Source: Ensifer sp. PDNC004 | Lineage (GTDB): Bacteria; Pseudomonadota; Alphaproteobacteria; Rhizobiales; Rhizobiaceae | Assembly (NCBI RefSeq): GCF_016919405.1 | Contig: NZ_CP070354.1 | Coordinates: 186,001 to 250,000, forward strand | Direction of reading: 5' to 3' | Length of the DNA: 64,000 nt | In this document: piece after piece, positions 1 to 64,000 of the stretch | Layout: the number at the start of each line of letters is the position of its first letter | How positions within the stretch are numbered: the stretch's first letter is position 1 | Position numbers and translations under genes: made by a program | Notes under the pieces: model-generated | Told to the model about the DNA's origin: nothing | The model's input: the letters and a program-made list of their open reading frames with translations, nothing else | The model's database searches: none

Positions 1-262
1 TTCCGAGAAACCTTCTCAGGTCGTCGTATCCTCCGACCCTGTTTTCATCGATGAACACCTGGGGTGTCGTCGCCACGCCGTGCTGTGCCTTGAAGGCGTC
101 GGTCTCTTCGCGGCTTGTCAAATGGCGGTCGTCGACATCGTAGCCCGACCGCTTGAGCAGGTCTTTCGCCTTCAAGCCATAGGGGCAGGTATGCTCACCC
201 ATGACCATTCGATAGAGAACGGCCTTCTTGCGCGCCTGTCCTTGGTTCGTCCTGTCCAACAT
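1..262 (-). CDS. Glutaredoxin-like thiol protein (3' end outside window)
   Basis: Only the first 87 residues are inside the window; the gene runs off the left edge. It shows a glutaredoxin fold signature: a CPYG active site with the cysteine at about residue 26 (monothiol, since the fourth position is Gly), a TTPQV cis-proline segment and a GGYDDL glutathione-site motif. The ATG at 262 is preceded by an AAGGAGA ribosome site. It is transcribed divergently from a MerR-family gene and its promoter overlaps a perfect palindrome, so it is very likely the MerR target. Some rhizobial homologues carry a C-terminal membrane (MauE/DoxX-like) domain; whether this one does cannot be seen here. Role inferred: thiol-disulfide or glutathionylation chemistry in the cytoplasm. 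Confidence 0.8.
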   Translation of the reverse strand, partial: MLDRTNQGQARKKAVLYRMVMGEHTCPYGLKAKDLLKRSGYDVDDRHLTSREETDAFKAQHGVATTPQVFIDENRVGGYDDLRRFLG

Positions 263-300
263 CTCACGTCTCCTTTTACTCTTGTGAAACTGTTGGCACG

Positions 301-332
301 ACCATACGTTCCGTACCATGGTACGGAGTCAA
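301..332 (-). promoter_or_regulatory. MerR-type promoter/operator for the glutaredoxin gene
   Basis: Read on the minus strand: -35 TTGACT (327-332), a 20-base spacer, then -10 TATGGT (301-306). The spacer contains the perfect 16-base palindrome CCGTACCATGGTACGG (311-326). The long spacer with a central dyad is the hallmark of MerR-activated promoters, and the -35 plus first half-site resemble what I recall of the classical mercury-resistance merT promoter. The +1 would fall near 294, leaving a leader of about 30 bases before the start at 262. Confidence 0.85.
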
Positions 333-338
333 GAGCCC

Positions 339-722
339 ATGGAACTGACGATCGGAAAATTTGCAGCAGCCGGCGGCGTCGGCGTGGAGACGATCCGCTA
401 CTATCAGCGGCGAGGGTTGCTGGACACGCCACGAAGGCTTGAGGGCATCCGCCATTACGGTGACGGAGACGTCCGCCGCCTTCAGTTCATCCGGCAGGCC
501 CAAACGGCCGGCTTCACGCTCGAGGAGATCAAGGAGCTTCTCGATCTCGATTCTGGAGAAGACAGGGAGAGAGCGCGAAACCTTGCGAAAAACCGCATTG
601 GTGCGCTGGATGCCAAGATCGCCGAGCTTCAACAGGCGCGGAAAGCCTTGCAGCGACTGGTCGGGGAATGTGCCACTGACAAGTCGGGTCCTTGCCCGAT
701 CCTTGCGTCCTTCGATCTGTAG
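339..722 (+). CDS. MerR-family transcriptional regulator
   Basis: 127-residue MerR regulator. The N-terminal winged helix-turn-helix (about residues 3-70, with ETIRYYQRRGLL) is followed by a coiled-coil dimerisation helix and a short effector loop with Cys111 and Cys119 (GEC...PCP). In mercury-sensing MerR three cysteines bind the metal; by eye the residue matching Cys82 is Arg76 here, so a classical Hg(II) site is not expected. Two remaining cysteines could sense another thiophile or a thiol redox state. I chose the ATG at 339 because the in-frame ATG at 318 sits in the middle of the operator palindrome and has no ribosome site; GGAG lies 10 bases before 339. The divergent glutaredoxin gene is the likely target. 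Confidence 0.88.
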   Translation: MELTIGKFAAAGGVGVETIRYYQRRGLLDTPRRLEGIRHYGDGDVRRLQFIRQAQTAGFTLEEIKELLDLDSGEDRERARNLAKNRIGALDAKIAELQQARKALQRLVGECATDKSGPCPILASFDL

Positions 723-833
723 CGTCGAGCCGGGCGACGGTGGCCGCCCTGCTTGCCGCCGTTGCGCTCATGCTGGCAGTCGGGACGGGTTTCACCTCAA
801 GGTCCTGGCCCTCGCGGGCGCAGGCTGTTGTGG

Positions 834-2138
834 TCACCAGCCCGCAAACTGCGCGACGACGTCATCGGGAACGGCACCTGCTTCGGCAAAGGCCTGTTCC
901 AGAACGCCCAGTGCCTGACGGATATCGGTGTCCGCGATGGTTAGTGGCGGGGTCATCTCCAGAACGTTTGCGTTCATCCCGACACAGTAGACGACGAGGC
1001 CGAGTTCATAGGCCCGATAGATGAGTTTCGCCGCTTCCGTTCGCGCTGGCGCCCGTGTTTGCCGATCGAGGACGAGATCGACGCCGCAGGCAAGACCTCG
1101 ACCGCGGATATCGCCGATCAGTTGATGTCGTTGGGCAAGCCTTGCCAGGCCGTCGCGCAGCAATTTGCCCTTGCGCTCGGCTTCCTGCGCAAGTTCTTCG
1201 CGTTCAATGGTTTCGAGAACGGCAAGTCCGGCGGCGCAGGAGATCGGGTTGCCGTGGAGCGTCTGCATGGCAAAGGCGCTGGCGCAATCAAGGATGCGCG
1301 CCGGACCGATCGCGGCGGAAAGCGGCAGCCCGCCGCCGAGGCCCTTGCCGATGGTCAGGATGTCGGGGACGAACTCCTCGTGCTCGAAGCAGTGCAGCCG
1401 ACCGCTGCGGCCAAGCCCGACCTTCACTTCGTCGCAGACGACAAGCACGCCGTATTCACGGCAGATCGCGGCAAAGGTTTTGAAAAAGCCGGGCGGCGGG
1501 ACGATCAGGCCGCCGTCTGACTGGATCGGCTCGATGAAGGCGGCGGCGAAATGTTCGGGCGCCGCCTCAAGCCGCTCCCGCAATTCAGCGAGGATCGCGC
1601 CACCCGTGGGGTCGTCGCGATAGGGGCGGTAGCGATCGGGGTAGGGCAGCAACAGCAGGCCCTCTGCCTTGGCCGCGCCCGACTGCACGCTATGCCCGGA
1701 AAAGGCCATCGAACCCACGGTACAACCATGATAGGCGCCGACGAAGGCGATGACGCCCGATCGTCCCGTCGCCTTGGTGACGGCGCGGAAGACCGCCTCG
1801 TTGGCGTCGGATCCGGAATGGCCGAACCAGACTTTGTTGTCGCCCGCCCCGGGAAAGGCCGCGAGCAGTTTTTCGGCAAGCGCCGTTGCCGGTCTGTTGG
1901 CCGCAGACAGAACGCTGGCGCCGGCGGGATTTGCCGCAGCACCGCAGACTGCCTCGACCAGCGCCGGGTGGCCATAGCCAAGGCTTGCTGCGCCCCAGGC
2001 ACCGGAGAGGTCGATCAGTTCACGGCCACTTTCCTCGATCACCCGCGCGCCGCGGCCACCGGTCACGGCAAGCGGGAAGAAGCGCAGCTTCTGCAGGTTG
2101 GCGATTGCCGCTCGGTCTCTCTCGTAGAGTGCGGTCAC
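834..2138 (-). CDS. Class III PLP-dependent aminotransferase
   Basis: 434-residue fold-type I aminotransferase of class III (the 4-aminobutyrate/ornithine/omega-amino acid group). The PLP aspartate is at about residue 236 (VVCDEVKVG) and the Schiff-base lysine at about 265 (TIGKGLGGG). Length is normal. The start is GTG and its first bases overlap the stop of the upstream formylglutamate amidohydrolase gene (GTGA), so translation is coupled. It is the last gene of a minus-strand block that also holds a glutamine-synthetase-like ligase, an amidohydrolase and a cysteine hydrolase. A role in moving an omega- or alpha-amino group from the imported compound to an oxo acid is inferred; the substrate is not evident from the sequence. 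Confidence 0.88.
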   Translation of the reverse strand: MTALYERDRAAIANLQKLRFFPLAVTGGRGARVIEESGRELIDLSGAWGAASLGYGHPALVEAVCGAAANPAGASVLSAANRPATALAEKLLAAFPGAGDNKVWFGHSGSDANEAVFRAVTKATGRSGVIAFVGAYHGCTVGSMAFSGHSVQSGAAKAEGLLLLPYPDRYRPYRDDPTGGAILAELRERLEAAPEHFAAAFIEPIQSDGGLIVPPPGFFKTFAAICREYGVLVVCDEVKVGLGRSGRLHCFEHEEFVPDILTIGKGLGGGLPLSAAIGPARILDCASAFAMQTLHGNPISCAAGLAVLETIEREELAQEAERKGKLLRDGLARLAQRHQLIGDIRGRGLACGVDLVLDRQTRAPARTEAAKLIYRAYELGLVVYCVGMNANVLEMTPPLTIADTDIRQALGVLEQAFAEAGAVPDDVVAQFAGW

Positions 2139-2968
2139 CGGACTTCCCCGATGCTGGCTTTCAGACAGCGGGTCAGGCGTTCGCCCCAGGCGGCGACGCC
2201 CGCATGCGTGTCGATCAGATCGTGGCGCACCTCGACCAGAACGCCCGGAAGCCCGCGCGCATCGGCATGGACCGGCACGGTGTAATCCTCGTCCGGGTGG
2301 ATGTTGTAGGGCTCGTTGTCGCCGATCGTCAGTTCGCGTTCGCTCGCCAGTTCACGGATCAGCGCGCCGGCGAAATCGACCGCGTCGCGATAGAGAATGC
2401 CCGCCTGCCAGGGGCGTGGCTTGCCGAAATAGACGGGCGTGAAGCTGTGGATGCCGACGACGAAGGGCCGCTTGCCTTCGCCTTCAAGCCGGTCAAGACG
2501 GCGGCTGACGGCGTTGGCAAAAGGCGTGAACAGCGTGTCTATCCGCTGCTGCCGCTCTTCGTCGCTTAAGCTTCGGTTGGCGGGAATTTCCGTCGTCTCG
2601 CTGACCTCGGGGATCATCGAGGGTGCGGAAAGCGGCCGGTTGCAGTCGATCACCAGCCGCGAATAGTTGGTGAAGAACAAAGGCGCATCGAGGCTGAGGC
2701 TCAAATGCTGGGCCAGCGCCATGGCGCCGATATCCCAGGCGATGTGGCGCTGGCGCTCGTGCAACGGCAGCCCCATATCGCTGAGCGCGCGCGGCATCCG
2801 GTTGGAGGCGTGTTCGCACAAAAGCAGGATCGGCGAGGTGCCGTCCGGATTGAAGACCGCGTAGGGCGGCAGTTCGTCGATCGAAAGCAGCGGCGCGCTT
2901 GGGTCGTGTCGCGCGCCCTGTTCGGGGCTCTTGATGGCCGTTGTCGAGGTCATGGGCTGCCCATCCAT
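2135..2968 (-). CDS. N-formylglutamate amidohydrolase family protein
   Basis: 277-residue protein with the features of the N-formylglutamate amidohydrolase (HutG-type FGase) family: ILLLCEHASNRMP near the N-terminus, HIAWDIGA, NYSRLVIDCNR, and IHSFTPVY further on. The family is zinc-dependent and removes an acyl group from the nitrogen of glutamate. No other histidine-degradation (hut) genes are present nearby, so the enzyme may instead cleave another N-acyl or gamma-glutamyl compound made by the neighbouring ligase. ATG at 2968 is used; a TTG directly upstream (2971) and an ATG at 2953 are alternatives and no strong ribosome site decides. The gene touches the ligase stop (2972) and overlaps the aminotransferase by 4 bases. 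Confidence 0.87.
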   Translation of the reverse strand: MDGQPMTSTTAIKSPEQGARHDPSAPLLSIDELPPYAVFNPDGTSPILLLCEHASNRMPRALSDMGLPLHERQRHIAWDIGAMALAQHLSLSLDAPLFFTNYSRLVIDCNRPLSAPSMIPEVSETTEIPANRSLSDEERQQRIDTLFTPFANAVSRRLDRLEGEGKRPFVVGIHSFTPVYFGKPRPWQAGILYRDAVDFAGALIRELASERELTIGDNEPYNIHPDEDYTVPVHADARGLPGVLVEVRHDLIDTHAGVAAWGERLTRCLKASIGEVR

Positions 2969-2971
2969 CAA

Positions 2972-4312
2972 TCAGTAGACCGCCGCATAGCGGGCGCAGA
3001 GTTCGTCCGGCGAGAGCCCGTCGACGATGTCGATCTCCTTGCGCTTCATCGCCATGTAGCAGGCAAGGAAGTCTTGCGAGAACCAGCCGGTGACGACAGT
3101 ATCGACGGCGAGTGTGTCCAGCGCTTCCGGCAGGCTTGCGGGCAGGCGACGGATGCCGAGCTTCTCCTGCTCTGCCGCCGAGAAATCGGACGGGTCCGAA
3201 TTGATCAGGGGCGGCTGCTCGAGCCCGGCCCTGATGCCTTCGAGCCCGGCCTTCAAGAGGACAGCCAGCGAAAGGTGGGGGCTGGCGCAGGCGTCGGCCG
3301 CCCGATACTCCATGTTGAACTGCTTGGCCGGATTGCTGCCGGGCAGGTCCAGCGTCGGGCAGATCCGCAGCGTCGCTTCGCGGTTCTTTTCACCGAGGCA
3401 GGTATAGGCCGCACTCCAATGGTGGGGCACGAGCCGCATGTAGGAAAGCACCGATGGAGCGGTAAAGGCGGTCAGCGCCGGCAGATGCTTGATGACGCCG
3501 GCGGCAAAGGCACCGGCGATCTTGGAGAGCCTGCCAGGACGCGCCGCGTCGAAGGTCACCGGATTGCCGTCGAGATCGGTGAAGCTCACATGCAGGTGCA
3601 CGCCGTTGCCGACGCCATTCGAGACCGTCTTCGGGGCAAAACTCGCATTCCAGCCGAAGAGGGCGGCGACTTCCTTGGTGATTGCACGGATGGTAGCGCC
3701 GCGATCAGCGGCGGTCAGCGCGTCGGCGGGACGGCAGGTGATTTCGAACTGGTCCTTGCCGTATTCCGGCAGGAACATTTCCGGCTCGGCGCCGGCTTCC
3801 TGCAAAGCGGTCATCAGCAGAGACCCGAAGGGTTCGGCACGGCGCTGGGCGCGCAGGCCGAAGGACGGCGCATCCGGCCAGTCGACGCCGAGTAACTGGA
3901 ACTCCTGCTCGACGGCTGAAATGACTTTGAGGCCGACTTGTTCGTATTCCTTCAGCGTCTGTTTCAGGAAGCTGCGCACGCAGCAGTCCCAGGCATTGCC
4001 CTGGAGGTCGGTGATGTCGGCGTGATAGAAATGCAGCGGCGTCTCGTCTGGCAGGCAGGTGACGCGCGCCTTGCTGGCGGGATCCGCCATCAGCCGCAGG
4101 TCGCCGGCCGAGCCCCAGGGGTTGTTTTCGGCGATCATGTCGAAGGGCGTCAGCGCCAGATTGGCCGGCACCCAGCCGACCCCCTTGCGCAGGTAGCTGT
4201 CGATCTCGCTCGCGGCAAAGCTGCGGCCGCGGGTGATGCCGGCGATGTCTGTCGTGACGAAGGTGGCGAGTTCGGTCAGTTCTGCCGCCTTGCCGTTGTT
4301 GGTTTCAGTCAT
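2972..4312 (-). CDS. Glutamine synthetase-like ligase (gamma-glutamyl-amine type)
   Basis: 446-residue member of the glutamine synthetase family. The ATP/glutamate-site elements are visible: AVEQEFQLLG, NGVGNGVHLHVSF, MRLVPHHWSAAY, REATLRIC and EYRAADACASPHL. It is shorter than housekeeping GlnA and resembles the GlnT/PuuA-type enzymes that couple glutamate to amines other than ammonia. The context (aminotransferase, FGase, cysteine hydrolase, Liv-type transporter) supports gamma-glutamylation of an imported amine as a first catabolic step, as in putrescine or ethylamine degradation, but the amine is unknown. The ATG at 4312 is preceded by GGAGGGG. The downstream gene begins within a few bases of the stop, so it belongs to the same transcript. 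Confidence 0.87.
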   Translation of the reverse strand: MTETNNGKAAELTELATFVTTDIAGITRGRSFAASEIDSYLRKGVGWVPANLALTPFDMIAENNPWGSAGDLRLMADPASKARVTCLPDETPLHFYHADITDLQGNAWDCCVRSFLKQTLKEYEQVGLKVISAVEQEFQLLGVDWPDAPSFGLRAQRRAEPFGSLLMTALQEAGAEPEMFLPEYGKDQFEITCRPADALTAADRGATIRAITKEVAALFGWNASFAPKTVSNGVGNGVHLHVSFTDLDGNPVTFDAARPGRLSKIAGAFAAGVIKHLPALTAFTAPSVLSYMRLVPHHWSAAYTCLGEKNREATLRICPTLDLPGSNPAKQFNMEYRAADACASPHLSLAVLLKAGLEGIRAGLEQPPLINSDPSDFSAAEQEKLGIRRLPASLPEALDTLAVDTVVTGWFSQDFLACYMAMKRKEIDIVDGLSPDELCARYAAVY

Positions 4313-4346
4313 GGATTCCCCTCCAGTCTTGTTTTTCTGCGCACGC

Positions 4347-5009
4347 TCAGGCCTGGCGCAGGCCGTTCAGGCGGCTGACGACGGTGTCGGTGTCGGTTGT
4401 CCAGCAGTAGCCCGAATAGGCGCGAAGGGCCGCGTCATGGCGCTGCTCGCTGTAGGTGGCGCAGGCGTCGCTGACGACGGTGACGAGATAGCCGCGGTCG
4501 GCGGCATCGCGCACGGCCATGTCGACGCATTGGTCGGTGATGACGCCCGCGATGATCAGATAGCGGGTGTTGAGATTGCGCAGGATGTAGTCGATGTTGG
4601 TCGAGTTGAAGACGCCCGACGAGGTCTTCGGCAGCACGATCTCGTTGTCGATCGGCGCGAGTTCCGGAATGACCTGCCCCTCGGGTGATCCCTTCGGCAC
4701 GTGCATGTCGGAGAGCTTGTGATCGAGCGAACGGTCGCGGCCGTCGAGCGTCAGGCTCTCGATGATCGTGTGCAGCACTTCGCAGCCGGCCTTGCGCGCC
4801 GCCTCCAGAATGCGCACCTGATTGGGGATCACGGTCTGGCGCAGGCGCTGGTGATAATAGCTGTCGGCGTCCTGCGGGTGGGTCGGGTCGAGGTTGGGCT
4901 CGCACCAGATGCGCTGCATGTCGACGAACAGAACGGACGTGCGGTCCGCCTCATAGGCGCTGTCGCGCCTCAAGAGATCGTCGCCAACCCTTACAGTGAC
5001 TGCACTCAT
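4347..5009 (-). CDS. Isochorismatase-like cysteine hydrolase
   Basis: 220-residue cysteine hydrolase of the isochorismatase/N-carbamoylsarcosine amidase/nicotinamidase superfamily. The catalytic triad is visible: Asp30 (VLFVDMQ), Lys128 (VLPKTSSG) and Cys161 in GVITDQCVDM, which also contains the typical cis-peptide before TDQC. Such enzymes hydrolyse amides, carbamoyl groups or vinyl ethers. The start at 5009 is supported by GAGGAG a few bases upstream; the open frame extends further upstream but that sequence is low-complexity Arg-rich and overlaps the RpiR gene in another frame. First enzyme gene after the regulator in a minus-strand operon; likely deamidates or decarbamoylates an intermediate. 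Confidence 0.88.
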   Translation of the reverse strand: MSAVTVRVGDDLLRRDSAYEADRTSVLFVDMQRIWCEPNLDPTHPQDADSYYHQRLRQTVIPNQVRILEAARKAGCEVLHTIIESLTLDGRDRSLDHKLSDMHVPKGSPEGQVIPELAPIDNEIVLPKTSSGVFNSTNIDYILRNLNTRYLIIAGVITDQCVDMAVRDAADRGYLVTVVSDACATYSEQRHDAALRAYSGYCWTTDTDTVVSRLNGLRQA

Positions 5010-5056
5010 TCGAAATCTCCTCGGTTTGTCTGGTTCGCCGTGGGCGGCGGAAAGGC

Positions 5057-5938
5057 TCAGCGGTCGTCGTCGACGGCCGGATTGAAGGCGTCCTCGGTGA
5101 TGGCATAGCCGCGGCGCAGCTCTTCCATGCGCTCGATGCGGCCGCGCGACTGGGTGGCAAGGCGGGCGGTGAGCGCTGCGATCACCGCTTCCGTCTGCGC
5201 CAATGCCGGCACCATCGTGTCGTAGGGCGAGACCGTGTCGACGGGGGCGGTCAGCGTCACGGTCGCGAATTCGGCGATCGGCGAAAGCCACCGGTCGGTA
5301 AAGAGCACGATGCGGGCACCTTGCGCGGCGGCCTGCCGGGCAAAGCGGATCGTGTCGTTCTGGTAGCGGCGATAGTCATAGACGAAGAGCACGTCGCGCT
5401 TGCCGAGATCGACAAGCTGGTCGACCTGGTCGGCCTGGCTGCCGTTGATCCAGCGGGTGTCACCCCTCAGCTGCTTCATGTGCGACCAGAGCAGGCCGGC
5501 GAGAAAACCGCTGAACCGGCCGCCGAGGCAGTGGATGCGGGCGCTCATGTCGGCGGCCGCGTCCGCGGCTGCCTCGAAGTCTTCCGAAGGCAGCATCTGC
5601 ATCGAGGATTCCAGCGCATGGATGCTGGCGCGCAGGAAGTACTGGTAGAAGTTCTCCTGCTCCAGTGACGGGCGCCGCGCGTCGAGCATGGAGAGCGGCG
5701 AGCTCATCCGCTCCTGGACTTCGCTGAGCAGCGCCTTCTGGAACTCGGGATAACCCTCGAAGCCCAGTGTGTTGGCAAAGCGCACGACGGTCGGATTGCT
5801 GACGCCGGCCGCCGCCGCAAGATGCGCAACCGTGTTCAGCCCCGCTGCCGGATAATTCGACAGAAGCTGCCTGACGATCTTCAGTTCAGAGCGCGTGAAG
5901 GTAATGGCGCCGTCTGTCAGTCGGTCCCGGATTGCCAC
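5057..5938 (-). CDS. MurR/RpiR-family transcriptional regulator
   Basis: 293-residue regulator with an N-terminal RpiR helix-turn-helix (about residues 15-80; LNTVAHLAAAAGVSNPTVVRFANTLGFEGYPEF is split by helices) and a C-terminal SIS sugar-phosphate-type domain (about 120-265, with DVLFVYDYRRYQ and RIVLFTDR). The GTG start at 5938 has GGGAGG 8 bases upstream; a longer frame exists to 6034 but has no ribosome site and intrudes on the promoter region. Located at the head of the catabolic block and divergent from the Liv-type transporter, so it probably controls both directions from the 174-base gap. RpiR proteins usually sense sugar phosphates, but several act on amino-acid and amine genes. 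Confidence 0.87.
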   Translation of the reverse strand: MAIRDRLTDGAITFTRSELKIVRQLLSNYPAAGLNTVAHLAAAAGVSNPTVVRFANTLGFEGYPEFQKALLSEVQERMSSPLSMLDARRPSLEQENFYQYFLRASIHALESSMQMLPSEDFEAAADAAADMSARIHCLGGRFSGFLAGLLWSHMKQLRGDTRWINGSQADQVDQLVDLGKRDVLFVYDYRRYQNDTIRFARQAAAQGARIVLFTDRWLSPIAEFATVTLTAPVDTVSPYDTMVPALAQTEAVIAALTARLATQSRGRIERMEELRRGYAITEDAFNPAVDDDR

Positions 5939-6027
5939 GATTTCTGCCTCCCAAAAACGATGGCGTGAATCCCGTTTTCTACGTTTTGTTACATAATTGC
6001 TAGCAGAGAATGTTTTTTGAAACAAGA

Positions 6028-6055
6028 TTGACATTTGGTCGATCTGCGATAACGT
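6028..6055 (+). promoter_or_regulatory. Candidate sigma-70 promoter for the Liv-type operon
   Basis: TTGACA at 6028-6033, a 16-base spacer and TAACGT at 6050-6055, upstream of the fused permease gene. It lies in the AT-rich gap between the divergent RpiR gene and the transporter. No clear RpiR dyad was identified in the gap. Confidence 0.5.
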
Positions 6056-6111
6056 TCATGTCGGGAACGGGCCCGAGCCAAAAAATATGAGGCGGGCCGA
6101 AATTTGGGGGA

Positions 6112-7998
<1,887 letters not shown>

Positions 7999-8020
7999 AT
8001 CAAAAGAGGGAGCTTTTCGG

Positions 8021-9184
8021 ATGAAGAAGAACGTCACGGCCCTGTGCCTCACCACCATGCTCGGCGGTTTTGCCCTGTCGGCATTGCCGGCATTCGCAGA
8101 AGATCTGGTCATCGGCCTTGCGACCGCCCAGACCGGCGGTCTTGCGCCCTATGACCAGCCGTCGCTGAAGGGCCTGGAAATGGCCGTCGAGGAAATCAAC
8201 GCGGCCGGTGGTGCCGCCGGCAAATTCCCGATCAAGCTCGTCGCCAAGGATACGCGCTCGGATGCGGCGCAAACCGCGCTGGTGGCGCAGGAGCTGGTCG
8301 ACGAAGGCGTCAAGATCGTGATCACGCCGTGCGACGCCGATCCGTCGATCGCCGCCGGCCAGGTGACCCAGGCCGCCCAGATCCCGGCCTTCTCCTTCTG
8401 CGCCACGACGCCGACGATGCCGCTTGCGGTTGGCGACTACATGTTCGGCAACTATCCCGCCGACAACGTCCAGGCTTCGGTGCTTGCGACCTATGCGGCC
8501 GAGAAGGGCTACAAGAAGGCCTATATCCTGAAGTCGCCCGACAGCGCCTATACGCTGAAGCTGCCGGAATATTTCGGGGTCGCCTTCAAGGCCAAGGGCG
8601 GCGAGCTCCTGGGCGAAGGCACCTACAGCATGGGCCAGCAGGACTTCGGCGCCGAGGTCACCAAGATCAAGGCGATGAACCCGGCGCCCGACGTTATCAT
8701 GACGGCGGCCTACGAGCCGGATTTCCCGGCCTTCATCCGTCAGCTGCGCGGCGCCGGCGTGACCACGCCGATCCTCGGCAGTGACGGCATCGATTCGCCC
8801 ACCACCTTCGGCCTTGGTGCGACCGTCGACGGCGTCGTCTTCACCACCGCCGGCTTTGCCAGCGAAGGCAGCCCGCTCGCTGACTTCAACGTGAAGTACA
8901 AGGAAAAATATGGCCAGGTGCCGGACACGGTCTATATCGCCAACGGCTACGACCTCGGCAAGGTGATCGACGCGGCGGTGACGGAAGCAAACAGCATCGA
9001 TCCGGTCGCCATCCGCAATGCGATTGCCTCGCTCGAAAACGTCCAGGGCGTCACCGGACCGATCAGCTATGCCGGCACGCAAGGCATGCCGATGCGCTCG
9101 GTATCACTGGTACAGATCGAAGGCGGCAATCGCCATCTGATCAGCCAGGGTGTTCCGGCGGCCGCCGACGTTCCGGCCCCCTGA
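8021..9184 (+). CDS. Liv-type ABC transporter periplasmic substrate-binding protein
   Basis: 387 residues with a Sec signal peptide ending about ...SALPAFAED and then a type I periplasmic binding fold (LVIGLATAQTGGLAPYDQPSLKGLEMAVEEIN split over the first strand and helix). Substrate is not deducible; the family covers branched-chain amino acids, amides, urea and aromatic compounds. The neighbouring catabolic genes suggest an amine or amide. The ATG at 8021 is preceded by GAGGGAG. A strong hairpin lies just after the stop, which may raise the relative level of this subunit's mRNA, as is common for binding proteins. Confidence 0.92.
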   Translation: MKKNVTALCLTTMLGGFALSALPAFAEDLVIGLATAQTGGLAPYDQPSLKGLEMAVEEINAAGGAAGKFPIKLVAKDTRSDAAQTALVAQELVDEGVKIVITPCDADPSIAAGQVTQAAQIPAFSFCATTPTMPLAVGDYMFGNYPADNVQASVLATYAAEKGYKKAYILKSPDSAYTLKLPEYFGVAFKAKGGELLGEGTYSMGQQDFGAEVTKIKAMNPAPDVIMTAAYEPDFPAFIRQLRGAGVTTPILGSDGIDSPTTFGLGATVDGVVFTTAGFASEGSPLADFNVKYKEKYGQVPDTVYIANGYDLGKVIDAAVTEANSIDPVAIRNAIASLENVQGVTGPISYAGTQGMPMRSVSLVQIEGGNRHLISQGVPAAADVPAP

Positions 9185-9197
9185 TCAATCACCTGTG

Positions 9198-9224
9198 GCG
9201 ATCCCTGGGTTTCCCGGGGATCGC
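9198..9224 (+). terminator. Intercistronic hairpin after the binding-protein gene
   Basis: Inverted repeat with 12-base arms: 9198-9209 pairs with 9213-9224 around a TTT loop, with one T-G wobble. It is followed by TCTTGG rather than a long T run, so it is better read as an attenuating or mRNA-stabilising hairpin between the binding-protein gene and livF than as a full terminator. Confidence 0.6.
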
Positions 9225-9274
9225 TCTTGGCTGCGCCGTCGGCGCTTCGCAATCCACGGCAAGGACTTTGCCCG

Positions 9275-10012
9275 ATGATGATGAGTGAAATTCCCGTTCC
9301 GAAGCCGCTTTTGGAAGTGAGCGGTCTCAAGGTCGCCTATGGCGCGGTCGAGGCGCTGAAGGGCGTCGACCTCGTGGTTGGCAAGGGGCAGATCGTGACG
9401 TTGCTCGGCGCCAATGGCGCCGGCAAGAGCTCGACCTTGAATTCGCTTGTCGGGCTGGCGGGGAAGAAGGCGGGACGCGTCACGTTCAATGGCCAGGATA
9501 TATCGGGCCTGCCTCCGGAACAGATCGTCCGCCTCGGCATGACGCTGACGCCGGAGGGGCGGCGGATCTTTCCGAGCCTGACCGTCGACGAACACCTGCT
9601 TCTCGGCGGCGCCATGCACAAGGCGCGGGGCGTGATCTCCGACGTACGCGAGGACATGCTGTCGCGCTTCCCGATCCTGAAGGAACGGCTGACACAGAAG
9701 GCCGGCTCGCTCTCCGGAGGCGAACAGCAGATGCTGGCGATCGCCCGCTCGATGATGTCGTCGCCGGACTTGTTGTTGCTCGACGAACCGTCGCTCGGCC
9801 TTGCGCCGCAGGTGGTGGACCTGATCTTCGACCTGATCGCCGGGCTGAGACAAAAGGGTCTGACGATCCTCCTAGTCGAGCAGAACGTCTCGCTGTCGCT
9901 CGAGATCGCCGACGCGGGCTACGTCATGGCCAATGGCCGGATCGTGCTTTCGGGCACGGCCGCGGAACTGCGCAATTCAACCGAAATCCAGGGCGCCTAT
10001 CTCGGCGCCTGA
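9275..10012 (+). CDS. livF: LivF-type ABC transporter ATPase
   Basis: 245-residue ATPase of the Liv (HAAT) family: Walker A LGANGAGKSS, signature LSGGEQQML and Walker B LLLLDEPSLGLAP, followed by the LivF-type ending with the QNVSLSLEIADAGYVMANG segment. Three consecutive ATG codons occur at 9275, 9278 and 9281; an AAGGA site 9 bases before 9275 supports the first. Partner of the ATPase half fused to LivM, giving a heterodimeric nucleotide-binding pair on the inner face of the membrane. Sits between the binding protein and LivH. Confidence 0.92.
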   Translation: MMMSEIPVPKPLLEVSGLKVAYGAVEALKGVDLVVGKGQIVTLLGANGAGKSSTLNSLVGLAGKKAGRVTFNGQDISGLPPEQIVRLGMTLTPEGRRIFPSLTVDEHLLLGGAMHKARGVISDVREDMLSRFPILKERLTQKAGSLSGGEQQMLAIARSMMSSPDLLLLDEPSLGLAPQVVDLIFDLIAGLRQKGLTILLVEQNVSLSLEIADAGYVMANGRIVLSGTAAELRNSTEIQGAYLGA

Positions 10013-10036
10013 GCCGAGTGCGTGGAGGGTCAAATC

Positions 10037-10924
10037 ATGGACATGTTCCTGCAGCAGCTCGTCAATGCGCTCAGCCTCGGCGGCACCTATGCGCTTCTGG
10101 CGCTTGGTCTTGCGGTCGTCTTCTCGATCATGGGGCTCATCAATTTCGCCCATGGCGAACTGATGACGGCGGCCGGCTACGGCCTCTGCTTTGCGCTGTT
10201 GCTGGGCCTGCCGTTCCCGCTCGCCGTCTGCGCTGCCCTTTTGATCGCGATCGTGCTCGCCATGCTGATGGAGCGCATCGCGTTTAGGCCCGTGCGCGGC
10301 GCCAGCGGCACGACGCTTCTGCTGACGAGTTTCGCCGTCAGCGCCATCCTGCGGGTGATCTTCCAGAACTTCATTTCCGCCCGGCCGAAGCCGGTACCGA
10401 TGCCCGAGAGCTTTTCCGGCACGATCGAGATCGGCGGCCTGCATCTCGGCCTTATCCAGGGGACTTCGATCCTCGTCACGATCATCATGCTGGTCGGTCT
10501 CAACCTCTTCCTTCGCACGACCGTGCTCGGCCGTGCCATGCGCGCGGCTTCCGAAGATTTCGCCATCGTTCGGCTGATGGGCATTCGCGCCAATGCGGTG
10601 GTCGCCACCGCCTTTGCGATCTCAGGCCTGCTTGCCGGTGTCGCCGGCATCCTCTGGGTGGCCCAGCGCGGCAGTGTCGATCCTCTGATGGGCTTCCTGC
10701 CGGTGCTGAAAGCCTTCATCGCCGCAATTATCGGCGGGCTCGGCAGCCTCTCCGGCGCTGTCGCCGGCGGCTTTCTGCTCGGCTTTATCGAAGTCTTCTT
10801 GCAAGCCTATCTGCCGGAAAGCCTGCTCAGCTACCGTGATGCCTTCACCATCCTGCTCGTCATCGGGGTGCTGCTATTCGCCCCGCAGGGGCTGCTTGCG
10901 AAAAAGACCATCGTCAAGCTTTGA
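10037..10924 (+). CDS. livH: LivH-type ABC transporter permease
   Basis: 295-residue integral membrane permease of the LivH family: NALSLGGTYALLALGLAVVFSIMGLINFAHGE at the N-terminus (seen in pieces), LLLTSFAVSAILR, and AAIIGGLGSLSGAVAGG near the C-terminus. The ATG at 10037 follows GGAGGGT; an upstream in-frame GTG at 10022 overlaps that ribosome site and is therefore unlikely. Last gene of the transporter operon. The gene order permease-ATPase fusion, binding protein, ATPase, LivH is unlike the usual livKHMGF order. Confidence 0.92.
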   Translation: MDMFLQQLVNALSLGGTYALLALGLAVVFSIMGLINFAHGELMTAAGYGLCFALLLGLPFPLAVCAALLIAIVLAMLMERIAFRPVRGASGTTLLLTSFAVSAILRVIFQNFISARPKPVPMPESFSGTIEIGGLHLGLIQGTSILVTIIMLVGLNLFLRTTVLGRAMRAASEDFAIVRLMGIRANAVVATAFAISGLLAGVAGILWVAQRGSVDPLMGFLPVLKAFIAAIIGGLGSLSGAVAGGFLLGFIEVFLQAYLPESLLSYRDAFTILLVIGVLLFAPQGLLAKKTIVKL

Positions 10925-11227
10925 GAGTGGCGGCAGCACAGGAGACTGCGCACGATCCGGCCCAGTCCATGGTGCGACCGGCGATGCCGGTGGCCTTGGC
11001 TTAGAACCGGGAGCCTCGATAACAGCGACCCGGCCGATGACGGGTCGCGCCCGCGGCTGTCATGGCTGCCAAATCGACGGTCGCTCAAGCCGGCGCGCCG
11101 CGATCCCGGCGTTTGCGCGACGACGGAATGGGGTGCGCCGCGGGGCGACGCCACCGCTCCTGTTTCGTCGCGGTGGTCGAAGGGCTGCATTTCAATCCTT
11201 GGCGGTGCAGATTGGTCGACCGCGCTA
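10925..11227. other. Gap between convergent livH and desaturase genes
   Basis: No convincing gene. It contains a hairpin with 8-base arms GCGACCCG/CGGGTCGC at 11025-11048 without a T run, which may serve as a weak terminator for either side. Confidence 0.5.
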
Positions 11228-12310
11228 TCAGGCAGGCGTCGGCACAGCGGATCCTGCTGCAGCTTGGCGTGCGTTTGCTTCTCGAAATGATACCAGCCGG
11301 TGCGAGGCTTCGTCCCAAAGGACGAGCTTCACCAGGCGCAGGCTCTGCCGGATGGTGATGCGGCCCATATCTCCCAGCTCGGGATGATCGCGGATGACCT
11401 CAGGAAGTCTATAGAAGGGAACGCGGCTCGACAGGTGGTGGAGATGGTGCATGCCGATATTGCCGGTGATCCAGCGCAAGGGCTGCGGCAGATCATAGTG
11501 CGAGGCGCCATGCATGGCCGCGTATTGGAACGTCCATTCGGGGGGCCTCGACCAGTGCGTGTCTTCAAACTGGTGCTGGACGTAAAACAGCCAAACGCCT
11601 GCTGCGCCAGCAAGAAGCACAATCGGCAGATGGATCAGCAGAAACGGTGCGACACCCACTGCCCAGATAAGTATGCCCGCGAGTGCGGCGATGGCCACGT
11701 TCGTTGCCATGGTGGAAATCCACGGCCGGGGACCTGCGCGCATCATTCCGAACGGTAAGCGCTGCTTGAACAGAAAGAGCCATGCGGGACCGATGCCGAA
11801 CATAACGAGCGGATGTCGGTAGAGGCGGTAAGCAAGCCGCCCTCTGCGCGGGAGCGACTCGTATTCGGCAACGGTGAGTGTGGCAATGTCACCGACACCC
11901 CGTTCGTCGAGGTTGCCTGCCGAAGCGTGGTGGACGGCGTGGGCGCGGCGCCAGTAGTCATAGGGTGTCAGTGTCAGCACGCTGATCACTCGGCCCGTCC
12001 AGTCATCCAGGCGGCGGCGCCCGAAGAACGAACCATGGCCGCAGTCATGTTGAAGCATGAACAGGCGCAGGAGGAAACCCGCCGCAACAGGGACGATTAG
12101 CACCACGCCGAGCCAGTACCCGAAGTGCATGCAGGCCCAAGCCGCTACCCACAGCAGAACGAATGGCACAAAGGTCACCGCCAGCTCGAACGTGCTGCGG
12201 CCGATATGCGGCTGTCGATAGGTGGACAGGATCTTCAGCCAGGCTTTTTCACGATCGACGGTTGCTGCGGCGCCGTGGTCGGAAAGCGGGCTGACTCTGG
12301 TATTCTTCAA
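11228..12310 (-). CDS. Membrane fatty-acid desaturase (delta-12/omega-6-like)
   Basis: 360-residue membrane desaturase with the three histidine boxes that bind the di-iron centre: HDCGH (88-92), HAVHH (124-128) and HHLHH near residue 295, separated by pairs of hydrophobic membrane segments. It introduces a double bond into membrane-lipid acyl chains or a related lipid. The start is a TTG at 12310 with AGGAAG seven bases upstream; no early in-frame ATG exists. Stands alone, convergent with the transporter operon. The exact acyl substrate and regiochemistry cannot be told from sequence; the wording delta-12-like is by overall resemblance. Confidence 0.88.
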   Translation of the reverse strand: MKNTRVSPLSDHGAAATVDREKAWLKILSTYRQPHIGRSTFELAVTFVPFVLLWVAAWACMHFGYWLGVVLIVPVAAGFLLRLFMLQHDCGHGSFFGRRRLDDWTGRVISVLTLTPYDYWRRAHAVHHASAGNLDERGVGDIATLTVAEYESLPRRGRLAYRLYRHPLVMFGIGPAWLFLFKQRLPFGMMRAGPRPWISTMATNVAIAALAGILIWAVGVAPFLLIHLPIVLLAGAAGVWLFYVQHQFEDTHWSRPPEWTFQYAAMHGASHYDLPQPLRWITGNIGMHHLHHLSSRVPFYRLPEVIRDHPELGDMGRITIRQSLRLVKLVLWDEASHRLVSFREANARQAAAGSAVPTPA

Positions 12311-12753
12311 GGCGTCTTCCTAGTTGGTTGTGTGACATGATCGCCTTGAGTCATTGCTGTGGACACATCAGGCAAACCGGGAATTTGGGCCGAGATCTCG
12401 CTCGAGTTCATCTTTCGGCCTTCGACGAGATCGCTCAAAGCAGGGCGTTCGCCGGCGGAAACAAGGGCAGGCGCGCCGCCGTTGTCAGGTTGGATGAAGC
12501 CAGGCCCTTATCGGGAGCATTTGACTGTGCCGGCATGACGAGCCCTTCCGTAGTAAACTGGGAGGCTCCGCGCGAAGCTTGGGGCCCGATAGCGATTTTG
12601 AAAGGAAGGTTCGTTCAGAGCGCGAAGCCAACTGCGCAATAACCAAAGCTCGCGAGCAAATTCGATAGGGCGTTCTATCGATATCTTCAGTTCGGCGTCA
12701 ATCGGTTGTTCGCTCGTTGGGAAAAGACGGCCTTTTCCGCCGTTCTCGACGCC
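12311..12753. other. Gap between desaturase and DUF2127 genes
   Basis: About 440 bases with no credible gene. It contains an inverted repeat TCGATAG/CTATCGA (12662-12681) and a hairpin GGAAAAG/CTTTTCC (12720-12738), the latter probably the 3' end signal of the DUF2127 gene. Confidence 0.5.
12720..12738 (-). terminator. Possible terminator hairpin of the DUF2127 gene
   Basis: Seven-base arms GGAAAAG and CTTTTCC around a five-base loop, 16 bases beyond the stop codon of the minus-strand gene. The T-rich arm is part of the stem; no additional T run follows. Confidence 0.45.
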
Positions 12754-13230
12754 TCAAGTCGCCGGACGTCGGCGCATGACCAGTTTGTACTCATGCCAGA
12801 TGAGCCAAATGACGATGACATCAAACACTGTCAGCGCGATCAGGCCCCAGCTGTGCGTGTAGCTAAAGCGGTAAAGCTGGTAGACACTGAACAGTGCCAT
12901 TACCACCAGTGACGCTGGGTAGGCCCATAGTTTGTTTCGCAGGAGGGCTGCGACAAGGAACAGCTTCACGACGCCATGACTGACCAGGTAGAAGGCGTAG
13001 AAATGTCGCGTTTCGACCGAGAAGTTCTGCGCAAAGGTCAGGAGATGCGTGGCGAGAAAATCCCTCGGGTCCTCGATCAGTTCCAGATGCGTGATCGACC
13101 TTGCAAGCCTGGTGATGGCGTCGTTCGGGACCAGCCACAGCGCGACACCGCCGACACATTCTGCCAGCGCGTGGACGCCTTTGGCGAGGATGCTGAGTTG
13201 GAAGATCTGGTGTAGTCGCTGCTCGTTCAA
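12754..13230 (-). CDS. DUF2127 family membrane protein
   Basis: Small membrane protein of the DUF2127 family: about four hydrophobic segments, an N-terminal LAKGVHALAECVGG motif, the central FYLVSHGVVKLFLVAALLR helix and the conserved LWAYP before the next segment. Function unknown. A TTG at 13230 with GAGGTG six bases upstream gives a 158-residue protein that begins NEQRLHQIFQLS, which looks like the natural N-terminus; an ATG at 13278 would add 16 residues with no clear ribosome site. It lies alone between the desaturase and porin genes. Confidence 0.8.
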   Translation of the reverse strand: MNEQRLHQIFQLSILAKGVHALAECVGGVALWLVPNDAITRLARSITHLELIEDPRDFLATHLLTFAQNFSVETRHFYAFYLVSHGVVKLFLVAALLRNKLWAYPASLVVMALFSVYQLYRFSYTHSWGLIALTVFDVIVIWLIWHEYKLVMRRRPAT

Positions 13231-13416
13231 AATCACCTCACCGCCTGGAAGTACAATAGAGATGGTATAGGCGGTCATTCAATGGATATGGCGTTCGCCG
13301 AACCCGTGATTGAAGGTTTTCGCTACATTCAGGTGGCGCTGGCCATTCAACCTCCTTTTCGCGGCTTACCAAGCCGGCGATGGGCGTAGCAGCCCGCGGA
13401 GCTATTGCAGCCGGAT

Positions 13417-13446
13417 GGAGCCGGCGGCAATGTCGCACCCGGCTCC
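13417..13446 (-). terminator. Possible terminator hairpin of the porin gene
   Basis: Perfect eight-base arms GGAGCCGG (13417-13424) and CCGGCTCC (13439-13446), 12 bases beyond the porin stop. No T run follows on the minus strand, so this is a weak call. Confidence 0.4.
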
Positions 13447-13458
13447 TCAACCCCAAGC

Positions 13459-14532
13459 TTAAAAGTTTCTCTGGAAGCGCACGACGCCGCCGAAAGCGTC
13501 TTCGTGTCCGCGAAACCCGCGGAAGGCCGTGTAGTCGAGTTCCGGCGTGATCTTGAAGCCCGGCACGACCTCGTAGGCGACATTGAGGGCCGCGTTCCAG
13601 GTGCCGTCCTCCTCGAAGTCGATCTGGCTGTTGATGGTTGCCTTCTCGCTGACCTTCACGGAAGCACCGCCCCACATTGCCCAGTCGCCATACCAGCTTC
13701 CATAATAATTCGGCCGGCTCGGGTCGGATTGGTAGGCGCCCATGACGAACAATGAGAGCGCGTCGGTGACGTCGAGATTGACGCGCGCCTTGAAGGCCCA
13801 GGCGTCGTAGCGGGTGTCATAGGCCGCCATGCCGAACAGCGTCATCCGGTCCTGCTCATATTTCACGCCGCCAAGCAAATGCGGCACGCTGTCGGCCCGA
13901 AGATCGAACCACTCACGGCGTGCCACGCCCGATCCATCGACCGTCTCCAGTTCCCACGAGCCGTTGCCTTCCTCGGCGCCGACCATGGCGGAAAAGCCGT
14001 TCCCGAAGTCGTGGGTGTAGCTTGCCTGCATCGTGCGGTCGCCCGAGTAGTAGATGACGTCGTCATAGATGACGTTGCCCGCACCCCAGGTCCAGTTGGC
14101 AAAGAGGGAATCGGCGATACCGACCGAGAAGCCGGCAAGCTCGATGACGGCCTCTGAAATATAGATGCGCTCGCCCGACGCCTTGTGTTCGAAACGCGTC
14201 TCCAGATAGGAGCGCAGCGTTCCGAACTCGGTTTCGTTGCGGGCGTCGAAGCGCATCGTGGCGCGCGCCTTGCCCGGCAGACCGTCGAGCGAGCCGCCCC
14301 AGTAGACATCGTCGCCCGCCGCCACCTCGTGGCGCAGGTAGCCGCTGACCTTCAGGCAGGTCTCGGTACCCGGCACATAGAAGAAGCCGTTGCCATAGGC
14401 ATCGCAGACGCGGACATATTCGACGGGTTCCGCATCGGCAGCCTTTGCCGGCTGCAGGACGGCCATCGTGCAGAGCGCCGCTACGGCACCTTTCAAGAAG
14501 AGTGGTGACGTCGCGATTGTTTGCTTGTTCAT
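13459..14532 (-). CDS. Rhizobial-type outer-membrane porin
   Basis: 357-residue precursor with a Sec signal peptide ending near QPAKAADAEP. The mature start has the Rhizobiales porin signature EYVRVCDAYGNGFFYVPGTETCLK (seen as two parts: YVRVCDAYG and GTETCLKVSGY) with its conserved cysteine pair, followed by alternating beta strands and a final FQRNF, the C-terminal aromatic needed for outer-membrane insertion. It forms a trimeric diffusion channel. The ATG at 14532 follows GAGGGGA; an upstream in-frame GTG at 14592 is not needed. Stands as a single gene with its own hairpin downstream and a terminator of the next gene upstream. Confidence 0.92.
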   Translation of the reverse strand: MNKQTIATSPLFLKGAVAALCTMAVLQPAKAADAEPVEYVRVCDAYGNGFFYVPGTETCLKVSGYLRHEVAAGDDVYWGGSLDGLPGKARATMRFDARNETEFGTLRSYLETRFEHKASGERIYISEAVIELAGFSVGIADSLFANWTWGAGNVIYDDVIYYSGDRTMQASYTHDFGNGFSAMVGAEEGNGSWELETVDGSGVARREWFDLRADSVPHLLGGVKYEQDRMTLFGMAAYDTRYDAWAFKARVNLDVTDALSLFVMGAYQSDPSRPNYYGSWYGDWAMWGGASVKVSEKATINSQIDFEEDGTWNAALNVAYEVVPGFKITPELDYTAFRGFRGHEDAFGGVVRFQRNF

Positions 14533-14640
14533 GTCGAGTTGGTCCCCTCGTTGTTCTTGTAAAATCGAAAAAGCTTCGCCGGCCCCGTCCACGGCATGCG
14601 GGACAAGCGGGTGCTGACTGGGATTGTGTGAAAAGGAGAG

Positions 14641-14670
14641 AAAAGGCCGGTATCGGTTGCGATGCCGGCC
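14641..14670 (-). terminator. Rho-independent terminator of the LVIVD-repeat gene
   Basis: Eleven-base stem (14645-14655 with 14660-14670, one G-U pair, four-base loop) followed on the minus strand by TTTTCTCTCC. It lies 10 bases after the stop codon. Confidence 0.85.
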
Positions 14671-14679
14671 CGGTGCGCG

Positions 14680-16416
14680 TTACCCGCGCGGCGGCCAGAT
14701 CTCGCCGGAAAGGCCGGTCTTCGGTTCGCCGAGAAGCGGTGTCTTCAGGGCGCGGATTCCGTCGATGCTGATCAGCCAGATGATGTTGCGGTCATATTCG
14801 GTAAAGACCGCGAAGCTGGCGTTTTCGTAGGTGTATTCGGGCATTTCCTCCGGCTTGGGGAAGCGCGGCACGTAGTAGCCGGCGATCTTCGGATCCTTCG
14901 GGTCGTTGACGTCGAAGATCTGCAGGCCGGCATTATAGAAGGCATAGGGCAGGATGCCCTGCCGGCTGTATCCCGGCTGGTGGGGCGTGCCGGAGCGCTT
15001 TGGGCCGAAGCTGCCGCGCCGCTGGCAATAGTCGGTGAACTCGGCCTCTGCCGGCGGGGTCGGACGCGGGAAGGTGGCGACAACCTTCGGGTCCTTCGGA
15101 TCCTTGGCGTCGATGACCAGCACGTCCTTGTAGGGCTCGTAGCAGTTGGAGTTCATCGGATAGCCGTTGGCAAAGACATAGCCGGTGCGCTCGTATTGGC
15201 TGGTATCGGCATTGTCGAACTCGGTGCCGGCAAAGCTCGGCGGAATGCTTAAGTGGCCCATCATTTCCGGGGTGCCGGGCTTGGTGAGGTCGAAGGTGTA
15301 GAAGCCGAGGCCGCCCATGGCGCCGAAGCCGATCTTGCCGCCCTTTTCCACCGGCTTCGGCAGGAACAGCGGCATGCGCGAACCCATCCAGGAGGTGCGG
15401 TTGCCGGCCCGCGGGTTCATGAGGTACGCGTCCTCGCTTGCCTTGTCGCCGGCGATTTGGCCGGGAACCGTGACCTGGCTGACGAAGACCGGTTTGGCTG
15501 GGTCCGTCATGTCCCAGGCCTGGTAGCCGGGCGAATGCAGGTAATCGGGATATTCGGTCAATGCGTAGCTGTCGTCGGGAGCCGACGAGAGATACATGTA
15601 CTTGCCGCCGAACCAGGCCGGCGCATCGAGCGAGCCGGAGCCCTGCTGCTCGCCGATGGGTGCGTCGGGGTTGTTGATGTCCGTCGTGCGGGTCGCAATC
15701 AGCTTCCAGTCGCTTGGCAGCGGGCCGTTCATCTCATAGACCTTGAAGCCCTTGAGCGAATTGTAGTGGCGCAGCGTTTCGACGATGTCGGGCTGGGTGC
15801 GCTTGTTGTCGAGGATGCCGAAGCGCCCGATCTCGTAGGAGGCGACGACGACGTTCTTCTGGAGCTTCTCGCTCCAGGCAATCGTCATGCCGCCGAAATA
15901 GTCCTGTACCGTCTTGGCGTCCCAGTCTTCGCTCGAACCTTCCGGTCCCCAGACGCCGCCCTTCGAATAGACGACCTTGGCCTTGGTCGGGTCGGTGATA
16001 TCGAGCACGCGCATGTAGTCGCGGTCGTGCAGGTACATGTAGCGCTTGCCGTCGAAATCCGCGACATCGGGCCAGGCGTGCCATGGCGAGGTGATGTGGG
16101 GGTAGAAGGCGATTTCCTCGACATTGCTCTTGTAGGTCTTGTCGTCCCAATGGGTGAGCTGACCAGGGAAATTGGGCGATGCGCCAAGTGCGGTGGCACG
16201 CGGAGCTTTGAAGGTGCCCGTGGCCGGATCCATGCCGTAGTCCTTGCCCGGAACCAGCGCCGGCGGCTGCTTGTCATAGGTCAGTTCCGACCAGCGCTTG
16301 AGGTGCGGATCCTGGATGTTGATCTCGGTCGGTACTTCCTTTTCCCAGCCGGCCGCAAAGGTCGCGCCCGCTGCCAGACATAAAATCGAGCATGTGATGA
16401 TCAGCCGTTTCGGCAT
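14680..16416 (-). CDS. Secreted LVIVD-repeat (beta-propeller-like) protein
   Basis: 578 residues with a Sec signal peptide ending at about TFAAGW. The body contains repeated blade-like motifs of the LVIVD type, for example MRVLDITDPTKAKVV, AWDMTDPAKPVFVS, YTFDLTKPGTPEMM, VLVIDAKDPKDPKVV and LQIFDVNDPKDPKI, pointing to a periplasmic or extracellular beta-propeller. No catalytic motif is recognised and the function is unknown. The ATG at 16416 has GGAGGAG upstream and a strong terminator follows, so it is a single-gene transcription unit. Its neighbours (porin; GntR regulator of the kynurenine genes) do not indicate a role. Confidence 0.82.
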   Translation of the reverse strand: MPKRLIITCSILCLAAGATFAAGWEKEVPTEINIQDPHLKRWSELTYDKQPPALVPGKDYGMDPATGTFKAPRATALGASPNFPGQLTHWDDKTYKSNVEEIAFYPHITSPWHAWPDVADFDGKRYMYLHDRDYMRVLDITDPTKAKVVYSKGGVWGPEGSSEDWDAKTVQDYFGGMTIAWSEKLQKNVVVASYEIGRFGILDNKRTQPDIVETLRHYNSLKGFKVYEMNGPLPSDWKLIATRTTDINNPDAPIGEQQGSGSLDAPAWFGGKYMYLSSAPDDSYALTEYPDYLHSPGYQAWDMTDPAKPVFVSQVTVPGQIAGDKASEDAYLMNPRAGNRTSWMGSRMPLFLPKPVEKGGKIGFGAMGGLGFYTFDLTKPGTPEMMGHLSIPPSFAGTEFDNADTSQYERTGYVFANGYPMNSNCYEPYKDVLVIDAKDPKDPKVVATFPRPTPPAEAEFTDYCQRRGSFGPKRSGTPHQPGYSRQGILPYAFYNAGLQIFDVNDPKDPKIAGYYVPRFPKPEEMPEYTYENASFAVFTEYDRNIIWLISIDGIRALKTPLLGEPKTGLSGEIWPPRG

Positions 16417-16646
16417 GTCGGTCTCCTCCTGGAATATCGGTGAATGGCCGCGTCCAAGCCTGGCAGCGGCGCAAGCAAACGACGGCGCGGCGGCGACGCC
16501 CCCTTGTGTCGCGTTCCGAATTCTCTCGTCCTGTCAGTTGATCGCGCAGGCCTCCTCATGCCCGCGCAAATCACGCCGCTCCCGTTTGCTCGGTGCCATG
16601 AAACAGGGTCGCTTTCCCTATAACAATCGCCTTAATCAGCATTAAT

Positions 16647-17432
16647 TCATGCGGATTTCTTATGAGTTCCCGGGCGTGTTGATGCTTTGCGGGATGCTGG
16701 TGACACCGCTTCCCCTTCTTCGACGGCATAGACCTCGAGCGGATAACCGAAATGCTCGTCCATCAGGAGGCGGGCGCGTTCGGTGTTGCGGTCGAGCACG
16801 GCCTCCATCAACTCGGTGTGCGGGCCGATCGACTGCGCCTTGTGCAACGCGGCCATGGCCTCCGCGTAGCCGGCCGTCTCTCCGTGTTCCGCGCGCAGGA
16901 CGGGGGCAAAGGCAAGGAATCGGTAGTGGCGCTGGAGCTGGTCGGAGATGGTCGAGCGAAAGTGCATCAGCCAACTCGATTGCGCCGCGCTGAGCAGCGC
17001 GGCGTGAAACGACTCGTGCCGTTCCATCCAGGTGTCGACGGCAAGGTCGGAAGAATCCTCGACGACCGTCTTGCAGCGCGACAGTCGGTAGTGCGCCGTG
17101 ACGATTGCCGATTCCCACTCCGCGCCGCCGCGCTCCATGGCTTCCAGCAACAGGGGGATTTCGACGACCGCGCGCGCCTTCGTCAGATCCTCCAGTCCCT
17201 TGCGCGAGACGGGTGCGACGGTGAAGCCGCGATTGGAGATCGCCACCACCAGCCGCTCCGCCTCCAGCCGCGACAGGGCCTCGCGCAGCGGCGTCCGACC
17301 GATATCGTACGCCTTGCTCAGAAGATCGGGCCGCAACGGCGCCTCCGGTTGCAGGCGGGCCATGAGGATCTCCGTCCGCAAGATCCTGTAGGCGATCTCC
17401 GTTTTCGTGCTGTTTTCCTGCTCGTCGACCAA
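16647..17432 (-). CDS. GntR-family regulator (FCD type), divergent from kynurenine operon
   Basis: About 261 residues: N-terminal GntR winged helix (about 10-75, with RPDLLSKAYDIGRTPLREALSRLEAERLV seen in parts) and a C-terminal all-helical FCD ligand domain. A longer frame reaches 17504 but would run through the operator dyad at 17469-17495; a TTG at 17432 preceded by GGAGGT gives a start VDEQENSTKTEIAYRIL that matches family N-termini. It is divergent from the TrpX-like binding protein and kynureninase, so kynurenine or a related tryptophan metabolite is the likely effector (inference). Confidence 0.85.
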   Translation of the reverse strand: MVDEQENSTKTEIAYRILRTEILMARLQPEAPLRPDLLSKAYDIGRTPLREALSRLEAERLVVAISNRGFTVAPVSRKGLEDLTKARAVVEIPLLLEAMERGGAEWESAIVTAHYRLSRCKTVVEDSSDLAVDTWMERHESFHAALLSAAQSSWLMHFRSTISDQLQRHYRFLAFAPVLRAEHGETAGYAEAMAALHKAQSIGPHTELMEAVLDRNTERARLLMDEHFGYPLEVYAVEEGEAVSPASRKASTRPGTHKKSA

Positions 17433-17468
17433 AGGCACCTCCAAAAATCGCCGCCCGAATGTACGGTC

Positions 17469-17495
17469 ATCATATATGCCAGAATAATATATGAT
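17469..17495. promoter_or_regulatory. Operator dyad between GntR gene and kynurenine operon
   Basis: Perfect nine-base inverted repeat ATCATATAT (17469-17477) and ATATATGAT (17487-17495) with a nine-base spacer, in the divergent intergenic region. A likely binding site for the adjacent GntR regulator. Confidence 0.65.
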
Positions 17496-17596
17496 AATCG
17501 CCAATTGCTATAATTGTATACTATATCGTTGACTTTGCCGTGGGGCTGCGCTTCCTCATCGCTCATGCTGTCAACTGCGACAGCCAGAGGAGGAAC

Positions 17597-18586
17597 ATGA
17601 TGGCCACGACAAAATCGAAACTCATGACAGGTCTGATGGCAGCCGGCATCGTCCTTGCCGGCATCGGCTCGGCCGCCGCCGATCCGATCCGCATCGGCAT
17701 CGCCAATTTCGGCGAACACCCCCCGCTCAATGCCGCTATCGCCGGTTTCAAGGCGGCGCTTGCGGAAAACGGCTTCGTCGAGGGCAAGGACGTCGTCTAC
17801 ACCGAGAGCCACACCAATTTCGACGCGTCGCTCGTGCCGCAGATGATCGCGAAGCTGCAGGCCGAACAGCCGAAGCTCGTCTACACCGTCACCACGCCGG
17901 TCTCGCAGATTGCCAAGAAGGCGCTGGCAGGTTCGGGCATCCCGGTGATCTTTACCGCCGTGACCGATCCGGTCGCCGCCAAGCTCGTGCCCTCCCGCGA
18001 AAGCGGTGATGACGGCATCACCGGGGCGACCGACAGCCAGGATATGGCAGCGGTGTTCGCTTTCACCAAAAAGCTGCTGCCGAACGCCAAGCGCCTCGGC
18101 CTTCCCTATAATCCGGGCGAAGCCAATGATGTCGCGCTGCTCGAGAGCGTGCGTAAGATCGCTCCGGAACAGGGTTTTGAAGTCGTTGAAGTCGGCGTCG
18201 ACAACCTCAACGACATCCAGCAGCGCATTACCTCGCTCTCCGGCAAGGTGGACGTCATCTACGGCCCGACGTCCAACATGATCCAGCCGGCGATCGCGGC
18301 GGTTGCATCGGCTGCGCGCCAGTCCGGCATTCCCGTTGTCAATGCCGTCGATACGGCCGTTCGGGAAGGATTCGTGCCGGCAAGCTTCGCCGTCAACTAC
18401 GAACAGGTCGGCAAGAACGCCGGCAAGATCGCCGCCGAAGTCCTGAAGGGCAAGGACCCGAAGTCCATCGCCCCGGTGTTTCCCGCCTACGAGGATCACC
18501 AGGCGCTGATCTCGAAGAAGGCCATGGCCGCCTTCGGCGTCGAGATCCCGGCTTCGCTCGCCGATTGCAACTGCATCGTCGAGTAA
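17597..18586 (+). CDS. TrpX-like ABC transporter substrate-binding protein
   Basis: 329-residue precursor of the ABC_sub_bind family (TrpX/YtfQ-unrelated, the tryptophan/tyrosine-type binding proteins). Signal peptide ends near GSAAADP; the fold starts with IRIGIANFGEHPPLNAAIAGF and contains TVTTPVSQIAKKA and GIPVIFTAVTDPV, typical of this family. Two ATGs at 17597 and 17600 follow AGAGGAGG. First gene of the operon with an ATPase, a permease and kynureninase, which makes kynurenine, 3-hydroxykynurenine or tryptophan the most likely ligand. The protein is periplasmic. Confidence 0.9.
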   Translation: MMATTKSKLMTGLMAAGIVLAGIGSAAADPIRIGIANFGEHPPLNAAIAGFKAALAENGFVEGKDVVYTESHTNFDASLVPQMIAKLQAEQPKLVYTVTTPVSQIAKKALAGSGIPVIFTAVTDPVAAKLVPSRESGDDGITGATDSQDMAAVFAFTKKLLPNAKRLGLPYNPGEANDVALLESVRKIAPEQGFEVVEVGVDNLNDIQQRITSLSGKVDVIYGPTSNMIQPAIAAVASAARQSGIPVVNAVDTAVREGFVPASFAVNYEQVGKNAGKIAAEVLKGKDPKSIAPVFPAYEDHQALISKKAMAAFGVEIPASLADCNCIVE

Positions 18587-18725
18587 TCCGACGCCTGCAA
18601 CGGGCGGCGGCCACGACGCCGCCGTCCATGAGAGCGCCGAGCGCGCCCTGTCCATTCGTATTTACATGAATTCCGGAAGAAGGCTGCGGAGGCGGCCTCT
18701 AAGGAATTGCTCAGAGGAGGAACGG

Positions 18726-19505
18726 ATGCTCGAAATCCGATCTGCACGAAAGGTCTTCTACAAGGGACAGCCCGATGAGAAGATCGCCCTCAACGATCTC
18801 AGCCTGACGCTTCCGACCGGCAACTTCGCCATCGTCATCGGATCGAACGGCGCCGGCAAGAGCAGCATGCTGAACGCCATATCCGGCGCACTCATGCTCG
18901 ACAGCGGCAAGATCCTCATCAACGGCGACGATGTCACGGCGCTGCCGGTGCACAAGCGCGCAACACGGGTCGCCCGGGTCTTCCAGGACCCGATGAAGGG
19001 CACCGCCGCTTCGATGACGGTCGCGGAGAACATGCTGCTCGCCGAATTGCGTGGCAAAAAGCTCGGCCTCAGCCGCGGCCTCAACGCCAGGCGGCTTGCG
19101 AGCTACCGCGAACGCCTGGCGGCGCTGAACCTCGGGCTGGAAAACCGGCTGGATACGCGCGTCGAACTGCTTTCGGGCGGACAGCGCCAATCGCTTTCGC
19201 TGATCATGGCGACCTGCGACCAGCCGGACCTGTTGCTGCTCGACGAACATACGGCCGCCCTTGATCCCCGCACTGCAGACATCGTCATGCAGGCGACGGT
19301 GCGCGCAGTCGAAGCCTTCAATCTCACCACGCTGATGGTGACGCACAACATGCAGCACGCCGTCGATTTCGGCCACAGCGTGGTGATGCTCGATGCCGGC
19401 CAGATCCGGCTCGAAATCACCGGCGCAGAAAAGACCGACGTCACGATCCCGAAACTCATCGGTCACTTCGGCATGAAGACCGATCGCATGCTGCTGGCAA
19501 GCTGA
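18726..19505 (+). CDS. ABC transporter ATPase (TrpZ-like)
   Basis: 259-residue ATPase with Walker A GSNGAGKSS, signature LSGGQRQSLS and Walker B LLLLDEHTAALDP; the Walker B is followed by His rather than Pro (DEH), a variation typical of this TrpX-associated subfamily. The ATG at 18726 follows GGAGGAACGG. It energises uptake through the permease encoded seven bases downstream. Cytoplasmic face of the inner membrane. Confidence 0.9.
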   Translation: MLEIRSARKVFYKGQPDEKIALNDLSLTLPTGNFAIVIGSNGAGKSSMLNAISGALMLDSGKILINGDDVTALPVHKRATRVARVFQDPMKGTAASMTVAENMLLAELRGKKLGLSRGLNARRLASYRERLAALNLGLENRLDTRVELLSGGQRQSLSLIMATCDQPDLLLLDEHTAALDPRTADIVMQATVRAVEAFNLTTLMVTHNMQHAVDFGHSVVMLDAGQIRLEITGAEKTDVTIPKLIGHFGMKTDRMLLAS

Positions 19506-19512
19506 GACGGAC

Positions 19513-20436
19513 ATGGAAACAGTTTCAACCATATTCTCGAACTTCATCACGCTCGTTCCGGTCACGCTGGCGCAGAGCCTCATCCTTTCCTTCATCGTCC
19601 TCGGCATCATGTTGCCGTTCCGAACGCTGAACTTCCCGGACCTGACGAGCGAAGGCGCGTTCCCCCTCGGTGGTTGTGTCTGTGCGTTGTCGCTGGCGGG
19701 TGGCGCGCCGGGCTGGCTGGCCATCCTGGTGGCGATGGCCGCCGGCTTCCTGGCGGGTAGCTGCACGGCCTTCGTGCATCTGCGTTTCCGAATTCATACG
19801 CTGCTTGCCGGCATCCTGATGATGACGATGCTTTACTCGATCAATCTGCGGCTGATGGGCAAGTCCAACCTCTCGGTCTACGGCACGCCGACCATTTTCG
19901 ATGGCGTATCCTTTCTCGAACCGGGTTTCCCGGTTGCAAAGATCGTCGTCGCGGGCCTGCTTGGCATCGCCGTCTATTGTCTCTTGAACCTTTATTTCCG
20001 CACCGAGCGTGGCACGGCCATGCGCGCCGTCGGCTCCAACCCGGATATGGCGGAAGCGCAAGGGATCAGCATCTGGGCCTTCACCATCGGTGGGGTCGGT
20101 CTGGCTGGCGCCTTCTCGGCCACCAGCGGCGCCCTGATGGTGCAGTCGCAGGGATTTGCGGACGTCAACATGGGCATCGGCACCCTGATCAACGGCCTTG
20201 CGGCGCTGATGATCGGCGAAGCCATCGTCGGCAAGCAGACGATCCGGCGCCAGCTTGCGGCACCCTTTGTCGGCGCCATCGTCTATTACCAGCTTGTTTC
20301 GCTCTGCCTTGCCGCCGGGATGCCGCCGACCGACCTGAAACTCGCCACCGGCCTCTTCGTGCTCGCCATGCTGGCGCTGCCGACCCTCAAGCGCGCCCGC
20401 GGCCCCATGCCGGCCCGCGAAACCGTCCGTGAATAG
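19513..20436 (+). CDS. ABC transporter permease (TrpY-like)
   Basis: 307 residues with about eight to nine membrane segments and the LNFPDLTSEGAFPLGG motif near residue 40, typical of the permeases that partner TrpX-type binding proteins. It forms the membrane channel of the importer. Seven bases separate it from the ATPase gene and 12 from kynureninase, so all are co-transcribed. Confidence 0.9.
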   Translation: METVSTIFSNFITLVPVTLAQSLILSFIVLGIMLPFRTLNFPDLTSEGAFPLGGCVCALSLAGGAPGWLAILVAMAAGFLAGSCTAFVHLRFRIHTLLAGILMMTMLYSINLRLMGKSNLSVYGTPTIFDGVSFLEPGFPVAKIVVAGLLGIAVYCLLNLYFRTERGTAMRAVGSNPDMAEAQGISIWAFTIGGVGLAGAFSATSGALMVQSQGFADVNMGIGTLINGLAALMIGEAIVGKQTIRRQLAAPFVGAIVYYQLVSLCLAAGMPPTDLKLATGLFVLAMLALPTLKRARGPMPARETVRE

Positions 20437-20448
20437 AAGGATTGCTCC

Positions 20449-21690
20449 ATGAACATCGATATCCATGCCGTCGAGGCGCTGGACCGCGACGATCCGCTCG
20501 CGGGCTTCAAGAAGCGCTTCGACCTGCCTGAAGGCGTCACCTATCTCGACGGCAATTCGCTCGGCGCGGCGCTCTTTGCCTCCTATGCCGAGATCGAGAA
20601 AGCCGCGAAACTCGAATGGGGCCGCGACCTCATCCGAAGCTGGAACACGGCTGGCTGGTTCGCCCTGCCGCTAACGCTCGGCGACCGTGTCGGCCGCCTC
20701 ATCGGCGCAGCCCCCGGCCAGACCGTTGTGACCGACCATACGTCTGCCAATGTCTATAAGGCGCTGCACGCAGCGCTTGGCCTCAACGCAGACCGCAAGG
20801 TCATCGTCGCGGAAAGCGAAAGCTTCCCGACCGATCTTTACATGGCCGAAGGCGTGATTGCGACGCGGCCCGGCACCGTCCTCAGGCTCGAGGGCGTCGA
20901 TGGCCCGCGGATCGAAGACCTGATCGACGAGAGCGTCGCCGTGGTGCTCGTCAATCACGTCAACTACAAGACCGGCGCTCTGCGCGACATGGCGGCGCTG
21001 ACCAAGCGCGCGCACGATGTGGGTGCGCTGGTGGTCTGGGATCTCTGCCATTCGGCCGGCGCGCTGCCGGTGGAGCTCGACCGTTGTAACGTGGATTTCG
21101 CGGTCGGCTGCACCTACAAGTACCTCAATGGCGGCCCTGGCGCGCCGGCCTTCATCTACGTGGCCAGGCGTCATCAGGAAAAGGCCAGCCAGCCGCTGAG
21201 CGGTTGGTGGGGACATGCCCGCCCGTTCGCCTTTGAGCGCAACTATGATGGCGGCGCGGGTATCCTGCGCTTCCTCTCCGGTACCCAGCCGATCCTGTCG
21301 CTGCGCACGCTGTCGGCAGCACTCGATCTCTGGGACGAGGTAGACATGGCCGCCGTCCGCAGGAAGAGCGTCGCGCTCACCGGCCTCTTCATCAAGCTCG
21401 TCGAAGCGCGTTGCGGCGCGTTTGGCCTGAAACTGGTGGGTCCAACGGACGTCACGGTGCGCGGCAGCCAGGTCTCCTTCGAGCACGAGGGGGCCCATGA
21501 AATCATGCAGGCTCTGATCGAGCGGGGGGTCATCGGCGATTTCCGCGCCCCGGCCACCATCCGTTTCGGTTTCACGCCGCTCTATACGAGTTTTAGAGAT
21601 GTGTGGAACGCCGTGGACGTGCTGCATGACGTGATGGCGAGGGGTGCCTGGCGCGATGCCCGCTTCGCTGTCCGTAGTGCCGTGACCTGA
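20449..21690 (+). CDS. kynU: Kynureninase
   Basis: 413-residue PLP enzyme that splits kynurenine to anthranilate and alanine, or 3-hydroxykynurenine to 3-hydroxyanthranilate and alanine. Diagnostic motifs: YLDGNSLGA near residue 32, WDLCHSAGA with the PLP aspartate (198), the lysine in TYKYLNGGPG (224), WWGHARPF, and the C-terminal RFGFTPLYTSF. Length is typical. ATG start at 20449. It is the last gene before a strong terminator. Because a 3-hydroxyanthranilate dioxygenase lies 3.7 kb downstream, 3-hydroxykynurenine is a plausible physiological substrate. Confidence 0.93.
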   Translation: MNIDIHAVEALDRDDPLAGFKKRFDLPEGVTYLDGNSLGAALFASYAEIEKAAKLEWGRDLIRSWNTAGWFALPLTLGDRVGRLIGAAPGQTVVTDHTSANVYKALHAALGLNADRKVIVAESESFPTDLYMAEGVIATRPGTVLRLEGVDGPRIEDLIDESVAVVLVNHVNYKTGALRDMAALTKRAHDVGALVVWDLCHSAGALPVELDRCNVDFAVGCTYKYLNGGPGAPAFIYVARRHQEKASQPLSGWWGHARPFAFERNYDGGAGILRFLSGTQPILSLRTLSAALDLWDEVDMAAVRRKSVALTGLFIKLVEARCGAFGLKLVGPTDVTVRGSQVSFEHEGAHEIMQALIERGVIGDFRAPATIRFGFTPLYTSFRDVWNAVDVLHDVMARGAWRDARFAVRSAVT

Positions 21691-21712
21691 TCGCCATCGC
21701 CGAGAAGGATGG

Positions 21713-21745
21713 AAAAGCGCTTTCCCTGCCGGGAAGGCGCTTTTT
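21713..21745 (+). terminator. Rho-independent terminator after kynU
   Basis: Fourteen-base stem (21713-21726 with 21731-21744, one G-U pair) around a TGCC loop, ending in TTTTT. It closes the transporter-kynU operon. Confidence 0.88.
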
Positions 21746-21787
21746 GCGTTTGGAGTTGTCTCGAGACTTATCACATCTCGATATCAA

Positions 21788-21816
21788 TTCATTCAACCTA
21801 TGTGGATTGTTATATT
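21788..21816 (+). promoter_or_regulatory. Candidate promoter of the aldehyde dehydrogenase gene
   Basis: TTCATT (21788-21793), a 17-base spacer and TATATT (21811-21816) in an AT-rich stretch between the kynU terminator and the dehydrogenase gene. The -35 is weak, as expected for an activator-dependent promoter. Confidence 0.35.
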
Positions 21817-21886
21817 AGACCGCTGATTGCATCCATTACCGGACAGGAAGGCGCAGCCTCTGAAGGAATGGCGAAAAGGCAATCTC

Positions 21887-23317
21887 ATGGCTCAGGATAC
21901 GCATGCTCAGCTCTATATCGGCGGCAAGTGGAGGGCGACCTCCGAGACGCTCGCCGTCATCAACCCCGCCAATGAGGATGTCATCGGCAAGGTGGCGGTC
22001 GCCCGCGAGACGGATCTCGCCGATGCGACGGACGCCGCCTGGCAAGGCTTTCAGCTCTGGAGCCGGACATCACCCGCTGCCCGGGCGGCAATCATCCTGA
22101 AGGCCGCCCAGCTGCTTCGCGAACGTTCCGAAGAGATCGCCCGCTCGATCACGCTCGAAAACGGCAAGCCGCTTTCCGAGGCACGGTCCGAGGTCATTCG
22201 CGGTTGCGAGTTCTTCGAATGGGACGCCGGCGAATGCGTGCGCCTCTACGGCCGGGTCATCCCGAGCGCGCCGGGCATTCGCTACATCGTGCTGCACGAG
22301 CCGATCGGCCCGGTCGCGGCCTTTTCGCCCTGGAACTTCCCGATGAGCCAGCCCGCCCGCAAGATCGGCGGGGCGCTTGCCGCTGGCTGTTCGATCATCA
22401 TGAAGGCGTCCGAAGAGACACCGACGGGCGTGGTGCACATCGCCCGGGCGTTCCACGATGCCGGTCTGCCGGCGGGTGTGCTCAACCTCGTCTTCGGACA
22501 TCCCGCCGAGATCTCGGAATATCTCATCCCGCAGGACAGGATCCGTATGGTCGCCTTCACCGGATCGACCGCCGTCGGCAAGCACCTGACGACGCTCGCG
22601 TCACAGGTCATGAAGCCGGCGTTGATGGAGCTTGGCGGTCATGCGCCGGTCATCGTCTGCGAGGATGCCGATCCCGTTGCGGCCGGTGTCGCCTGCGCAA
22701 CGCGAAAGTACCGCAATTCCGGCCAGGTCTGCACCTCGCCGACACGCTTCTTCGTGCATGAGGCGCTCTACGAGCGCTTCACGGCAGCCTTCGTGGAGAA
22801 GGCGCGGTCGATCAAGGTCGGCGACGGCCTCGATGCATCGACCCAGATGGGGCCGGTTGCCAATGACCGGCGCATCGCCGCCCTGCAGGAACTCGTGGAC
22901 GATGCGCGCGCTAAGGGTGCGCGCATCCTTTGCGGTGGCGGGCGCTTGGAAGGCAAGGGCTACTTCTTCGCACCGACCGCGATCGCCGAGTTGCCCGACG
23001 ATGCCCGCGCGCTTTCCGAAGAGCCTTTCGGCCCGCTGGCGCTGATCAATCCGGTGTCCTCGGTGGACGAGGCGCTGGCCAAGGCGAACGCGCTTCCCTT
23101 TGGTCTTGCGGCCTACGGTTTCACGAACTCGACGGCCAATGTGGATCGCCTCGTGCAGGGCATCGAGGCCGGCAACCTGTCGATCAACACCTTGGAGGCC
23201 TCGGTCGCCGAAACGCCGTTCGGCGGGGTCAAGGAAAGCGGCCTTGGCCGCGAGGGCGGTGCGGAAGGCCTGCATCACTACACCGTTGTGAAGAACGTTT
23301 CCCTGCGCGTCGCCTGA
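21887..23317 (+). CDS. NAD(P)-dependent aldehyde dehydrogenase (succinate-semialdehyde-type)
   Basis: 476-residue ALDH. The oxyanion/cofactor motif FSPWNFPMSQ, the general-base Glu248 (MELGGHAP) and the nucleophile Cys282 (NSGQVCTSPTRF) are present. It resembles the succinate-semialdehyde branch. Placed between the kynurenine operon and the 3-hydroxyanthranilate genes with its own promoter, it could oxidise a semialdehyde formed from ring-cleaved 3-hydroxyanthranilate (the role of 2-aminomuconate-semialdehyde dehydrogenase in the known pathway), but by sequence alone succinate semialdehyde is equally possible. The ATG at 21887 follows AAAAGG. A bidirectional terminator separates it from the convergent LysR gene. 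Confidence 0.9.
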   Translation: MAQDTHAQLYIGGKWRATSETLAVINPANEDVIGKVAVARETDLADATDAAWQGFQLWSRTSPAARAAIILKAAQLLRERSEEIARSITLENGKPLSEARSEVIRGCEFFEWDAGECVRLYGRVIPSAPGIRYIVLHEPIGPVAAFSPWNFPMSQPARKIGGALAAGCSIIMKASEETPTGVVHIARAFHDAGLPAGVLNLVFGHPAEISEYLIPQDRIRMVAFTGSTAVGKHLTTLASQVMKPALMELGGHAPVIVCEDADPVAAGVACATRKYRNSGQVCTSPTRFFVHEALYERFTAAFVEKARSIKVGDGLDASTQMGPVANDRRIAALQELVDDARAKGARILCGGGRLEGKGYFFAPTAIAELPDDARALSEEPFGPLALINPVSSVDEALAKANALPFGLAAYGFTNSTANVDRLVQGIEAGNLSINTLEASVAETPFGGVKESGLGREGGAEGLHHYTVVKNVSLRVA

Positions 23318-23347
23318 CGACCTTCGTACAGTTGCACCTGTGACAAG

Positions 23348-23385
23348 CTGAGGCTGAAACCGTCGTTGCACGGTTTCAGCCTCAG
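23348..23385. terminator. Bidirectional terminator between ALDH and LysR genes
   Basis: Perfect 16-base stem (23348-23363 with 23370-23385) around the loop CGTTGC, placed between the two convergent genes. No long T run on either side, but the stem is very stable. Confidence 0.75.
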
Positions 23386-23393
23386 ACGTTTCG

Positions 23394-24311
23394 TCAGCCG
23401 ACGACCGGGATCATGTCACGCAGCACTTTGCGCAGCATGGTGCGGACCGCGAGCGTCGCGGGGGACGGTGTGCGCTCACGCGCGGTGATGATGGCAACGT
23501 CACGGGCGATCGACGGCTCGACCAATGGCCGCGCGGAAATCTTCCGGCCGTTGAGACCGGTAAAGGCATAGGTCGGGAGGATAGCAAGGCCAGCCTCGCG
23601 CTCGACCAGCGACAGGGCCGTGTTGATCTGGTGGACTTCCAGGGAAGGGCGCAGCGGCACGCCGGCGCTCTCGAAGCCGACCTCGGTCAAAAGGCGGATG
23701 TTGCTTTCGCGCGTCAGCGTGATGATCGGCTGGTCGGCGAGCGCGGACCAGGCCACTTCGGCCTTGGCGCAGACAGCGTGCCCTTCGGGCGCGAAAACCA
23801 TCAGCTGGTCACGCAGCACGCGCTGGATCTCGAGCCCGTCTTCGTCGCTGGCAAAGGTGCCGACACCGAGATCGCAAAGGCCGCTGCGCACTCTGGGGGC
23901 GATCAGATCGGTCACCACATCCTCGATCCTGAGCTTCAGGTTCGGGTGGGTCGAAGCCACCTCCTGCAACAGCCGCGGCAGCACGGTTGCGCCAAGAAAG
24001 GGCGGGGCGGCGATGCGCACGAGACCGGTCCTGAGCTGCCCGAGATCGCGCACCGCATCGACGGCACGCTCGATTTCCGAAAGCCCGGGCAAGGCGCCGG
24101 CGGCAAAGACACGTCCGGCTTCGGTCAGTTCGACGCGCCGGGTCGTGCGGTCGAACAGTCGGGCGCCGAGCAGCGCTTCGAGGTCGCGGATGGCATGCGA
24201 GATGCCGGCCTGGCTGGTGTGCAGCCGCTCGGCGGCACGGGAGAAATTGCCGAGTTCGACCACGGCCTGAAAACACTTGATCTGGCGCAGATTGAGCATC
24301 GAGTCATCCAT
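23394..24311 (-). CDS. LysR-family transcriptional regulator
   Basis: 305 residues: N-terminal LysR helix-turn-helix (about 5-65; FSRAAERLHTSQAGISHAIRDLE seen in parts) and a C-terminal type II periplasmic-binding-like effector domain. It is divergent from the DapA-like/3-hydroxyanthranilate dioxygenase operon with a 128-base AT-rich gap, so it most likely activates that operon and may also control the convergent aldehyde dehydrogenase. The start used is the ATG at 24311; another in-frame ATG is four codons later. Confidence 0.9.
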   Translation of the reverse strand: MDDSMLNLRQIKCFQAVVELGNFSRAAERLHTSQAGISHAIRDLEALLGARLFDRTTRRVELTEAGRVFAAGALPGLSEIERAVDAVRDLGQLRTGLVRIAAPPFLGATVLPRLLQEVASTHPNLKLRIEDVVTDLIAPRVRSGLCDLGVGTFASDEDGLEIQRVLRDQLMVFAPEGHAVCAKAEVAWSALADQPIITLTRESNIRLLTEVGFESAGVPLRPSLEVHQINTALSLVEREAGLAILPTYAFTGLNGRKISARPLVEPSIARDVAIITARERTPSPATLAVRTMLRKVLRDMIPVVG

Positions 24312-24439
24312 ACTGATTTCAGCATGAATATATACGGACTATGCGTCTTAATGAATAAAAATTTCCTGCGCTAAATGGCGACAACCAAGACCGGAGCGGC
24401 CATCACGCGCCGCCGGACCGACATGCGACAGGGAGCGCC

Positions 24440-25396
24440 ATGAAATACCAGCGTAAAGATGCAAAGGCCCATTCCCGCGCCACGATGCGCGGCATCTGGG
24501 CGGCGGCGAACACGCCGTTCACGGCCGATGGCGCCATCGACGAAGAGGGCTACCGCCGCAACGTCGAGCATTGGATTTCCGATCTCGCTATCGACGGCCT
24601 CTTCATTGCCGGCAAGCAGGGCGAATTCTTCTCCATGTCGGTCGACGAGCGTAAGCGCATGTTCGATCTCTCCGTGGAGGCGACGGGCGGTAGAGCGCAG
24701 ACGATCATGTCCTGCTCCGACCAGAACATGGATGTGGTGATTGATCTTGCCCGTCATGCGCAGGCCTGCGGCGCCGACTACATCGTCGTGCATGCGCCGA
24801 TCCTGCATTTCTTCAAGCAGCAGGATGAAACGCTGCTGCGCTACTACGAGACCATCGCCTCCAAGGTGGATATCGGCATGGCGCTCTGGTCGCATCCCGA
24901 CAGCGGCTATCTGATGAGCCCGGAGCTGTGCAACCGGCTTGCCGACATCGAGACGGTGGTGGCGATCAAGTATTCCGTGCCGCGCGCGATGTACAAGGCG
25001 CTGACGGCGCTTGCCGGTGACCGCATTCTCATCTCGACCGCTTCGGAAGAGGAATGGCTGGATAACGTGCTGGAGCTCGGCTGGCAGCTTTATCTCTGCT
25101 CGTCGCCGCCCTACACGCTCCAGACCAAGGCCGACCGGCGCATGGCCGAGTACACGGCACTCGCCTTCGCCGGAAAGGTCGAGGAGGCCCGCGCCGTCAG
25201 CGCGAGCTTGCAAGGGGTGCGTGACGCGTTCCGCAAGTCCAAGCCCGCGGAAAAGCCGCATGCGCACCAGAAGTACTGGCAGGAACTGCTTGGCCAGGTG
25301 GGTGGCGCCGTCCGCCGGCCGCTGCTGGAGCTGACGGATGCGGAAAAGAGACTGACCAGAGCCGCCTTCGAGGAATGCGGCCTGAAACTGCGCTGA
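24440..25396 (+). CDS. Dihydrodipicolinate-synthase (DapA/NAL) family protein
   Basis: 318-residue (beta/alpha)8 class I aldolase-family enzyme. The Schiff-base lysine is Lys177 (VVAIKYS) and the oxo-acid-binding loop is AGKQGEFFSMS. The family's catalytic tyrosine, in the YNxP motif of DapA, is replaced by Trp150 (LWSHP), so the proton relay must differ. The gene starts the operon with 3-hydroxyanthranilate dioxygenase and an aspartate-dehydrogenase-like enzyme. A pyruvate-releasing aldolase or a hydratase-aldolase acting on a ring-cleavage product is the inferred role; lysine biosynthesis is unlikely. Confidence 0.87.
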   Translation: MKYQRKDAKAHSRATMRGIWAAANTPFTADGAIDEEGYRRNVEHWISDLAIDGLFIAGKQGEFFSMSVDERKRMFDLSVEATGGRAQTIMSCSDQNMDVVIDLARHAQACGADYIVVHAPILHFFKQQDETLLRYYETIASKVDIGMALWSHPDSGYLMSPELCNRLADIETVVAIKYSVPRAMYKALTALAGDRILISTASEEEWLDNVLELGWQLYLCSSPPYTLQTKADRRMAEYTALAFAGKVEEARAVSASLQGVRDAFRKSKPAEKPHAHQKYWQELLGQVGGAVRRPLLELTDAEKRLTRAAFEECGLKLR

Positions 25397-25960
<564 letters not shown>

Positions 25961-25988
25961 ACCGGCAGCAAACCAGCAAAGGACTGTC

Positions 25989-26795
25989 ATGTCGAAAGTC
26001 GAAGCCATCTGCCTCATAGGCTGGGGCGCCATCGGTCAACGGGTGGCAGAACTTCTCAAGGCGCGCGGCGCGAATGCCCGGATCGTCGGGATCGCCGTGC
26101 GCGATCCCCGTGAAGTCGCAGCGACCATGCCGGAAGGGGCGGTCCATGTTGCCGGTCCCGAAGCGTTGGCGGCGACCGGCGCGACCTTGGTCGTCGAGGC
26201 GGCGAGCCGCGAAAGCGTCAAGCCCTTCGCCCGGGCGGCGTTGGCGGCGGGCATCGATTTCGCTGTGTCCTCGACCTCGGCCCTGGTGGATGCTGCCGTG
26301 CTCGACGAACTCGTGGAACTCGCCCGGAAAAACGGTTGCCAGCTCATCATTCCGCCGGGCGCGCTCGGCGGCATCGATGCTCTCTCGGCGGCCTCGCGGC
26401 TGGGTCTGGACAGCGTGGAGCACACCATCACCAAGCCCGCGCGGGCTTGGTTCGGGACGCCGGCCGAGGCGCTCTGTCGCCTTGGCGAACTTCAGGAGGC
26501 GGAAGCCTTCTTCGCAGGATCGGCCGCGGAAGCCGCGACCGCCTTTCCGCAAAATGCCAATGTGGCGGCGACCACATCCCTTGCCGGCATCGGCATGGAA
26601 CAGACGCGCGTGCAGCTCGTCGCCGATCCCAAGGCCGTGGAAAATACGCACAGCATTGTCGCCCGCGGCGCCTTCGGCACGCTCGAAATCCGCCTCCAGA
26701 ACCGTCCGCTTGCAACCAATCCGAAATCCTCGGAGATGACGGCACTGAACCTCGTTCGCCTGATCGAGAACAGGACAAGTCCGCTTGTCCTTTAG
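25989..26795 (+). CDS. Aspartate dehydrogenase-like oxidoreductase (NadX family)
   Basis: 268 residues. N-terminal Rossmann motif GWGAIGQRV, then the family signature regions SSTSALVDAAVLDELVELA, IIPPGALGGIDAL, FPQNANVAATTSLAG and the C-terminal NPKSSEMTALNLVRL, as in L-aspartate dehydrogenase (EC 1.4.1.21). NadX makes iminoaspartate for quinolinate and NAD synthesis in some bacteria; here, third in an operon with a ring-cleavage dioxygenase, it might instead deaminate or reduce an amino-dicarboxylate intermediate. No nadA or nadC is adjacent. ATG at 25989 with AAGGA upstream. Confidence 0.88.
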   Translation: MSKVEAICLIGWGAIGQRVAELLKARGANARIVGIAVRDPREVAATMPEGAVHVAGPEALAATGATLVVEAASRESVKPFARAALAAGIDFAVSSTSALVDAAVLDELVELARKNGCQLIIPPGALGGIDALSAASRLGLDSVEHTITKPARAWFGTPAEALCRLGELQEAEAFFAGSAAEAATAFPQNANVAATTSLAGIGMEQTRVQLVADPKAVENTHSIVARGAFGTLEIRLQNRPLATNPKSSEMTALNLVRLIENRTSPLVL

Positions 26796-26844
26796 TCGGT
26801 AGCTGCCGCTCGACTGCCTGCCCTTGCCGTTCCGGATGGATCTT

Positions 26845-26865
26845 CGCGCCGCCGGCAACGGCGCG
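26845..26865 (+). terminator. Possible terminator after the aspartate dehydrogenase-like gene
   Basis: Seven-base arms CGCGCCG/CGGCGCG, followed by CGGCTTGTTCTGTT. It lies between two convergent operons. The T content downstream is modest. Confidence 0.4.
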
Positions 26866-26962
26866 CGGCTTGTTCTGTTGGCCCTAACCAAACCACCTTC
26901 GACATCGTCGTTGAAAGGCGTCGCGCGTGCGCGGTGCTTGAACGCCCAGACGTTGCGGGCCG

Positions 26963-28060
26963 TCAGTCGCTCCGACGCCGGGCATTTACGCTCTTGTTGG
27001 CAAGTCGTCGGCCGATCCAGGAGAGGTAGGAGCAGGAGACGAGGAACCAGACGCCAACGAAGACATAGGCCTCGAGTGCCTGGTTGCCCCAGGCAACGTC
27101 GCTGAAGGCCATGCGCGCGGTGGCGCTGAGATCGTGCAGGCCGAGGATCACGACGAGGGACGTGTCCTTGTAGGCGCCGATGGTGCTGTTGACGAGCGCG
27201 GGCATGGCTCGTTCGGTGGCCTGTGGCAGGAGCACGAGACGGGCGGTTGGCCAAAAGCCGAGACCAAGCGAAGAGGCGGCCTCATGCTGGCCGGCCGGCA
27301 GAGCCATGAGGCCGCTTCGCACATCCTCGGCGAAATAGGCGGCATGGAAGAAGACGAGGGCGATCAGCACCGCCACGATCGGGTCGATGCTCGTGCCCTT
27401 GGGGAGCGTCAGCGGCAGCACGAAAACCCCGACGAACAGCAGCGTCACCATCGGCACGCCGCGCATGATCTCGACATAGGCGCCCGCGGCGCGGTGCAGC
27501 AGCCTATGGCGCGTCTGGTATCGGGCAAGCGCGAGCAGCACGCCGACCGGCAAGGCAAGGGCGAGCGCGATGGTGGAAAGGATGAGGAGGATCGGCAGGC
27601 CGTTCCAACGGGAGGCATCGACCGGAGCGAGACCGAGGACGCCGCCGCCCATCAGCGTGAAGGACGCGGCCATGCCCGCCAGCCAGAGTCCCGCGAATAG
27701 CCTCATGTCCGGCCAGCGCCGGCTGACAGCCATCTGGCCGGTGGCGATGGAAAGGCCAAGGAGCAGCAGCGATGCGAGCATCGGCCGCCACTGTTCGTCG
27801 AACGGATAGGTGCCGAACAGGATGAAGCGGGATTTCTCCACCCAGAAGGGCCAGCAGGCGCCGGAAGCCTCGGCACAGACTGCCGGATCGGCAAAGGGCG
27901 GTACGGCCGCCAGCACGAGCCAGTCGGCTACAACCCAAAGAATGGCGAGCACGAGGCCGCCGCTTGCAAGGGAGAGGAGGCTTGCGCCCGGTCGGGAACC
28001 CTGCCTCAGCAGCCAGGCAGAAATCCGGCTCGGGCCGATCGGTTGTGTCGCTCCGCTCAT
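26963..28060 (-). CDS. aapM: AapM-like general amino-acid ABC transporter permease
   Basis: 365-residue permease of the polar amino-acid family. The N-terminal hydrophobic extension precedes the core domain with EIMRGVPMVTLLF and the cytoplasmic loop EAASSLGLGFWPTARLVLLPQA, typical of AapM/BztC. It overlaps aapQ by 4 bases. Last gene of a six-gene minus-strand operon. No ATP-binding subunit (aapP) follows; the gene is convergent with the aspartate dehydrogenase-like gene, so the ATPase must come from elsewhere. Confidence 0.9.
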   Translation of the reverse strand: MSGATQPIGPSRISAWLLRQGSRPGASLLSLASGGLVLAILWVVADWLVLAAVPPFADPAVCAEASGACWPFWVEKSRFILFGTYPFDEQWRPMLASLLLLGLSIATGQMAVSRRWPDMRLFAGLWLAGMAASFTLMGGGVLGLAPVDASRWNGLPILLILSTIALALALPVGVLLALARYQTRHRLLHRAAGAYVEIMRGVPMVTLLFVGVFVLPLTLPKGTSIDPIVAVLIALVFFHAAYFAEDVRSGLMALPAGQHEAASSLGLGFWPTARLVLLPQATERAMPALVNSTIGAYKDTSLVVILGLHDLSATARMAFSDVAWGNQALEAYVFVGVWFLVSCSYLSWIGRRLANKSVNARRRSD

Positions 28061-29250
28061 CGCGCGCCCCTTCCTTCCCGGGCGCGAATACGGGCGCTCC
28101 AATAGTTCAGCACGCCGGTGAGCGCAAGGCAAAGCAGCAGGTATATCGACATGGTGATCAGCATCGTTTCGAGCGGCCGGAAGGTCTGGTTGATTGCGGT
28201 GCCGGCGACCGACATGAGATCTGAATAGCCGACGGCAATCGAGATCGAGGTGTTCTTCAGGAGATTGGCGAACTGGTTGTTGAGCGGTGGAACGACGGTG
28301 CGCAGCACCTGGGGCACGACGACGAGACGGGTGGTCTGGCCGCTCTTGAGGCCGAGCGCCCCTGCGGCTTCGATCTGGCCTTTGGGAATGGCCTCGATGC
28401 CGCCGCGCAGCACCTCGGCGATCTGCGCGCCGTGATAAAGACCGAGTGCGACGGCCACCGTGCAGAACTGGATGGAAAGGGCGACGCCGCCTTCCACCGA
28501 AAACCCTTGAAGTATCGGCAAGGTAAGCCCAAGCGGCGCGTCGAGCACGATGGCAAGCACCGCCGGGACGGCGAAGCATAGGGCCAGTGCGACCGTCAGA
28601 ACGGGCAGGCGTCGGCCGGTGAGGGCCTGGCGGCGGGCGGCATGGCGTGCCCACAGCCAGATGAGCGCTGGGACGAGAAAGATGCTTGCGAAAAGCCAGA
28701 GCGTATTGCGCGGATCTTGCGAAAGCCAGGGCAGGTAGATCGCCCGGTTCGAGATCGTGAAAGGTCCAAGGATCAACGCCTGCCGGATGGCGGGCAGACC
28801 GTTCACAGCGGCAACGAAAATGACCAGCAGGACCAGGATCTTCGGCAGGTTGCGGAAGAGTTCGACGTAAGCGAGCGCGAAGAGGCGCGCGAGCGGCGAC
28901 GCGCTGACACTGAGAAGGCCGAGCAGCAGGCCGGCAAGCGATGCGATGACGAGGCTCGCGACGGCGACGACGATGGTGTTGGCAAGTCCGGCTAAGATGG
29001 CGCGCAGGTAGGTGTCATTCGCCCCATAGGGGATGAGTGTTTCGCTAAGGTCGAAACCGGCCTGCTGGGTGAGGAAGGCGAAGCCGGGCTGGATGCCGGC
29101 CGCGAGCATGTTGGAGTGGACGTTGAAGGCGACGACGGTGAAGGCCGCGAGGATCGCAACGCCGACACCGATATCGGCGAGGGAAACGGCCGGCCTTGCC
29201 TTGGGCGGACCGTCCTGCGGGGCGTGGGGAATTTGCAGTTTCCGGTCCAT
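28057..29250 (-). CDS. aapQ: AapQ-like general amino-acid ABC transporter permease
   Basis: 397-residue permease paired with AapM. Motifs: YVELFRNLPKILVLLVIFV, an extended central insertion with hydrophobic segments, AEVLRGGIEAIPKGQIEAAGALGL (in parts) and NTSISIAVGYSDLMSV. The insertion is typical of AapQ/BztB. ATG at 29250. It starts only eight bases after the stop of a phosphatase gene, so it is in the same transcript. Inner-membrane subunit. Confidence 0.9.
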   Translation of the reverse strand: MDRKLQIPHAPQDGPPKARPAVSLADIGVGVAILAAFTVVAFNVHSNMLAAGIQPGFAFLTQQAGFDLSETLIPYGANDTYLRAILAGLANTIVVAVASLVIASLAGLLLGLLSVSASPLARLFALAYVELFRNLPKILVLLVIFVAAVNGLPAIRQALILGPFTISNRAIYLPWLSQDPRNTLWLFASIFLVPALIWLWARHAARRQALTGRRLPVLTVALALCFAVPAVLAIVLDAPLGLTLPILQGFSVEGGVALSIQFCTVAVALGLYHGAQIAEVLRGGIEAIPKGQIEAAGALGLKSGQTTRLVVVPQVLRTVVPPLNNQFANLLKNTSISIAVGYSDLMSVAGTAINQTFRPLETMLITMSIYLLLCLALTGVLNYWSARIRAREGRGAR

Positions 29251-29258
29251 GGGCGTGC

Positions 29259-29768
29259 TCAGGGATTGGTTTCGGCAGGCAGGGTAAAGCGGGCGACCAG
29301 CGCCTTCTGCGCCTCGGTCTCCGGCCCCGAGCCAGCGCTGGCGACAAGGGCGGTGGCCTGCGTCAGATCAAGGCCGAAAGCGCGCAGAATGCAGATGGCG
29401 AAGGTGCCGGTGCGGCCTATGCCGGCCGCGCAATGAACGAAAACCCGCTCGCCGGAGGCAAGCGCCTGCGCCGTCTCGCCGGCGAGGGCGAAGAGCCCGG
29501 CCTCGTCCGCGGGCACGCCGAAATCCGCGATCGGGAACCGCACGACGGGAATGTCCGTCCCTGCGGCAAGGCTTGCAGCATAGTCCGTTGCCTTTTCCTC
29601 GATCTCCGCAAGCGGGGTAAGGCTGACGATGCGGCTGATCTTCTGCGCGCGCAGATCGTCCATGTCGTCGGAAAACGGCCGCAGGCGGCCGGGCATAGGC
29701 CCGAGCCAGAGCGTGCCGGCAATGCCAGACGGCAGCCGGAGGGGGCGCGGGAAATGTGTATTGGTCAT
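29259..29768 (-). CDS. Cysteine-dependent (CX5R) protein-tyrosine-phosphatase-like enzyme A
   Basis: 169 residues. The P-loop HCAAGIGRTG with Cys113 and Arg119 is the CX5R signature of protein tyrosine/dual-specificity phosphatases, and Asp82 in FPIADFGVP is the expected general acid. No signal peptide, so cytoplasmic. The ATG at 29768 overlaps the stop of the GntR gene (ATGA), and aapQ follows after 8 bases. Its presence inside an amino-acid transporter operon is unusual. Substrate unknown: a phosphoprotein, a phospho-amino acid or another small phosphate ester are possible. Confidence 0.85.
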   Translation of the reverse strand: MTNTHFPRPLRLPSGIAGTLWLGPMPGRLRPFSDDMDDLRAQKISRIVSLTPLAEIEEKATDYAASLAAGTDIPVVRFPIADFGVPADEAGLFALAGETAQALASGERVFVHCAAGIGRTGTFAICILRAFGLDLTQATALVASAGSGPETEAQKALVARFTLPAETNP

Positions 29769-30385
29769 GCGGTTTCCGCTGCGAGCTCCGAGAGAAGGTG
29801 GGTCGGCGTCTGCGCCGTTAAGGCCGCAGTGACTGTCGTGCGCAGCGCTCTGAACGCGGTCTCGAGATCGTCGTGTGCGGCTTGCATGCGCCAGCGGATC
29901 ACGCGCCAGTGCAGGGCCGCATGGGCTTCGGCGGCAATCGGATCGAGCACCAGGCCGGAGACGAGTTCGAGGAGGCAGGCGCGGATGGTGAAGTAGCTTT
30001 CGACGGGCGCCTCGCCGGGGTTGGCGGCGAGCTCGCCGATGGTGGCGAGCTGGACGCGGGCGGGCATGGCGAAATTCGCCGCACAGCATCGCGTGCACAG
30101 GTTCAGCATGTCCGACAGCATGGTGAAATGCAGGTTGCGCTGGGCGGGATCGAGTGTGCTGACCACCGTGCCGACGCCCGAGCGCGTTTCGAGGAGATGC
30201 TCGAAGGAAAGCCGCTGCAGGACCTGGCGGATCGGGGTGCGGCTGACGCCGAACTCCTGCGCCAGCTTGCCTTCGTGCAGCATCATGGGCGTATCGGGGT
30301 GGGTCGTGCAGATGCGAAAGCGCAACTCCTGCAGCATGTCCTCCGAGCGGGGCGGACCGGATCTCGATGTTTGCGGCAAGCTCAC
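29765..30385 (-). CDS. GntR-family regulator encoded inside the aap-like operon
   Basis: 206 residues: GntR winged helix (about 20-85; KLAQEFGVSRTPIRQVLQRLSFEHLL seen in parts) and a shortened FCD-type helical domain. The GTG start at 30385 overlaps the stop of phosphatase B (30382-30384) and follows a G-rich ribosome site; the stop overlaps phosphatase A. Embedding the regulator between two phosphatases in the transporter operon implies autoregulation through the palindrome upstream of aapJ (inference). Confidence 0.86.
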   Translation of the reverse strand: MSLPQTSRSGPPRSEDMLQELRFRICTTHPDTPMMLHEGKLAQEFGVSRTPIRQVLQRLSFEHLLETRSGVGTVVSTLDPAQRNLHFTMLSDMLNLCTRCCAANFAMPARVQLATIGELAANPGEAPVESYFTIRACLLELVSGLVLDPIAAEAHAALHWRVIRWRMQAAHDDLETAFRALRTTVTAALTAQTPTHLLSELAAETA

Positions 30386-30963
30386 GCTTTCCCCCTTCCT
30401 ATGCTTTGGCGCGCGTCGGCGCGGCCGTTGTTCTGGTTGTATAGCCAGTCTTCCTGAAGCGGGCTTTCGACCGATTCGGGAAAAGCGAGGCGCACTGTCG
30501 ACAGGGCCTCGTCGACCGAAAGGCCCCGCGCATTGAGAATATGCGCGGCGATCATACCGCTGCGTCCAGCACCATAGCTGCAGCACAGCGCAATGGCCCG
30601 GTTCGCGGCAAGCAGAGTGCAAACACGCCCCTCCAACCGCCGCCACGCCTTTATCCACGTTTGGCCGGGCGCGGAAAAATCGTCGATCGGCAAGGCCGCA
30701 AACGCCATGCCTGTCTGCCTGACATGCTTGCGCAGCAGGATGCGGTAGTCGGGCGGGCAGTCGCTGTCGCGCGCCAGAAACAAAAAGAGATCGGTTCCGC
30801 GGGCAGCAAGCGCGGCGAGCGTCTCGTCGATGCCCTCGGGATCCACCCAGACCTCGCCGCGCGGACTGATCATCAGGCCGGGTGCGCCGAGGGTTACGAG
30901 GCGTCCTCCGGCTGGGCAATCGACGGTGGCGCGGATGGATATGGGTCCGTCGATATCCGTCAC
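30382..30963 (-). CDS. Cysteine-dependent (CX5R) phosphatase-like enzyme B
   Basis: 193 residues. The P-loop CCSYGAGRSG has Cys128 and Arg134 (CX5R), and LPIDDFSAP supplies Asp95, matching the PIxDFxxP motif in phosphatase A. Sequence otherwise diverges from A and the N-terminal 60 residues contain an extra strand-rich region, so the two are not recent duplicates. The GTG start at 30963 follows GGAGGAG; the gene begins 29 bases after aapJ. No signal peptide. Function unknown, see phosphatase A. Confidence 0.82.
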   Translation of the reverse strand: MTDIDGPISIRATVDCPAGGRLVTLGAPGLMISPRGEVWVDPEGIDETLAALAARGTDLFLFLARDSDCPPDYRILLRKHVRQTGMAFAALPIDDFSAPGQTWIKAWRRLEGRVCTLLAANRAIALCCSYGAGRSGMIAAHILNARGLSVDEALSTVRLAFPESVESPLQEDWLYNQNNGRADARQSIGRGKA

Positions 30964-30992
30964 GCCGCCGCTCCTCCTTCTGGCCGCTCTCC

Positions 30993-32036
30993 TCACCGTA
31001 TCGGATAGGCGTACATCAGGCCACCATTGGTGGTCGAGGCGTTCTGGGTGCCATCGCGCTTGAGCTTGAAAGGCGTCGCAGGACCGAGATGGCGGTCGTA
31101 CACTTCGCCATAGGAGCCGACCTGCTTGATGACCTGGTAGGCCCAGCCGGCGGGGAGCTTCATCTTGGCGGCCATGTCGGCGGTTGCGCCGTCCTTGGCG
31201 AAAAGACGCTGCACGGCCTTCGGCTGCTTGTCGAGATCGGCGATTGCCGCATCGACATTGCTGGAATTGATGCCGAGTTCGTCGGCGTTCAGCATGACCT
31301 GGAAGGCCCAGCGCACTGCCTTTTCCAGCGTTTCATCCGGCTGGGTCACCAGCGTCAGCGGCTCGGCCGAGATGATCTCCGGCAGGAGTTCATAGTCGTC
31401 GGGATCCTTGGCCAGGCGACGGTCGGCGGCAAGCGCCGTCATGTCGGAGGCGTAGGCGTCGCACTTGCCGGCGAAGAACGCCTGCAAGCGTGCGGTCTTG
31501 TCGGCGATGTTCTCGACCTTGTAGGTGAGCCCTTGGGCGGCGAACCAGTCGGCGATGTTGAGCAGTGTCGTCGAGCCGTCCTCGGCGCAGATCGTTGCGC
31601 CCTTCAACTCCATTGCTGATTTCACGCCCAGCGCCTTCGGCACCATGAAGCCCTGGCCGTCATAAAATGTGGTCGCGACGAAGGCGAGGCCAGGGTCGGC
31701 AGAACGCGTGCCGGTTTCCGTGACCGAGCGGGAGGCCATGTGCGCCTGCCGCGAGACCAGGCTTTTAAGCGAGTCGGAAAAGCCGATGCCGCGGATATCC
31801 GCCTTGCTCGCATCGCCGAGGATGGCGGCGGCCGCCATGCGGCAGAAATCAGCGTTGAAACCCTGGAAGACGCCGGCGCTGTCGGGCACGGAGAAGCCCG
31901 GCGCACTTGGGCTGACCAGGCAGACGAGCTTGCCGCCAGAGACCACTTCATCAAAAACCGGACCGGCCTGAGCATGTGACGTGATTGCAAGACCGGCGGC
32001 GCAGGCGAGCGCTGCCGCGAGATAAGACCGAAGCAT
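30993..32036 (-). CDS. aapJ: AapJ-like amino-acid ABC transporter substrate-binding protein
   Basis: 347-residue precursor; signal peptide ends about SHAQAGPVF. The AapJ/BztA-type features are present: GVFQGFNADFCRMAAAAILGD-like start region (here GVFQGFNADFCRM), ATICAEDGSTTLLNIADWF in parts, and the C-terminal NGGLMYAYPIR. This family binds a broad range of L-amino acids. ATG at 32036 follows AGGAGGGG. First gene of the operon, with the GntR-type palindrome covering its promoter. Confidence 0.91.
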   Translation of the reverse strand: MLRSYLAAALACAAGLAITSHAQAGPVFDEVVSGGKLVCLVSPSAPGFSVPDSAGVFQGFNADFCRMAAAAILGDASKADIRGIGFSDSLKSLVSRQAHMASRSVTETGTRSADPGLAFVATTFYDGQGFMVPKALGVKSAMELKGATICAEDGSTTLLNIADWFAAQGLTYKVENIADKTARLQAFFAGKCDAYASDMTALAADRRLAKDPDDYELLPEIISAEPLTLVTQPDETLEKAVRWAFQVMLNADELGINSSNVDAAIADLDKQPKAVQRLFAKDGATADMAAKMKLPAGWAYQVIKQVGSYGEVYDRHLGPATPFKLKRDGTQNASTTNGGLMYAYPIR

Positions 32037-32054
32037 ATTTCTTCCCCTCCTTGA

Positions 32055-32087
32055 ACAGGTAAAGACAGCTATACCTGTATACAGGTG
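32055..32087 (-). promoter_or_regulatory. Operator palindrome and extra half-site at the aapJ promoter
   Basis: Perfect 14-base palindrome ACCTGTATACAGGT at 32073-32086 plus a third half-site ACAGGTA at 32055-32061. On the minus strand the palindrome falls in the 16-base spacer between a TTACGT-like -35 and TATAGC. The TGTATACA core matches the site type bound by FCD-family GntR proteins, so the operon-encoded GntR is the natural ligand. Confidence 0.72.
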
Positions 32088-32385
32088 TAACGTAAGAGTG
32101 GTTTTTCCTGCTGTCAACGGGGGTGGCGGGCGAGACGGTCGCATCGCGCAACAAGAAGGTCGACAAGCTCTATCGCTCGTCGAGAGCCAAGGCTCTACGG
32201 CCGCCTTGGAACATGCTGTTCGGTTCTCGTGCTGGGCGCTTCCGCGCAGGCAATGTCGCAAAGGTTAGCGCGCTGGTGAGGTTGCGGGTGGAAATTGGGG
32301 CAGAGGCGGGATGAACCAAACACGACTTGCTGCAACTTGGCGCATGCGGCATTGGTCGGAAGTATTGGATCGCTCCGGAACGAAG

Positions 32386-32399
32386 TTGCGTTTCGACAA
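32386..32399 (+). promoter_or_regulatory. NnrR/FNR-type box upstream of ytfE
   Basis: TTGCGTTTCGACAA, of the form TTG-N8-CAA with a TTGCG first half-site, which fits NnrR-type sites of denitrifying rhizobia. Centre is about 94 bases before the TTG start of ytfE. Confidence 0.55.
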
Positions 32400-32486
32400 A
32401 GAACGATTGAAAAAACTGCGCCAGCTTCTCCCTTCAGCAACGCATCGATTGCGGATCATGACCCTTCGGGCATCAGGGAGAGCACA

Positions 32487-33194
32487 TTGACCGAGTATAC
32501 TTTGGACACCGCCGTTGGAACGATTGCGTGCGAGCTTCCCGGCGCCGCGGAACTCTTCAGGCAGGCCGGTATCGGATTTTGCTGTGGCGGCGACGTACCG
32601 CTTGCGCAAGCGGCTGCGGATGCGGGCATAGAGGTCGCTGATCTGCTCGCCCGGCTTCAGGCGCTGGAGCTTGCTGCAAGACGCGAAGCTCCGGATGCGA
32701 CCGGCGAGCTTATCGCGCATATTCTGGAGCGTTATCACCAGACGCACCGCACCGATCTGGAATGGCTGATCCCGCTTGCGCAAAAGGTGGAGCACGTCCA
32801 CGGCGCGCATCGCTCCGCGCCCCTCGGCCTGGCTGACGCGCTGGTCGAGCTCAAGGATCACCTTCTTCCCCATATGGCGCGCGAAGAGCTCGCGCTCTTT
32901 CCCATGATGCGCCATGAGCCCGATCCGGACATCGGGCATTTGATTGCCGGCATGCGGGACGATCATGCATGCGAAAGCCGGAGCCTCGCGGTGATCGAGC
33001 ATTTGACGCATGGATTTGCGCTTCCCGACGGGGCCTGCAGGTCCTGGACGGCGCTCTATGTCGGGGTTCAAAAATTCTGCGACGATCTCGTCACGCATAT
33101 GCATCTCGAAAACAGCGTTCTGTTTCCACGGTTCGCCGGCATCGATGCAGCCGAGGGGGCGGTTCTCTCACCAACAGCGCGCTCGGCAGGGTGA
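32487..33194 (+). CDS. ytfE: RIC/YtfE-type iron-sulfur cluster repair di-iron protein
   Basis: 235 residues. An N-terminal ScdA-type domain with the FCCGG motif (Cys32, Cys33) is followed by a hemerythrin-like HHE domain with His/Glu ligand motifs (RYHQTHR, HVHGAHR, HLLPHMAREE, HLENSVLFP). The protein repairs iron-sulfur clusters damaged by nitric oxide or oxidants in the cytoplasm. Start is TTG at 32487 with GGAGAG upstream; no suitable ATG is near. It lies upstream of the nos operon and has its own NnrR/FNR-type box, consistent with induction under denitrifying conditions. Confidence 0.92.
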   Translation: MTEYTLDTAVGTIACELPGAAELFRQAGIGFCCGGDVPLAQAAADAGIEVADLLARLQALELAARREAPDATGELIAHILERYHQTHRTDLEWLIPLAQKVEHVHGAHRSAPLGLADALVELKDHLLPHMAREELALFPMMRHEPDPDIGHLIAGMRDDHACESRSLAVIEHLTHGFALPDGACRSWTALYVGVQKFCDDLVTHMHLENSVLFPRFAGIDAAEGAVLSPTARSAG

Positions 33195-33273
33195 GCCCCG
33201 GCAGGTTTCTTTGGCATCGCTTCGCCCAACTTGAAGCAGCGGAACTTTGAGAAATGTTTGTGCACGCAAAAGG

Positions 33274-33298
33274 GCCTCCGGCGTTCGGTTCCGGAGGC
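33274..33298 (-). terminator. Terminator-like hairpin between ytfE and nosR
   Basis: Perfect eight-base arms GCCTCCGG and CCGGAGGC around a nine-base loop; read on the minus strand it is followed by CCCTTTTGCG. It could still end ytfE transcripts as a bidirectional structure. Confidence 0.5.
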
Positions 33299-33599
33299 TC
33301 GTTCGCCGCTGAAAGACACTGTTGAAAGGTGGGGCGGCTGCGGCCTTGCGGCGTGTGAGTCGGAATTCGATCGCCTTCCTGCAGTGGCCGTGGTCGACGA
33401 GCCGCCCGCCGTCTTCCGGAAGATACCGTGGTGGGCAGGCCATGGACCGACCCATCCGATTTCATCCATCTCGACTTTGAAAATTTTGCACTGGCGCCGG
33501 CCGATCCACGGCACGGTGCCGAACCCAACTCAAGCTCAAGGCCGCCAGCCTGCAAGCGTCGTGCCAAGCGAAGATCGCGATCGACGAAGCTGTGGTTGT

Positions 33600-33613
33600 T
33601 TGCGCTAGATCAA
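33600..33613 (+). promoter_or_regulatory. FNR/NnrR-type box upstream of nosR
   Basis: TTGCGCTAGATCAA, a hybrid of an NnrR half-site (TTGCG) and a canonical FNR half-site (ATCAA). Centre is about 67 bases before the nosR start, a position suited to activation at -41.5. Confidence 0.68.
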
Positions 33614-33673
33614 CGATTGTCCCGCGCCAACGTTCCAATGCTCCGGCAACGATTTGCGGGAAAATGCCCTGGA

Positions 33674-35830
33674 ATGAAACTCTTCCGTCTTGTCCTTCTG
33701 CTCTGCCTCAGCCTTTGCGGCGCCGTATCCGCCAGTGCGGCATCGGTGCTGCAGGAGTTTTTGCCGACCACCTCCGCTTCGGATCTCGTGCCGGGCGCAG
33801 ACGGTTTCGGCGCCGTGCGTGATGATGTGGCGGTGGCCCCGGTGCTCAAGGGCGGCGAGACAGTGGCGTGGGTCTTTGTAACCTCGGATTTCGTCGGAAC
33901 GACGGGCTATTCCGGCAAGCCTATCCATACGCTTGTCGCGGTGGACAAGGATGCGAAGATTGTCGGCGTCCGGCTGGTGAAACACTCCGAGCCCATCGTC
34001 CTCATCGGCATTCCGGACGCCAAGGTAAAGGCGCTGGTTGCCGGCTATGCTGGCCTCGATCTCGTCGCCGAGGCGAAATCCGGCGGCACGACCCATGAGG
34101 TGGATATCATCTCGGGCGCGACGGTGACGGTCATGGTGATCGACGATTCGATCGTCCGGTCCGGGCTTAAGGTCGCGCGCGCGCTCGGACTTGGCGGACT
34201 GACGCCGGAAGCAGGCAACGCCGGCCCGCGCTTTGAGATCGATCCCGCGGCCGTCGCGCCGGCCGATTGGGTCGAGGCAGAAGGCGACGGCACGCTGCGC
34301 CGCCTGTCGCTCGACGTTGCCCAGGTCAATGCTGCTTTCGCCGGCCATCCCGATGAACGCGCCCGCGAGCGCGCGATTGCGCAAGCGCCGGAAACGACGT
34401 TCATCGAGATGCAGGCGGCACTGGTCTCGGTCCCCGCGATCGGCAAGGCCCTTCTCGGGCCGGCCGAAGAGAAAAACCTTCAGTCCTGGCTCGGCGAAGG
34501 CGAGCACGCGATCGCCGTGGTCGGACGCGGGCTCTATTCCTTCAAGGGGTCTGGCTATGTGCGCGGCGGCATCTTTGATCGCATCGTGCTGATCCAGGAC
34601 GATGTTTCCGTTCGTTTCCGCGATCGCGACCACCGCCGCCTGGGGGCAATCGCCCTTGCCGGCGCGCCGGAATACAACGAGATGGACCTGTTTCGCATCA
34701 AGGCAGGCCTTGGCTTCGATCCGACAAAACCATTCCGCATACAGCTTCTGGCGCACCGCGAGGTTGGACCGGTCGAAAAGGTCTTTCATACCTTCGATCT
34801 GGGGTACCAGCTGCCGCAGAAGTATCTGCATGCTGTCGCGCCACCGGTGAAGGAGGTTGCCGCCGTAGTCGATCGTGACGAGGGCACGGCACAGGCCGAC
34901 CTGTGGAAACGCATCTGGGATGACTCGAAGCTGAAGATCGTCGTACTCGGCGCCATGTTGGTCGTGCTGACGGGTGTGTTCTTCTTCCAGACCTATGCGG
35001 TCAGAAACGCACGGGCGTTCTACATCTTCCGCATCATCTTCCTGACGGTGACGCTGGTCTTCCTCGGCTGGTACGCCAACGCGCAGCTTTCCGTCGTCAA
35101 TCTGATGGCGCTCTTCGGGAGCCTCGTCAACGGCTTCAGCTGGCAGGCTTTCCTGCTCGACCCGCTGACCTTCATCCTTTGGTTTGCCGTTGCCGCAGCG
35201 CTCCTGTTTTGGGGACGGGGAGCCTATTGCGGCTGGCTCTGCCCCTTCGGCGCCCTGCAGGAGCTGACCAACCAGATCGCGCGCAAGCTGCGCATCCCGC
35301 AATGGACTTTGCCATGGGGCCTGCACGAGCGGCTCTGGCCGGTCAAATACATGATCTTCCTCGGTCTTTTCGGGGTCTCGCTGATGAGCGTCGAGCAGGC
35401 GGAACATCTGGCCGAGATCGAGCCGTTCAAGACTGCGATCATCCTGAAGTTCATCCGCGCCTGGCCGTTCGTGGCCTATGCAGTCGCACTTCTTGTCGCC
35501 GGGCTCTTCGTCGAGCGGTTCTATTGCCGCTATCTCTGCCCGCTCGGTGCGGCGCTCGCGATCCCTGCGCGCATGCGCATGTTCGACTGGCTCAAGCGCT
35601 ACCATGAATGCGGAAACCCCTGCCAGACCTGCGCCCACCAATGTCCGGTGCAGGCGATCCACCGAACCGGCGAGATCAATCCGAACGAGTGCATCAACTG
35701 CCTGCACTGCCAGGTGCTCTACCAGTCGGAAACCGTCTGCCCCGTCGTGATCAAGAAGATGAAGTCGCGGGCGAAGCTTGTTGCAAGCCCGGGCGGCGTG
35801 CCGACCCATCAACCCGCAGCCAAAGTTTAA
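33674..35830 (+). CDS. nosR: NosR, polyferredoxin-type regulator/maturation protein
   Basis: 718 residues. An N-terminal signal/anchor ([14 protein letters not shown]) leads to a periplasmic FMN-binding domain, then several membrane segments and a cytoplasmic C-terminus with CxxxCP motifs ([18 protein letters not shown]) and two ferredoxin-type clusters ([13 protein letters not shown] and CINCLHC...CP). NosR feeds electrons to, and is needed for expression and activity of, nitrous-oxide reductase. The ATG at 33674 gives a natural signal start; an in-frame ATG 12 codons upstream is possible. The FMN-attachment threonine motif of NosR is probably SGATVT (about residue 154). Preceded by an FNR/NnrR-type box. 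Confidence 0.95.
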
Positions 35831-35865
35831 TCGAAGCCAAGGTTCAAGCAAAAAGGAACCAGATC

Positions 35866-37794
35866 ATGGAAACAAAGGAACACAAGGGACTAAGCCGCCG
35901 AGCGCTCTTCAGCGCGACCGCAGGCAGCGCCATCCTGGCGGGCACGGTCGGGCCGGCCGCCCTCAGCCTCGGCGCTGCAGGACTGGCGACGCCGGCCCGT
36001 GCGGCGGCAGGCGCGGACGGTTCGGTCGCCCCGGGCAAGCTCGACGACTATTACGGCTTCTGGTCCTCCGGCCAGACCGGCGAGATGCGCATTCTCGGCA
36101 TTCCATCGATGCGCGAGCTGATGCGGGTGCCGGTGTTTAACCGTTGCTCGGCCACCGGCTGGGGGCAGACCAATGAATCGATCCGGATCCATCAGCGCAC
36201 GATGTCCGAGAAGACGAAGAAGCAGCTTGCCGCCAACGGCAAGAAAATCCACGACAACGGCGACTTGCACCACGTCCACATGTCCTTCACCGACGGCAAA
36301 TATGACGGCCGCTTTCTGTTCATGAACGACAAGGCCAATACGCGCGTGGCGCGCGTGCGCTGCGACGTGATGAAGACCGACGCCATCCTGGAGATCCCCA
36401 ACGCCAAGGGCATCCACGGCATGCGTCCGCAGAAATGGCCGCGTTCGAACTACGTGTTCTGCAACGGCGAGGACGAGGCCCCGCTCGTCAACGACGGCTC
36501 GACGATGACCGACGTGGCGACCTACGTGAACATCTTCACCGCTGTCGATGCCGACAAGTGGGAAGTGGCCTGGCAGGTGAAGGTCTCGGGCAACCTCGAC
36601 AATTGCGATGCCGACTACGAGGGCAAGTGGGCGTTCTCCACCAGCTACAACTCCGAAATGGGCATGACGCTGGAAGAGATGACCAAGTCCGAGATGGACC
36701 ACATCGTCGTCTTCAACATCGCCGAAATCGAGAAGGCGATTGCGGCCGGAAAATACGAGGAGATCAACGGCGTCAAGGTGGTGGACGGGCGCAAGGAAGC
36801 CAAGTCGCTTTTCACGCGCTACATCCCGATCGCCAACAACCCGCACGGCTGCAACATGGCGCCGGACAGGAAGCATCTGTGCGTCGCCGGCAAGCTCTCG
36901 CCCACCGTCACCGTGCTGGACGTGACGAAGTTCGATGCCCTGTTCTACGACAATGCCGAGCCGCGCAGCGCCGTGGTGGCGGAGCCGGAGCTGGGCCTCG
37001 GCCCGTTGCACACCGCCTTCGACGGCCGTGGCAACGCCTATACCTCGCTGTTCCTCGACAGCCAGGTGGTGAAGTGGAACATCGATGAGGCCATCCGCGC
37101 CTACGCCGGTGAAAAGATCAATCCGATCAAGGACAAGCTCGACGTTCAGTACCAGCCTGGCCACCTGAAGACGGTGATGGGCGAAACGCTGGATGCCGCG
37201 AACGACTGGCTCGTTTGCCTTTGCAAGTTCTCGAAGGACCGATTCCTGAATGTCGGCCCGCTGAAGCCGGAAAACGATCAGCTGATCGACATTTCCGGTG
37301 ACAAGATGGTGCTGGTTCATGACGGCCCGACCTTCGCCGAGCCGCATGATGCCATCGCAGTCTCCCCCTCGATCCTGCCGAACATCCGCTCGGTCTGGGA
37401 TCGCAAGGATCCGCTGTGGGCCGAAACGCGCAAGCAGGCCGAGGCCGATGAGGTCGACATCGACGAGTGGACCGAGGCCGTGATCCGCGACGGCAACAAG
37501 GTTCGCGTCTACATGACCTCGGTCGCGCCCAGCTTCAGCCAGCCGAGCTTTACGGTGAAGGAGGGTGACGAGGTCACGGTCATCGTCACCAATCTCGACG
37601 AGATCGACGATCTCACCCACGGCTTCACCATGGGCAATCACGGCGTGGCGATGGAGGTCGGCCCGCAACAGACGAGCTCCGTCACCTTCGTTGCGGCCAA
37701 CCCTGGCGTTTATTGGTACTATTGCCAATGGTTCTGCCATGCCCTGCACATGGAAATGCGCGGCCGCATGTTCGTGGAACCGAAGGACGCCTGA
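35866..37794 (+). CDS. nosZ: Nitrous-oxide reductase (clade I)
   Basis: 642-residue multicopper enzyme that reduces N2O to N2 in the periplasm. The N-terminal twin-arginine signal ([10 protein letters not shown]) places it in clade I. The beta-propeller domain carries the CuZ histidines, including the HHVHMSF pair, HGMRP and NNPHGCN and EPHDA sites, and the C-terminal cupredoxin domain has the CuA motif [12 protein letters not shown]. Length is normal and no disruption is seen, so it should be active. ATG at 35866 with AAAAGGAA upstream; 35 bases after nosR. Confidence 0.97.
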
Positions 37795-37797
37795 TCG

Positions 37798-39126
37798 ATG
37801 CGGCTGTCCGTTCTCCTGATCGGTCTGCTTCTCGCCTCTCCGCTCTTCGCGGCGGAGCGCGCAGTCGTGCCGGGTGCGGGCAGTCTTGCGGAAGCCATCG
37901 CCGGGGCGGAGCCCGGCGATGTGCTGACACTGACCGACGGGGCCTATCGCGGCCCCGTTACCATCGACCGCCCACTGACGATCACTGGTCCGCGCGGGGC
38001 GGTCGTTGATGGGCTCAAGCAGGGTAGCGTGGTGACGATTGCCGCGCCGGACGTCACCTTGAGAGGTTTCACCGTCACCGGTTCGGGTCGCATCAACCAG
38101 GATCTCGACGCCGGGGTCAAAATCGTTCAGGGCGCCGATCGCGCCCGTGTCGAGAAACTGCTCGTTACCGACAACATGCACGGCATCGACGTCCATGGCG
38201 GCCGCGGCGCGATTGTCTCTGAAAACGAGATCGTCGGCACGCGCAGCCCCCGCATGAACGAGCGCGGCAATGGCATCTATGTCTGGAACAGCCCGGGCAC
38301 GCTGCTTCAAGACAATGTCATTCGCTACGGTCGCGACGGCATCTTTTCCAACGCCAGCGCCGACAGCATCTATCGCCGCAACATTATGCGCGACCTGCGT
38401 TTTGCGGTACACTTCATGTACACCCGCAACACCGAGGTTTCCGACAACATCTCGATCGGAAACCATCTCGGTTTTGCGATCATGTTCTCCAATCGCGCGA
38501 AGATCCTGAACAATCTCAGCCTCGGCGACCGCGAGCACGGGCTGATGCTGAACTATGCCAACAATGCCGACGTGTCGGGCAATCTGGTGCGCGGCGGCAC
38601 GAAGAAATGCCTGTTCATCTACAACGCCCACAAGAACCTGATCTGGGGAAACCGCTTCGAGAGCTGCGGCATCGGCATTCATTTCACCGCCGGTTCGGAA
38701 AAGAATGTGCTGACAGGCAACGCCTTCATCGCCAACCGCGAGCAGGTCAAATATGTCGGCACCCGCAACATGGAATGGAGCCATGAAGGGCGGGGCAACT
38801 TCTGGTCCGACCATCCGGCCTTCGACCTCAACGGCGACGGCATTGCCGACAGTTTTTACCGCCCCAACGACCTGATGGACCAGATCCTCTGGTCGCAGCC
38901 CGCGGCAGGCCTGCTCACCGGTTCGCCGGCCGTGCAGATCGTTCGCTGGAGCCAACGGGATTTTCCCGCCACCTTGCCTGGAGGCGTTCGCGACAGCGCG
39001 CCGTTGATGCGCCCCCTGACCATCCCTGTCCCGCCCGACATCCTTGCCTACGAGGCGGAGGCCGCAGGGCGCTGGACTGAAGGAAATTACGATGACACCG
39101 ACGCTGACAATCTCCAGGCTCACTAA
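37798..39126 (+). CDS. nosD: NosD, periplasmic copper-site maturation protein
   Basis: 442 residues with a signal peptide (LLIGLLLASPLFAAE) and a right-handed parallel beta-helix of carbohydrate-binding/CASH type, seen as repeated N-rich turns such as NGIYVWNSPG, NNLSLGDREHG and NNADVSGN. NosD works with NosFY to build the CuZ cluster of NosZ. It starts 3 bases after nosZ and overlaps nosF by 35 bases. Confidence 0.94.
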   Translation: MRLSVLLIGLLLASPLFAAERAVVPGAGSLAEAIAGAEPGDVLTLTDGAYRGPVTIDRPLTITGPRGAVVDGLKQGSVVTIAAPDVTLRGFTVTGSGRINQDLDAGVKIVQGADRARVEKLLVTDNMHGIDVHGGRGAIVSENEIVGTRSPRMNERGNGIYVWNSPGTLLQDNVIRYGRDGIFSNASADSIYRRNIMRDLRFAVHFMYTRNTEVSDNISIGNHLGFAIMFSNRAKILNNLSLGDREHGLMLNYANNADVSGNLVRGGTKKCLFIYNAHKNLIWGNRFESCGIGIHFTAGSEKNVLTGNAFIANREQVKYVGTRNMEWSHEGRGNFWSDHPAFDLNGDGIADSFYRPNDLMDQILWSQPAAGLLTGSPAVQIVRWSQRDFPATLPGGVRDSAPLMRPLTIPVPPDILAYEAEAAGRWTEGNYDDTDADNLQAH

Positions 39127-39991
39127 GCGCTTCCAATCGGTGGAAGCGCTGAAGTCCGTTTCCCTTGCGCTGGAGCCGGGACGGCGCGCGGCACTGCTCG
39201 GCCATAACGGTGCCGGCAAGTCAACGATGATGAAGATCGTGCTCGGTCTCATCCCCTTCGACAGCGGCGAGGTTTTGGTTTGCGGCTCGGCGCCCGGTTC
39301 GCCCGCCGCGCGGACCCAGGTGGCATATCTGCCGGAAAATGTCGCTTTTCACCCGGCTTTGACGGGAGAGGAACAGCTTCGCCACTATCTCGCGCTGCGC
39401 GGTGAAAGCCCGGCGCTGGCCATGGAGCTTCTTGCGCGCGTCGGGCTTGGTCACGCGGCGCGGCGTCGAATCGGGACCTATTCCAAAGGCATGCGCCAGC
39501 GCGTGGGTCTGGCCCAGACGCTGATCGGCCGACCCCGTCTGCTGGTGCTGGACGAACCGACCTCGGGCCTGGATCCGGTGTCGCGACGGGACTTCTACGA
39601 CCTGCTCGACGGGTTGGCCGCAGAAGGATCCGCCATCCTGCTCTCCTCCCATGTGTTGACCGAGGTGGAGGCGCGCACGGACCGAATCCTCATCCTTTCC
39701 GGTGGGGAACTGGTGGCCGAGGGTACGCTTGCCGATCTTCGGACCCGTGCGGCCCTTCCGGTCGCCTTTTCCGTTCGCCCCGCACCGGGCCATGCGCCGG
39801 CAGTGGCCGCGACCTTTCCCGAAGGTGTGCAAGGGGAGGACGGCCTCCTGCGCCTTCGTGGTTCGCAGTCGGAAAAACTGCCGCTTCTTGCCCGTATTGC
39901 GGCGCTTGGGAGCGCCGTTGCCGATCTCGATGTCATCCCGCCCAGCCTCGAGGACATCTACAGCCACTTTAGCCGGAGGGACGGGCAATGA
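39092..39991 (+). CDS. nosF: NosF, ABC ATPase for NosZ maturation
   Basis: 299-residue ABC-type ATPase: Walker A GHNGAGKST, signature YSKGMRQRV and Walker B LLVLDEPTSGLDP. Partner of NosY; supplies the ATP-driven step in copper or sulfur delivery to NosD. The ATG at 39092 follows AAGGAAA; the start lies inside the end of nosD, indicating translational coupling. Confidence 0.95.
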   Translation: MTPTLTISRLTKRFQSVEALKSVSLALEPGRRAALLGHNGAGKSTMMKIVLGLIPFDSGEVLVCGSAPGSPAARTQVAYLPENVAFHPALTGEEQLRHYLALRGESPALAMELLARVGLGHAARRRIGTYSKGMRQRVGLAQTLIGRPRLLVLDEPTSGLDPVSRRDFYDLLDGLAAEGSAILLSSHVLTEVEARTDRILILSGGELVAEGTLADLRTRAALPVAFSVRPAPGHAPAVAATFPEGVQGEDGLLRLRGSQSEKLPLLARIAALGSAVADLDVIPPSLEDIYSHFSRRDGQ

Positions 39992-40809
39992 CGCGCATCC
40001 TTGCCACCGCCGTCAGCGAATTCCGCATCGCTTTCCGCAATCGCTGGGTCTCCATCGCCACCGGCATGATGGTGCTGTTCGCCCTGGTGCTGGCCGCCGC
40101 CGGCTCTGCCCCGACGGGCGATGTCGGCGTCGACCGGCTCTCCGTAACGGTCGCCTCGCTCACCTCGCTTGCGGTCTATCTGGTCCCGCTTTTGGCATTG
40201 CTGATGAGTTTCGATGCGGTGGCTGGCGAGGTGGAACGCGGCACGCTGCCACTGCTTCTCACCTATCCCGTCTCGCGCCTGCAGATCCTGCTCGGCAAAC
40301 TTCTGGCGCATCTCGCAAACCTCGCTCTTGCCGTGACGCTTGGCTATGGCGCCGCGGCGCTCGCAGCCGTCTGGTTCGATCCTGGAGCGACCGCAGGGCT
40401 TGGTGCACTCTGGCGGCTGATCTGGTCCTCGGTGCTGCTGGGCGCGACCTTTCTTGGCACCGGCTACGCGCTTTCGGCTTTGGCGCGAAGGCCGTCGGGG
40501 GCGGCGGGCCTGGCCATCGCGCTCTGGCTGGTGGCGGTGGTGCTCTACGATCTTGCCCTATTGGCGCTCATCGTGACGGATGGCGGCGGTGCTTTCACCA
40601 CACACGCATTGCCCGTCGCTCTGCTTGCCAACCCTGCCGATGCCTTCCGCGTCTTTAACCTCTCGGCCGCACAAGCGGTTTCTGCCGCCGGCGGACTGGG
40701 TGGCGCCGCCGGCGCGATTCCGCTTTGGCAATCGGCGGCCTCTCTTCTCGCCTGGCCACTGGCCGCCATCGCACTGGCCGCCGCAGCCTTCCGAAAGGTG
40801 ACCCCATGA
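39988..40809 (+). CDS. nosY: NosY, membrane subunit of the NosFY transporter
   Basis: 273 residues with about six membrane segments and the ABC-2 type motif FDAVAGEVERGTLPLLLTYPVSR (in parts). Forms the transmembrane part of NosFY. Overlaps nosF by 4 bases (ATGA) and nosL by 4 bases. Confidence 0.94.
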   Translation: MTRILATAVSEFRIAFRNRWVSIATGMMVLFALVLAAAGSAPTGDVGVDRLSVTVASLTSLAVYLVPLLALLMSFDAVAGEVERGTLPLLLTYPVSRLQILLGKLLAHLANLALAVTLGYGAAALAAVWFDPGATAGLGALWRLIWSSVLLGATFLGTGYALSALARRPSGAAGLAIALWLVAVVLYDLALLALIVTDGGGAFTTHALPVALLANPADAFRVFNLSAAQAVSAAGGLGGAAGAIPLWQSAASLLAWPLAAIALAAAAFRKVTP

Positions 40810-41387
40810 GGAACCGACTTCGCTTCGTCCTCGTCGCTGCCGCCCTGGTGCTGCTTTCCGCCTGCAAGGAGGACGTGGCCCAAAGCATCGTGCCGCAGGA
40901 CATGACGCCCGAGACCCTCGGCCATTACTGCCAGATGAACCTTCTGGAGCACCCCGGCCCGAAGGCGCAGATCTTTCTGGAAGGAAACCCGGCGCCGCTC
41001 TTCTTCAGTCAGGTGCGCGATGCGATCGCCTATGCGCGCGGCCCGGAGCAGATTGCGCCGATCCTCGTTATCTACGTCAACGACATGGGGGCTGCAGGGG
41101 CAAGCTGGGACCAGCCCGGTGACGGCAACTGGATCGCCGCCGACAAGGCGTTCTACGTGGTCGGTTCTGCCCGGCGAGGCGGCATGGGGGCGCCAGAAGC
41201 CGTGCCGTTCTCAAGCCGCGACGAGGCTGCGGCCTTCGTCCTTGCCGAGGGCGGCCAGGTGCTCGCGCTCGCCGATATCACCGATGCCATGGTTTTGACG
41301 CCGGTGGAGACCGGCCCGGAACCGGGCGCGGACGACGGAGACTATCTCGGCCGTCTGCGCGCATTGTCCCATCCTGCCGGAGGTTAA
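40806..41387 (+). CDS. nosL: NosL, copper chaperone lipoprotein
   Basis: 193 residues with a lipoprotein signal (LVLLSAC, lipidated Cys20) and the Cu(I)-binding motif CQM with a following Met-rich helix (YCQMNLLEHPGPK). NosL delivers copper to apo-NosZ in the periplasm. ATGA overlap with nosY; nosX starts 4 bases after the stop. Confidence 0.94.
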   Translation: MRNRLRFVLVAAALVLLSACKEDVAQSIVPQDMTPETLGHYCQMNLLEHPGPKAQIFLEGNPAPLFFSQVRDAIAYARGPEQIAPILVIYVNDMGAAGASWDQPGDGNWIAADKAFYVVGSARRGGMGAPEAVPFSSRDEAAAFVLAEGGQVLALADITDAMVLTPVETGPEPGADDGDYLGRLRALSHPAGG

Positions 41388-41391
41388 CCCC

Positions 41392-42303
41392 ATGCTTGTG
41401 ACCCGACGCCGCCTGATTGCAATTTCTGCAGTTCTCGCAGCAGCGCCCGCCATCGCCCGTGCCAACGCGGCAACCCGCTTCTGGACAGGTCAGGCGCTTG
41501 GCGCGCGTGCCTCGATCCGCATCGAGCATCCAGAGGCAGAGGCCATTGTCGCCAGGGTCATGGCCGAGATCGACCGCCTGGAAAACGTCTTCAGCCTCTA
41601 CCGTGCGAACAGTGCGCTTTGTCGACTGAACCGCGACGGTTATCTTCAAGATCCGCCATTCGAGCTTTTGGGATGTCTGTCACTGGCCGACGCAGTCCAC
41701 CTGGCAAGCGGCGGGCGCTTCGATCCGACGGTGCAGCCGCTCTGGACGCTCTGGGCTCAATCGGCTGCAAACGGCACGCGACCCGACCCGGCGGACGTCG
41801 ATCGCGTGCGTGGCAACGTTGGCTGGGGCAAGGTCACGCTTGATGCAGCAGCAATCACGCTGCATCCGGGCATGGCGCTGACGTTGAACGGCATCGGGCA
41901 GGGGTATGTTGCCGACCGTGTGGCAGCAATGCTTGAAGCTGAGGGACTGACGGACATTCTGATCGATACCGGCGAGTTCCGTGCGCTCGGGGGGCAACCG
42001 GGCGGCGACGGATGGCCGGTCCGACTGGAATCGGGCGAGCGCCTGCCTCTGCGCCAGCGGGCGGTCGCGACCTCCGCCCCTCTCGGCACGACCTTCGATC
42101 AGGCAGCCAGAGACGGACATATCCTCGACCCCATGACCGGAATGCCCGCGCCGGCAAACTGGCGCTCTGTCTCGGTCTCGGCACCATCCGCCGCCATCGC
42201 CGACGCACTGGCGACGGCCGCATGCCTGATGCCGGATGCCGGATCGATCCTTGCGATGAACGCGCGTTTTGAAGGCGCCCGCCTGGAAGCGGCGTCCGTT
42301 TAA
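41392..42303 (+). CDS. nosX: NosX, ApbE-type FAD:protein FMN transferase
   Basis: 303 residues. Twin-arginine-like signal (VTRRRLIAISAVLAAAPA) and the ApbE fold: NGIGQGYVADRVA, LIDTGEFRALG, ATSAPLGTTFD and HILDPMTGMPA. It attaches FMN covalently to the periplasmic domain of NosR. Last gene of the nos operon. The typical G-E motif of ApbE (here DTGEF) is intact. Confidence 0.94.
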   Translation: MLVTRRRLIAISAVLAAAPAIARANAATRFWTGQALGARASIRIEHPEAEAIVARVMAEIDRLENVFSLYRANSALCRLNRDGYLQDPPFELLGCLSLADAVHLASGGRFDPTVQPLWTLWAQSAANGTRPDPADVDRVRGNVGWGKVTLDAAAITLHPGMALTLNGIGQGYVADRVAAMLEAEGLTDILIDTGEFRALGGQPGGDGWPVRLESGERLPLRQRAVATSAPLGTTFDQAARDGHILDPMTGMPAPANWRSVSVSAPSAAIADALATAACLMPDAGSILAMNARFEGARLEAASV

Positions 42304-42427
42304 GGGGCGACCAAGGAACGTCGTCGGGGGGCTCGGCCCCGATCGGCGGAAGCAAGGCGGCGGCTGCCGTAGCGACGATGGCCTTGGTGTTCTTCCGGCG
42401 TTCGGCCGAACGGGTAGTCCCAGCGGA

Positions 42428-42694
42428 CTACCTCGCCTCGACTGGTCCAGTTCCCCGCCCATCGAGGAGCCAGGCGATGTTGACCTGCAGGATACCGGCC
42501 ATCATGTCGAGGCGGTTGGCCCTCGGCTCGGCGCGGTCGTTTTCCCAGCTGATCCAGGTCTCCTCGGTAACACCCGCGATCGCGGATATCTGTTCGATCG
42601 AAAGGTTGATTGCATCGCGGGCAAGCGAAATGCGGCCGCCGATCGTGTCGTCTGTGGCGTCCGCGGTGGCGCGGGGTGCAAGCATGTCGTTCAT
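42428..42694 (-). CDS. Small XRE-family helix-turn-helix protein
   Basis: 88 residues with a Cro/CI-type helix-turn-helix over about residues 20-75: GRISLARDAINLSIEQISAIAG, then EETWISWENDRAEPRANRL (quoted in parts). No second domain. It lies convergent with nosX and downstream of a betaine-type transporter. The target is unknown. ATG at 42694 with AGAAGGA about 12 bases upstream. Confidence 0.8.
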   Translation of the reverse strand: MNDMLAPRATADATDDTIGGRISLARDAINLSIEQISAIAGVTEETWISWENDRAEPRANRLDMMAGILQVNIAWLLDGRGTGPVEAR

Positions 42695-42722
42695 GATGTC
42701 GATGATCCTTCTGTCGGGAGGA

Positions 42723-42747
42723 ACGCCCGCAACGAGAGCGCGGGCGT
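42723..42747. repeat. Hairpin upstream of the XRE gene
   Basis: Perfect eight-base arms ACGCCCGC and GCGGGCGT with a nine-base loop, 28 bases before the XRE start codon. It may end the upstream transporter transcript or be an operator of the XRE protein. Confidence 0.4.
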
Positions 42748-42811
42748 CGGTCGGACTAAGGCCCGTCGCGTGAAAAATGGTTCACATTCCAGGCTTTAAG
42801 CCCTTGTTTTT

Positions 42812-42860
42812 ATGCATGTCGTTGCCGCAAAACCGCTGTGCATTTTCGCGCGACATGCAT
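42812..42860. repeat. Rhizobial-type intergenic palindromic repeat (ATGCATGTCG family)
   Basis: Perfect ten-base outer arms ATGCATGTCG (42812-42821) and CGACATGCAT (42851-42860), with an inner CGCAAAA / TTTTCGCG pair. This pattern is, as I recall, repeated many times in Rhizobiaceae genomes in 3' intergenic positions. It lies 12 bases beyond the stop of the betaine-binding-protein gene and could act as its 3' end signal. Confidence 0.7.
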
Positions 42861-42872
42861 TGGCGGCCAAGC

Positions 42873-43748
42873 TCAGCCATCGTCCTTGGCGAGCCAGGCT
42901 TTGATCTGGTCCGGATGATCCGCAATGTACTTGTCGACTGCCTTTTCGTAGGAGGTCTGCTGGGCGTTGAACATCGCGGCTTCGAGATCGCCGATCGGCA
43001 GCTTCATGCGCGACAGCAGGCCTGAAACTTCAGGGTTGTCCTTCTCGATGTCCTTGCGTGCCAGCACGTCCACCCGTTCGGCCTTGCCGAGTGCGTTCTT
43101 CGGATCCGCGATATAGCGAAGCTCGTACTTGCCGAACATCCAATGCGGGCTCCAGGCCGTGGCGACAAACCAATCCTTCTTGCGCATCGCCCGGTCAACC
43201 GTCGTCAGCATGCCGGCCTCACTGGAGATCTGCAGCTTGTATCCGTCCAGCGCGTAGTCCTTGACTGCCTGCTCGGACAGGCGTGTAAGGCCCGCGCCGG
43301 GATCGATGCCCTCGATCCGGCCCTTGAGCTTCTCCTTCACGTCGTCCTTCTTCAGGTCGTCGATCGAGGCGATGGCGTCTTCGGGAATGTATTTCGGCAC
43401 CACCCAGCCGAGCCTGGCACCGTCGTAAACGGTCCCAAGCGTCGTTACCTTGTCCTTCACCTTGGCGAAGTAGTCGGCGTGGGTTTCCGGCAGCCAAGCC
43501 ATCATCATGGCATCGAGGTCGCCGCGACCGACACCCTGGTAAAGCGGCGCGATGTCCGTCTGGACCAGTTCGACCTCCTGGCCGAGTTCGTCCTTGATCA
43601 GTTTTGCGGCGAGCTTGGTGACGAACTCGGCGTCCGACCAGGCGGCCCAGCCGATCCTGACAGGTGGCTTTTCTTCTGCGGCAGCCGCGCCGAACGTACC
43701 GGCGGCGATGCCGGCCGCAAGGCTGATGGTTGCAAGGGTCTTGAACAT
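42873..43748 (-). CDS. Betaine/choline-type ABC transporter substrate-binding protein (OpuAC family)
   Basis: 291-residue precursor; signal peptide ends about FGAAAAEEK. OpuAC/ProX-type motifs: VRIGWAAWSDAEFVTKLAA in parts, VGRGDLDAMMMAWLPETHADY, GLTRLSEQAVKDY, and WSPHWMFGKYELRY, whose aromatic residues form the cage for trimethylammonium ligands. Ligand could be glycine betaine, proline betaine or choline. Third gene of a minus-strand ATPase-permease-binding-protein operon. Confidence 0.92.
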   Translation of the reverse strand: MFKTLATISLAAGIAAGTFGAAAAEEKPPVRIGWAAWSDAEFVTKLAAKLIKDELGQEVELVQTDIAPLYQGVGRGDLDAMMMAWLPETHADYFAKVKDKVTTLGTVYDGARLGWVVPKYIPEDAIASIDDLKKDDVKEKLKGRIEGIDPGAGLTRLSEQAVKDYALDGYKLQISSEAGMLTTVDRAMRKKDWFVATAWSPHWMFGKYELRYIADPKNALGKAERVDVLARKDIEKDNPEVSGLLSRMKLPIGDLEAAMFNAQQTSYEKAVDKYIADHPDQIKAWLAKDDG

Positions 43749-43819
43749 GGGTGCTCCTTTCACGAAGGTTTGCAGTCGGCAACGCGAACGCCGCCAGATG
43801 GATAGGAAAGTCCGCGGCG

Positions 43820-44704
43820 TCAGGCCGTGACGGGGGAGGTCTGAGGTTGTTCCTGTCGCCGGCGGAACAGGACGCGCCATGGGCTGGCGCGCTCCTTGCC
43901 TAAGCTCTGGGTGATCCGGTCGAGAATGACGGCGAGAATGACGACGGCGAGACCGCCTTCGAAACCGGTTCCGACGTCGAGACGCTGGATCCCGGTCAGG
44001 ACCGTGTTGCCAATGCCACCCGCACCGATCATCGAGGCGATCACCACCATGGAGAGCGAAAGCATGATCGTCTGGTTGATGCCCGCCATGATCGAAGGCA
44101 TGGCGTTGGGCAGTTGTACCTTTACCAGCAGCTGCCAGGCGGTGCAGCCGAAGGCGTTGCCGGCCTCGATGAACTCCACATGCACCTGACGGATGCCGAG
44201 ATTGGTGAGCCGCACGACCGGCGGCATCGAGAAGATAACCGTCGCGATCGTCCCGGGCACGGCGCCAAGGCCGAAGAACATCGCCGCCGGGATGAGATAG
44301 ACGAAGGCCGGCATCGTTTGCATGAGGTCGAGCATGGGTCGTACGGCTGCCGCGACGCGATCGCTGCGCGCCATGGCGATGCCGAGCGGCAGGCCGATGA
44401 GCATGGCGACGAGCGTTGATGCGATAACCAGCGACAGCGTTTCCATCATTGCGGACCAAAGGCCCATGTGTTCGACCAGCAGCAGGGAAAGGGCGGTAAA
44501 GACCGCAAAGCCGAAGCCGACCCGCCACAGCGACAAGAGCACGAAGATCGTGAGCCCGAGGGCCAAGGGGGCGGCGAGAAGTGCGGCCTGGATGCTGTTG
44601 GTCACGGTGCCGATGGCGGCGGCGATCAGATCGAGCAGCGGTGCGAAATTGTCGAGGATGTAGTTGACGGCGCTGTCGACGCCGTCACCGATATCGAAAG
44701 TCAT
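43820..44704 (-). CDS. Betaine/proline-type ABC transporter permease (ProW family)
   Basis: 294 residues, about six membrane segments, with the EAA-loop region EAGNAFGCTAWQLLVKVQLPNAMPSIMAGINQ (in parts) and MQTMPAFVYLIPA of ProW/OpuAB permeases. ATG at 44704. Lies between the ATPase and binding-protein genes with gaps of 23 and 71 bases. Confidence 0.92.
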   Translation of the reverse strand: MTFDIGDGVDSAVNYILDNFAPLLDLIAAAIGTVTNSIQAALLAAPLALGLTIFVLLSLWRVGFGFAVFTALSLLLVEHMGLWSAMMETLSLVIASTLVAMLIGLPLGIAMARSDRVAAAVRPMLDLMQTMPAFVYLIPAAMFFGLGAVPGTIATVIFSMPPVVRLTNLGIRQVHVEFIEAGNAFGCTAWQLLVKVQLPNAMPSIMAGINQTIMLSLSMVVIASMIGAGGIGNTVLTGIQRLDVGTGFEGGLAVVILAVILDRITQSLGKERASPWRVLFRRRQEQPQTSPVTA

Positions 44705-44727
44705 GGATTGTCTCCGAAAGGGCTGGA

Positions 44728-45960
44728 TCAGGCGGTGCGATCGAGCGTTTCGAGCAGCGCGGATTTGCTGATCGAGCCGAGGTAGCGGTTGGCTTCGTCG
44801 ATGACGGGCATGGGGAAGGGGCTTGCAGCCACCTTGCCGAGCACGTTGGACAAGCTTTCCGACGCGGGGATCGGCTCGATATCCGGCAGGAAGGCGCGCC
44901 GGTAGGGATCGGCGGCGCCGTCTCGGGCGGTCGCGATCAACGAGGACCGGCTGATCATGCCGTGATAGGTCTTGTCGCGGCCGAGAATGATGGCGACCTC
45001 GCGATCGTAGTGTTCCATGCGCTCAAGGGCAGCTGCGGCCGAAACACCCTGTCGCTCGATGATCGTCACCTGCGTCTTGCGGGCGACGTCGCCGGCGCGG
45101 AACACCTGCGAGACATCGACATTGCGGAAGAAAGACCGCACATAGTCGTTGGCGGGCTTCAACACGATCTCGTCCGGGGTGCCCACCTGCACGACCTCAC
45201 CATTTTGCATGATGCAGATGCGGTCGCCGATCCGCATGGCTTCGTCGAGATCGTGGCTGACGAAGACGATGGTCCGACTGTGTTCAGCCTGAAGGCGAAC
45301 GAGTTCGTCCTGCATCTCGGTGCGGATCAGCGGGTCAAGCGCGGAAAAAGCCTCGTCCATGAGCAGTACCGAAGGCTCGGCGGCGAGCGCTCGCGCCAGG
45401 CCGACGCGCTGCTTCATGCCGCCGGAGAGCTGGTCGGGGCGGCTGTCGTCGTAACCTTCCAGCCCGACAGCGTGCAGAGCCGTTCGGGCGCGCGCCTTGC
45501 GCTCGGCCTCGCCGACGCCGGCGACCTCGAGGCCGAAGGCCGCGTTGTCGATAACGCTGCGGTTCGGCAGCAGCGCGAAGGACTGGAAGACCATGCTGAT
45601 GTCGCGGCGGCGCAAGGCGATCAGTTCGCTGCGCGGCAAGCGCGCCACGTCTTTGCCGTCGATCTCGATGGAGCCGGAGGTCGGTTCGATCAGGCGGTTG
45701 AGGAGGCGCAGCATCGTCGATTTGCCGGAACCCGAAAGTCCCATGATGACGAAGATCTCGCCGGCGCGAATGTCGAAGGTCGCGTTGTTGACGCCGATGG
45801 TGCAGCCTGTCTCGGCGTGGATCTCCGCTTTGGTGCTACCCGCCTTAAGCAGGCTCAGCGCCTCGTCCGGCCGCTCGCCAAAAACCTTGAAAACGTTCTT
45901 GATACTGATCTTGACCGGTTGCTCGTCGGCCGAGCGGTCGCTCTCAGTTTGAAGTGCCAT
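44728..45960 (-). CDS. Betaine/proline-type ABC transporter ATPase with C-terminal CBS domains (ProV family)
   Basis: 410 residues. ATPase core with Walker A GLSGSGKST, signature LSGGMKQRV and Walker B VLLMDEAFSALDP (DEA is typical of ProV/OpuAA), followed by about 120 residues of CBS-like domain (QVTIIERQGVSAAAALERM and FPMPVIDEANRYLGSISKSAL in parts) that senses ionic strength in homologues. ATG at 45960 begins MALQTESDRS. First gene of the operon. Confidence 0.92.
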   Translation of the reverse strand: MALQTESDRSADEQPVKISIKNVFKVFGERPDEALSLLKAGSTKAEIHAETGCTIGVNNATFDIRAGEIFVIMGLSGSGKSTMLRLLNRLIEPTSGSIEIDGKDVARLPRSELIALRRRDISMVFQSFALLPNRSVIDNAAFGLEVAGVGEAERKARARTALHAVGLEGYDDSRPDQLSGGMKQRVGLARALAAEPSVLLMDEAFSALDPLIRTEMQDELVRLQAEHSRTIVFVSHDLDEAMRIGDRICIMQNGEVVQVGTPDEIVLKPANDYVRSFFRNVDVSQVFRAGDVARKTQVTIIERQGVSAAAALERMEHYDREVAIILGRDKTYHGMISRSSLIATARDGAADPYRRAFLPDIEPIPASESLSNVLGKVAASPFPMPVIDEANRYLGSISKSALLETLDRTA

Positions 45961-46234
45961 ATGTTCTGGGCCCCGGCTCCGGAAGCGGGGCACTCTCCTT
46001 CGTGTTTGAAAGGCTGATGAAACGATCAGCGAAACGGAAAAGCGCCCGACCAGAAAGGCCTGCGCAAACACGACATCATGTCGCAATCAGATTGTCTTTT
46101 GGCACGCCTATACAGAAATGTCCACATTGGGAGAATAGAAAGCTAAGTTTTGGCGATTATTATCGCTGAAAATGGAATGCTTTCGCGCTCCTGAAGGCGA
46201 TCGTCAGCGGCGGATGTGCAGGGCGCCTCGGCGA

Positions 46235-46264
46235 CGAAAAACGCGTTCGCCGGAGAAGCGAACG
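46235..46264 (-). terminator. Rho-independent terminator of the PRC-barrel gene
   Basis: Perfect nine-base arms CGCGTTCGC and GCGAACGCG around a seven-base loop, followed on the minus strand by TTTTTCGTC; 18 bases after the stop codon. Confidence 0.88.
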
Positions 46265-46281
46265 CGCGCGGCAGCCGGTCT

Positions 46282-46725
46282 TTATTTCTTCAGCTTGCCG
46301 TAATCGAACTTGGGTGCCTTGGAGAGGTCATCCTTGTTGGTATCGACATAGGCCTTCCAAGTGCCGTTGTCGTTGGCAAGGGCAAGTGACGCCGGGTCGA
46401 TGACGACATAGCTCTCGCCCAGGCCGAGGAAACCGCCGACGCTTGCGACGATGCCGATGACGGACTTGCCGTCGCCGATGACGACGTCGGAGATCTCGCC
46501 GATCGTCTCGTCCTGCTTGTTGTAGATATCGACGCCGATGAGCTGCGAATTGACGATATCGGTGTCTTTGATTTCCACAAATTTCAGCGGCATCGTTGCG
46601 GCGGTGCCCATCGTGATGCCGGGGCCGACCAGCATCGCATCTGCGCCGTTTGCTGCGGGTTCTTGCGCGAAGGCGGCGCTGGAAACGAGGGCAAGGGAAA
46701 GCGCGGCGGCGGTCACATAATTCAT
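46282..46725 (-). CDS. Secreted PRC-barrel domain protein
   Basis: 147-residue precursor. Signal peptide ends about SSAAFAQEP; the mature part contains a PRC-barrel (about residues 60-125: SQLIGVDIYNKQDETIGEISDVVI and GLGESYVVIDPASLAL in parts). PRC-barrel proteins are widespread in alphaproteobacteria, often stress-induced; the molecular role is not settled. The ATG at 46725 follows AGGAGAT; the longer frame to 46794 would overlap the promoter. Single-gene unit. Confidence 0.88.
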   Translation of the reverse strand: MNYVTAAALSLALVSSAAFAQEPAANGADAMLVGPGITMGTAATMPLKFVEIKDTDIVNSQLIGVDIYNKQDETIGEISDVVIGDGKSVIGIVASVGGFLGLGESYVVIDPASLALANDNGTWKAYVDTNKDDLSKAPKFDYGKLKK

Positions 46726-46777
46726 GCATATCTCCTGTTCAGTCTCACCACCGACCGGCACGGTCGTGGCGGCTTCT

Positions 46778-46803
46778 AAACGGAGCTTGCTCAAAAAAGT
46801 TCC
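46778..46803 (-). promoter_or_regulatory. EcfG/RpoE2-type general stress promoter of the PRC-barrel gene
   Basis: On the minus strand GGAAC (46799-46803), a 16-base spacer and CGTTT (46778-46782), matching the alphaproteobacterial EcfG consensus GGAAC-N16/17-CGTT. The leader to the start codon would be about 45-50 bases. Confidence 0.75.
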
Positions 46804-46920
46804 ACGGAATCATTGATATACGCAATCTTCCCCGCGACCGGACGATCGATCGCAGCTATTGCCTGGGGTGCCTTTAAACGATTGCGGAGTTCCGGATGCG
46901 AAACCGCTCCTTGCGAACCG

Positions 46921-47808
46921 CTACCCGCTCGCCAGGTCCTCGACGCTGAGCGCGATCGTTCCCGTCACGGTTTGGAGAGGCTGAAGCCGGACGAGGCCGC
47001 CGTCTCGTTGATCGCGGTGCGCGTTCGGCCGATGGCTCATCGGCTCGAAGCAAAAGAAGCTGCTTGTCGCCGACGGCGAATAGAGAACGAAGAACTGAAA
47101 ATGCCCATCGGCTTCCAGCGAAGCGGCAAGCCCCGTTTCCGGCCATTCGATACGGGCTCGTCCATCCCAGCCGTCGAAGGCATTGTTCAGCCATTTCGGG
47201 GGCAAGGGGGAGCCGGATGCAAAGTTGATGTCCTGAGGGATGGGGCCGGGGCGGCCTGGCAGATGACCTTCCCGTTCGCTCCAATATCGTTCGGCATGAG
47301 CAAAGAGCCGCGTTTCGGGCGTGCGCGGAAAGTATGGATGGAAGCCCAGTCCATAGGGCAGGGTCTGGTCGGCGCGGTTGGTGATGGCGAGCGAGAGGAT
47401 CAGGCGGGCTCCGTCGATGGCGATCGTCTGTACCGCTTCATAGGCAAAGGGGGTGGCAACGCTTGCCTCCTGGTCAAAGCGAAGAGTGACCGATTGCCGG
47501 TTGCGCTGCAGGATCGACCAACGCCCAAGCCAGCCGTCTCCGTGCAAGACCAGCGGATCGGTCGTGTTTTCTTCCAGCCTGTAGTCGCGCCCTTCGAATT
47601 GGAAGCTGTTGTCCTCGATGCGATTACCGAAGGGCACCAACGGAAAGCTGGCCTCGGCGCCGAACACTTGCGAGGCAAGCCCCGGTGCCGGCGTCGGCGC
47701 GAACACAGGAATGCCGCGCCAGCGAGCCGACAGGATCGCGCCGCCAAGCGGGCTCACCTCGACGGTGAGCCCTTCTTCGTTTTCGAGGAGAACAATGTCT
47801 TTCGTCAT
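46921..47808 (-). CDS. Aldose 1-epimerase family protein (GalM-like)
   Basis: 295 residues of the galactose-mutarotase-like fold: VSPLGGAILSARW, FPLVPFGNRIEDN, LHGDGWLGRW, LSLAITNRADQTLPYGLGFHPYF (in parts) and a C-terminal Glu-containing strand. It interconverts alpha and beta anomers of aldoses such as arabinose or galactose. Starts 3 bases after the araH-like permease stop, so it is the last gene of the sugar transporter operon and prepares the sugar for the dehydrogenase. Confidence 0.88.
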   Translation of the reverse strand: MTKDIVLLENEEGLTVEVSPLGGAILSARWRGIPVFAPTPAPGLASQVFGAEASFPLVPFGNRIEDNSFQFEGRDYRLEENTTDPLVLHGDGWLGRWSILQRNRQSVTLRFDQEASVATPFAYEAVQTIAIDGARLILSLAITNRADQTLPYGLGFHPYFPRTPETRLFAHAERYWSEREGHLPGRPGPIPQDINFASGSPLPPKWLNNAFDGWDGRARIEWPETGLAASLEADGHFQFFVLYSPSATSSFFCFEPMSHRPNAHRDQRDGGLVRLQPLQTVTGTIALSVEDLASG

Positions 47809-47811
47809 ACT

Positions 47812-48762
47812 CTAGCTGCGACGACCGGCGGCGGCCGAACGCAGATTGTCGAGCAGCACGGCGAGCAGGAGGATCAGGCCGCGCACGACATATTGGTAGA
47901 AGGCCTGGATGTTGAGGAGGTTCATGACGTTTTCGGCGATGCCCATGATGAGAACGCCGACGATTACGCCGGTCATGGCCGCACGGCCGCCGGCAAGCGA
48001 CACGCCGCCGAGCACACAGGCCGAGATGACCGAGAGCTCGAGACCGGTCGCGGCATTCGGCTGGCCCGAGGTGATGCGCGAGGCGAGCAGGACACCGGCA
48101 ACGGCGCAGACGAGGCCCTGCAGCGCGAAGATCCAGATGCGCATGTTGGAAACGTTGACGCCGGCCAGCCGCGAGGCTTCCGGGTTGCCGCCGATCGCCA
48201 GCGTGTTTTTGCCGAAGACGGTGCGGTTCAAGACGAAGCCGAACACGAGGAAGAAGCAACCCATCACCCAGATCGGCGTCGGGATGCCCAGGAACTTCGA
48301 CAGCGCCAGCTGATAGAAGCTCGGATCGTTGATGCCGACGGCCCGGCCGTCCGACGCGATCAGTGCGAAACCGCGCACGATCTGCATGGTGGCAAGCGTC
48401 GTGATCAGCGCGTTGATGCGGAAATGCGCAATCACCACGCCGTTGACGAGCCCGACAAAGCCGCCGCACAGGAGTGCCGCTATCAGGCCAACGAGGATCG
48501 AGCCGGAGGCGTTGGAGGCCATGACGGCGGCCATGCCCGAGAAGGCGACGGTGGAGCCGACCGAAAGGTCGAAGTCGCGCGAGGCCAGGCAGAACATCAT
48601 CGTGCAGGCGACGATGCCGATGGTGACGACCGATTGCAGCAGGCCGAGCATGTTGCGCTCGGTCAGGAAGTTCGGAACCGTCAGCGCGACGATGGCGAAG
48701 GCGACGGCGAAGATGACGACCAGACCCTGTTCGCCGAGTAGAAGTTTTTTCAAGGAAGTCAT
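47812..48762 (-). CDS. araH: AraH-like sugar ABC transporter permease
   Basis: 316-residue permease of the ribose/arabinose family with about eight membrane segments. MMFCLASRDFDLSVGSTVAFSGM (in parts), NGVVIAHFRINALITTLATM and NPEASRLAGVNVSNMRIWIFAL are family motifs. The ATG at 48762 overlaps the araG stop by 4 bases. With AraF and AraG it forms an L-arabinose-type (or D-galactose-type) importer. Confidence 0.9.
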   Translation of the reverse strand: MTSLKKLLLGEQGLVVIFAVAFAIVALTVPNFLTERNMLGLLQSVVTIGIVACTMMFCLASRDFDLSVGSTVAFSGMAAVMASNASGSILVGLIAALLCGGFVGLVNGVVIAHFRINALITTLATMQIVRGFALIASDGRAVGINDPSFYQLALSKFLGIPTPIWVMGCFFLVFGFVLNRTVFGKNTLAIGGNPEASRLAGVNVSNMRIWIFALQGLVCAVAGVLLASRITSGQPNAATGLELSVISACVLGGVSLAGGRAAMTGVIVGVLIMGIAENVMNLLNIQAFYQYVVRGLILLLAVLLDNLRSAAAGRRS

Positions 48763-50273
48763 GACGGCTGAACCTGCTCGGTTGGAACATCGGGAAGGGC
48801 GGCGGCGAGGATGCGGCGTTCGTCGAAATCCGAGCGCGCGAAATCGGCGGCGATCCGGCCCTGGCACATGACGAGGATGCGGTCGGTAATGCCCATCACC
48901 TCGGGCAACTCGCTGGAGATGACGACGATCGCCATGCCCTGACCGGCGAGTTCGTAGAGGATTTCGTAGATCTCCGATTTGGCGCCGACATCGATGCCGC
49001 GCGTCGGCTCATCGATGATCAGAACCTTCACGCCCTGTTCGGAAAGCCAGCGGCCAAGGATGACCTTCTGCTGGTTGCCGCCGGAGAGATTGATGATGTC
49101 CTGCTTGCGGGACGGTGTGCGCACCCGAAGCTTGGCGATGAAGCGGTCGGCCAGTTCCGCTTCCTTCTTGAGGTTGAGGATGCCGAGGGGAGAAAAGTGC
49201 CGGCGCGACGAGATCGCCATGTTTTCCTCGATGCTGCGCCCCTGGACGATGCCGTCGAACTTGCGGTCCTCGGGGCAGAGCACCATGCCGGCGCGGATCG
49301 ATTGTGGCGGATTGTCGGCCGGAACGATCGCGCCGTCGATCGTCACGGTTCCCTGGTGGCGTCTGTCTGCGCCATAGACCAGCCGGGTCATCTCGCTACG
49401 GCCAGCGCCGATCAGGCCGAAAAAGCCGAGGATCTCGCCGCGCCGAACCGAGAAGCTCAAGGGTGTCTTCAGCTTCGGGCCGCAGATCGCTTCGACGCGC
49501 AGACGTTCAGCACCGAGATCGCGGCCCCGCCAGCCCCAGATGTTGGAGATCTCGCGTCCGACCATCTCGGCGATGATCTGATCGCGCGTGACCTTGGAAA
49601 TATCGGGGTGATGGGCGGCAAGCTTGCCGTCGCGCAGCACCGTCAGGCTGTCGCAAAGCCGGAAGATCTCGTCGAGCCGGTGGGACACGTAGAGGATCAC
49701 AGTGCCGTTCGAACGCAGGCGATCGATCAGGGCAAAGAGGATTTCGCTCTCGCGGGACGACAGCGACGAGGTCGGCTCGTCGAGCGCAATGACGCGCGCA
49801 TCGAGCATCACCGCCTTGGCGATCTCGACCATCTGGCGCTCGCCGATCGAGAGCGAGGCGATCTTGGCGGACGGATCGACGTCGATGCCGATTTCCGCGA
49901 GCTTCTCGCCGACGACGCGAAGCAACTGGCGGCGATCGATCACGCCCGCCTTGCCGGGGAAGTGGCCGAGCCAGAGGTTTTCGGCCACCGTCAGTTCCGG
50001 AACGAGCTGCAGCTCCTGATGTATGACGATGACGCCGGCGCGGAAGGCATCGCGCACGGAGCGATAGCTCTGCGTCTCGCCGTCGATGCGGATATCTCCC
50101 TCATCGGCGGACTGGTCTCCGGAGAGCAGGCGGATGAGCGTCGACTTGCCGGCGCCGTTCTCGCCCATGAGGCCATGGACGGCACCCTTGCGCACGGAAA
50201 ACGAGACATCCGACAGCGCCTGGACGCCGGGATAGCCCTTGGAGATCGATTGGAATTCGAGAAAATCTTGCAT
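48759..50273 (-). CDS. araG: AraG-like sugar ABC transporter ATPase (double domain)
   Basis: 504 residues with two ABC domains. N-domain: Walker A GENGAGKST, signature LSIGERQMVE, Walker B VIALDEPTSSL. C-domain: degenerate Walker A GLIGAGRSE, signature LSGGNQQKVILGRWL, Walker B VLIIDEPTRGIDVG. This is the usual arrangement for monosaccharide importers. ATG at 50273. Separated from araF by 171 bases that hold a repeat hairpin. Confidence 0.93.
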   Translation of the reverse strand: MQDFLEFQSISKGYPGVQALSDVSFSVRKGAVHGLMGENGAGKSTLIRLLSGDQSADEGDIRIDGETQSYRSVRDAFRAGVIVIHQELQLVPELTVAENLWLGHFPGKAGVIDRRQLLRVVGEKLAEIGIDVDPSAKIASLSIGERQMVEIAKAVMLDARVIALDEPTSSLSSRESEILFALIDRLRSNGTVILYVSHRLDEIFRLCDSLTVLRDGKLAAHHPDISKVTRDQIIAEMVGREISNIWGWRGRDLGAERLRVEAICGPKLKTPLSFSVRRGEILGFFGLIGAGRSEMTRLVYGADRRHQGTVTIDGAIVPADNPPQSIRAGMVLCPEDRKFDGIVQGRSIEENMAISSRRHFSPLGILNLKKEAELADRFIAKLRVRTPSRKQDIINLSGGNQQKVILGRWLSEQGVKVLIIDEPTRGIDVGAKSEIYEILYELAGQGMAIVVISSELPEVMGITDRILVMCQGRIAADFARSDFDERRILAAALPDVPTEQVQPS

Positions 50274-50320
50274 GCGCGGCTCCGAAGCGGAATGCCAGGC
50301 AGTCGAGGCCGCCGGGCCGA

Positions 50321-50367
50321 TAGAGCGGGATGAGGTGTGCGCGGTCTTCCGCCCGCATCCCGCTCTA
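50321..50367. repeat. Rhizobial-type intergenic palindromic repeat (AGAGCGGGATG family)
   Basis: Perfect 12-base inverted repeat TAGAGCGGGATG (50321-50332) and CATCCCGCTCTA (50356-50367). Sits between araF and araG, where it likely acts as an mRNA-stabilising or attenuating hairpin behind the binding-protein gene. I recall the same arms in many rhizobial intergenic regions. Confidence 0.7.
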
Positions 50368-50444
50368 AACTACCAGAATCGATCACGTTTATTGTTTGGG
50401 TCGGTCAGACCCAGACACTCGTGATCTGGTGTCGCGGAACGCGA

Positions 50445-51428
50445 TTACTCGATGCCGAGATCCTTGCGCACGGCCTCGTAGTTGTCGCGAAGCGCGAGCT
50501 GGCCGGCGGTCAGCGTCAGCTTTTCCGGTTCCTTGCCGTTGGCGATCCACTCATACATGTTGAGTGCGGTCTCGTAGCCGTGGCGCTTCGGCGAGATGAT
50601 GACGGTGCCGAAGAAGCCGGTGGCTGCAGGCTTCTTGAACTCGTTGATCGCCGAATCCGCGCCGCCGATGCCGACGCCGATCATGCTGTCGGGAGCAATG
50701 CCGACCGTCTCGGTCGCGCGCACGGCGCCGAGCACCGCTTCGTCATTGAGGCCGATCGCAACCCACTTCTTGATGCCGGCGTTCTTGTTGAGCACGATCG
50801 TCGAGGCGTTGAGTGCCGCCTCTGTGTCGGTCTTGGCCTGCGGCGCATCGAAGATGTTGGCTTCCGGGAAGCCGTTGGTCTTGAGAACCGCGAGTGCGCC
50901 CTCGACGCGGTCGACCGCGGTCGGGAGCTGGTCGTAGGAAACGCGGATCGCGCCGACGTCCTTCATGTCCCAGCCACGCTTCTTGATTTCGTCGACCAGG
51001 GCCTGACCGACGGCTTCGCCGATTTTCGTCGCCGAAATGCCCATGTGAGGCACGTCTTCGATCGGGCTGCCGTCGGCGTTGACCAGCCGGTCGTCGACCG
51101 TCATCAGCTTGAGGTCGTTGGCGGCCGCCTTGGCGACGATGCCGGGGCCGAGCTTGACGTCAGGGGTGCAGACGATGAAGCCCTGCGCGCCCTGGGCACC
51201 GAGATTGTCGATCGCCGACTGAACCTTCTCGCCGTCTTCCGCACCGATCTTGACCAGCGTGAAGCCTTTTTCCTTGGCGGCGACGTCGGCGAACTTCCAT
51301 TCGTCCTGGAACCACGGCTCTTCCGGCTGCTTGACGATGAAGCCGATCTTGACGTCGGCAGCGAACGCCGAGGTTGCCGCAAACACGGCGACGGTACCAG
51401 CCAGAATGGCTGCCTTGATAAAGCGCAT
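50445..51428 (-). CDS. araF: AraF-like sugar ABC transporter substrate-binding protein
   Basis: 327-residue precursor; signal peptide ends about TSAFAADVK. The arabinose-binding-protein-type motifs are KIGFIVKQPEEPWFQDEWKFA (in parts), TVDDRLVNADG, and GIGGADSAINEFKKP. By resemblance L-arabinose or D-galactose is the ligand. ATG at 51428. First gene of the minus-strand transporter operon; divergent from a GntR gene with an operator palindrome between. Confidence 0.92.
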   Translation of the reverse strand: MRFIKAAILAGTVAVFAATSAFAADVKIGFIVKQPEEPWFQDEWKFADVAAKEKGFTLVKIGAEDGEKVQSAIDNLGAQGAQGFIVCTPDVKLGPGIVAKAAANDLKLMTVDDRLVNADGSPIEDVPHMGISATKIGEAVGQALVDEIKKRGWDMKDVGAIRVSYDQLPTAVDRVEGALAVLKTNGFPEANIFDAPQAKTDTEAALNASTIVLNKNAGIKKWVAIGLNDEAVLGAVRATETVGIAPDSMIGVGIGGADSAINEFKKPAATGFFGTVIISPKRHGYETALNMYEWIANGKEPEKLTLTAGQLALRDNYEAVRKDLGIE

Positions 51429-51470
51429 GATGTCTCTCCCTGGTGAACTGCCTCCTGCAGTGAGCATTTG

Positions 51471-51515
51471 TGTATGATGAATCATCATATTCGTCAATTG
51501 CCTTTGTATGATGAA
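51471..51515. promoter_or_regulatory. Operator palindrome and direct repeat between araF and GntR genes
   Basis: Palindrome TATGATGAATCATCATA at 51473-51489, with the 11-base sequence TGTATGATGAA occurring at 51471-51481 and again at 51505-51515 (34-base spacing). Likely bound by the divergently encoded GntR regulator to control transporter and its own gene. Confidence 0.7.
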
Positions 51516-51610
51516 TGCGATAGTGATGTATAACGATAACGTGCTTCGCTGCGTTGTCGCCTTCAAGCGTCTGCGCTATGGAGCGACAGGGAGACGGAAG
51601 CGGGAGGAAA

Positions 51611-52378
51611 ATGGCGGTGGAAGAGCAAAACTACAGCAACGGCGCGGAGGAGCGCGGCCAGCGTCGCCCTCGCGTTCAGAAGAATGTGACGCGCGCCATC
51701 GCCTCGGACATTTGCACCGACGTCTTTCCGGTCGGTTCCTTCCTGCCACGTGAAAACGATCTCTGCGAACGCTATGGCGTCAGCCGCACCGTCATCCGCG
51801 AAACCTTGAAGGTGCTGGAATCGAAGGGTATGGTCCGCGGCCGCTCCCGGGTGGGCACGATCGTCTGCAACAAGGACGAGTGGAACATCCTCGATTCCCA
51901 GGTGCTCGAATGGATCGGCGAGCGCATCTTCGAATTCGACCTATTGAACTGCGTTCTGGAGGCGCGCCGGGCGATCGAGCCAGCGGCCGCTGAGTTTGCA
52001 GCCGAGCGCGCGACCGTCCAGGAAATCGCCGACCTCGAGCACGCCTGGCAGGCGATGCGTGACGGCGAGCGCGATGTGGTCGGCTTCACCGATGCCGACG
52101 TCGCCTTTCATACCTGCCTGCTCAAGGCCAGCCATAACCAGGTCTTCCTGCAACTCGTCGGCATCATCCAGGCGGCGCTGAAGTTCTCGCTGTATGCCTC
52201 CAACGAAGTTGCCGAACGTCGTGACGAAGCAATCGATATCCATGGCGAACTGGTCGAGGCCCTGCGTCTGCGCGACAAGGCACGGGCGCGCGACTGTTCC
52301 ACGCGCATGCTGGATCTCGCCGCCCGCGACCTCAAGCTTGCCGTCGAACGTCACCGGCCCGCCCCGTCGGCGCGCTGA
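51611..52378 (+). CDS. GntR-family regulator (FCD type) of the arabinose/galactose genes
   Basis: 255 residues: N-terminal GntR winged helix (about 25-90; LCERYGVSRTVIRETLKVLESKGM in parts) and an FCD domain (about 110-240). ATG at 51611 follows GGGAGG; an upstream in-frame ATG at 51578 lacks a site. Divergent from araFGH and co-oriented with dgoD and the other sugar-acid genes, so it is the likely local repressor with a sugar or sugar-acid effector. Confidence 0.88.
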   Translation: MAVEEQNYSNGAEERGQRRPRVQKNVTRAIASDICTDVFPVGSFLPRENDLCERYGVSRTVIRETLKVLESKGMVRGRSRVGTIVCNKDEWNILDSQVLEWIGERIFEFDLLNCVLEARRAIEPAAAEFAAERATVQEIADLEHAWQAMRDGERDVVGFTDADVAFHTCLLKASHNQVFLQLVGIIQAALKFSLYASNEVAERRDEAIDIHGELVEALRLRDKARARDCSTRMLDLAARDLKLAVERHRPAPSAR

Positions 52379-52432
52379 AACCCTTTCCCGGGCGGTGTTC
52401 GCCGCCCTGTTCCACCCAGCGGATATCGCACC

Positions 52433-53581
52433 ATGAAGATCACCAAGCTCACCACCTATATCGTTCCGCCGCGTTGGCTGTTTTTGAAGATCGAGACCGA
52501 CGAAGGCATCGTCGGCTGGGGTGAGCCGGTCGTTGAAGGCCGCGCCCTGACCGTGGAAGCCGCCGTCGACGAGCTTGCGGACTATCTGATCGGCAAGGAT
52601 CCGCTGCTGATCGAGGACCATTGGCAGGTCATGTATCGCGGCGGCTTCTACCGCGGCGGTGCCGTCCACATGTCGGCGATCGCAGGCATCGACCAGGCAC
52701 TTTGGGACATCAAGGGCAAGGCCTACGGCCAGCCGGTGCATGCGTTGCTCGGCGGCCAGGTGCGCGACCGCATCAAGGTCTATTCCTGGATCGGCGGCGA
52801 CCGTCCGTCCGATGTCGCCAAGAATGCCCGCGACGTGGTCGCCCGCGGCTTCAAGGCGATCAAGCTCAACGGCTGCGAAGAAATGCAGATCGTCGACACC
52901 TGGGAGAAGGTGGAAAAGGCGGTCGAAACCATTGCCACAATCCGTGAGGCGATCGGCCCGCATATCGGCATCGGCGTCGATTTCCACGGCCGCGTGCACC
53001 GGCCGATGGCGAAGGTCTTGGCGAAGGAGCTTCAGCCCTTCAACCTGATGTTCATCGAAGAGCCGGTGCTTTCGGAAAACCGCGAAGCGCTCAAGGAAAT
53101 CGCCAACCATTGCTCGACGCCGATCGCGCTCGGCGAGCGGCTTTATTCGCGCTGGGACTTCAAGTCGGTGCTCTCCGACGGCTATGTCGATATCCTGCAG
53201 CCGGACCTGTCACATGCCGGCGGCATCACCGAATGCCGCAAGATTGCTGCGATGGCGGAAGCCTATGACGTGGCGCTGGCGCCGCATTGCCCACTCGGAC
53301 CGATCGCGCTTGCCGCCTGCCTCCAGGTCGATGCCGTCAGCTACAACGCCTTCATCCAGGAACAGAGCCTCGGCATCCACTACAACACAGGTAACGACAT
53401 TCTCGACTACATCTCCAACAAGGAAGTCTTCCACTACGCGGATGGCTTCGTGTCGATCCCGCAAGGCCCAGGCCTCGGCATCGAGGTGGACGAGCAATAT
53501 GTCATCGAGCGGGCAAAGGAAGGCCATCGCTGGCGCAACCCGATCTGGCGCCACGCCGATGGCAGCGTCGCCGAGTGGTAG
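52433..53581 (+). CDS. dgoD: D-galactonate dehydratase family (enolase superfamily)
   Basis: 382-residue enolase-superfamily enzyme. Motifs match galactonate dehydratase: [15 protein letters not shown], metal ligands in [21 protein letters not shown] and [12 protein letters not shown], and the catalytic His in [11 protein letters not shown]. It dehydrates D-galactonate to 2-keto-3-deoxy-D-galactonate. ATG at 52433, 54 bases after the GntR gene. The downstream kinase and aldolase of the De Ley-Doudoroff route (dgoK, dgoA) are not in the window. Confidence 0.92.
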
Positions 53582-53592
53582 GGAGCGCGGAC

Positions 53593-54369
53593 ATGGCGGG
53601 TCGTCTTGAGGGAAAACGCGTCGTCGTCACCGGGGCGGCACAAGGGATAGGCCTCGCGATCGCCGAAGCCTTCTTTGGGGAGGGGGCGAGCCTCTTCCTC
53701 ATCGACCGTGACGGCGATCTCTTGGCGACCGAAGCCGAGCGGCTGCGTGCGGCGGGCGGAAAGGTCGGCTACGCCACGGCCGACATCACCGATGCGGATG
53801 CCATCGAGCAGACCGTTGCTGCCGCCGCGCGTGAGATCGGCCAGCCGAATGCGCTCGTCAACAATGCCGGGGTCAACGTGTTCTTCGAGCCGTTGAAACT
53901 GTCGGACGCCGACTGGCAGCGCTGCTTCGACATCAATCTCAAGGGCGCGTGGAACTGCAGCAAGGCTGTGCTGCCGGGCATGATCGAGGCGGGCGGCGGC
54001 GTCATCCTCAATATCGCCTCGACCCACGCCTTCACGATCATCCCCCACACCTTCCCCTATCCGGTCGCCAAACATGCGCTTCTCGGCATGACCAAGGCGC
54101 TGGGCCTCGAATATGCCGGGCAGGGCGTGCGCGTGAATGCGCTGGCGCCGGGCTATGTGCGCACGCAAAAGGCCGTGGAATACTGGAACAGCTTCCCCGA
54201 TCCGGTCGCAGCCGAGGCCGAGACGATGAAGCTCCATCCCGGCGGCCGCATCGCAACACCGGGGGAGATCGCCAAGGCTGCGCTCTTCATGATCTCGGAC
54301 GAATGCCCGTTCATGAACGCCACCTGCCTGACGGTCGATGGCGGCATGAGTGTGCTCCATCATCCCTGA
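53593..54369 (+). CDS. Short-chain dehydrogenase/reductase, probable aldose dehydrogenase
   Basis: 258 residues. NAD-binding TGAAQGIGLA, NNAGVN, catalytic Ser in IASTHAF and Tyr-x3-Lys in PYPVAKHALL are all intact. Placed between a galactonate dehydratase and an arabinonate-type dehydratase it probably oxidises L-arabinose, D-galactose or L-fucose at C1. ATG at 53593; its frame overlaps nothing. A strong terminator follows. Confidence 0.87.
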   Translation: MAGRLEGKRVVVTGAAQGIGLAIAEAFFGEGASLFLIDRDGDLLATEAERLRAAGGKVGYATADITDADAIEQTVAAAAREIGQPNALVNNAGVNVFFEPLKLSDADWQRCFDINLKGAWNCSKAVLPGMIEAGGGVILNIASTHAFTIIPHTFPYPVAKHALLGMTKALGLEYAGQGVRVNALAPGYVRTQKAVEYWNSFPDPVAAEAETMKLHPGGRIATPGEIAKAALFMISDECPFMNATCLTVDGGMSVLHHP

Positions 54370-54403
54370 ACGACGACTTCGACAGCTTCCCTCGACTTTG
54401 CAG

Positions 54404-54434
54404 CCTCCGGCGTCTCCCGCCGGAGGTTTTTCTT
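54404..54434 (+). terminator. Rho-independent terminator after the SDR gene
   Basis: Nine-base arms CCTCCGGCG (54404-54412) and CGCCGGAGG (54418-54426) with loop TCTCC, followed by TTTTTCTTT. Confidence 0.92.
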
Positions 54435-54461
54435 TGCCTTCACGTCCGGGCCGTTCACCGC

Positions 54462-54490
54462 TTGACCGAGAATAACTCTGATTATATGAG
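54462..54490 (+). promoter_or_regulatory. Candidate sigma-70 promoter of the arabinonate dehydratase operon
   Basis: TTGACC (54462-54467), a 17-base spacer and TATGAG (54485-54490), 28 bases after the preceding terminator and 43 bases before the start codon. Confidence 0.6.
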
Positions 54491-54533
54491 AAATGTGACG
54501 AGCGGAGGCGCTCAACGTCGTCGGGGAGGGCAC

Positions 54534-56249
54534 ATGTCCAGAAAATTGAGATCACAGAATTGGTTTGGCGGACTGGACAAGGACGCCTTCATTCACCGCA
54601 GCTGGATGAAGAACAACGGTTTGCCTGACGATGTCTTCGACGGTCGGCCGGTGATCGGCATCTGCAACACCTTCTCGGAGCTGACGCCGTGCAACGCGCA
54701 TTTCCGAGGACTGGTGGAGCACATCAAGGCGGGCGTGCTCGAGGCCGGTGGCCTGCCGCTGGAGTTTCCGGTGTTTTCCTGTGGCGAGTCCAATCTGCGA
54801 CCGACCGCCATGCTCTTCCGCAACCTCGCCTCGATGGATGTCGAGGAGGCGATCCGCGGCAACCCCATCGACGGCGTCGTGCTGATGGCGGGCTGCGACA
54901 AGACCACGCCGTCGCTGGTAATGGGGGCGGCCTCCTGTGATCTTCCTTCGATTGTCATCTCCGGCGGACCGATGTTGAACGGCCGCTTCAAGGGCCGGAC
55001 GATCGGCTCGGGGACGGACGTGTGGAAGTTTTCCGAAGACGTGCGTGCCGGCGTCATGTCGCAACGGGATTTCATGGCCGCCGAAAGCGCCATGTCGCGC
55101 TCGCCGGGCCATTGCATGACGATGGGCACCGCATCGACCATGGCGTCCATGGTTGAAGCGCTCGGGCTTGCGCTGCCCGGCAATGCCACCTTTCCGGCGG
55201 TCGACGCCGGCCGTGCCCGGCTGGCGCGGCTGACGGGGCGGCGGATCGTCGAAATGGTGGCGGAGGATCTCCGTCTGTCGAAGATCCTGACCCGTGACGC
55301 CTTCGCCAATGCCATCCGCGTCAACGGCGCGATCGGCGGCTCCACCAACGCCGTCGTGCATCTCCTGGCAATCGCCGGGCGGATCGGCACGAAACTCTCG
55401 CTCGACGACTGGGATCGGTTCGGCCGCGATATCCCGACCATCCTCAACCTCATGCCTTCGGGGCGCTATCTGATGGAAGATTTCCATTATGCCGGCGGGC
55501 TGCCGGCCGTCATGAAGGAGATCGCCGACCTCCTGGATCTCGGCGCATTGACGGTGACGGGACAGAGCGTTGGCGCCAACATCGAAGGCGTCGAGAACTA
55601 CAATGATGACGTCATCCTGCCGCTCGATCGGGCTCTCACCGCAAGCGGCGGGATCGCCGTAGTGCGCGGCAACCTTGCGCCTGATGGCGCGATCATCAAG
55701 CCTTCCGCAGCGATGCCGACGCTGATGCAGCACCGCGGCCGCGCCGTCGTGTTCGAAACCATCGACCACTACAAGGCGCGGATCGATGACCCGGATCTCG
55801 ATATCGACGAAACCTCGATCATGGTGCTGAAGAACTGCGGCCCGAAGGGCTATCCGGGCATGGCCGAGGTCGGCAACATGGCTCTCCCGCAGAAGCTCCT
55901 GAAAAAGGGCGTGCGCGACATGGTGAGGATCTCGGATGCCCGCATGTCGGGGACGGCCTTTGGCACCGTCGTCCTGCACACCGCACCGGAAGCTGCGGTT
56001 GGCGGCCCACTGGCCCTGGTAAAGGACGGTGACTGGATCGAGCTCGACGTTGCCGGCCGCCGCCTCCACCTCGATGTCAGCGACGCGGAACTGGCGCGTC
56101 GAAAAGCCGCCTGGACCGCACCGATCCCGGAAATGGTCGGTGGTTATCAAGGGCTCTATGTCGAGCGCGTGATGCAGGCCGACACCGGAGCGGATCTCGA
56201 TTTTCTCGTCGGCGGCCGCGGCCACGCGGTTCCGCGCGAAAGCCATTAA
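54534..56249 (+). CDS. IlvD/Edd-family dehydratase, L-arabinonate type
   Basis: 571-residue iron-sulfur dehydratase. The putative [2Fe-2S] cysteines are Cys53 (TPC), Cys121 (AGCDKTTPS) and Cys194 (PGHCMTMG). The overall sequence, beginning SRKLRSQNWFGGLDKDAF, strongly resembles rhizobial L-arabinonate dehydratase, which makes L-2-keto-3-deoxyarabonate; other pentonates or galactonate are possible. ATG at 54534 follows GGGGAGGG. The next gene, a DapA-family enzyme, starts 11 bases after the stop. Confidence 0.9.
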   Translation: MSRKLRSQNWFGGLDKDAFIHRSWMKNNGLPDDVFDGRPVIGICNTFSELTPCNAHFRGLVEHIKAGVLEAGGLPLEFPVFSCGESNLRPTAMLFRNLASMDVEEAIRGNPIDGVVLMAGCDKTTPSLVMGAASCDLPSIVISGGPMLNGRFKGRTIGSGTDVWKFSEDVRAGVMSQRDFMAAESAMSRSPGHCMTMGTASTMASMVEALGLALPGNATFPAVDAGRARLARLTGRRIVEMVAEDLRLSKILTRDAFANAIRVNGAIGGSTNAVVHLLAIAGRIGTKLSLDDWDRFGRDIPTILNLMPSGRYLMEDFHYAGGLPAVMKEIADLLDLGALTVTGQSVGANIEGVENYNDDVILPLDRALTASGGIAVVRGNLAPDGAIIKPSAAMPTLMQHRGRAVVFETIDHYKARIDDPDLDIDETSIMVLKNCGPKGYPGMAEVGNMALPQKLLKKGVRDMVRISDARMSGTAFGTVVLHTAPEAAVGGPLALVKDGDWIELDVAGRRLHLDVSDAELARRKAAWTAPIPEMVGGYQGLYVERVMQADTGADLDFLVGGRGHAVPRESH

Positions 56250-56259
56250 GGAGGCGACG

Positions 56260-57162
56260 GTGGACGACTTCCGCATCGAAAACCTTCACGGCATCCACGC
56301 CATCCTCTACGCGCTCTTCGACAAGGACGAAAAGCTCGACCGCGCCGCCATGCGACGCCAGACGGAAATCTGCCTGGAAAGCGGCGTGCACGGCATGGCA
56401 GGGCTCGGCCTTGCGACCGAGGCTTCAAAGCTCGACGAGGCCGAGCGCGTGGCCATCATGGAGTGGTTGATCGAGGATACGGCAAGCCAGGTACCGGTCG
56501 CCCTGACGATCTTTGGCGCGTCGGTCGAGGAACAGGTGCGCCAGGCGCGGCATGCGTCACGGGCTGGCGCTGACTGGTTGATCCTCCAGCCTCCCATGGT
56601 CGGCCAGTTCTCGGCTGCCGAATACATCCGCTTCTTCGGCCGCGTCGCCGATCAGACCGATCTGCCGCTTGCCATCCAGAACGCCCCGGCCCTGATGGGG
56701 CGCGGGCTGACGGCCGCGGATATTCGCGAGCTCGTGCGCCAACACCCGAACATCCGGTTGGTGAAGGGCGAGGGGCCCGTCGTCGACATCGCCCATCTCA
56801 TCGAGGTCACCGAGGGCCGACTGCCGGTGTTCAATGGCCGTGCGGGCCTCGAACTGCTCGAGAACCTGCGGATCGGTTGTCACGGCCTGATCCTTGCGCC
56901 TGACTCGATCGATTACGCCGTGCGCGCCTATGAGTTCTTTTCAGACGGCTGGGACGAGCACGCCGAGGAGGCCTATCGGCAGATGCTGCCCGGTGTGGTC
57001 TTCACCATGCAGGGCATCGAGACGCTGCTTTGTTACGGCAAGCGCCTCTTCGGCGAGCGGGCGGGCATGACGATCCACGACCGTGCGCCGGCCATGCGAC
57101 CGACTGCGCTTGGCATCAAAATGACCCGCCGCTATGCGGCCGCGATGGGTGGCTTTTCCTGA
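56260..57162 (+). CDS. DapA-family enzyme, probable 2-keto-3-deoxy-L-arabonate dehydratase or aldolase
   Basis: 300-residue DHDPS/NAL-family protein. Schiff-base lysine Lys169 (RLVKGEG); the position of DapA's catalytic tyrosine is Gln140 (IQNAP). Placement directly after the arabinonate-type dehydratase suggests it acts on 2-keto-3-deoxyarabonate, either dehydrating it to alpha-ketoglutarate semialdehyde or splitting it to pyruvate and glycolaldehyde. Start is GTG at 56260 with GGAGG upstream. Confidence 0.88.
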   Translation: MDDFRIENLHGIHAILYALFDKDEKLDRAAMRRQTEICLESGVHGMAGLGLATEASKLDEAERVAIMEWLIEDTASQVPVALTIFGASVEEQVRQARHASRAGADWLILQPPMVGQFSAAEYIRFFGRVADQTDLPLAIQNAPALMGRGLTAADIRELVRQHPNIRLVKGEGPVVDIAHLIEVTEGRLPVFNGRAGLELLENLRIGCHGLILAPDSIDYAVRAYEFFSDGWDEHAEEAYRQMLPGVVFTMQGIETLLCYGKRLFGERAGMTIHDRAPAMRPTALGIKMTRRYAAAMGGFS

Positions 57163-57197
57163 TCGGGGCGACCGGCTATGAACGTGGCTGAGATGCA

Positions 57198-57914
57198 ATG
57201 GAGAGTGTGGGCATGAAGGCAATCGCTCGGGAGGATCGCGGCCTGCCGGCTCGTATCGCAGGCGATATCGGCCGTCGCATCACGCTCGGCGAACTCAAGG
57301 TCGGCGAAACGCTGCCGAAGGAGGCCGACATGCTGGCGACGCTCGGCGTCAGCCGCACGACGCTGCGCGAAGCGCTGAAGATCCTGTCGACCAAGGGCTT
57401 CATCGAGGCAAAGCCACGGCTCGGGACGCGCGTGCGGGCAGCCGAACACTGGAACACGCTCGATCCCGTCGTGCTGTCTTGGCAAAGCGATGCGGAGGAT
57501 CAGGCAACGCTTGCCGAAGAACTGTTCGAACTCCGCCTGTCGATCGAGCCGCTTGCCGCACGCCTTGCCGCCAGACGTGGATCTGCGGCCGAACATGCCG
57601 AGATCCGCGCCGCCTTCGAGCGGATGGCAGAGGGTGGCGCCCGTGTCGAAGACGCGATCGAGGCCGATATCGCCTTCCATCTCAACATCTTCCAGGCCGC
57701 GCACAACCGTTTCCTCCTGCCGGTTGCGTCCGTCATCCGGGCGGCGCTCTCCATCAGCATCCCGAAGACGATGGCGGCGACAGGCGGTTTTGGTCAATCC
57801 CTGGCCCAGCACGAGGCGATCCTGATCGCGATCGAAGACCGCGACGAGGACAAGGCGTTCGACCGCGCAGCAGCGTTGATCGCTTCGACCTACAAGCGCA
57901 ATTTCGCCTCTTAA
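57198..57914 (+). CDS. GntR-family regulator (FCD type), second in the sugar-acid cluster
   Basis: 238 residues: winged helix about 15-80 (MLATLGVSRTTLREALKILSTKGF in parts) and an FCD domain with metal-ligand-type residues (ELRLSIEPLAARLAA, DIAFHLNIF, QHEAILIAI). ATG at 57198. Located directly after the dehydratase/DapA genes and probably co-transcribed, so it may fine-tune this part of the pathway. Convergent with the small ABM gene. Confidence 0.87.
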   Translation: MESVGMKAIAREDRGLPARIAGDIGRRITLGELKVGETLPKEADMLATLGVSRTTLREALKILSTKGFIEAKPRLGTRVRAAEHWNTLDPVVLSWQSDAEDQATLAEELFELRLSIEPLAARLAARRGSAAEHAEIRAAFERMAEGGARVEDAIEADIAFHLNIFQAAHNRFLLPVASVIRAALSISIPKTMAATGGFGQSLAQHEAILIAIEDRDEDKAFDRAAALIASTYKRNFAS

Positions 57915-57963
57915 CCAGTAGTTCCGGCGATAAGGCCCGCACGTTCGAGATCGTCACCGCGCC

Positions 57964-58266
57964 TCAGGGGGAGACCTGATCCAAGAAAATCAGGCGCAGA
58001 GGTTCTTCAAGGAGAGCATCGATTTCGGCGGCGAAGGCTTGAAAATGGGGTGCCGCGAAATGTGCGTCGAGCGCAGCCTGGTCGGCGAAAGCCTCGCGCA
58101 TGTAGAAGGTTCCGGGCTCATCGCGCAGCTCGAACAAGACATAGTCGAGGTTGCCGGGTTCTGCCCGCGTTGGGGCGATGAGGCCGAGCAGGCCCTGCCG
58201 GAGGGTCTCGTGCTGGTGCGGCTTGGCCTTCAAGATCGCGATGGAGATTACCTTTTCTGTGGTCAT
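57964..58266 (-). CDS. Small ABM-family (antibiotic biosynthesis monooxygenase-like) protein
   Basis: 100 residues of the dimeric alpha/beta-barrel ABM/YgiN fold: an N-terminal SIAILKAKP strand, GLIAPTRAEPGNLDYVLFEL in parts, FYMREAFADQAALDAHFAAPHFQAF in parts. Members include quinol monooxygenases but many have unknown function. ATG at 58266 with a purine-rich site. Single gene. Confidence 0.87.
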   Translation of the reverse strand: MTTEKVISIAILKAKPHQHETLRQGLLGLIAPTRAEPGNLDYVLFELRDEPGTFYMREAFADQAALDAHFAAPHFQAFAAEIDALLEEPLRLIFLDQVSP

Positions 58267-58595
58267 GACGGCTCCTTTCGTCGGACGTTGTCTTGGCGAT
58301 CATCCAGCCGAAGCTTTCCCACGGGCGCTCGACGACCCTGTCTGTGATTCTGCGGATGGTTGGTGCAAACGGGTTGAAATGCTTTGGGCCGATCAGGACA
58401 CGTCCTCATCAAGGAGCCCCGATCGACTACGAGAGACGTTAGTACCGTGCGGCGTGGTCTGATAATCCGTGACGAACAGAAATGTTATTTCGGAACTGCC
58501 GAATAATCTTGGCTCGGTGTGTCGGTTCCGGCTCGGGGCCGTCGGCCAGTGCCCAAGCCGACCTCCAGGCAATCGCCGACGCGACCTGCGCTTTT
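58267..58595. other. Gap between ABM and LysR genes
   Basis: About 330 bases with no credible gene. It contains an imperfect inverted repeat TTATTTCGG/CCGAATAA at 58485-58506 of unknown role. Confidence 0.5.
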
Positions 58596-59453
58596 CTATG
58601 ATCGAATGGCGTCGAGGACGGTCTGGATCAGTCGGCCGGACGGCACGTTGCGCGGTCGGAGCAAGCCGATCTCACGGTTTGGCGCATTCGGTAGCGGCAG
58701 ACGAGCCACGCGCAGGTTGTCGAAGAGCGGCGAGCGCCAGTCGGGCATCAGCGATACCCCGAGCCCAGCTTCAACCATCATCGATATGGCTTCCAGTGAA
58801 TCGAGCTCCAGCCACTCACGCGGAAGAATACGCTGGGTTTGAAGGTAGCTATCGGCCAGCCGGCCGCCCCAGTTGCTTCGGTCGTAACGAATGAACGGTT
58901 GCTCGCGAAGCAGGCGATCGACGGGAATGTCTGCAAGGTCCGACGGGGCCAGGAGAACGAACCGTTCCGACCGGATGAGGTCCCAGCTGAGCGTTTTGGG
59001 GATGGGGAAGGGCGGTTTGACAAGGATCGCCGCGTCGATCCTCTCCTCCGCGACACTGTTATAGAGTTCGGCCGACGTACCCGGCAGCAGGAAGATGTCG
59101 ACGCCCGGCATCCTGTCGAAGACCCGCCGCAAGGCGTTCGGAAGCAGGCCGGTCAGCACCGTCGAGATGGCGCCCAGCCGGAGTTCTCCGAATGCCTGGT
59201 CGTCGCGCGCCAGGCCCTTCAGCTGCCTGACTTCGGCCAGAACGCGCCGGCTCTTTTCCAGGATTGCGACGCCCGCTTCGGTTGGCTTCACCCGCCTGCC
59301 AGAACGCGCAAGAAGAGGCAGTCCGATCTCGTCTTCCAGCGCCTGGATGCGTTGCGCGACCGCCGCCGGCGTGACGCCCATGCGGCGCGACGCCTCGGCG
59401 AGAGAGCCATGCTGAACCACTGCCAGAAAGGTTTCGAGAAAGCGTGTTTCCAT
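58596..59453 (-). CDS. LysR-family transcriptional regulator
   Basis: 285 residues: LysR helix-turn-helix (about 5-65; SLAEASRRMGVTPAAVAQRIQALE in parts) plus an effector-binding domain. Divergent from the SDR/RraA/DapA operon; the 91-base gap contains the inverted repeat GGAAG/CTTCC (59487-59502) that could be a LysR recognition site. Likely activator of that operon. ATG at 59453. Confidence 0.9.
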   Translation of the reverse strand: METRFLETFLAVVQHGSLAEASRRMGVTPAAVAQRIQALEDEIGLPLLARSGRRVKPTEAGVAILEKSRRVLAEVRQLKGLARDDQAFGELRLGAISTVLTGLLPNALRRVFDRMPGVDIFLLPGTSAELYNSVAEERIDAAILVKPPFPIPKTLSWDLIRSERFVLLAPSDLADIPVDRLLREQPFIRYDRSNWGGRLADSYLQTQRILPREWLELDSLEAISMMVEAGLGVSLMPDWRSPLFDNLRVARLPLPNAPNREIGLLRPRNVPSGRLIQTVLDAIRS

Positions 59454-59486
59454 CGTTAGTTTTTCTATCGTCTGAAGGGATAAAAA

Positions 59487-59502
59487 GGAAGGTTTTTCTT
59501 CC
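59487..59502. promoter_or_regulatory. Possible LysR operator repeat
   Basis: Inverted repeat GGAAG (59487-59491) and CTTCC (59498-59502) with a T-rich six-base centre, midway between the divergent LysR and SDR genes. Confidence 0.35.
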
Positions 59503-59544
59503 GTTTTCGCCTTGTCATAGTGCCGCCAAACACAGGAGGAAGAG

Positions 59545-60330
59545 TTGGATCTTCAGTTGAATGGCAAGACGGCGCTCGTATTCGGCGCCGGTGGCGGACT
59601 TGGTGGCGCGATCGCCAGGTCGCTTGCGGCCGAAGGCGTTTCCGTCGTCGTGGCCGACATCCACGAGGAAAGCGCCAAGGCGACCGCGCAAGCAATCAAG
59701 GAGACAGGCGGCAAGGCCATTCCGCTCGTTTGGGATATCGGCGACCTTTCCCTGATCGGTCAGAAGCTCGATGCCATCAAGGCTGCGTTCGGGCCGGTCG
59801 ACATCCTCGTCAACAACACCGGCGGGCCGCCGCCGACGCCCGCCGCCGGACAGTCGCCCGACGATTGGTCGAAATATTTCGATCTCATGGTTCGCTCGGT
59901 GATTGCGGTCACCGATGCGGTGCTTCCGGGCATGCGCGAGCGCAAATGGGGCCGCATCGTTACTTCGACGTCTTCCGGCGTCGTCGCGCCGATTGCAAAT
60001 CTCGGCATATCGAACAGCCTGCGGCTGGCCTTGGTCGGCTGGTCGAAGACCCTGGCGCGCGAGGTCGGCCGCGACGGCATCACCGCAAACATCGTGCTGC
60101 CGGGGCGCATCGCCACCGGCCGGATCGTCTTTCTGGACGAGCAGAAAGCCAAGCGCGAGAACCGGCCCGTTGCCGATGTCACGGCCGAAAGCACCGGGTC
60201 GATCCCGGTCGGGCGCTACGGCGATCCGAAGGAATATGGCGACACCGTCACTTTCCTTGCCAGCCCCCGCGCCTCCTACATCACCGGCTCAGTCATCCGT
60301 GTCGATGGCGGCCTGATCAACAGCATTTGA
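59545..60330 (+). CDS. SDR-family protein lacking the YxxxK catalytic pair
   Basis: 261 residues with an SDR Rossmann core: glycine motif FGAGGGLGGA, NNTGG, and the C-terminal VDGG. By alignment with classical members, the catalytic Tyr-x3-Lys is replaced by Ser156-x3-Arg160 (SNSLR). The protein is close to the BKR-like SDR subgroup noted for imperfect active sites. It may bind NAD(P) without classical dehydrogenase activity, or use other residues. Start is TTG at 59545 with CAGGAGGAAG upstream. First gene of a LysR-divergent operon with RraA-like and DapA-like enzymes. Confidence 0.85.
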   Translation: MDLQLNGKTALVFGAGGGLGGAIARSLAAEGVSVVVADIHEESAKATAQAIKETGGKAIPLVWDIGDLSLIGQKLDAIKAAFGPVDILVNNTGGPPPTPAAGQSPDDWSKYFDLMVRSVIAVTDAVLPGMRERKWGRIVTSTSSGVVAPIANLGISNSLRLALVGWSKTLAREVGRDGITANIVLPGRIATGRIVFLDEQKAKRENRPVADVTAESTGSIPVGRYGDPKEYGDTVTFLASPRASYITGSVIRVDGGLINSI

Positions 60331-60342
60331 TTTGGGTCTCCC

Positions 60343-61050
60343 ATGACACTTGAACCTCACGTCGTTGAAACCCTGAAGAGCGTCTCCACTGCGACGCTTA
60401 CGACGGTTCTCCTCAAAAAAGGGCTTCGCAACATCTGGATGCGCGGCACGAAGCCGCTGAAGCCCGGCCAGGGACGGGTTGTCGGCAAGGCATTTACGCT
60501 GCGCTTCATTCCTGCCCGAGAGGACCTCGCTACGCCTGCAAGCTGGGCGTCGCCAATCTCTACCCGGGCGGCGATCGAAGCGATGCCGGAGGGCTGCATC
60601 GCCGTCGCCGATGCGGTGGGCGTCAGTGACGCCGGCATCTTCGGCGATATCCTGTGCGCCCGGATGGCGAAACGCAAAGTTGCCGGCCTCGTCACCGATG
60701 GCGTGATGCGGGACGGCGAGGGGGTGCTGGCGAGCGGCATGAAGGTGTGGTGCAATGGCATCGCAGCACCGCCTTCCGTCGCAGGCCTGACCTTCGTTGG
60801 GTGGCAGGAGCCGATCAATTGCGGCGGCGTTGCCGTTCTGCCTGATGATGTTGTCGTGGTCGACGACGACGGCGCAGTCCTTATCCCGGCCGCGCTCCTC
60901 GAAGAGGTGCTCGCTGAGGCACCCGAACAGGAACGCATAGAAGGCTGGATCATGAGCGAAGTGGATCGGGGCGTACCGCTTCCCGGTCTTTACCCGATGA
61001 ACGCTGAAACGAAGGCCCGCTACGAGGCCTGGAAGGAAAAGCAGAAATGA
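60343..61050 (+). CDS. RraA/HMG-aldolase family protein
   Basis: 235 residues of the RraA-like fold (4-hydroxy-4-methyl-2-oxoglutarate or 4-carboxy-4-hydroxy-2-oxoadipate aldolase, oxaloacetate decarboxylase, RNase E inhibitor RraA). The conserved region GLVTDGVMRDGEGV contains the Arg-Asp pair that binds metal and pyruvate in the aldolases. Between an SDR and a DapA-family gene, a metal-dependent aldolase or decarboxylase role is likelier than RNase regulation (inference). ATG at 60343; its stop overlaps the start of the next gene (ATGA). Confidence 0.87.
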   Translation: MTLEPHVVETLKSVSTATLTTVLLKKGLRNIWMRGTKPLKPGQGRVVGKAFTLRFIPAREDLATPASWASPISTRAAIEAMPEGCIAVADAVGVSDAGIFGDILCARMAKRKVAGLVTDGVMRDGEGVLASGMKVWCNGIAAPPSVAGLTFVGWQEPINCGGVAVLPDDVVVVDDDGAVLIPAALLEEVLAEAPEQERIEGWIMSEVDRGVPLPGLYPMNAETKARYEAWKEKQK

Positions 61051-61973
61051 CGTTCAGCACGCAATCCAAGGGCGTCTACGCCATTGCGACGACACCGTTT
61101 TTCGAGGACGGCTCGATCGACTTCAACTCGATCGACAAGTTGACGGACTTTTATGAGGAGAGCGGTTGCACCGGCGTCACGATCCTTGGGATCATGGGGG
61201 AGGCCCCGAAGCTCGAGCCGGAGGAAAGCCGAGCCATCGTCAAGCGCGTTGTCTCCCGGTCGAAGATTCCAGTGATCGTCGGGGTCTCCGCTCCAGGCTT
61301 TGCCAGCATGCGCTCGCTGGCGCGTGACTCGATGGAGATGGGTGCTGCCGGCGTCATGATCGCTCCGCCACCCGCGCTGCGCACAGATGATCAGATCGTC
61401 AACTATTTCGCCGGGGCGGTGGAAGCGGTCGGCGAAGATGTGCCGTGGGTTCTGCAGGATTACCCGCTGACCCTCACGGTTGTCATGACACCAGGCGTCA
61501 TCGCGAAGATCATCACCAACCACCCGTCCTGCCTCATGCTGAAGCACGAGGACTGGCCCGGTCTTGAGAAAATTTCGAAGTTGCGCGCCATGCAGAAGGC
61601 AGGCGACCTTCGCGAGTTTTCCATCCTCTGCGGCAACGGCGGCCTGTTCCTCGACTTCGAGCCGGAGCGCGGTGCCGATGGAGCCATGACCGGCTATGGC
61701 TTTCCGGACATGCTTACCGAACTGATGAAGCTTTCTGCGGCCGGAAAGAGGGATGAAGCACACGATCTCTTCGACGCGCACCTGCCTCTAATCCGTTACG
61801 AGCAGCAGCTCGGGATCGGCCTTGCCATTCGCAAGCACGTTTTGAAGCGTCGCGGCGTCATCGCCACCGACGCGCAGCGCAAGCCGGCACAGATGCTCAC
61901 GTCGGCCGCGCGGGCAGAAGTGGATTACCTGCTTGCCCGCGTCGCGCGACACGACAAGCGCGCTGCCCTTTAA
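61047..61973 (+). CDS. DapA-family (DHDPS/NAL) class I aldolase-like protein
   Basis: 308 residues. Schiff-base lysine Lys166 (LMLKHEDW); the equivalent of DapA's Tyr133 is Gln137, with Tyr139 two residues later (LQDYP). IMGEAPKLEPEE is the oxo-acid-binding loop region. A short C-terminal extension (about 15 residues) follows the barrel. Overlaps the RraA-like gene by 4 bases. Likely a lyase or hydratase for an oxo-acid in a pathway not identified here. Confidence 0.87.
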   Translation: MTFSTQSKGVYAIATTPFFEDGSIDFNSIDKLTDFYEESGCTGVTILGIMGEAPKLEPEESRAIVKRVVSRSKIPVIVGVSAPGFASMRSLARDSMEMGAAGVMIAPPPALRTDDQIVNYFAGAVEAVGEDVPWVLQDYPLTLTVVMTPGVIAKIITNHPSCLMLKHEDWPGLEKISKLRAMQKAGDLREFSILCGNGGLFLDFEPERGADGAMTGYGFPDMLTELMKLSAAGKRDEAHDLFDAHLPLIRYEQQLGIGLAIRKHVLKRRGVIATDAQRKPAQMLTSAARAEVDYLLARVARHDKRAAL

Positions 61974-62127
61974 TTACCCGCCTGTCCCAAGCCCGTCCAC
62001 CGCCGATCAAAGGCCGCGGACGGGCGTAGAGGGGGCCATCCTCCACCATCCTGAGCCGAGGGCCATGAGGACGGGATTTCGATCTTGGCGATCGTCGAAC
62101 ATGGCGGTTGAAGAACGAGGCTTGACG

Positions 62128-62250
62128 ATGCAGGGCCAGGAAGATTTCCTTGAACGGACGTTGCGGATCGGTGTGATCGTTGCGGTCGCGATCCTGCTTG
62201 CGACGATCCAGTACGTGGTCTCCTCGCGATCTCTCTATCCGGCTCTTTGA
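62128..62250 (+). CDS. Possible small single-pass membrane protein
   Basis: 40 codons starting at ATG 62128 (GAGG eight bases upstream); an in-frame ATG at 62101 is also possible. The central segment IGVIVAVAILLATIQYVV is a predicted membrane helix preceded by a charged LERTLR. Similar tiny single-pass proteins occur in rhizobial genomes. No homologue was searched; the frame could be chance. Confidence 0.35.
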   Translation: MQGQEDFLERTLRIGVIVAVAILLATIQYVVSSRSLYPAL

Positions 62251-62327
62251 GAGAAAGCCGCGCCCGCACACCTTAAGCTGGCGGGCTTGGCTGCTTTCCT
62301 CGCGCATCTCTTTCAACGAGTGAAATA

Positions 62328-62369
62328 GCCCTGCCACCCAACAAGCAATCGCTTGATGGGTGGCAGGGC
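62328..62369 (-). terminator. Terminator hairpin of the aldehyde dehydrogenase gene
   Basis: Thirteen-base perfect stem (62328-62340 with 62357-62369) and an inner AAGC/GCTT pair. It ends 12 bases beyond the stop codon. On the minus strand it is followed by TATTTC, on the plus strand by TTTGCC, so it may work both ways. Confidence 0.72.
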
Positions 62370-62381
62370 TTTGCCCGAGAC

Positions 62382-63815
62382 TTACGCCAGCGTGTAGGCC
62401 GTCTTGACGGTTGTGTAGAACTCGGCGGCGTAGCGTCCCTGCTCGCGCGATCCGTGCGACGAGCCCTTGCGGCCGCCAAACGGCACGTGGAAGTCGACAC
62501 CCGCCGTCGGCAGGTTGACCATCACCATGCCGGCCTCCGCATTGCGCTTGAAATGGGTCGCGTGCTTCAGGCTGGTGGTAGCGATGCCCGACGACAGGCC
62601 GAAGGGTGTGTCGTTGGCGACAGAGAGCGCTTCGTCGTAGCCCCTGACCCGGATGACCGATGCGACCGGCCCGAAGATCTCTTCGCGGGAAATGCGCATG
62701 GCGTTTGTCGCCTCGGTAAACAGCGCCGGCTGCAGGTAGAAGCCGGGCGTGTCGCGCTTCAAGAGTTCGCCGCCGAAGGCAAGCTTGGCGCCTTCCTGCT
62801 TTCCGATAGCGATATAGTCGGTGTCCTGGTTGAGCTGGCTCTGGTCGACCACCGGGCCGATCTGGGTGCCAGCCTTCAGCGCGTCATCAATGGTCAGCCC
62901 CTTCATGCGCTCGCCCATCGCGGCAACGAAACGATCATGAATGCCCTCGGTGACGATGAGGCGGGACGACGCGGTGCAGCGCTGGCCGGTCGAGAAGAAG
63001 GCGGAATTGACCGCTGCCTCGACCGCGACACCGAGGTCGGCATCGTCGAGCACGACGAACGGGTTCTTGCCACCCATTTCCAGCTGGTATTTGCGATTGT
63101 GCTCGACCGAAGCCAAGGCGACGCGTTTGCCGGTACCGGTCGAGCCGGTAAAGGTGATGGCGTGCACGTCGGGGCTGTCGAGCATCGCCTGGCCGACGAC
63201 CGAGCCCTTGCCCATGACGAGGTTCAACACGCCCTTCGGCAGGCCGGCGCGGTGCAGGATATCGACGATCGCCCAGGAACTGCCGGGCACCAGCTCGGCC
63301 GGCTTGAAGACAACGGTGTTGCCGTAACAAAGCGCCGGCGCGATCTTCCAGGCAGGAATGGCGATCGGGAAATTCCAGGGCGTGATGATGCCGACGACGC
63401 CGACCGGTTCTCGGGTGATCTCGACGCCGATATTGGGCCTTGCCGACGGCAGCACTTCGCCCGCCAACCGCAGGCATTCGCCGGCGAAGAAGTCGAAGAT
63501 CTGGCTGGCGCGCACCGTCTCGCCGATGCCTTCGGCCAATGTCTTGCCTTCCTCGCGCGACAACAGCCTGCCGAGCTCGTCCTTGCGGGCAAGGATCTCG
63601 TCGGCGGTTTTTCTCAGGATCGCATGGCGCTCGAGGATGCCGGAGCGCGACCAGGCCGGAAACGCCGCCTTCGCAGCGGCAATCGCCGCCCGCGCATCGT
63701 CCGCTGACGCGCGGGCATATTCGCCGACCACGTCGTTGGTGTCGGACGGGTTGATGTTGCGGAACGCTTCGCTACCGGCGATCCATTCCCCATCGATCAG
63801 GTTTTTCTGCACCAT
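62382..63815 (-). CDS. Aldehyde dehydrogenase, alpha-ketoglutaric-semialdehyde type
   Basis: 477-residue ALDH. Catalytic Cys280 (STGQRCTASS), base Glu246 (LEMGGKNP) and ITPWNFPIAIP motif are present; overall the sequence resembles 2,5-dioxovalerate (alpha-ketoglutaric semialdehyde) dehydrogenases that complete non-phosphorylative pentose and hydroxyproline/glucarate breakdown. With the arabinonate-type dehydratase and DapA-like enzyme about 6 kb away, arabinose-derived alpha-ketoglutarate semialdehyde is a plausible substrate. ATG at 63815. Upstream are two tandem palindromes. Whether more genes precede it to the right is outside the window. Confidence 0.87.
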   Translation of the reverse strand: MVQKNLIDGEWIAGSEAFRNINPSDTNDVVGEYARASADDARAAIAAAKAAFPAWSRSGILERHAILRKTADEILARKDELGRLLSREEGKTLAEGIGETVRASQIFDFFAGECLRLAGEVLPSARPNIGVEITREPVGVVGIITPWNFPIAIPAWKIAPALCYGNTVVFKPAELVPGSSWAIVDILHRAGLPKGVLNLVMGKGSVVGQAMLDSPDVHAITFTGSTGTGKRVALASVEHNRKYQLEMGGKNPFVVLDDADLGVAVEAAVNSAFFSTGQRCTASSRLIVTEGIHDRFVAAMGERMKGLTIDDALKAGTQIGPVVDQSQLNQDTDYIAIGKQEGAKLAFGGELLKRDTPGFYLQPALFTEATNAMRISREEIFGPVASVIRVRGYDEALSVANDTPFGLSSGIATTSLKHATHFKRNAEAGMVMVNLPTAGVDFHVPFGGRKGSSHGSREQGRYAAEFYTTVKTAYTLA

Positions 63816-63906
63816 ATCTATCCTCCGCGGCGCTCACACTTTGACTATGTCTCTGCTTATCGGACGCGATGGGGCCGGCAGAAAGAACAATCTTTCGACC
63901 CCGCCA

Positions 63907-63957
63907 TTGCCGAAACGGCAAACCTGAAGGTCGGTCCGAGCGTTGCCGTATCGGCAA
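63907..63957. promoter_or_regulatory. Two tandem operator-like palindromes upstream of the ALDH gene
   Basis: TTGCCGAAACGGCAA at 63907-63921 and TTGCCGTATCGGCAA at 63943-63957: the same TTGCCG-N3-CGGCAA palindrome twice, centres 36 bases apart. They lie 90-140 bases upstream of the ALDH start and look like binding sites for a dimeric regulator that is not encoded within the window. Confidence 0.7.
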
Positions 63958-64000
63958 TACCAACCGCTAAAAATTGTGCTTTATGAGATGCCAAATTCCA

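Follow-up and report, generated by a model that had tools for sequence, protein, structure and literature searches.

The genes considered here lie in a stretch of 64,000 nucleotides from Ensifer sp. PDNC004 (a 6.78-Mb genome in three contigs), called the window below. Six genes, whose starts were read from the sequence, form an operon in the order SBP-PtpB-GntR-PtpA-Q-M, and a palindrome precedes them:

32073 to 32086, no strand assigned: palindrome ACCTGTATACAGGT, proposed GntR operator, 36 bases upstream of the SBP start
30993 to 32036, minus strand: SBP (substrate-binding protein, family 3), 347 aa, SBP_bac_3 above cut-off
30382 to 30963, minus strand: PtpB, core KAP-type cysteine phosphatase, 193 aa, GTG start, PF22785 above cut-off, motifs CSYGAGRS and PIDDFSAP
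29765 to 30385, minus strand: short GntR regulator, 206 aa, GTG start, PF00392
29259 to 29768, minus strand: PtpA, second KAP-type cysteine phosphatase, 169 aa, PF22785, PF22784, PF00102 and CDKN3 above cut-off, motifs CAAGIGRT and PIADFGVP
28057 to 29250, minus strand: permease Q, 397 aa, BPD_transp_1, HEQRo_perm_3TM above cut-off
26963 to 28060, minus strand: permease M, 365 aa, BPD_transp_1, HEQRo_perm_3TM above cut-off

A preliminary description of this DNA had reported six minus-strand genes and four tight junctions, and both statements hold: PtpB/GntR, GntR/PtpA and Q/M overlap by 4 bases each, PtpA and Q are 8 bases apart, and the fifth junction, SBP/PtpB, is a 29-base gap. The end it had given, 32087, lies 51 bases upstream of the SBP start and includes the operator. 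Each phosphatase carries, as described, a Cys-x5-Arg loop and a PIxDFxxP motif, and the two otherwise differ (33% identity over 67 residues), though they are still detectably related. Nor is there an adjacent aapP, no AapP-type ATPase gene being found between positions 20001 and 40000 of the window. Compared with their counterparts in Ensifer adhaerens L18 (L001), each of the six genes shows purifying selection, dN/dS ranging from 0.04 to 0.20 by YN00 (PtpB 0.20, PtpA 0.19, SBP 0.04), and from 0.07 to 0.27 by NG86. The identical six-gene order is found in E. adhaerens L18, on a plasmid of Shinella zoogloeoides (L002) and in 'Roseateles' sp. XES5 (L003), a record flagged as unverified, and the flanking genes differ among these three loci and the window. 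An arrangement which recurs next to other flanking genes, and is under purifying selection, is more than a chance association.

Relatives of the SBP were sought in partly overlapping sets of genomes. In the family set (394 genomes) 10 match at E 1e-110 or better, all at 69% identity or more. In the order set (397 genomes) 39 reach 1e-75 or better: besides the own genome, nine lie at 61-72% and 29 at 40-44%; in the class set (385 genomes) eight pass 1e-80, namely the own genome, two at 62-63% and five at 44-47%; in the phylum set (398 genomes) only the own genome and one at 70% pass 1e-84. A gap in identity thus separates a clade at 61% or more from the general AapJ proteins, at 47% or less. 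The ten SBP-bearing genomes of the family set are the same ten which host PtpB (E 1e-30 or better); 15 more genomes of this set match PtpB at E 3e-14 to 5e-8, and these matches were counted as other phosphatases. In a tree including six AapJ controls the SBP clade is monophyletic, with full support at the fork (100/100), and families are intermixed within it. The SBP, previously named AapJ, hence falls outside AapJ, in a separate clade beside it. A genome-wide search for the same gene set, which had been suggested as a check, found it well beyond one strain (24 loci from 23 genomes or records, in nine families), and relatives in the family, order, class and phylum sets rule out that it is a peculiarity of a single strain.

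Gene order varies among these loci. In type 1 (window, L001-L003, L030-L032) it is that of the window; at L031 the match to Q is partial, and no M was found at the locus. In type 2 (L033-L036, L093-L097, L115) GntR is divergent from Q-M-SBP-PtpB. L101-L103 have one phosphatase divergent from Q and another after SBP, adjoined by GntR; in L102 the latter enzyme lies about 5 kb beyond SBP, with GntR beside it. L098-L100 have a single phosphatase, between SBP and Q, and no GntR match within the stretch retrieved around the locus. L044 is a second copy of the operon in genome G344, and its PtpB is truncated.

The association with phosphatases was assessed by comparing the 24 clade loci with 24 general AapJ loci, made up of 23 of the 34 matches listed at 41-47% and the Aap locus of the own genome (37%). 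A KAP-type phosphatase gene was detected by profile at 24/24 clade loci, one of them with the truncated L044 gene, and at 0/24 controls. Ten clade loci (window, L001-L003, L030-L032, L101-L103) have two. Since 31 phosphatases from 22 of the clade loci tested went into the profile, the clade count is partly circular. The second enzyme of L102 and the enzyme of L115, both absent from the profile, were detected all the same, and single-query phosphatase searches agree with the profile for the remaining loci. An AapP-type ATPase (at least 55%) shows the reverse distribution, being encoded at 22/24 controls, the exceptions being L127 and L133, which stops at a contig end, and at only 1/24 clade loci. 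The missing ATPase is hence the rule in the clade, and not an accident of the window. It is very likely that an importer type with a standing phosphatase exists as a conserved module.

The two permeases match HEQRo_perm_3TM at 46.1 and 65.7 bits (cut-off 42.2); the gene of an ATPase subunit is not encoded with them. Outside the operon, the own genome encodes an AapP-type ATPase (82%), at a locus that also has an Aap-type SBP. Nine of nine further ATPase-less clade genomes searched, from a set of 20, have one as well (76-88%), each on another contig, which brings the count of genomes with the gene outside the operon to 10/10. In the single exception, L034, the ATPase gene directly follows PtpB. 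Between clade and Aap permeases the coupling-loop stretches are the most similar parts (60-63%, compared to 34% overall); related permeases would be expected to agree there anyway, and the likeness does no more than allow ATPase sharing. Absence from the operons, presence elsewhere, one operon endowed with an AapP-type enzyme and conserved coupling loops together point to an ATPase acting in trans, and the importer is likely to share the general AapP. Shared multitask ATPases have precedent in MsmX and MsmK (PMC7658222, PMC4519317). The importers using them resemble the clade importer in having an SBP and permeases without an ATPase of their own, but are Firmicutes sugar importers, and in the clade importer sharing is only probable.

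The regulator has a GntR winged helix-turn-helix (PF00392, 52.7 bits, cut-off 27), and no FCD or UTRA effector domain was matched in five of five GntR members at E up to 5. The palindrome ACCTGTATACAGGT, which is present at the regulator's own operon as a predicted operator, occurs within 3 mismatches at 21/24 clade loci (387 kb), versus 0/24 controls (353 kb). At all 21 it lies 30-68 bases upstream of the SBP start, as placed by alignment. The three loci lacking the site, L098-L100, are those with no GntR nearby, and two of their genomes (G526 and G649, hosting L098 and L100) have no site matching a degenerate form of the pattern. L044 has the palindrome, the GntR of G344 being encoded in the sister locus. 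At the 13 GntR-bearing loci in which Q is not downstream of SBP, a second copy (3 mismatches at most) is found at the Q promoter. Allowing one mismatch, the degenerate pattern identified in the own genome (about 6.8 Mb) the window site alone, and a control pattern none. The same pattern gave 33 sites in 18 of 20 other clade genomes, 27 at promoters of importer operons, 3 at secretion or RTX genes and 3 at other places, compared with 9 sites (0-2 per genome) for the reversed control pattern in the 20 genomes. A promoter scan upstream of the SBP gene found nothing. Since palindrome and GntR co-occur, and the palindrome is placed at the promoter, the short GntR plausibly binds ACCTGTATACAGGT and represses the operon.

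Some sites are located elsewhere. In G344 the palindrome is found where an ABC-type gene (Walker A, signature motif) begins, next to type I secretion genes, and it also precedes a giant gene with RTX repeats in frame, two open frames joined as one gene by frame arithmetic. In G1102 it is upstream of a 139-aa gene, after which comes an RTX-repeat gene. Sites on contig 19 of G453 and contig 9 of G344 have an altered core, the former being the only match of G453 to the degenerate pattern because its operon sites have two mismatches. A perfect copy on contig 5 of G362 was judged a chance occurrence, as a long adhesin-like reading frame encloses it.

Residues of the SBP give hints on the ligand. 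Ser104, Thr106 and Arg111, which we take to correspond to the residues of HisJ and DEBP contacting the amino-acid head group, are kept in 24/24 clade members. Arg89, invariant in the 24 controls, is Ser in 23/24 clade proteins, while Arg82, Lys91 and Arg183 are found in every clade member and are not the commonest residue in controls. The nearest solved structure is 4z9n. Retention of the head-group residues, replacement of Arg89 and the three basic residues fixed in the clade make an amino acid beyond AapJ's range the probable ligand; a phosphorylated amino acid would be compatible with these features.

AF2 models of PtpB (pLDDT 89) and PtpA (pLDDT 94) both have KAP as the top fold match, followed among close matches by SsoPTP and Tk-PTP and, for PtpB only, Cdc14. 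The C-x5-R-S/T loop is kept in 31/31 full-length phosphatases, and in two added later; the truncated PtpB of L044 lacks it. The general-acid Asp motif was recognized by pattern in 30/31, and by eye in the remaining one, the PtpA of L032 (EIADFGTP). KAP-type dual-specificity phosphatases usually have a His before the catalytic Cys. This residue is present in the PtpA of the window; the PtpB of the window has Cys at this position, and in the PtpB of the 17 type 1 and type 2 loci Cys, Ser or Thr replaces the His. Hydropathy, a crude test, gave no sign of a signal peptide in nine phosphatases.

In the phosphatase tree, in which 11 of 37 inner branches are starred, the PtpB enzymes of the 17 type 1 and type 2 loci cluster with the L101-L103 enzymes encoded after SBP (94/82). 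Type 1 PtpA joins bacterial phosphatases that do not belong to the clade (95/94), the additional (second) enzymes of L101-L103 form a group apart (96/98), and the enzymes of L098-L100 have no supported grouping. PtpB is, by this tree, the core member of the unit, and PtpA looks like a separate recruit. That the operon contains two phosphatases, as had been described, is correct, but the two are not equal partners. Because these branches are separate, a second phosphatase has probably been gained at least twice. A recent tandem duplication giving PtpA and PtpB is ruled out by their separate branches and by their low identity over the 67 residues. Similarly, window-type PtpA and the second enzyme of L101-L103 are unlikely to be one inherited gene, as they sit on separate branches with moderate support.

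The explanation which we prefer is that the loci encode a distinct subfamily of amino-acid ABC importers having the cytosolic KAP-type PtpB as a standing gene product. The short GntR, bound to ACCTGTATACAGGT at the promoter, would repress the operon until its ligand arrives. SBP and the two permeases would then import an amino-acid-like compound, driven in trans by the general AapP ATPase, and in the cytosol PtpB, joined in the window by the separately recruited PtpA, would dephosphorylate an imported phospho-amino acid or phosphopeptide. The product would be an ordinary amino acid, and no further dedicated enzyme would therefore be needed. Such a one-step pathway fits the neighbourhoods, since the clade loci share no recurrent enzyme family apart from the core genes. 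The reading as a whole is tentative, and several observations count against it. The P-loops of PtpA and PtpB are those of protein-type phosphatases, and KAP, the best fold match, acts on a protein; the His preceding the catalytic Cys is missing from PtpB throughout types 1 and 2; the operator found before secretion or RTX genes in two lineages is not predicted by a purely catabolic unit.

The first of these observations leads to a different role. Fold matches such as KAP, SsoPTP and Cdc14 are protein phosphatases, and the enzymes may dephosphorylate Tyr, Ser or Thr residues in the permeases, AapP or GntR, gating the importer or its claim on the shared ATPase. A borrowed ATPase would indeed need control, and L098-L100 keep a phosphatase with the importer despite having no GntR nearby, which ties the enzyme to the transporter. 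Yet, no kinase gene recurs among the neighbours of the clade loci, and the probable double gain of a second phosphatase would be superfluous for a simple switch. Such a regulatory role is a serious rival, if somewhat less probable than the preferred reading. The operators before the ABC-type gene of the secretion cluster and the giant RTX-repeat gene in G344, and before the small gene preceding an RTX-repeat gene in G1102, would fit a cue-sensing unit, in which uptake of an amino-acid-like cue relieves GntR repression and acts jointly with the phosphatases to steer attachment to surfaces, with nutrition a secondary gain. However, such sites were found in only 2/20 other clade genomes searched, and the window genome has the operator at the importer alone, which makes this view improbable. 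That the phosphatases are passengers fixed in a mobile operon, sharing no function with it, would agree with the different flanking genes of close relatives and with the mixing of families in the SBP tree, but is very hard to reconcile with 24/24 linkage across nine families and several gene orders, purifying selection and the probable repeated gain of a second phosphatase.

No description of this importer-phosphatase gene set was found in the full-text literature, in line with the view that it is an undescribed system. A close known system is the rhizobial general amino-acid permease AapJQMP, which has the same SBP and permease families, alike coupling loops and probably the same ATPase, but differs in its separate SBP, in having aapP at most of its loci and a phosphatase at none. 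PtpA and PtpB share fold and C-x5-R loop with KAP/CDKN3, Cdc14, SsoPTP and Tk-PTP; unlike these, they are encoded in an importer operon, and PtpB lacks the His before the catalytic Cys. Ugp with UgpQ is a phosphate-ester importer with a cytosolic hydrolase. If the preferred reading is right, the likeness is one of principle, a phosphorylated nutrient being imported and hydrolysed inside; the hydrolase and the SBP are unrelated to those of the clade, and the local GntR is a feature of the clade.

An importer class which has a eukaryote-like KAP-type cysteine phosphatase as a standing component, borrows its ATPase, dephosphorylates imported phospho-amino acids or phosphopeptides, has recruited a second phosphatase at least twice and is governed by a dedicated GntR operator is conceivable, if somewhat doubtful in its entirety. 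If true, soil bacteria would have a defined route for phosphorylated amino acids, and eukaryote-like phosphatases would have a specific function in metabolism. In either case, the clade with its operator and missing ATPase makes three questions directly testable: which ligand is bound by the SBP, whether several importers are driven by one AapP, and for what reason this transporter has kept a phosphatase.

On one side of the importer operon, the window carries what looks, from gene content, like a kynurenine or 3-hydroxyanthranilate cluster, and on the other a hemerythrin-like gene with an apparent nitrous-oxide reductase cluster after it, both assigned by visual inspection.

17540-26795: ABC transporter, kynureninase-like and aldehyde dehydrogenase-like genes (named by eye)
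17540-26795: LysR, DHDPS-family, 3-hydroxyanthranilate dioxygenase and aspartate-dehydrogenase-like genes (profile search)
32295-42303: hemerythrin-like (RIC-type) gene, then the putative nitrous-oxide reductase cluster (both named by eye)

The type 1 locus L031 of genome G362 keeps the SBP, both phosphatases and GntR; permease Q is a partial match only (8145-8573), and no match to permease M was found at this locus. Genome G344 has a second SBP copy, with the operator present (L044, 9038-10333), where PtpB is cut off ahead of the catalytic loop and continues into a long repeat-protein frame. PtpB-like matches H3 and H9, on Fuscovulum and Cereibacter plasmids, coincide with features annotated as ADP-ribosylglycohydrolase and are possibly fusions.

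The proposed GntR operator is also found outside the importer operon in G344 and G1102 (L034, 12386; L154, about 12062; L102, 3859), where it is placed at a secretion-cluster ABC gene and upstream of RTX-repeat genes. In these two genomes, therefore, one regulator may be common to the importer and a surface protein.
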